A DNA stretch of 17,117 nucleotides from Chloroflexota bacterium. Lineage in GTDB: Bacteria > Chloroflexota > Limnocylindria > Limnocylindrales > CSP1-4. Location of the stretch: positions 1 through 17,117 of the forward strand of contig JAJYGO010000090.1 of assembly GCA_021785115.1 (NCBI GenBank). Reading direction: 5' to 3'. The notes under the pieces are model-generated. The model was not told where the DNA came from. It was given only the letters and a program-made list of their open reading frames with translations, and did not search any database. Positions 1 through 17,117 of this stretch are shown here, in pieces (the stretch's first letter is position 1; the number at the start of each line of letters is the position of its first letter). The position numbers and the translations under genes are program-made.

Positions 1-1
1 G

Positions 2-46
2 CGGGCGATCGATCGGTTCGAGCTGCCGACCCCGGAGCGCGCGTAG
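2..46 (+). CDS. Possible 3' end of an upstream gene (partial)
   Basis: Reading from base 2, an open frame runs from the window edge to a TAG at 44-46 and gives a 14-residue tail ending FELPTPERA. It would converge on the ABC-ATPase/DUF309 gene, whose stop lies 15 bp further on at 62-64. The tail is too short to assign a family. The call rests only on the open frame and on tight convergent packing, so it may be chance in GC-rich DNA. Confidence 0.3.
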   Translation, partial: RAIDRFELPTPERA

Positions 47-61
47 CGGCTCCCGGACGGC

Positions 62-1792
62 TCAGGTGGCGGACGTGTCGCCGCCCGGCGACACGGCGCT
101 CGACCCGGCGGCCGGGCCGGGCGCCGTGGGAACGGACCCGGCGGTCGCCACGTCCCCGGGCGAGCGCCGCACCGGTGCGGGCGTCGCCGCGACCCGGCCC
201 GCCACCGCGGCGCCGGCCGCCTCGTCGGGAGCGGCCTCCAGTTCCTCCAGCGTCGCCTGGAGCCACGCCCGGATGGCAGCCAGGTCCACCCGGGCGAGGG
301 CCGCGCCGAGTACGTCGTCTGCCTCGGGCGGGACCATCGCGAGACGCCTCGCGGCCCCCGCGAAGTTGCGGCGCACGCCCTCGGGGTTGCCGCGGACGGC
401 GTGCACGCCGCCCGCGGCGAGCTTGATGAGTCCCTGGTGCAGGGCGCGTTCGGCCGGATCGTCCGTGCCCATCCACCCCGGTTCCAGGATCTCGTGCGCC
501 TCGAAGAACTCGCCGGCCAGGTACGCGTCGAGGAACCGGTCCAGGGCGGCCAGGCGCGCCGCCGGATCGAGCGGCCGGAATGCCTTCAGGCGACCGTCCG
601 GGTCGCGCACGAGCCCGCCGCGTGCGACGTCGCCCGGCGGTGGGGGCTCCTCGTCGGCCGCGGCCCCTTCGGTGGATCCGCTCCGGGCCGCCGGATCGGC
701 GCCGCCCCCCATCGGCCCCGAACCCGCCGCGGCCGGCTCGCGCCCTCTCCCGGGCGCGGCCGTGTCTGCCGGAGGACGGGCCTCGCTCTCAGGACGCCGC
801 TGCCCGGCCGGCGGCCGCTCGCCCGGCACGCCGGGATCGCCGGGTCCCGCCGGGCCCGCCCCTCGTCTCCACCCACGGCGCGACCCATCGCCGGGGGAGC
901 CGCCCCCGCCCGGCTGCCCGGACCGCGCCGCCGCGGCGCCATCGCCCCGCGTCGAGCCGGCGGATCCCGCCCTCGTTCCGCCGCGCCACCCCTCGTGGTC
1001 GGCGGCATCGTCGACCGCCCAGGCCGTCCAGCGGCCGTTGCGCGCCTCCACGCCGAGGGGCAGCCCGAAGCAGGCGGAGAGCAGCTTCGGGGTGAGCGTC
1101 TCCTGCACGGGTCCCGCGGCCAGGACCCGTCCCGACCGCAGGAGGAGCACGTGCGTGAACCCGGTCGGGATCTCCTCGACGTGATGCGTCACGAACACGA
1201 TCGCCCGCATCCGCGGGTCCGCGGCCAGCCCGGCGAGGCTCCGCACCAGCTGTTCGCGCGCCCCGAGGTCCAGGCCCGCGCTCGGCTCGTCGAGGAGCAG
1301 CAGGTCGGGCGACGCCATCAGTGCCCGGGCGATCTGGACGCGCTGGCGCTCCCCCTCGGACAGGGTGCCGAGCTGGTGGCCGGCGAGGGCTGAGCAGCCG
1401 AGGCGCCGCAGCAGCGCCGAGGCCAGCGCACGGTCGTCGTCGTCCGGTTCTGCCCAGTACGGATCGAGGACGCCGCTGCGGCCGGTGGCCACCGCCTCGA
1501 GGACGGTGAGGTCGGGGTGGAGCAGCCGCGCGAGCGCCGCGCTCGCGTAGCCGATGCGACGCCGCATGGGCCGCACGTCGGTGCGCCCGTGGACCGCGCC
1601 GAGGACCGTGACCAGCCCGGTCGACGGGAAGAGGTAGAGGCTCGCCACCTCGAGCAGCGTCGTCTTGCCGGCGCCGTTGGGCCCCAGCACCACCCAGCGC
1701 TGCCCGTCCCGGACGGACCAGTCCACGTCGCGGAGGATCGGCTGTCCCTCCCGGAAGAGCGAGACGCCCTCCAGGGTCATCACGTCGTCCAT
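62..1792 (-). CDS. ABC transporter ATP-binding protein with C-terminal DUF309 domain (apparent fusion)
   Basis: The 576-residue product begins with a complete ABC ATPase domain (about residues 5-260). It has Walker A GPNGAGKTT at 37-45, signature LSEGERQ at 144-150, Walker B LLLLDEP at 164-170 and the H-loop histidine in VTHH at 201-204. This half resembles stand-alone ModF/YlmA-type cytoplasmic ATPases, and no permease gene is adjacent. Residues about 265-400 are a low-complexity Gly/Pro/Ala/Arg linker containing some rarer codons (AGA, AGG, CGA). Residues about 405-520 match DUF309, with EFFEAHEILEPGWMG at 428-442 and the helix LHQGLIKLAAGGVHAVRG at 451-468. A Pro/Ala-rich tail follows. The ATG at 1790-1792 is chosen because the ABC fold starts at once; Met5 is an alternative. 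DUF309 is normally a stand-alone small protein of unknown function, so the joined frame could be a true fusion or two overlapping genes. The ATPase and DUF309 assignments are secure; the fusion and the transported substrate are not. Confidence 0.8.
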   Translation of the reverse strand: MDDVMTLEGVSLFREGQPILRDVDWSVRDGQRWVVLGPNGAGKTTLLEVASLYLFPSTGLVTVLGAVHGRTDVRPMRRRIGYASAALARLLHPDLTVLEAVATGRSGVLDPYWAEPDDDDRALASALLRRLGCSALAGHQLGTLSEGERQRVQIARALMASPDLLLLDEPSAGLDLGAREQLVRSLAGLAADPRMRAIVFVTHHVEEIPTGFTHVLLLRSGRVLAAGPVQETLTPKLLSACFGLPLGVEARNGRWTAWAVDDAADHEGWRGGTRAGSAGSTRGDGAAAARSGQPGGGGSPGDGSRRGWRRGAGPAGPGDPGVPGERPPAGQRRPESEARPPADTAAPGRGREPAAAGSGPMGGGADPAARSGSTEGAAADEEPPPPGDVARGGLVRDPDGRLKAFRPLDPAARLAALDRFLDAYLAGEFFEAHEILEPGWMGTDDPAERALHQGLIKLAAGGVHAVRGNPEGVRRNFAGAARRLAMVPPEADDVLGAALARVDLAAIRAWLQATLEELEAAPDEAAGAAVAGRVAATPAPVRRSPGDVATAGSVPTAPGPAAGSSAVSPGGDTSAT

Positions 1793-1828
1793 CCGCCAAT
1801 GGTATCCGTGACCGTTCCGGTCGCACGT

Positions 1829-1857
1829 TTGACGCCCTGCCGCGGGGGAGCGACAAT
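1829..1857 (+). promoter_or_regulatory. Candidate sigma70-type promoter for the zinc-ribbon gene
   Basis: TTGACG at 1829-1834 (5 of 6 to the -35 consensus) and GACAAT at 1852-1857 (4 of 6 to TATAAT) are separated by exactly 17 bp on the + strand, in the divergent space upstream of the zinc-ribbon gene. Transcription would start near 1864 and give a leader of about 150 nt. The assignment is by pattern only. Confidence 0.45.
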
Positions 1858-2016
1858 CACGACCGTCGATACCACGTCGACGGCGCCCGCGGCGGGTCGA
1901 GCTTCGCTCCCCGCGCGCGCCGCGACACCGGAGTTCCGGTCGCCGTCTGATCGCGACCGCGAACCCACAGCCAGGTGCCGCCGCAAGGACTCGCGGAGCG
2001 GCCCAGAAGGACCATC

Positions 2017-2211
2017 GTGAACAACGCGTACACCTACACCCAGACCGACGCCCGCCGCCGGATGCGTCGCCGCACCCGCGAGGGCTTCGACCGCAGCCTC
2101 TTCTGCGGCACCAACGGATGCGCCTCGCGGCTCGATCTCGACGAGCGGACCGGGATCGCCACCTGCCGCATCTGCGGCTTCACGCGCCACGTGCATCCCG
2201 CCGGCCACTGA
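2017..2211 (+). CDS. Small zinc-ribbon protein (hypothetical)
   Basis: The 64-residue basic protein has four cysteines in a zinc-ribbon layout: C30 and C35 (CGTNGC), then C50 and C53 (CRIC), followed by a short tail with three histidines. The GTG at 2017 is chosen over an in-frame ATG at 1975 because AGAAGGA at 2005-2011 sits 5 nt upstream of it, and because residues before it look like untranslated leader. The N-terminal third is Arg-rich (DARRRMRRRTREGFDR), which would suit nucleic-acid or protein contact. It lies divergent from the ABC gene and about 240 bp before the oxidoreductase operon, in the same direction. I do not recognise a named family; it looks like a small structural-zinc accessory protein. 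Confidence 0.7.
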   Translation: MNNAYTYTQTDARRRMRRRTREGFDRSLFCGTNGCASRLDLDERTGIATCRICGFTRHVHPAGH

Positions 2212-2450
2212 CGGACCCCGCGACCACGGGCCACCGGCGCCGCCCGCCGCCGGCCGCCGGCCACTGGAGCCACCGGCCCCGGGACCACGGCCGCCGCGCG
2301 CTGCGCCCGGCGATCCGCTCGGGCGGGGAGCCCACCGGGACGAGGCGTGCAGTCCCCTCCCCATGCGTAGGGGATAACGCGACCGTCGTACCCTGACAGG
2401 GGGCCGAGCGGCCCGTCCCGCCCATCGCAGCCGGGAAGGACACTGTGCGC
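2212..2450 (+). other. Intergenic leader before the split PFOR operon
   Basis: This 239-bp gap holds no convincing gene. Features seen: a 13-bp direct repeat CCGCCGGCCACTG at 2198-2210 (overlapping the end of the zinc-ribbon gene) and again at 2253-2265; an inverted repeat at 2353-2374; a short dyad GGGCCG/CGGCCC at 2401-2414; and a ribosome-binding site GGGAAGGA at 2433-2440. No good -35/-10 pair is apparent, although GATAAC at 2373-2378 could act as a weak -10. Confidence 0.4.
2353..2374. promoter_or_regulatory. Inverted repeat, candidate operator upstream of the PFOR operon
   Basis: TCCCCT at 2353-2358 and AGGGGA at 2369-2374 form a perfect 6-bp inverted repeat with a 10-bp spacer. Centre-to-centre distance is about 16 bp, the spacing of a dimeric regulator bound on one DNA face. 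It lies about 75-95 bp before the start codon and overlaps a possible -10 element. The site is short and could be chance. Confidence 0.3.
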
Positions 2451-4424
2451 ATGAGTACAAATGCGTCCCTCCGTGATTCACGCCCTCCTCGGTTTCCCGG
2501 CGTCCCGGTCATCGTTGACGGCTCAGAGGCGATCGCGCACGTCGAGACCCGCATCTCGGAGGCGGCGTGCGCCTACCCGATCACGCCGTCCACGACGATG
2601 GCGGCCGTCTACCAGGTCGCCGTGGCCGAGGGGCGCACGAATCTGTGGGGGACTCCCCTCCGTTTCGTCGAACCCGAGTCCGAGCATTCCTCGGCCAGCG
2701 CGGCCGAGGGCTTCGCGCTCGCAGGTGGGCGCGTCACGAACTTCACGGCCGGCCAGGGCCTGCTCCTCATGAAGGAGGTCCTGTACGTCATCTCGGGCAA
2801 GCGCCTCCCCGTGGTCTTCCACGTCGGCGCCCGGGCCCTCACCAGCCAGTCCCTCAACATCCACGCCGGGCACGACGACGTGATGGGCGTGGCGGACACC
2901 GGCTGGGGGATCCTCTTCGCGCGGAACGCCCAGGAGGCGGCGGACCTGACCGCCATCTGCCGGCGCGTGGCCGAGGAGACCGAGACCCCGTTCCTGTGCG
3001 TGCAGGACGGCTTCCTCACCACCCACACCATGGAGAACGTGCTCCTGCCGGAGGACCAGCTCCTCAAGGAGTACGTGGGAGACCCCCGCTCCTCCATCCG
3101 CGACCTGTTCGACCCCGCCCAGGGCCTGATGACCGGCGTGGTACAGAACCAGGACAGCTACATGAAGGGGCGCATCGCACAGCGCGCCTTCTACGATCGC
3201 CTCTCCGAGGCCACCCACGACGCGATGCAGGAGTGGAGCGAGCTCACCGGCCGTCACTACGACCTGGTGGACGCTTACCGCTGCGACGACGCCGAGCACA
3301 TCCTGGTGGCGATGGGGACCATGGCGGACACGGCCATCACCGTGGTCGATCACCTCCGCTCGCAGGGCCGTCGCGTGGGCTGCGTGGGCGTCACCGCCTT
3401 CCGCCCGTTCCCGGCCGCGATGCTCGGCGGGATCATCCGCAGCGCCACGAGCGTGGCCATCGTCGAGCGCACGGACGAACCGACGGCGGCGGACAACCCG
3501 CTGACCCGCGAGACCAAGGCCGTCCTGGCCGACATGGCGGCGGACGGCATCCGCGTGCCGCGCATCCTGTCGGTCTCGGCCGGGCTCGGCAGCCGCGACG
3601 TGGCGGCCGGCGACCTGATCGCGATCTTCGATCGGCTGCTCGACGAGGAGGCCATCCGGCGCCAGCCGCACGTGGTGGTGGGGATCCGCCACCCGCTGGC
3701 GCTCGAGTCGCACGACGTCGACCTGCGGCCCGAGGGCGCCTACAGCCTGCGGGGCCACTCGATCGGCGGCTTCGGGTCGGTCACCACCAACAAGTTCCTG
3801 GCCACCCTGGCCGGCGAGCTCTTCGACCTGCGCGTGCAGGCCTATCCGCGTTACGGCTCGGAGAAGAAGGGCCTGCCCACCACGTACTACCTCACCATCG
3901 CGAGCGCCCCCATCCGGCAGCACAACGAGCTGACCCACGTCGAGTTCGTGCCGCTGCACGATGTCTCCGCGTTCGGGATGGGCGACCCGCTCGCCGGGCT
4001 CGCGGACGGCGGCACCGTCTTCGTGCAGACGCCGCTTCGGGATCCGGCGGCGATCTGGCAGTCCGTGCCGGCCGACGCGCGGGCCCAGATGCTCGCCCGC
4101 CACATCCGCCTGACCGCCCTCGACACCGCCGCCCTGGCCGCGGAGTTCGCCCCCCGGCCGGACCTCGTGGTCCGCATGCAGGGCGTGGCGCAGGTCGGGG
4201 TCTTCCTCCGCGTCTCGCCGTTCGCGGCGCGCGCGGGGCTGGACCGCGACGCGCTGCTCCGTGCCGTCCACGACCTGCTGCCCCGCTTCTTCGGCAAGCG
4301 CGGCGGCAACGTGGTGGAGGCGAACTACGCGGTGATCGAGCGGTCGTACGACACCCTGATCGACGTGACCGCGGCCATCGGCGCCGAGCCGGTGCCGGCG
4401 GTCCTGCAGGAGGCGTCCCGATGA
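2451..4424 (+). CDS. Pyruvate:ferredoxin oxidoreductase-type protein, N-terminal half (domains I-III of NifJ; alpha-gamma)
   Basis: The product is 657 residues from the ATG at 2451. GTG at 2445 is an alternative, but GGGAAGGA at 2433-2440 is better spaced for the ATG. Residues about 20-250 are the pyrimidine-binding domain I, with YPITPSTTM at 42-50, the acidic segment FVEPESEHSSAS at 72-83 and the NifJ-like block VGARALTSQS at 125-134. Residues about 280-400 form domain II (transketolase C-terminal-like). Residues about 430-640 are the gamma-type domain III, with GHSIGGFGSVTTNK at 435-448. The order alpha then gamma is that of NifJ and opposite to the gamma-alpha order of actinobacterial KorA. 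With the TPP/Fe-S protein encoded at 4830-6512 it should form a complete CoA-dependent 2-oxoacid oxidoreductase that reduces ferredoxin in the cytoplasm. Pyruvate is the likely substrate, by family. The stop overlaps the CBS gene start as ATGA (4421-4424). Confidence 0.88.
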   Translation: MSTNASLRDSRPPRFPGVPVIVDGSEAIAHVETRISEAACAYPITPSTTMAAVYQVAVAEGRTNLWGTPLRFVEPESEHSSASAAEGFALAGGRVTNFTAGQGLLLMKEVLYVISGKRLPVVFHVGARALTSQSLNIHAGHDDVMGVADTGWGILFARNAQEAADLTAICRRVAEETETPFLCVQDGFLTTHTMENVLLPEDQLLKEYVGDPRSSIRDLFDPAQGLMTGVVQNQDSYMKGRIAQRAFYDRLSEATHDAMQEWSELTGRHYDLVDAYRCDDAEHILVAMGTMADTAITVVDHLRSQGRRVGCVGVTAFRPFPAAMLGGIIRSATSVAIVERTDEPTAADNPLTRETKAVLADMAADGIRVPRILSVSAGLGSRDVAAGDLIAIFDRLLDEEAIRRQPHVVVGIRHPLALESHDVDLRPEGAYSLRGHSIGGFGSVTTNKFLATLAGELFDLRVQAYPRYGSEKKGLPTTYYLTIASAPIRQHNELTHVEFVPLHDVSAFGMGDPLAGLADGGTVFVQTPLRDPAAIWQSVPADARAQMLARHIRLTALDTAALAAEFAPRPDLVVRMQGVAQVGVFLRVSPFAARAGLDRDALLRAVHDLLPRFFGKRGGNVVEANYAVIERSYDTLIDVTAAIGAEPVPAVLQEASR

Positions 4425-4837
4425 GCGATTCCACGCCGAGAACGGTGGGGGAGCTGATGCACGGCGACCCCATCGTGGTGCGGGCGGACGCGCCGCTTGC
4501 CGAGGCGGCGCGCCTGCTCGACGAGCACCGCATCCACGGCCTGCCCGTGGTCGACGCGGACGGCGCCCTGGTGGGTGTCGTGAGCCAGACCGACCTGGTC
4601 CGCGCGCGGGCCACGGACCACCTGTGGTCCAGCTGGCCCGGGCTCTCCGTACGGCACCTCATGACCGCTCCCGCCCTCACCTGCCGGACCGACACACCGG
4701 TCCAGGAGGCGATCGGGCTCATGGAGCTGAACCGCGTGCACCGCCTGGTGGTGGTGGACGAGCAGGGACGGCGCCCCGTCGGGATCTTCTCGACGACCGA
4801 CGTCGTCCACCACCTGGTGGGTAGTCGCGATGTCTGA
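4421..4837 (+). CDS. CBS-pair domain protein between the two PFOR halves
   Basis: The 138-residue protein is almost entirely two CBS motifs: residues about 8-63 (GELMHGDPIVVRADAPLAEA through GVVSQTDLV) and about 76-133 (VRHLMTAPALTC through GIFSTTDVVHHLV). CBS pairs usually bind adenine nucleotides (AMP, ATP, NADH, SAM) and regulate a partner; no catalytic or DNA-binding domain is present. The ATG overlaps the preceding stop (ATGA), and a strong AGGAGG at 4408-4413 sits 7 nt upstream. Its own stop overlaps the next ATG by 8 bp. This tight nesting suggests an allosteric or stability factor dedicated to the oxidoreductase, sensing adenylate or redox charge. That role is inference from context; the fold call is firm. 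Confidence 0.88.
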   Translation: MSDSTPRTVGELMHGDPIVVRADAPLAEAARLLDEHRIHGLPVVDADGALVGVVSQTDLVRARATDHLWSSWPGLSVRHLMTAPALTCRTDTPVQEAIGLMELNRVHRLVVVDEQGRRPVGIFSTTDVVHHLVGSRDV

Positions 4838-6512
4838 GCACCTGGTCCCCGTGGTCGAGGCCCCCAGCGGCCCCCTGAGCGAAGAGGAGCACGCGGCGCG
4901 CGCCCAGGCGATGGACATCGCGCCGGTGGTCTTCGACGTGGAGTCGTACGTCGAGGACTTCAACCGATCCGTGGTGGGCGCCTACCGCCGCGGTATCGCG
5001 GACGCCGAGCTCCCGGCGGACGCCGGGGTCGCCCGCAGCATCATCCCGCCCGGCACGGCCGCGGTCCGCGACTTCAGCAACCTCTCGCCGCACATCCCGC
5101 AGTTCGTGGCCGAGGAGTGCGTGGGCTGCATGGCCTGCGTGAGCGCCTGCCCCGACACGGCCATCCTCGCGGTCGCCGTACCGGAGTCGCAGCTCGAACC
5201 GGCCGTCCGCGCGTTCCCCTGGAAGAGCGCGAACGGCGAGGAGATCGCGGAGACGGCCTCTTCGCACTTCGTGCGCACTCGCAAGTACGCGGACGTGCCC
5301 GCGCGCAAGGGCATCGAGCCGGCCATGTTCGGCATCTTCGTCGACCCGCAGCACTGCAAGGGCTGCGCGGAATGCGTGGACGTCTGCAAGGCCGAGGGTC
5401 ACGACGCCCTGATCATGATCGACAAGGTCCAGAGCGAGCCCACCGGCGAGAGCACCCTGGAGCGGTACCGGCGGGACTTCTCGTTCTTCCGGTCCCTGCC
5501 GGTCACCCCGCCCGAGTACCGCAACGAGAAGGCGCTGGCCGACCTGATGCTCGGCGAGCACGCGCTCGGGTACGTGGGCGGCGCCGGGTCGTGCGCCGGC
5601 TGCGGCGAGGCGTCCGCCATCCGCATGCTGGTGGCCGCCACCCGCCAGGTGTACGGCCCCGACTCCATGGGGATCGTGGCCGAGACCGGGTGCAACACGG
5701 TCTACGGCAGCACCTACCCGTTCAACCCGTACCTGGTCCCGTGGACCAACTCGCTCTTCGAGAACGGGCCCGCGGACGCGCTGGGCGTCCGGCTGCGCTG
5801 GGACCAGGCAGGGCACCGGGACCGGCGCCTCTGGGTCTTCGGCGGCGACGGCGCGATGTACGACATCGGCTTCCAGTCGCTGTCGCGCATGGTCGCGTCG
5901 GGAGCGGACATCAAGGTCCTCGTGCTCGACACGCAGGTCTACTCCAACACCGGGGGTCAGTCGTCCACGGCCTCGTTCGGTGGCCAGGTCACCAAGCTCT
6001 CGGCGTTCGGCAAGGCCGTCCACGGCCGACCGGAGCGCCGCAAGGAGCTCGGCCTGATCATGCTGGCGCACCGTGACGTGTACGTGGCCGCGACCACCCC
6101 GGCACACCTCAACCACTTCTACCGCGCCATCATGGAGGCCAACGAGTACCCGGGACCCGCCGTGGTCATCGCGTACACCCCGTGCATGCCCGAGCACGGC
6201 ATCGCGGACGACGCCTCGACCCGCCAGGCGAAGCTCGCGGTCGACTCGCGCGCCTTCCCCCTCTTCACGTACGACCCCCGGCGGGGCGAGACGGTGCATG
6301 AGCGCCTCTCGCTCCAGGGCAACCCGAACGTGAAGGAGGACTGGTCGAAGCTGCCGGACGGCACCACGTTCGACTTCGTGGATTTCGCCAGGACCGAGGG
6401 CCGGTTCGCCCAGCACTTCCGCAACGGGGCGGCGTCGGAAGAGATCCAGGCGACGCGGGCCGAGCGGCTGGAATACTGGCACCAGCTCCAGGAGCTCGCC
6501 GGAGTCCGCTGA
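4830..6512 (+). CDS. Pyruvate:ferredoxin oxidoreductase-type protein, C-terminal half (2[4Fe-4S] plus TPP-binding domain; NifJ domains IV-VI)
   Basis: The 560-residue protein starts with a linker region (1-95) like NifJ domain IV. A ferredoxin domain follows, with cluster ligands C97, C100, C103, C107 (CVGCMACVSACP) and C176, C179, C182, C186 (CKGCAECVDVCK). The TPP-binding domain begins near 250: the catalytic cluster is marked by C255 and C258 (CAGC), C288 (ETGC) and C452 (PC); the TPP/Mg motif runs from GGDGAMYDIG at 338-347 to YSNTGGQSS at 371-379. It catalyses decarboxylation on TPP and passes electrons through three [4Fe-4S] clusters to ferredoxin, but needs the alpha-gamma partner at 2451-4424. 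NifJ is normally a single chain of about 1,170 residues; the two halves here sum to a similar length (1,217). The ATG at 4830 overlaps the CBS gene by 8 bp and a weak GGTGGG lies upstream. The operon ends here. Confidence 0.9.
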   Translation: MSEHLVPVVEAPSGPLSEEEHAARAQAMDIAPVVFDVESYVEDFNRSVVGAYRRGIADAELPADAGVARSIIPPGTAAVRDFSNLSPHIPQFVAEECVGCMACVSACPDTAILAVAVPESQLEPAVRAFPWKSANGEEIAETASSHFVRTRKYADVPARKGIEPAMFGIFVDPQHCKGCAECVDVCKAEGHDALIMIDKVQSEPTGESTLERYRRDFSFFRSLPVTPPEYRNEKALADLMLGEHALGYVGGAGSCAGCGEASAIRMLVAATRQVYGPDSMGIVAETGCNTVYGSTYPFNPYLVPWTNSLFENGPADALGVRLRWDQAGHRDRRLWVFGGDGAMYDIGFQSLSRMVASGADIKVLVLDTQVYSNTGGQSSTASFGGQVTKLSAFGKAVHGRPERRKELGLIMLAHRDVYVAATTPAHLNHFYRAIMEANEYPGPAVVIAYTPCMPEHGIADDASTRQAKLAVDSRAFPLFTYDPRRGETVHERLSLQGNPNVKEDWSKLPDGTTFDFVDFARTEGRFAQHFRNGAASEEIQATRAERLEYWHQLQELAGVR

Positions 6513-6548
6513 CCCGGGGACGCGCCGTCCCACCCACCGATCGCCCAG

Positions 6549-6580
6549 AACGGCCGGGGTCGCTCACCACCCCGGCCGTT
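6549..6580. terminator. Hairpin terminator in convergent gap (first)
   Basis: AACGGCCGGGGT at 6549-6560 pairs perfectly with ACCCCGGCCGTT at 6569-6580, giving a 12-bp GC-rich stem with an 8-nt loop. It starts 37 bp after the TPP-subunit stop codon. There is no strong T-tract, as is common in high-GC genomes. The symmetric stem could work for both converging operons. Confidence 0.7.
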
Positions 6581-6605
6581 CGCCGTCCAAGGGCCGTGAA
6601 TACGG

Positions 6606-6645
6606 CATCGCGCCGGCCTCCCGATCCGGAAGGGCCGGCGCGATG
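6606..6645. terminator. Hairpin terminator in convergent gap (second)
   Basis: CATCGCGCCGGCC at 6606-6618 pairs perfectly with GGCCGGCGCGATG at 6633-6645, a 13-bp stem with a 14-nt loop. It lies 21 bp past the stop codon of the − strand gamma-subunit gene (6666) and so is well placed to end the vor operon. It is the second of two independent stems in the same 153-bp convergent gap. Confidence 0.7.
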
Positions 6646-6665
6646 TGCTCTGCGCGATGGCGGGC

Positions 6666-7259
6666 TCAGACGGGCGTGGCGGACTCCTCGACGGCCGGCC
6701 GATCCGTGAGCTGCCCGGTCCCGGACGCCACCGCGGCCATGCCGAGGTCGAAGGCGCGCAGGTCCACGACCAGGGCCTCCGGCCGTTTCTTCCCCACGAT
6801 GGCGTGCAGTGCCTCGCGGATCCGGTCCGGGGGCACGATCCCCGTCCGGGCCACGAGGGCGCCGAGCGCCACCACGTTGATGAGCCGGTCGTCCCCGGCC
6901 TCGCGGGCGAGCGGGGTGCACCGCACCCGGATCTCGTCGAGATCGTCCCGGCCCGACGGCGCCTCCACCAGCGAGTCGTTCACGATGAGGACGCCGCCGG
7001 GGGCCACCATCGGACCGAACTTGGCGAGGGACGGGGGGTTGAAGACCACCGCCACGTCGGGGTGATCGACGATCGGCGAGCCGATCGGCTCGTCACCCAC
7101 GATGACGGTGCAGGAGGCAGTGCCGCCGCGCATCTCGGGCCCGTACGAGGGGATCCAGATGACCTCGGCGCCGGCGTTCATGGCGGCCTCGGCGAGGACG
7201 TGCCCTGCGAACAGGATCCCCTGGCCGCCGAAGCCGGCGAACACGATCGAGCGTTCCAT
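6666..7259 (-). CDS. 2-oxoacid:ferredoxin oxidoreductase, gamma subunit (Vor/Kor type)
   Basis: The 197-residue product begins with the gamma-subunit Rossmann-like loop GFGGQG at 9-14 and carries the family block PSYGPEMRGGTASC at 37-50; length is typical (about 180-200). In this superfamily gamma helps bind CoA and closes the active site between alpha and beta. It is the last gene of the δ-α-β-γ cluster. A GGAGG lies about 11 nt before the ATG, and 6 bp separate it from the beta stop. The tail after about 180 is poorly conserved. Transcription ends at the hairpins just downstream. Confidence 0.9.
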   Translation of the reverse strand: MERSIVFAGFGGQGILFAGHVLAEAAMNAGAEVIWIPSYGPEMRGGTASCTVIVGDEPIGSPIVDHPDVAVVFNPPSLAKFGPMVAPGGVLIVNDSLVEAPSGRDDLDEIRVRCTPLAREAGDDRLINVVALGALVARTGIVPPDRIREALHAIVGKKRPEALVVDLRAFDLGMAAVASGTGQLTDRPAVEESATPV

Positions 7260-7265
7260 GCTCTT

Positions 7266-8114
7266 CTAAGCCTCCTGCCCCGCCGGCCGGTTCTCCGCGT
7301 GACGGGCCGTGCCGGGCGGCGTGCCAGGCCGCGCGGCGCCGGACTGCGCGCCGGCCCTCCGATCGGCCAGGACGCCGAGCGGGTACGTCTGCACCACGAC
7401 GTCCTGCAGGTAGCGGATCGACTCCTGCGCGGTCATGCCCCAGCCCACGGGGCAGTTGGAGAGCACCTCGACGACGGCGAACCCCTCGCCCCGGATCTGC
7501 GCCTCGCAGGCCTTGCGGATGTAGGCCTTCGTCTTGCCGATCGCGGAGGGATCGGCGATCGAACCCCGTGCGGCGAAGGCCACGCCGGGCAGCACGGCGA
7601 GCATCTCGGTCATCGGCACGGGGTAGCCCGCCGCGCGGACGTCCCGGCCGGTGGGCGAGGACGTGGTCCGCTGCCCGACCAGCGTGGTCGGGGCCATCTG
7701 GCCGCCGGTCATCCCGTAGATCCCGTTGTTGACGAAGATCGCGGTGATCAGCTCGCCGCGCGCCGCGGCGTGGACGATCTCGCCGGTGCCGATCGCCGCG
7801 AGATCGCCGTCCCCCTGGTAGGTGAGGACGAACGCATCGGGGCGGACGCGACGGATCCCCGTCGCCACCGCCGGCGCCCGACCGTGCGGGGCCTCGCACC
7901 AGTCGTACCCCAGGTACTCGTAGGCGAAGACCGAGCAGCCGACGGGCGCGACCGCGATGGTGCGCCCGTCCACCCCCAGGTCCTCGAGGACCTCCGCGAC
8001 GAGACGGTGGATGATCCCGTGCCCGCACCCGGGGCAGTACCGCGTCGAGACGTCGGTCAGGCGAGCCGGGCGCTGGTAGATGACCCGCGGCGCTGCGGGG
8101 ACGGTCGCGGTCAT
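7266..8114 (-). CDS. 2-oxoacid:ferredoxin oxidoreductase, beta subunit (TPP-binding)
   Basis: The 282-residue product is the thiamine-pyrophosphate subunit. Cluster cysteines typical of the family are C27 and C30 (CPGC), C60 (PVGCS) and C221 (NCPVG). The TPP/Mg motif runs from QGDGDLAAIG at 100-109 to NNGIYGMTGGQ at 129-139. It decarboxylates the 2-oxoacid with the alpha subunit and passes electrons to the delta ferredoxin. The start overlaps the alpha stop as ATGA (8111-8114). The last 30 or so residues (RRAGAQSGAARPG onward) are low-complexity and beyond the usual end of the subunit. Confidence 0.92.
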   Translation of the reverse strand: MTATVPAAPRVIYQRPARLTDVSTRYCPGCGHGIIHRLVAEVLEDLGVDGRTIAVAPVGCSVFAYEYLGYDWCEAPHGRAPAVATGIRRVRPDAFVLTYQGDGDLAAIGTGEIVHAAARGELITAIFVNNGIYGMTGGQMAPTTLVGQRTTSSPTGRDVRAAGYPVPMTEMLAVLPGVAFAARGSIADPSAIGKTKAYIRKACEAQIRGEGFAVVEVLSNCPVGWGMTAQESIRYLQDVVVQTYPLGVLADRRAGAQSGAARPGTPPGTARHAENRPAGQEA

Positions 8115-9481
8115 CGGGTGCCTCCTTCGTCGCCGTGGCGCCGCTCTGCCGACCCGTTGCGCCCGTGACCCCGACCGCGGCCGTTGCGCGTGGGGTGGGT
8201 CGGGACCGGAACCGTGTACCAGTGCGGCATCCAGGCGTCGTCGCCGAAGATGCTCAGGGCATCGTGGCCCGTCTCCGGCTCCGCCATCGGCTCGTGCGGG
8301 TGCATGTGGTCGGCGCCCGAGACGGGGATGGGCGGCCGGCGACGGACGCGCCTGGCCCGCCGCGAGGAGCCCGTGGCGTCCAGCTCCCGGAGCGCCTCCA
8401 CCACCTCGTCCGGCGAGGGCACCATGCCCCCCGTGCGGCCCTCGAACGCGACCGGGACCTTCCCCGCCACCGCGAGGCGCACATCCTCGACCATCTGGCC
8501 GGCCGAGAGCTCGACCACCAGCAGCCCTCGCGTGCGATCCGCCACGCCGGCCAGCTCGGCCGAGGGGAACGGCCAGAGCGAGATCGGCCGGAAGAGGCCC
8601 ACCCGCAGCCCGGCCGCACGTGCCCGCGCGATGGCGGTGCGTGCCACGCGGGCCGCCGTCCCGTAGGCCACGATCACGAGATCCGCGTCGTCGAGCCGCT
8701 CGCCCGCCCAGCGGACCTCGTGCTCGGCGATCGCGCGGAACTTCTCCTGGAGGTGCGCGTTGTGCTCCTCCAGCTCCTCCGGCGCGAGATGGAGCGAGCG
8801 CACGACCCGCGGCTCGCGGCCGTCCGCGCCGGTCAGGGCCCAGGAGGCCGTCTGACGCGGCGGGGTGCGGTAGTGCTGCTCGACCGGCTCCATCGCCTGC
8901 CCCATGATCCCGTCGGCGAGGATGATCACGGGGGTGCGGTAGTGCTCGGCGAGCTCGAACGCCGTGGCGACCATCTCCATCGCCTCGCCGAGGGACGAGG
9001 GGGCGAGGACGGGCACCCGGTAGTCGCCGTGGCCGTGGCCCTTCACGGCCTGGAAGTAGTCACTCTGGGAGGGGCCGATGCTGCCGAGGCCCGGCCCGCC
9101 GCGCATCACGTTGATGAGCACCATGGGGACCTCGGAGCCCGCCATGTAGCTCATCGCCTCCGCCATGAGGCTGACGCCCGGTCCCGACGAGGAGACGAGG
9201 ACGCGGGCACCGGCGGCGCCGGCGCCGAGGGCCATGTTGATGGCGCCCAGCTCGCTCTCGGCCTGGACGAACGCGCGGCCTTCCTCGGGCATCCGCTTGG
9301 CCATCCACTCGAGGAGCTCGGCCTGGGGGGTGATGGGATAGCCGAAGTACGCGTCGCACCCGGCCTGGATCGCCGCCTCGGCGATCGCCTCGTTGCCTTT
9401 CATCAGGACGCGGCGAGGGGGCTCGCGCGTCCCTGCTAACGAGAAGGAGGGGTCCTCCACGGGCGGGGGGACGGTGGTCAT
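8111..9481 (-). CDS. vorB: 2-oxoacid:ferredoxin oxidoreductase, alpha subunit (VorB-like) with C-terminal extension
   Basis: From the ATG at 9479-9481 the product is 456 residues. That start overlaps the delta stop (ATGA) and has AAGGAG about 8 nt upstream. An open frame extends further upstream but only runs through the ferredoxin gene. Residues 25-370 match the VorB-type alpha subunit: MKGNEAIAEAAI at 27-38, FGYPITPQAEL at 46-56, QAESELGAINM at 73-83, SSSGPGVSLMAE at 97-108 and INVMRGGPGLGSIGPSQSDY at 123-142. The segment GHGHGDYR (148-155) is also typical. The family oxidises branched-chain 2-oxoacids (3-methyl-2-oxobutanoate) or 2-oxoglutarate to acyl-CoA, and the substrate here is not certain. 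Residues about 373-456 are an Arg-, His- and Pro-rich extension not expected in VorB proteins of about 350-380 residues. Confidence 0.9.
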   Translation of the reverse strand: MTTVPPPVEDPSFSLAGTREPPRRVLMKGNEAIAEAAIQAGCDAYFGYPITPQAELLEWMAKRMPEEGRAFVQAESELGAINMALGAGAAGARVLVSSSGPGVSLMAEAMSYMAGSEVPMVLINVMRGGPGLGSIGPSQSDYFQAVKGHGHGDYRVPVLAPSSLGEAMEMVATAFELAEHYRTPVIILADGIMGQAMEPVEQHYRTPPRQTASWALTGADGREPRVVRSLHLAPEELEEHNAHLQEKFRAIAEHEVRWAGERLDDADLVIVAYGTAARVARTAIARARAAGLRVGLFRPISLWPFPSAELAGVADRTRGLLVVELSAGQMVEDVRLAVAGKVPVAFEGRTGGMVPSPDEVVEALRELDATGSSRRARRVRRRPPIPVSGADHMHPHEPMAEPETGHDALSIFGDDAWMPHWYTVPVPTHPTRNGRGRGHGRNGSAERRHGDEGGTR

Positions 9482-9762
9482 CGCGAGGTCTCCTTCGGCG
9501 CCGCGAACACGGTGAAGACCGCGTCCGGGCATACCCGTGCGCAGAACGCGCAGCTGGTGCAGGCCGCAGCGTCGGTGAGCTGCACCGGGTGGTAACCGAG
9601 CCGGTTGACGGTGCCCTGATCGAGCGCGAGGCAGGACTTGGGGCACGCCGCCACGCACAGCTCGCAGCCCTTGCAGCGGTCGCTCGCGATCACGAGCGGC
9701 GACCAGGGGACCGGGGCGGGCACGAGCCCGATGCGCGACGGCGCCGGCAACGAGAGCGTCAT
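9478..9762 (-). CDS. 2-oxoacid:ferredoxin oxidoreductase, delta subunit (2[4Fe-4S] ferredoxin)
   Basis: The 94-residue protein has two classical 4Fe-4S motifs: C30, C33, C36, C40 (CKGCELCVAACP) and C68, C71, C74, C78 (CTSCAFCARVCP). It carries electrons from the beta-subunit cluster to external ferredoxin. The ATG at 9760-9762 is preferred to the one at 9777, because GGAGG lies inside the first codons after 9777, 7-8 nt before the chosen ATG. It is the first gene of the vor cluster (δ-α-β-γ, the order common in VorB-type operons), and its stop overlaps the vorB start. A 210-bp gap separates it from the hdr operon. Confidence 0.9.
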   Translation of the reverse strand: MTLSLPAPSRIGLVPAPVPWSPLVIASDRCKGCELCVAACPKSCLALDQGTVNRLGYHPVQLTDAAACTSCAFCARVCPDAVFTVFAAPKETSR

Positions 9763-9880
9763 GAAACACGCCTCCATTGCGGAACTGGTCTCCCGAGCCT
9801 CTCCCCGGCTCCGGGGGACCGCAAGGGCCGAACGGGGGGATGATGGCGGGCGGCCACGCCATGCGGCCCGGGAGCGCGGT

Positions 9881-9910
9881 CGACCGGCCCGGAAACGACC
9901 GGCCCGGAAA
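9881..9910. repeat. Perfect 15-bp tandem repeat (two copies), candidate operator
   Basis: CGACCGGCCCGGAAA occurs at 9881-9895 and again at 9896-9910, with the next three bases (CGA) starting a third copy. Each unit contains the dyad CCGG-C-CCGG. It lies about 120-150 bp upstream of the delta-ferredoxin start, where a regulator of the vor operon could bind. The repeat itself is directly visible; the role is a guess. Confidence 0.5.
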
Positions 9911-9911
9911 C

Positions 9912-9957
9912 GATGCGACGCCCCACGCCGGCCGGGTGCCGGGTGGAGCGCCGCATC
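9912..9957 (-). terminator. Hairpin terminator after the hdr/qmoC-like operon
   Basis: GATGCGACGC at 9912-9921 and GCGCCGCATC at 9948-9957 pair over 10 positions (one becomes G·U in the − strand RNA). Inside, CCAC 9923-9926 pairs with GTGG 9943-9946, lengthening the stem to 14 pairs. On the − strand it begins about 15 nt after the QmoC-like stop codon (9973-9975). Confidence 0.5.
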
Positions 9958-9972
9958 AGATGGGGCACCGGG

Positions 9973-11148
9973 TCAGCGGGCGGCGTTGGCCTTGTCTCCC
10001 GCCAGCGAGTAGAAGAAGAGTGCCACGGGCCGGTAGACGGCGTGGGCGAACTTCATGAACGGGGCCAGCAGGACCAGCTCCATGGCCACCGAGACGTGGA
10101 AGAGGAAGACCCAGTAGCCCCAGGCCGGGGCCTGCGGAAGGTACAGCGCGATCTCGATGAGGAAGCCGGTCAGGCCGGTGATCCAGAGGAGCACGAGCAG
10201 GGTCCAGTCCGACGCCGTCGAGTCGGAGGCGGCGCGGTTGGCCTTGCGAAGCCGGTCCAGGATCAGCATCGAGGTCCCGTAGAGGAGGAACAGGCCCGCC
10301 ACCGTCCCCAGCAGCCGGACGGGGTACCAGATCGGGACGGGCGTCCCGGTGGCCTTGATCCCCACCACGGCGAGGCCGTAGTCGAGGACGGTGGCCGCCA
10401 GGAGGCCCAGGAAGCCCCACATCGTCGACGCGTGGATGAACCAGCGGCGCCGATACCAGGGCTGCTCCGCCTGCACCGACTCACAGTCCGTTCGGAACCG
10501 CAGCTGGCCGAGCGACTCGACCGCGAGCGCGCTCCAGAGCGCGCGTCCCGATCTCGCCAGCGCGGCCCTGCTGCCCACCACGTCGCGGACCGAGATTCCT
10601 TCTCGCCTGGAGATGCCGCGGGCCATGCCGACGACGCCGGCGAGACCGGCCAGGAAGACCAGGATCATGACGACGACGCCGGTGTTGTGGATGAGCGCCT
10701 CCGGGATGAACCCGAAGAGGTTGAGCGAGGTGGTGCTCTGCACGCCGTGGGAGGCGTACATGAAGAGGGCGAAGAACGCTGCCAGCAGGATGGCGATCAC
10801 GGAGCCCGCGAGCGGGCTCGTGTACATGGTGCGGGCGAGATGCGTGCGGTCGTAGTTCGCGATCGCGTACCGCCGCGCCGCGGCCATGAAGCCGCCCGGG
10901 TCAGCCTGGGTGGGGCAGGTGTCGGAGCACTCCCCGCAGTGGTAGCAGGTCCAGAGCTCCTTGCTCCCCAGGAGCGCGTCCTTCATCCCCACCTGGGCGT
11001 AGCGGATCAGCCGGCGGGGGAAGGTGCCGTCGTTGTCGGAGAGCGGGCAGATCGCGGTGCAGTTGCCGCAGGAGTAGCACGCCGAGACGTCGGCGGCCCC
11101 GAACTTCTGCACGTCGGCCAGGAGGCCGGCGTCCACCAGCGCGCTCAT
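9973..11148 (-). CDS. QmoC-like / HdrC-HdrE fusion: iron-sulfur and membrane cytochrome-b-type subunit
   Basis: The 391-residue product has an N-terminal HdrC-like domain with two 4Fe-4S motifs: C24, C27, C30, C34 (CYSCGNCTAICP) and C68, C71, C74, C78 (CYHCGECSDTCP). The membrane part has about six hydrophobic segments: near 113-132, 154-175, 237-258, 276-298, 315-337 and 344-365. Histidines at 154, 239, 351 and 369 are candidate heme b ligands, as in NarI/HdrE-type subunits. QmoC of sulfate reducers has this same HdrC-HdrE fusion and exchanges electrons with menaquinone. Here it would dock the HdrA proteins to the membrane. Its ATG overlaps the winged-helix gene stop as ATGA (11145-11148). 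The family call is firm; quinone specificity and direction of electron flow are inferred. Confidence 0.87.
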   Translation of the reverse strand: MSALVDAGLLADVQKFGAADVSACYSCGNCTAICPLSDNDGTFPRRLIRYAQVGMKDALLGSKELWTCYHCGECSDTCPTQADPGGFMAAARRYAIANYDRTHLARTMYTSPLAGSVIAILLAAFFALFMYASHGVQSTTSLNLFGFIPEALIHNTGVVVMILVFLAGLAGVVGMARGISRREGISVRDVVGSRAALARSGRALWSALAVESLGQLRFRTDCESVQAEQPWYRRRWFIHASTMWGFLGLLAATVLDYGLAVVGIKATGTPVPIWYPVRLLGTVAGLFLLYGTSMLILDRLRKANRAASDSTASDWTLLVLLWITGLTGFLIEIALYLPQAPAWGYWVFLFHVSVAMELVLLAPFMKFAHAVYRPVALFFYSLAGDKANAAR

Positions 11149-11399
11149 GCCGGCACCGCCCAGTTCGTCGCCTCGTACCGGAAGTAGCCGTCGTCGGTGG
11201 GGTCCTTGACCTCCCGGATCTTCCCGTACCGCCGCATGCCCATCACCCAGAAGAGCACCTCGTCGGTGGGGCTCCCGATCGCCTCGGCGATCTCGGGCAC
11301 GGTGAGCGGCCCCGAGCGGAGCGCCTCGAGGATTCGCGGATGCATCACTGGTTCCTCGCGGATGATCTCCCGGATCTCCCGGATCGTGGTCGTGCTCAT
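11145..11399 (-). CDS. Small winged-helix-like protein inside the hdr operon
   Basis: The 84-residue protein sits between hdrA and the qmoC-like gene, with ATGA overlaps on both sides (11396-11399 and 11145-11148). Residues 19-60 look like a helix-turn-helix: HPRILEALRSGPLTVPEIAE, then a turn and a second helix (EVLFWVMGMRRYG). A beta-wing-like segment follows (KIREVKDPTDDGYFRYEATN). The longer open frame upstream is only a shadow of hdrA, and the ATG at 11399 is set by the overlap. It has no cysteines and no nucleotide motif. It may regulate the operon, or it may be a structural subunit that borrows the winged-helix fold; the coupling to membrane and flavin subunits favours the latter, which is inference. 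Confidence 0.75.
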   Translation of the reverse strand: MSTTTIREIREIIREEPVMHPRILEALRSGPLTVPEIAEAIGSPTDEVLFWVMGMRRYGKIREVKDPTDDGYFRYEATNWAVPA

Positions 11400-13159
11400 G
11401 CGACCGGCTCCTCCAGCATGGTGTCGATCACGGCCCGGATCTGGGCGTCGGTGTAGCCCCGGAGGTCGATCGCGTCCTCCGGGCAGACGGGCACGCACCC
11501 GCCGCAGCCCTTGCACGTGCTGGGGCTGATCGCCGCGACCGTGCGTCCGGCGACCTCGGCCTTCTCGATCGCCGAGTAGGGGCAGGCGTCGATGCACTTC
11601 TCGCACCAGGTGCATGCCGCGGCGTTGACCTCGGCCACCTGTGGGTCGAGCTCGGCGAAGCCCTTCTTCAGGATCGCCGCGCTCTGGGTGACGGCCGCAA
11701 GTCCCGCTGCCACGCTCTCGGTGGAGTTCTTGGGGCCCTGGCACGCGCCCGCGATCAGCACGCCGTCCACGACCGTCTCGACCGGCCGGAGCTTCGGGTG
11801 GATCTCGTTGAAGAACCCGTCGGTCCCCACCGGCAGCTTCAGGAGCCCCATCAGCTCCTCGTTCTTCCGGGGGACCATCCCGGTGACCAGGACCACCAGG
11901 TCGGCCGGGATCGTCAGCTCCTCGCCGCCGGTGAGCGTGTCGTGCGTGGTGACGGTCAGCTGGCCGCCGTCCGTCCGCGCCACCGAAGGAGGGGTGTCCT
12001 CGGGGAACTTCATGTACACGGAACCGTTCTTGCGGGAGTCCGTGTACATCAGCTCGTACTTGCCGTACGTGCGGATGTCGCGGTAGAGGTGGTACTGGTG
12101 CACCCCGCGGTCCAGCCCCGACACCTGGAGGGCGGCATGGGCCGTGGCCGCGCAGCAGTAGCGCGAGCAGTACTCGTTGGCGCCCGGCTGGCGGCTGCCC
12201 ACGCAATAGATGTAGGCGATGGTCTTCACCGGCCGCCCGTGGTGGACGAGCGGGCCCGACGATGCGTCGATCAGCGCCTTGAACTCGGGCAGCGTCACCA
12301 CGCCGTCGATGCCGTAGCCGTACTCGCCGACCTCCGGCTGGTAGGTGTCGAAGCCGGTGGCCACCACGATCGAGCCGACCTCGACGTGGATGAGCTCGGG
12401 CAGGTCCGAGTTCACCCGGATCGCAGCGACGTAGTTGCCGAAGCTGCCGGACTTGGCCATCAGCTCGGCGTTGGTGAAGACGGTGATGCTGGAGCGCTTC
12501 CGCGCCTCGCCGACGAGGCCGGCGATCAGCTCGCTTCCCCTGCGGTCGTGCGGGTACATCGTGCCGAACCGGCCGACCCACCCGCCGAGCTCCTGCTCCT
12601 TCTCGACGAGGAAGACCTCGAGCCCCACGTCGGCGAGCCCGATGGCGGCCCGCAGCCCGGTGATCCCGCCGCCGACCACCAGCGCCTTCTGGGTGGTCTC
12701 CACCACCAGGGGCTCCAGCGGCGTGGTCAGGCGGGTCCGCGCGATGCCCGCCTTCACCAGGCTGATCGCCTTGTGGGTGGCACCCTCGGGGTTGTCGCCG
12801 TGCGTCCACGAGTCCTGCTCGCGGATGTTGACCTGCGTGTACTGGTACGGGTTGATGCCGGCGCGCTTCGCGACGCCGCGGAACGTGACGGTGTGGAGCT
12901 TCGGGGAGCAGGACGCCACCACGAGCCCGTCCAGGCCGTACTGGTGGATGTCCTCCTCCATGTTCTCCTGGGTCGCGTCCGCGCAGGCGAAGATGGTGTC
13001 CCGCGCCACGATCACGCCGGGCTCATCCTTGATCGCGTCGACGACGCGCTGCACGTCGACGTAGTCGGAGATGTTGCCGCCGCAGTGGCAGACGTAGACG
13101 CCGATCCGCCGCTGCTCTGGCGAGAGCTGGCCGGCCACGGTGGTCTCCTCGCTGTTCAT
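11396..13159 (-). CDS. hdrA: HdrA-like flavin and iron-sulfur protein
   Basis: The 587-residue product is a full HdrA/QmoA-QmoB-type protein. Residues 19-100 carry the N-terminal cysteine domain (C24 and C26 in VCHCGG, C59, C84 in ASCSPKLH). The FAD-binding loop VVGGGITGLRAA is at 161-172. The family motif CVGSRQPG (319-326) is followed by C331, C335 and C336 (CSRYCC). Two 4Fe-4S motifs close the protein: C516, C519, C522, C526 and C549, C552, C555, C559. In Hdr complexes HdrA holds the FAD that bifurcates electrons between ferredoxin and a high-potential acceptor; in Qmo it relays electrons to the quinone subunit. Start and stop overlap both neighbours as ATGA. It should pair with the HdrA-GltD protein as a heterodimer. 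Confidence 0.9.
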   Translation of the reverse strand: MNSEETTVAGQLSPEQRRIGVYVCHCGGNISDYVDVQRVVDAIKDEPGVIVARDTIFACADATQENMEEDIHQYGLDGLVVASCSPKLHTVTFRGVAKRAGINPYQYTQVNIREQDSWTHGDNPEGATHKAISLVKAGIARTRLTTPLEPLVVETTQKALVVGGGITGLRAAIGLADVGLEVFLVEKEQELGGWVGRFGTMYPHDRRGSELIAGLVGEARKRSSITVFTNAELMAKSGSFGNYVAAIRVNSDLPELIHVEVGSIVVATGFDTYQPEVGEYGYGIDGVVTLPEFKALIDASSGPLVHHGRPVKTIAYIYCVGSRQPGANEYCSRYCCAATAHAALQVSGLDRGVHQYHLYRDIRTYGKYELMYTDSRKNGSVYMKFPEDTPPSVARTDGGQLTVTTHDTLTGGEELTIPADLVVLVTGMVPRKNEELMGLLKLPVGTDGFFNEIHPKLRPVETVVDGVLIAGACQGPKNSTESVAAGLAAVTQSAAILKKGFAELDPQVAEVNAAACTWCEKCIDACPYSAIEKAEVAGRTVAAISPSTCKGCGGCVPVCPEDAIDLRGYTDAQIRAVIDTMLEEPVA

Positions 13160-15879
13160 GCCGGCACCTTCACGTTGGCCTGGGTGCGTTCGAGGTGGGC
13201 CGCCACCTGCGCCGCGGCCGCGCCGGCGTGCAGGATCGAGTCCACGATGTCCTTCGCCCCCGCCGCCGTCCCGGCCACGAAGACTCCCGGGATGCTCGTC
13301 ACGCCGGGGTTCAGGTCCTCGTCCGGTTCGGCCACGTAGAAGTACTTGTCCTCGGCCAGCTGCTCCTCGGGGAAGAGCATGGCCGCGTCGCGGTTCGGCT
13401 GGACCCCCACGGCCAGCACCACCAGGTCGTACTCGGCGTCCACCAGCTGGCCGCCGTTCTCGATGTCCTCGTAGCGGAGGATCAGGTCGCCGTTCTCCTT
13501 CTCGGTGATCTTGGCGACCCGGCCCTTGACGTAGGTGGCCCCCATCGACTTCGACTGCTCGTAGAACTCGTCGTAGCGCTTGCCGGCGGCCCGGATGTCC
13601 ATGTAGTGGACGGTGACCTCGGCGAGCGGCAGGGCCCCCATGATCAGCTGGTTCTGCTTGATGGAGTACATGCAGCAGAACTTGGAGCAGAGCGGGTTGT
13701 TGACGGTCTCGTCACGCGAGCCGGTGCAGAGGATGTAGGCGATCCGCTCAGGCACCTTGCCGTCGCTGGGTCGCAGGATCGTGTTGAAGGGCCGCGTCGG
13801 GGCCAGCAGGCGGTCCATCTGCATGCCCGTGATCACGTTGCGGTACTGGCCGAAGCCGTACTGGGGCTTGAGGTCGGCCGCGAAGAGCTTGTAGCCCGTC
13901 GAGACCACCACGGCCCCGACCTCCACGTCGAGCTCCGTGTCGCGGGCCTGCAGGTCGATGCACCCGTCGACCGGGCAGGCGCTGACGCACTCGTGGCAGC
14001 CCGAGCAGACCGCGCAGTCCATGCAGCGGCCGGCCGCCGCCCGCGCCTCCGTCTCGGAGAGCGGTGCCTCGACCTCGCGGAAGTCGCGGGGTGCCGCCTC
14101 GAGCGTCACCGCCTCCGGCGTCGCCGGTCGCAGCGTGTAGACCTTCTGGCGGGCCAGGACCTGCTGCTTGTCCACCACCGGCAGTCGCAGGTCGAAGCCG
14201 TCGAGGATCCCGCCGGTCAGCCAGCGGTCGATCATGTGCGCCGCCCGCCGGCCCTCGCCGACGGCCCGGGTGATGTCGGTGGCGCCGTTCACGACGTCGC
14301 CGGCCGCGAAGATGTAGGGGACGTCCGTCTGGAGCGTCTTCGGGTCGGCCCGAAGCGTGCCCCTGCGCTCGACGCCGATCTGGCTCGCGAAGGCGGCCGT
14401 GTCGGGCGTCATGCCGATGGCGGCGATGATCACGTCGCACCCGATGACGTGCTCGCTGCCGCTGATCGGCGTCGGGCTCCGGCGCCCGGAGGCGTCCGGC
14501 TCGCCGAGCGCCATCCGTACGCAGCGGAGGCCGTTCACCGCGCCGGCGGCGTCGCCGGTCACCTCGACCGGGGCCACCTGGAACGCGAACTGCACGCCTT
14601 CCTTCTCGGCGTCGTCCGCCTCGACGTGGTGCGCCGGCATCTCGGCGCGGCTGCGGCGGTACGCAACCGTCACCGATGCGGCGCCCATGCGGCGGGCCAC
14701 GCGCGATGCATCCATGGCCACGTTGCCGCCGCCGACCACCACGACGCGCTTGCCCGCGAGGTCGACGGTCTCGCCGAGCTTGATCCGGCGCAGGAAGTCG
14801 GTGGCAGCCAGGACGCCCATGCGGTCCTCGCCGGGGACGCCCAGGCCGGTCGAGCGCGGGGTGCCCGTGGCCACCAGGACCGCGTCGTAGCCCTCCGACT
14901 TGAGCGCGGCCAGGTCGCGCACCGGCGAGCTCGTCGCGATCTCGACGCCGAGATCCCGGACGTTCTGGATGTCGCGCTCGACGACCTCGACCGGCAGGCG
15001 GTACGACGGGATGGCCAGGCGGAGGAAGCCGCCCGGCTCCGGAGCCGCCTCGTAGATCTTGACCGTGTAGCCCTTGCGGGCGAGCTGCCAGGCGGCGGTG
15101 AGCCCGGCCGGGCCGGACCCCACCACGGCGACCCGCCGGCCGTTGGGCTCGGCGACCTCGATGCCCAGATCCTCGCCGGACTCCACGTGGCGGTCCGAGA
15201 TGAAGCGCTTCAGCCGCCGGATGGGGAGGGTCCCCTCGAGGGATCCGCGCGTGCAGTCGGACTCGCAGGGGGCGTAGCAGGCGCGGCCCAGTGACCCGAC
15301 CAGCGGGGTGGCGTCCAGCACCAGCCGGTGTGCCTTCTCGTACTCGCCGCTGCGGATCAGGGAGACGTACCCGTGGGCCTCGATCCCCGCCGGGCACGCG
15401 AACGTGCAGGGCGACGAGCCCTGCCGGTCGATCACGGCCTTCTTCGGCACGGCCTGGGGGAAGGCGATGTACGCCGCGCGGCGCGCGACGAGATCCGCGT
15501 TGAACTGGTCGGGCACGGCCACGGTGCAGGCGGTCTCGCACTGCTGGCAGCCCGTGCAGGCCACCTCGTCCACGTAGCGAGCCTTGCGCTTGACGCTCGC
15601 GCGGAAGTGGCCGTCGGCGTCGCGCCGGATCCCCTTCACCTCGCTGTACGTCATGACGGTGAGGTTGGGGTGGTGGATCGTCGCCGCCATCTTGGGCGTC
15701 GAGATGCAGCTGGCGCAGTCGAGGGTCGGGAAGACCTTGGACAGCAGGATCATCCGCCCGCCGACGCTCGCCTCCTTCTCGACGACGAGCACCTTGTAGC
15801 CCATGTCGCCCAGCTTCAGGGCGGATTCCATCCCCCCGATGCCGCTGCCGACGACGAGCACGTCGTAGTCCATGGTCAT
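13156..15879 (-). CDS. HdrA with an embedded GltD/NfnB-type NAD(P)H:flavin oxidoreductase domain
   Basis: From the ATG at 15877-15879 the product is 907 residues; the longer open frame upstream is only the MvhD gene in another frame. Residues 1-145 are HdrA-like: FAD loop VVGSGIGGMESA at 9-20, C55 and C58 (CASCISTPKM), and a 4Fe-4S motif at C108, C111, C114, C118. Residues about 150-565 are a GltD/NfnB-like module: cysteines C158, C162, C201, C205, C209; FAD loop VVGSGPAGLTAA at 252-263; NAD(P)H loop VVGGGNVAMD at 381-390; YRRSRAEMPA at 407-416, which favours NADPH; and the FAD motif FAAGDVV at 524-530. HdrA sequence resumes with CMDCAVCSGCHECVSACP at 619-636 and CTGSRD/CSKFCC (718-736). It would put an NAD(P)H site into the Hdr core. 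The ATG overlaps the MvhD stop (ATGA 15876-15879). Confidence 0.9.
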   Translation of the reverse strand: MTMDYDVLVVGSGIGGMESALKLGDMGYKVLVVEKEASVGGRMILLSKVFPTLDCASCISTPKMAATIHHPNLTVMTYSEVKGIRRDADGHFRASVKRKARYVDEVACTGCQQCETACTVAVPDQFNADLVARRAAYIAFPQAVPKKAVIDRQGSSPCTFACPAGIEAHGYVSLIRSGEYEKAHRLVLDATPLVGSLGRACYAPCESDCTRGSLEGTLPIRRLKRFISDRHVESGEDLGIEVAEPNGRRVAVVGSGPAGLTAAWQLARKGYTVKIYEAAPEPGGFLRLAIPSYRLPVEVVERDIQNVRDLGVEIATSSPVRDLAALKSEGYDAVLVATGTPRSTGLGVPGEDRMGVLAATDFLRRIKLGETVDLAGKRVVVVGGGNVAMDASRVARRMGAASVTVAYRRSRAEMPAHHVEADDAEKEGVQFAFQVAPVEVTGDAAGAVNGLRCVRMALGEPDASGRRSPTPISGSEHVIGCDVIIAAIGMTPDTAAFASQIGVERRGTLRADPKTLQTDVPYIFAAGDVVNGATDITRAVGEGRRAAHMIDRWLTGGILDGFDLRLPVVDKQQVLARQKVYTLRPATPEAVTLEAAPRDFREVEAPLSETEARAAAGRCMDCAVCSGCHECVSACPVDGCIDLQARDTELDVEVGAVVVSTGYKLFAADLKPQYGFGQYRNVITGMQMDRLLAPTRPFNTILRPSDGKVPERIAYILCTGSRDETVNNPLCSKFCCMYSIKQNQLIMGALPLAEVTVHYMDIRAAGKRYDEFYEQSKSMGATYVKGRVAKITEKENGDLILRYEDIENGGQLVDAEYDLVVLAVGVQPNRDAAMLFPEEQLAEDKYFYVAEPDEDLNPGVTSIPGVFVAGTAAGAKDIVDSILHAGAAAAQVAAHLERTQANVKVPA

Positions 15880-16319
15880 TTCGCTCCTGCCGCCTGCAGC
15901 GCCGCGAGCGTCGCGGAGAACTGCTGGACCTGCCGGGTGAACGGCTCCGCGCAGACCGAGCAGATCGCCGCCATCTTCACGCGCTGCGGATCGTGGCCCA
16001 GCTCGGTCAGCTGGGCCTGGGCCTCGCTGACGATCCGGGCGGCCCGCTTGGCGCAGTCGGGCAGGTAGGCACATTCGTCCCCGTCGGACGCGATGAAGAC
16101 GCCGTCGAAGCCCTGGTCGATGGCGTGGGCGATCCAGGACGGCTTGATCCCGCTGGTGCAGGGGAGGCTGATCACCTCGACGCCCGGCGAGTAATGCATG
16201 TGCTGGCTCCCGGCCAGGTCGATCCCCGGGTCCGAGATGTTGTTCGTTGAGAAGACCAGGATCCGGGGAACGGACCCCGTGTGCTTCTCGTGCACTTCGG
16301 CGGCTGCAACCGCGCTCAT
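15876..16319 (-). CDS. MvhD/FlpD-like small electron-transfer protein with reduced N-terminal cysteine motif
   Basis: The 147-residue protein matches the MvhD ([2Fe-2S], delta-subunit) family: SLPCTSGIKPSWIAHAIDQG at 51-70, FDGVFIASDGDECAYLPDC at 71-89 and AAICSVC at 117-123. MvhD links hydrogenase, formate dehydrogenase or other donors to HdrA; in QmoB it is fused to the C-terminus of an HdrA. Here it stands alone upstream of the HdrA-GltD gene, with an ATGA overlap. The usual Cys-rich N-terminal segment (FCCNWC-like) is replaced by FSTNNISDPG (23-32), so only C54, C83, C89, C120 and C123 remain. Cluster binding may therefore be altered. AGGAGC about 9 nt upstream supports the start. Confidence 0.82.
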   Translation of the reverse strand: MSAVAAAEVHEKHTGSVPRILVFSTNNISDPGIDLAGSQHMHYSPGVEVISLPCTSGIKPSWIAHAIDQGFDGVFIASDGDECAYLPDCAKRAARIVSEAQAQLTELGHDPQRVKMAAICSVCAEPFTRQVQQFSATLAALQAAGAK

Positions 16320-16351
16320 GGGACGGTGCTCCTGCGGCTGGCGGGTGCCGG

Positions 16352-16379
16352 GGCGGGGCGTGATGGGTCGCGCCCCGCC
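16352..16379 (-). other. Hairpin between the tusA-like and mvhD-like genes
   Basis: GGCGGGGCG at 16352-16360 and CGCCCCGCC at 16371-16379 form a perfect 9-bp stem with a 10-nt loop, in the 79-bp gap between the two − strand genes. It may be an attenuator or an mRNA processing or stability element that lets dsrE-tusA be expressed more than the hdr genes. It could also be a weak terminator. Placement is suggestive only. Confidence 0.4.
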
Positions 16380-16398
16380 ATCGGGCCCTTGAGGCGTG

Positions 16399-16665
16399 CT
16401 ACTTGCCGCGGCGAACGAAGACGCGGTCGTACCCCTGGGCGGTGAGATGACCCAGGAACTCGTGGCCCACCTTGCCGGCCCACGCGCCGATGTCGGTCTT
16501 GGTGACGGGATCGCTGGACCAGATCTCGATCACGCTGCCGACCGGCACCGTGCCCATCCCCTTCTTGGCCTCGAGGAGGGGGCCCGGGCAGGCCGCGCCG
16601 CGCGCGTCGATGACCTTCGCCGCCGTGATCGTCTCGAGTTCGTTGTCGGTGAGTGTCGCGGGCAT
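16399..16665 (-). CDS. tusA: TusA-like sulfur carrier protein
   Basis: The 88-residue protein has the TusA signature, with the active cysteine C26 in CPGP (26-29) inside ARGAACPGPLLEAKKGMGTV (21-40). The length and the following beta-alpha-beta layout are typical of the family. TusA proteins carry sulfur as a persulfide on this cysteine for tRNA thiolation, molybdenum cofactor enzymes or dissimilatory sulfur metabolism. Next to DsrE-like and Hdr genes, the dissimilatory or redox role is more likely than tRNA modification. AGGAGG lies 9 nt before the ATG. It is separated from the DsrE-like gene by 50 bp holding a small hairpin. Confidence 0.9.
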   Translation of the reverse strand: MPATLTDNELETITAAKVIDARGAACPGPLLEAKKGMGTVPVGSVIEIWSSDPVTKTDIGAWAGKVGHEFLGHLTAQGYDRVFVRRGK

Positions 16666-16691
16666 GTGCTGTTTCCTCCTGGCGTGTTCGT

Positions 16692-16713
16692 GGGCCGCCC
16701 GGACGGGCGGTCC
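16692..16713 (-). other. Small hairpin between the dsrE-like and tusA-like genes
   Basis: CCGCCCG at 16695-16701 and CGGGCGG at 16704-16710 pair, with GG/CC outside one mismatch (16692-16693 and 16712-16713). It lies immediately after the DsrE-like stop codon (16716-16718) on the − strand. It could be a partial terminator or an mRNA-stabilising element. Confidence 0.35.
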
Positions 16714-16715
16714 GA

Positions 16716-17087
16716 TCAGTAGACGAGTGCGTTGGTCGCGCTGGTGATCTCGGCGACGAACCGGCCCGCCGCCACGACCTCGGCGTTGTCGATGAGCCGG
16801 GTGGACGCGTCGATCTGCCGACCGTTGATGCAGGGCCCGCAGACCAGCAGGCGCCCCCCGAGCTCCCGGTAGTCGTTCATGAGCTTGGCCAGCGGCGGGA
16901 AGCCGCGTGCCTCGACGCCGTCTGCGGCCCCCTTGACGGCCAGCTCGACGCCCGAGGCCTGCAGTCCGATCACGACCTCGACGTCGGAGGCCATCGCGGC
17001 GACCGCCATCACGAACGGGATCGTCGCGGGCTCGGGATCGTCGGGCCCACGGGTGACCATGAGCACGAGCTTCTGCGTGTCGGCCAT
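16716..17087 (-). CDS. DsrE-family sulfur relay protein
   Basis: The 123-residue protein has the DsrE/DsrF-like fold signature: an N-terminal strand (KLVLMVTRG, 6-14), a helix rich in Ala (IPFVMAVAAMASD), then EVVIGLQASGVELAVKGAAD, and the cysteine-bearing loop LLVCGPCINGRQI (80-92) with C83 and C86. DsrE proteins pass persulfide sulfur between carriers such as TusA and partner enzymes; the CxxC pair suggests a persulfide or redox-active site. It is the first − strand gene seen in the window, 50 bp before tusA, with GAGGGAGC upstream of the ATG. The operon may begin here or beyond the right edge, since only 30 bp are visible upstream. Confidence 0.85.
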   Translation of the reverse strand: MADTQKLVLMVTRGPDDPEPATIPFVMAVAAMASDVEVVIGLQASGVELAVKGAADGVEARGFPPLAKLMNDYRELGGRLLVCGPCINGRQIDASTRLIDNAEVVAAGRFVAEITSATNALVY

Positions 17088-17117
17088 GCTGCTGCTCCCT
17101 CGTTGCCGTCCGCGGGA

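What the first reader, a model, noticed from the sequence alone, without database searches (positions are those of the whole stretch)
9973..17087. A seven-gene DsrE-TusA-MvhD-HdrA(GltD)-HdrA-wHTH-QmoC module without HdrB: possible new bifurcating quinone-linked complex
The gene order and coupling imply one complex with an NAD(P)H site, flavins, many Fe-S clusters and a membrane QmoC-like subunit. No HdrB (CCG disulfide site), hydrogenase, AprAB or DsrAB is present here, so it is neither a classical Hdr nor a Qmo-Apr system. It may couple ferredoxin and NAD(P)H to (mena)quinone, with a persulfide carrier as donor or acceptor. This is the best candidate in the window for an undescribed system.
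Basis: partly seen in the sequence, partly recalled or inferred. Interest (0 to 1): 0.85.

Follow-up and report, generated by a model that had tools for sequence, protein, structure and literature searches.

The report
Sulfur-carrier-linked Hdr/Qmo-like membrane redox operon
A conserved set of bacterial genes appears to build a membrane enzyme that links sulfur bound to carrier proteins with NADP(H) and menaquinone, a recombination of known parts that seems not to have been studied.

Summary
DsrE, TusA, MvhD, a GltD-inserted HdrA, a second HdrA, a winged-helix protein and a QmoC-like protein lie in that order on the minus strand, the last five joined by 4-base overlaps. The source is Chloroflexota; the nearest held MAG has a second, 84%-identical copy.
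It is not a one-off. TusA, MvhD, HdrA(GltD), HdrA and wHTH recur together in Chloroflexota, Actinomycetota, Bacillota and others in two forms, ending in QmoC (window form, 34 loci) or in HdrC plus a one-CCG HdrB (19 loci). QmoC thus takes the place of HdrC-HdrB. dsrA and aprA reach cut-off in none of 33 QmoC-form genomes.
The GltD domain splits HdrA's ferredoxin domain. This HdrA keeps the bifurcation lysine; the second HdrA does not. MvhD has an altered, invariant cysteine set. By analogy with Mvh-Hdr I propose that a sulfane-sulfur/sulfide couple meets MvhD, electrons being shared between NADP(H) and menaquinone. Assembly, direction and chemistry are inferred, not shown.
Each part is known (HdrL/type III HdrA, QmoC, the QmoC/HdrBC exchange); my searches of open-licence papers found no description of the combination. 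New variant of a known kind.

The parts
16716..17087 (-). DsrE-family sulfur carrier (123 aa), CGPC motif
   Evidence: PF02635 51.4 bits; Cys83 in 22 of 23 and Cys86 in 21 of 23 aligned homologues (25 found, 2 dropped by length)
16399..16665 (-). TusA sulfur carrier (88 aa)
   Evidence: PF01206 63.3 bits; Cys26 in 61 of 61 loci
15876..16319 (-). MvhD/FlpD-like subunit (147 aa) with altered cysteine set
   Evidence: PF02662 99.5 bits; C54, C83, C89, C120, C123 in 61 of 61 loci and H40 in 60 of 61; the FCCNWC segment of the MvhD-related chain 8rvu_F reads FSTNNI here
13156..15879 (-). HdrA with inserted GltD domain (HdrL / type III HdrA), 907 aa; K409 equivalent kept
   Evidence: Lys at the 409 position in 55 of 56 aligned homologues, the other a gap (61 found, 5 dropped by length)
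11396..13159 (-). second HdrA (587 aa), no Lys at the 409 position
   Evidence: NCBIfam HdrA2 470.8 bits, cut-off 1100; 409 position H in 44, Q in 6, A, Y, F in one each of 53 (54 found, 1 dropped by length)
11145..11399 (-). winged-helix protein (84 aa) between HdrA and QmoC
   Evidence: no Pfam match; AF2 model pLDDT 87 and Foldseek MarR/ArsR folds, none at E below 0.001; alignment of 30
9973..11148 (-). QmoC-like subunit (391 aa): HdrC-like N-terminus with two [4Fe-4S] motifs plus NarI-like membrane domain
9478..9777 (-). small ferredoxin-like protein (VorD/PorD type by its cysteine motifs), adjacent to the module, not part of its conserved core
   Evidence: sequence read directly; homologue at 81% beside VorB in L054
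8111..9481 (-). VorB-like subunit of a 2-oxoacid:ferredoxin oxidoreductase, adjacent, not core
   Evidence: NCBIfam PRK07119 515.4 bits, cut-off 399, on the longer ORF 8111-9862; start chosen by codon score
7266..8114 (-). VorA-like (TPP) subunit, by motif and position, adjacent, not core
   Evidence: homologues beside VorB in L045 and L047; no family search run on it
6666..7259 (-). VorC-like (gamma) subunit, by motif and position, adjacent, not core
   Evidence: homologue beside VorA in L047; no family search run on it

Best explanation
A Qmo/Hdr-like, probably electron-bifurcating membrane complex whose mid-potential partner is a sulfane-sulfur/sulfide couple carried by DsrE/TusA. Mapping onto Mvh-Hdr: in the classical complex MvhD brings in mid-potential electrons from hydrogenase, the HdrA FAD splits the pair, the inserted ferredoxin domain of HdrA is the low-potential exit (ferredoxin), and HdrC-HdrB is the high-potential exit (heterodisulfide). 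Here the hydrogenase is replaced by the DsrE/TusA relay docking on a rewired MvhD; the low-potential exit is converted to NADP(H) by a GltD domain inserted in that ferredoxin domain; and the high-potential exit is menaquinone through QmoC (window form) or HdrC-HdrB (sister form). Net, reversible: sulfide plus carrier thiol <-> carrier persulfide, with electrons shared between NADP+ and menaquinone. Shown: gene set, order, overlaps, recurrence, QmoC/HdrCB exchange, GltD insertion site, conserved and lost residues, no dsrA/aprA over cut-off in 33 QmoC-form genomes. Inferred: assembly into one complex, bifurcation, persulfide as partner at MvhD, NADP over NAD, and direction.
For: (1) Exchange: 34 loci have QmoC and 19 have HdrC plus one-CCG HdrB at the end of the core (8 further loci unresolved, 7 of them without HdrA in the fetched DNA); TusA in 34 of 34 and 19 of 19, a DsrE-family gene in 33 of 34 and 18 of 19. 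The sulfur carriers stay when HdrB is gone, so the sulfur site is likely in the shared core. (2) HdrA(GltD) residues 3-158 align to Hdr 142-296 and 624-903 to 292-572: the insert sits between the two cluster motifs of the inserted ferredoxin domain. (3) L103 is the same operon with a 440-aa HdrA lacking GltD, both cluster motifs present. (4) K409 equivalent in 55 of 56 HdrA(GltD), 0 of 53 second HdrA; its role is stated in PMC12054007 (passages). (5) MvhD: five invariant Cys in 61 of 61. (6) GxGxxA in the second Rossmann motif in 54 of 61 rows, no motif found in 7; PMC12054007 reads GxGxxG as NAD-type against GxGxxA. (7) QmoC: four invariant His, NarI-like and HdrC-like parts. (8) dsrA and aprA over cut-off in 0 of 33 QmoC-form, 5 of 19 HdrCB-form and 0 of 2 unresolved genomes (54 of the 60 genomes with the locus were searched).
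Confidence: 0.4

Rival explanations
1. Sulfane-sulfur oxidation to sulfite: the complex is a third machine beside rDsr and sHdr, taking persulfide from TusA/DsrE, oxidising it to sulfite and passing electrons mainly to menaquinone.
For: TusA and DsrE-like carriers are described as the general delivery route into sulfite-generating machineries (PMC6067878, passages); extra DsrE2/TusA/DsrE_2-like genes upstream in L009 and L045; a TauE/SafE-type cluster near 7 of 61 loci, one member checked by Pfam.
Against: No noncubane HdrB site in the QmoC form; no dsrA over cut-off in 33 QmoC-form genomes; no lipoyl-carrier match (GCV_H) in G001 and a single full-length one in each of nine other genomes of its family and in Actinotalea, which I take to be GcvH without proof. 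TauE is not specific to sulfite. No candidate for the sulfite-forming step is evident.
Confidence: 0.25
2. A Fix/Etf-like NAD(P)H:ferredoxin/menaquinone bifurcating dehydrogenase built from HdrA parts; TusA and DsrE tune it or supply sulfur for cluster assembly rather than substrate.
Against: TusA in 61 of 61 loci and a DsrE-family gene in 58 of 61 across several phyla is constant for an accessory; GltD splits the ferredoxin domain.
Confidence: 0.2
3. A menaquinol- and NADPH-dependent persulfide reductase (sulfur respiration or sink), the reductive direction of the best explanation, without bifurcation.
For: A loose cluster of pyridine-nucleotide disulfide oxidoreductases near 14 of 61 loci, of which the one checked (L080) is CoA-disulfide-reductase-like with a rhodanese domain; 49 of 54 genomes searched lack dsrA and aprA over cut-off.
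Against: Menaquinol is a poor reductant for persulfide unless coupled (recalled potentials); K409 equivalent kept.
Confidence: 0.12

Closest known systems
QmoABC and QmoAB-HdrBC (APS reductase-linked complexes)
   Same: Two HdrA-type flavoproteins, MvhD-like domain (recalled), QmoC arm; QmoC and HdrBC exchange in both systems (PMC10504309, passages).
   Different: MvhD is a separate subunit; one HdrA carries GltD; linked to TusA/DsrE, not AprAB; QmoC below the NCBIfam cut-off (205.7 against 300).
HdrL of Desulfobacterium autotrophicum / type III HdrA (GltD-inserted)
   Same: GltD-type domain in HdrA; HdrL encoded beside mvhD (PMC2702500 and PMC12054007, passages).
   Different: HdrL loci carry formate dehydrogenase or DsrABC genes, the archaeal type III is beside mvhADG and read as NAD type; here GxGxxA, TusA/DsrE and a QmoC or HdrCB arm.
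HdrABC-MvhAGD of methanogens
   Same: HdrA fold, four-Cys site and K409 kept in HdrA(GltD); MvhD homologue; HdrC-like domain in QmoC.
   Different: No hydrogenase and no HdrB in the module; MvhD cysteines rearranged; quinone arm added.
sHdr (hdrC1B1A-hyp-hdrC2B2 with LbpA)
   Same: HdrA-like proteins with TusA and DsrE carriers (PMC6067878, passages).
   Different: No HdrB/HdrC pairs and no lipoate-binding protein in the module; has GltD, MvhD and QmoC.
rDsr with DsrL
   Same: An NAD(P)H iron-sulfur flavoprotein used with a DsrE/TusA sulfur relay (PMC7596348, passages; that DsrL is GltD-like is recalled).
   Different: dsrA over cut-off in 0 of 33 QmoC-form genomes.
YTD cluster of sulfur disproportionators
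   Same: tusA and dsrE genes together (PMC12998232, passages).
   Different: No YedE-type gene (PF04143 over cut-off in 1 of 13 genomes searched, a Desulfofundulus); HdrA/QmoC genes are not part of YTD as described.

Membership tests
Qmo complex (QmoABC) | AprAB as partner | tested here: not met
   aprA over cut-off in 0 of 33 QmoC-form genomes; in 5 of 54 in all, each an HdrCB-form genome that also has dsrA. Weak sub-cut-off matches in 43 of 54 were not counted; 5 of 14 control genomes give such weak matches too
Qmo complex (QmoABC) | QmoC by the curated NCBIfam model | tested here: not met
   205.7 bits for the window, 201.9, 173.7, 153.6 for L066, L075, L103; cut-off 300
Qmo complex (QmoABC) | two HdrA-type subunits with a QmoC-type membrane arm | tested here: met
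Qmo complex (QmoABC) | MvhD domain fused to QmoB (recalled) | tested here: not met
   MvhD is a separate gene, 15876-16319
HdrABC-Mvh | HdrB with CCG active site in the operon | tested here: not met
   no CCG domain among the module proteins; in G001 a CCG protein cut by the contig start lies with HdrA and hydrogenase on C288
HdrABC-Mvh | HdrA four-Cys site and K409 at the bifurcating FAD (residue numbers recalled, counted along 9sfi_A) | tested here: met
   both in 55 of 56 HdrA(GltD); the second HdrA keeps the four Cys in 53 of 53 but has Lys in 0 of 53
HdrL / type III HdrA | GltD inserted in the HdrA ferredoxin domain | tested here: met
sHdr | lipoate-binding protein LbpA associated with the cluster | tested here: not met
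   none among the genes of the window, L009 or L045 operons; 0 GCV_H matches in G001 (84% complete), one each in the other 9 genomes of its family searched
sHdr | hdrC1B1A-hyp-hdrC2B2 gene set | tested here: not met
rDsr/Dsr pathway | dsrA | tested here: not met
   0 of 33 QmoC-form genomes over cut-off; 8 further genomes of the 54 have weak sub-cut-off matches, as do 8 of 14 controls
YTD cluster | YedE-type transporter | tested here: not met
   no PF04143 match over cut-off in 12 of 13 genomes
FixABCX/EtfD-type bifurcation | NAD(P)H oxidation split between ferredoxin and quinone | not testable with these tools
   needs purified enzyme

The most novel reading that the evidence does not exclude
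A flavin-based bifurcating enzyme whose mid-potential substrate is a protein-bound persulfide/sulfide couple entering through MvhD, with NADP(H) as low-potential and menaquinone (or, in the sister form, an HdrB site) as high-potential partner: a Dsr-, Apr- and lipoate-independent way of coupling sulfane sulfur to energy conservation, spread across several phyla including one archaeal MAG.
Probability: 0.3. Interest if true: 0.82.

Novelty: new variant of a known kind. Interest (0 to 1): 0.62.

Why it matters
If right, many uncultured Chloroflexota, Actinomycetota and Bacillota in which dsrA and aprA are not found would still handle sulfane sulfur for energy, so surveys built on those markers would miss them. 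The natural exchange of QmoC for HdrCB in one operon separates the sulfur site from the electron exit and makes the role of MvhD and HdrA in sulfur chemistry testable. Isolates with the locus (Actinotalea lenta with the QmoC form; Desulfofundulus thermobenzoicus, Df. thermosubterraneus and Desulfotruncus alcoholivorax with the HdrCB form) give material for it.

Tried and rejected
Classical Hdr with hidden HdrB: rejected, the CCG protein with HdrA and hydrogenase in G001 sits on another contig. Qmo-Apr and Dsr: rejected. sHdr: rejected for the module. YTD: rejected. DsrC as the common carrier: not supported; over cut-off in 8 of 33 QmoC-form and 6 of 19 HdrCB-form genomes, not in G001. Persulfide-sensing ArsR: the first Cys seen in L045 is absent in L046, so I make no claim. 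Conserved-neighbour clustering was crude: several clusters are shadow reading frames on the opposite strand and were ignored, and only one member each of the CoA-disulfide-reductase-like, TauE and CsoR-like clusters was checked. Rfam search of the window at gathering thresholds: nothing. Foldseek of QmoC gave no E <= 0.001; the VIA second look was clearer. No solved structure resembles the window's DsrE by sequence at E 0.001.

Row drops: for residue counts one search used a length filter (HdrA(GltD) 61 to 56, HdrA 54 to 53, QmoC 34 to 33, DsrE 25 to 23; MvhD and TusA none). Five loci (L054, L056, L057, L058, L087) duplicate genomes fetched by handle and were left out of counts. The tree used 56 of 61 HdrA(GltD) rows, quick method, SH-aLRT only, midpoint root. 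Searches covered 54 of the 60 genomes that carry the 61 loci (window and L009 counted as G001); searches covered 13.

Paper searches for the combination: (open-licence PMC only). From their listings I read passages (found by term, not whole texts) of PMC12142623, PMC12998232, PMC4911364, PMC10504309, PMC7596348, PMC2702500, PMC12054007, PMC6397845, PMC5736913, PMC6776052 and PMC6067878; none of those passages describes TusA/DsrE with HdrA(GltD) and QmoC as one cluster. The other listed papers I saw only as listing lines.


Full report
OBSERVATION. The seven genes are present at the coordinates given, on the minus strand, in the order DsrE, TusA, MvhD, HdrA(GltD), HdrA, wHTH, QmoC. MvhD-HdrA(GltD), HdrA(GltD)-HdrA, HdrA-wHTH and wHTH-QmoC each overlap by 4 bases. 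The mechanical ORF list starts HdrA(GltD) too early (13156-16074); I use 13156-15879, where the ATG overlaps the MvhD stop.

SOURCE. The window's own assembly is not held; genome G001 shares 100% of its sampled words. Relatives are named Chloroflexi, some Candidatus Limnocylindrales. G001 holds a second copy: 84% DNA identity over the stretch searched (DsrE to HdrA(GltD)), HdrA(GltD) 90%, HdrA 87%, wHTH 79%, QmoC 90%.

BEYOND THE RIGHT EDGE. The right edge is upstream. In the second copy (L009) the genes before DsrE are, outward, a TusA, DsrE2, another TusA and a DsrE_2-like protein, up to near the contig start; in G008 (L045) DsrE2, TusA, the DsrE_2-like protein and an ArsR-type regulator. 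No hdrB, apr or hydrogenase gene is there. Downstream of QmoC in the window is a 2-oxoacid:ferredoxin oxidoreductase on the same strand; Vor genes follow QmoC on its strand in three non-duplicate loci (window, L045, L047), so it is not part of the conserved core.

DISTRIBUTION. In 61 related genomes, full-length matches occurred in 9 of 37 genomes of the same family (G001, G002, G005, G007, G008, G009, G029, G034, G035), with a split match in a tenth (G010), and I see none among the listed matches of the 24 outside it (the list is cut after the best). A search of 400 genomes of the phylum with the N-terminal 154 residues found 20 at E <= 1e-50: patchy, also within genera. Isolates among them are Actinotalea lenta, Desulfofundulus thermobenzoicus, Desulfofundulus thermosubterraneus and Desulfotruncus alcoholivorax.

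TWO FORMS. With five duplicate loci removed, 61 loci remain including the window and the second copy: 34 with QmoC at the end of the core, 19 with a roughly 100-aa HdrC and a roughly 320-aa HdrB-like protein (one CCG domain by Pfam in L077, the only one tested; its five motif cysteines in 19 of 19), and 8 unresolved, 7 of them without HdrA in the fetched DNA. TusA and MvhD are present in all 61 and a DsrE-family gene in 58. The DsrE-family gene moves: many Actinomycetota QmoC-form loci have DsrE2 between MvhD and HdrA(GltD), and L075 has it between wHTH and QmoC. In a quick tree of 56 HdrA(GltD) rows the QmoC label needs two changes (0 of 500 shuffles as low): 32 QmoC rows share one branch (with 3 unresolved rows) among HdrCB rows, and L075 separately joins an HdrCB group. 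G005, in the same genus as G001, has the HdrCB form. L103 (labelled Paludibacter) has the operon with a 440-aa HdrA lacking GltD; open frames of 440 and 449 aa at G333 and G438 hint at more such cases, not followed.

OTHER SULFUR GENES. dsrA and aprA reach the curated cut-offs in 5 of 54 genomes with the locus, all of the HdrCB form (L077, L078, L081, L083, L086), and in 0 of 33 with the QmoC form. DsrC-family proteins reach cut-off in 14 of 54: 8 of 33 QmoC form and 6 of 19 HdrCB form, which speaks neither clearly for nor against a DsrC partner. GCV_H was searched in 13 genomes: none in G001, one each in the other nine of its family and in Actinotalea, a weak partial match in Propionicimonas and four weak ones in Desulfofundulus. 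PF04143 is over cut-off in 1 of 13. [NiFe]-hydrogenase matches occur in 11 of 13. MAGs are incomplete (G001 84%), so a single absence means little; the consistent absence of dsrA and aprA means more.

MECHANISM. Because TusA, DsrE-family genes and MvhD stay while HdrCB and QmoC exchange, the exchangeable part is best read as the high-potential electron exit, and the sulfur-facing part as the shared core. In Mvh-Hdr, MvhD passes electrons to HdrA and the inserted ferredoxin domain serves ferredoxin (PMC2702500, PMC12054007, passages). Transposed here, MvhD faces the sulfur relay, GltD makes the low-potential exit NADP(H), and QmoC makes the high-potential exit menaquinone. With recalled midpoint potentials a sulfide/persulfide couple lies between NADP and menaquinone, so splitting or joining electrons at the HdrA(GltD) flavin is feasible in either direction. 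I put 0.4 on this, 0.25 on oxidation to sulfite, 0.2 on a Fix-like function and 0.12 on a plain persulfide reductase. CoA-disulfide-reductase-like genes near 14 of 61 loci and TauE-type genes near 7 of 61 (loose clusters, one member of each checked) point in opposite directions and do not decide it.

KNOWN AND NEW. GltD-inserted HdrA is known as HdrL (PMC2702500, passages) and type III HdrA (PMC12054007). [quoted passage not shown] The present operon may be one thing behind that remark; I could not compare sequences. Among the papers listed, the passages I read (11 papers) do not describe the combination; the library holds only open-licence papers. I file it as a new variant of a known kind.

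Noticed in passing
window 2598-6512 (+): A second 2-oxoacid:ferredoxin oxidoreductase: alpha-gamma fusion (2598-4424), CBS-domain protein (4421-4837; domain found on the longer ORF 2567-4837 of the same frame) and a TPP-binding beta subunit with ferredoxin motifs (4830-6512), on the opposite strand to the Vor genes.
   Followed up: no
L012 (G001 contig C288) 1-5945: CCG protein cut by the contig start, HdrA and [NiFe]-hydrogenase in a row in the nearest genome; a further large hydrogenase match lies on C277.
   Followed up: partly
L103:9953-14559: Bacteroidota MAG with the same operon but HdrA without the GltD insert and a distant QmoC; a possible ancestral or reverted form.
   Followed up: partly
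L062, L063, L076, L104: Fen Chloroflexota carry a second operon on the opposite strand (ArsR-type, DsrE_2-like, TusA, DsrE2) and a TauE-type gene several kb from the module.
   Followed up: no
window 11145-11399 and homologues: A winged-helix protein overlaps its neighbours inside an enzyme operon, next to HdrA and before QmoC or HdrC; role unknown.
   Followed up: partly
L077, L078, L081, L096, L070: CsoR/CstR-type repressor genes (cluster; PF02583 checked in L078 only) near the locus, four of the five in the HdrCB form.
   Followed up: no
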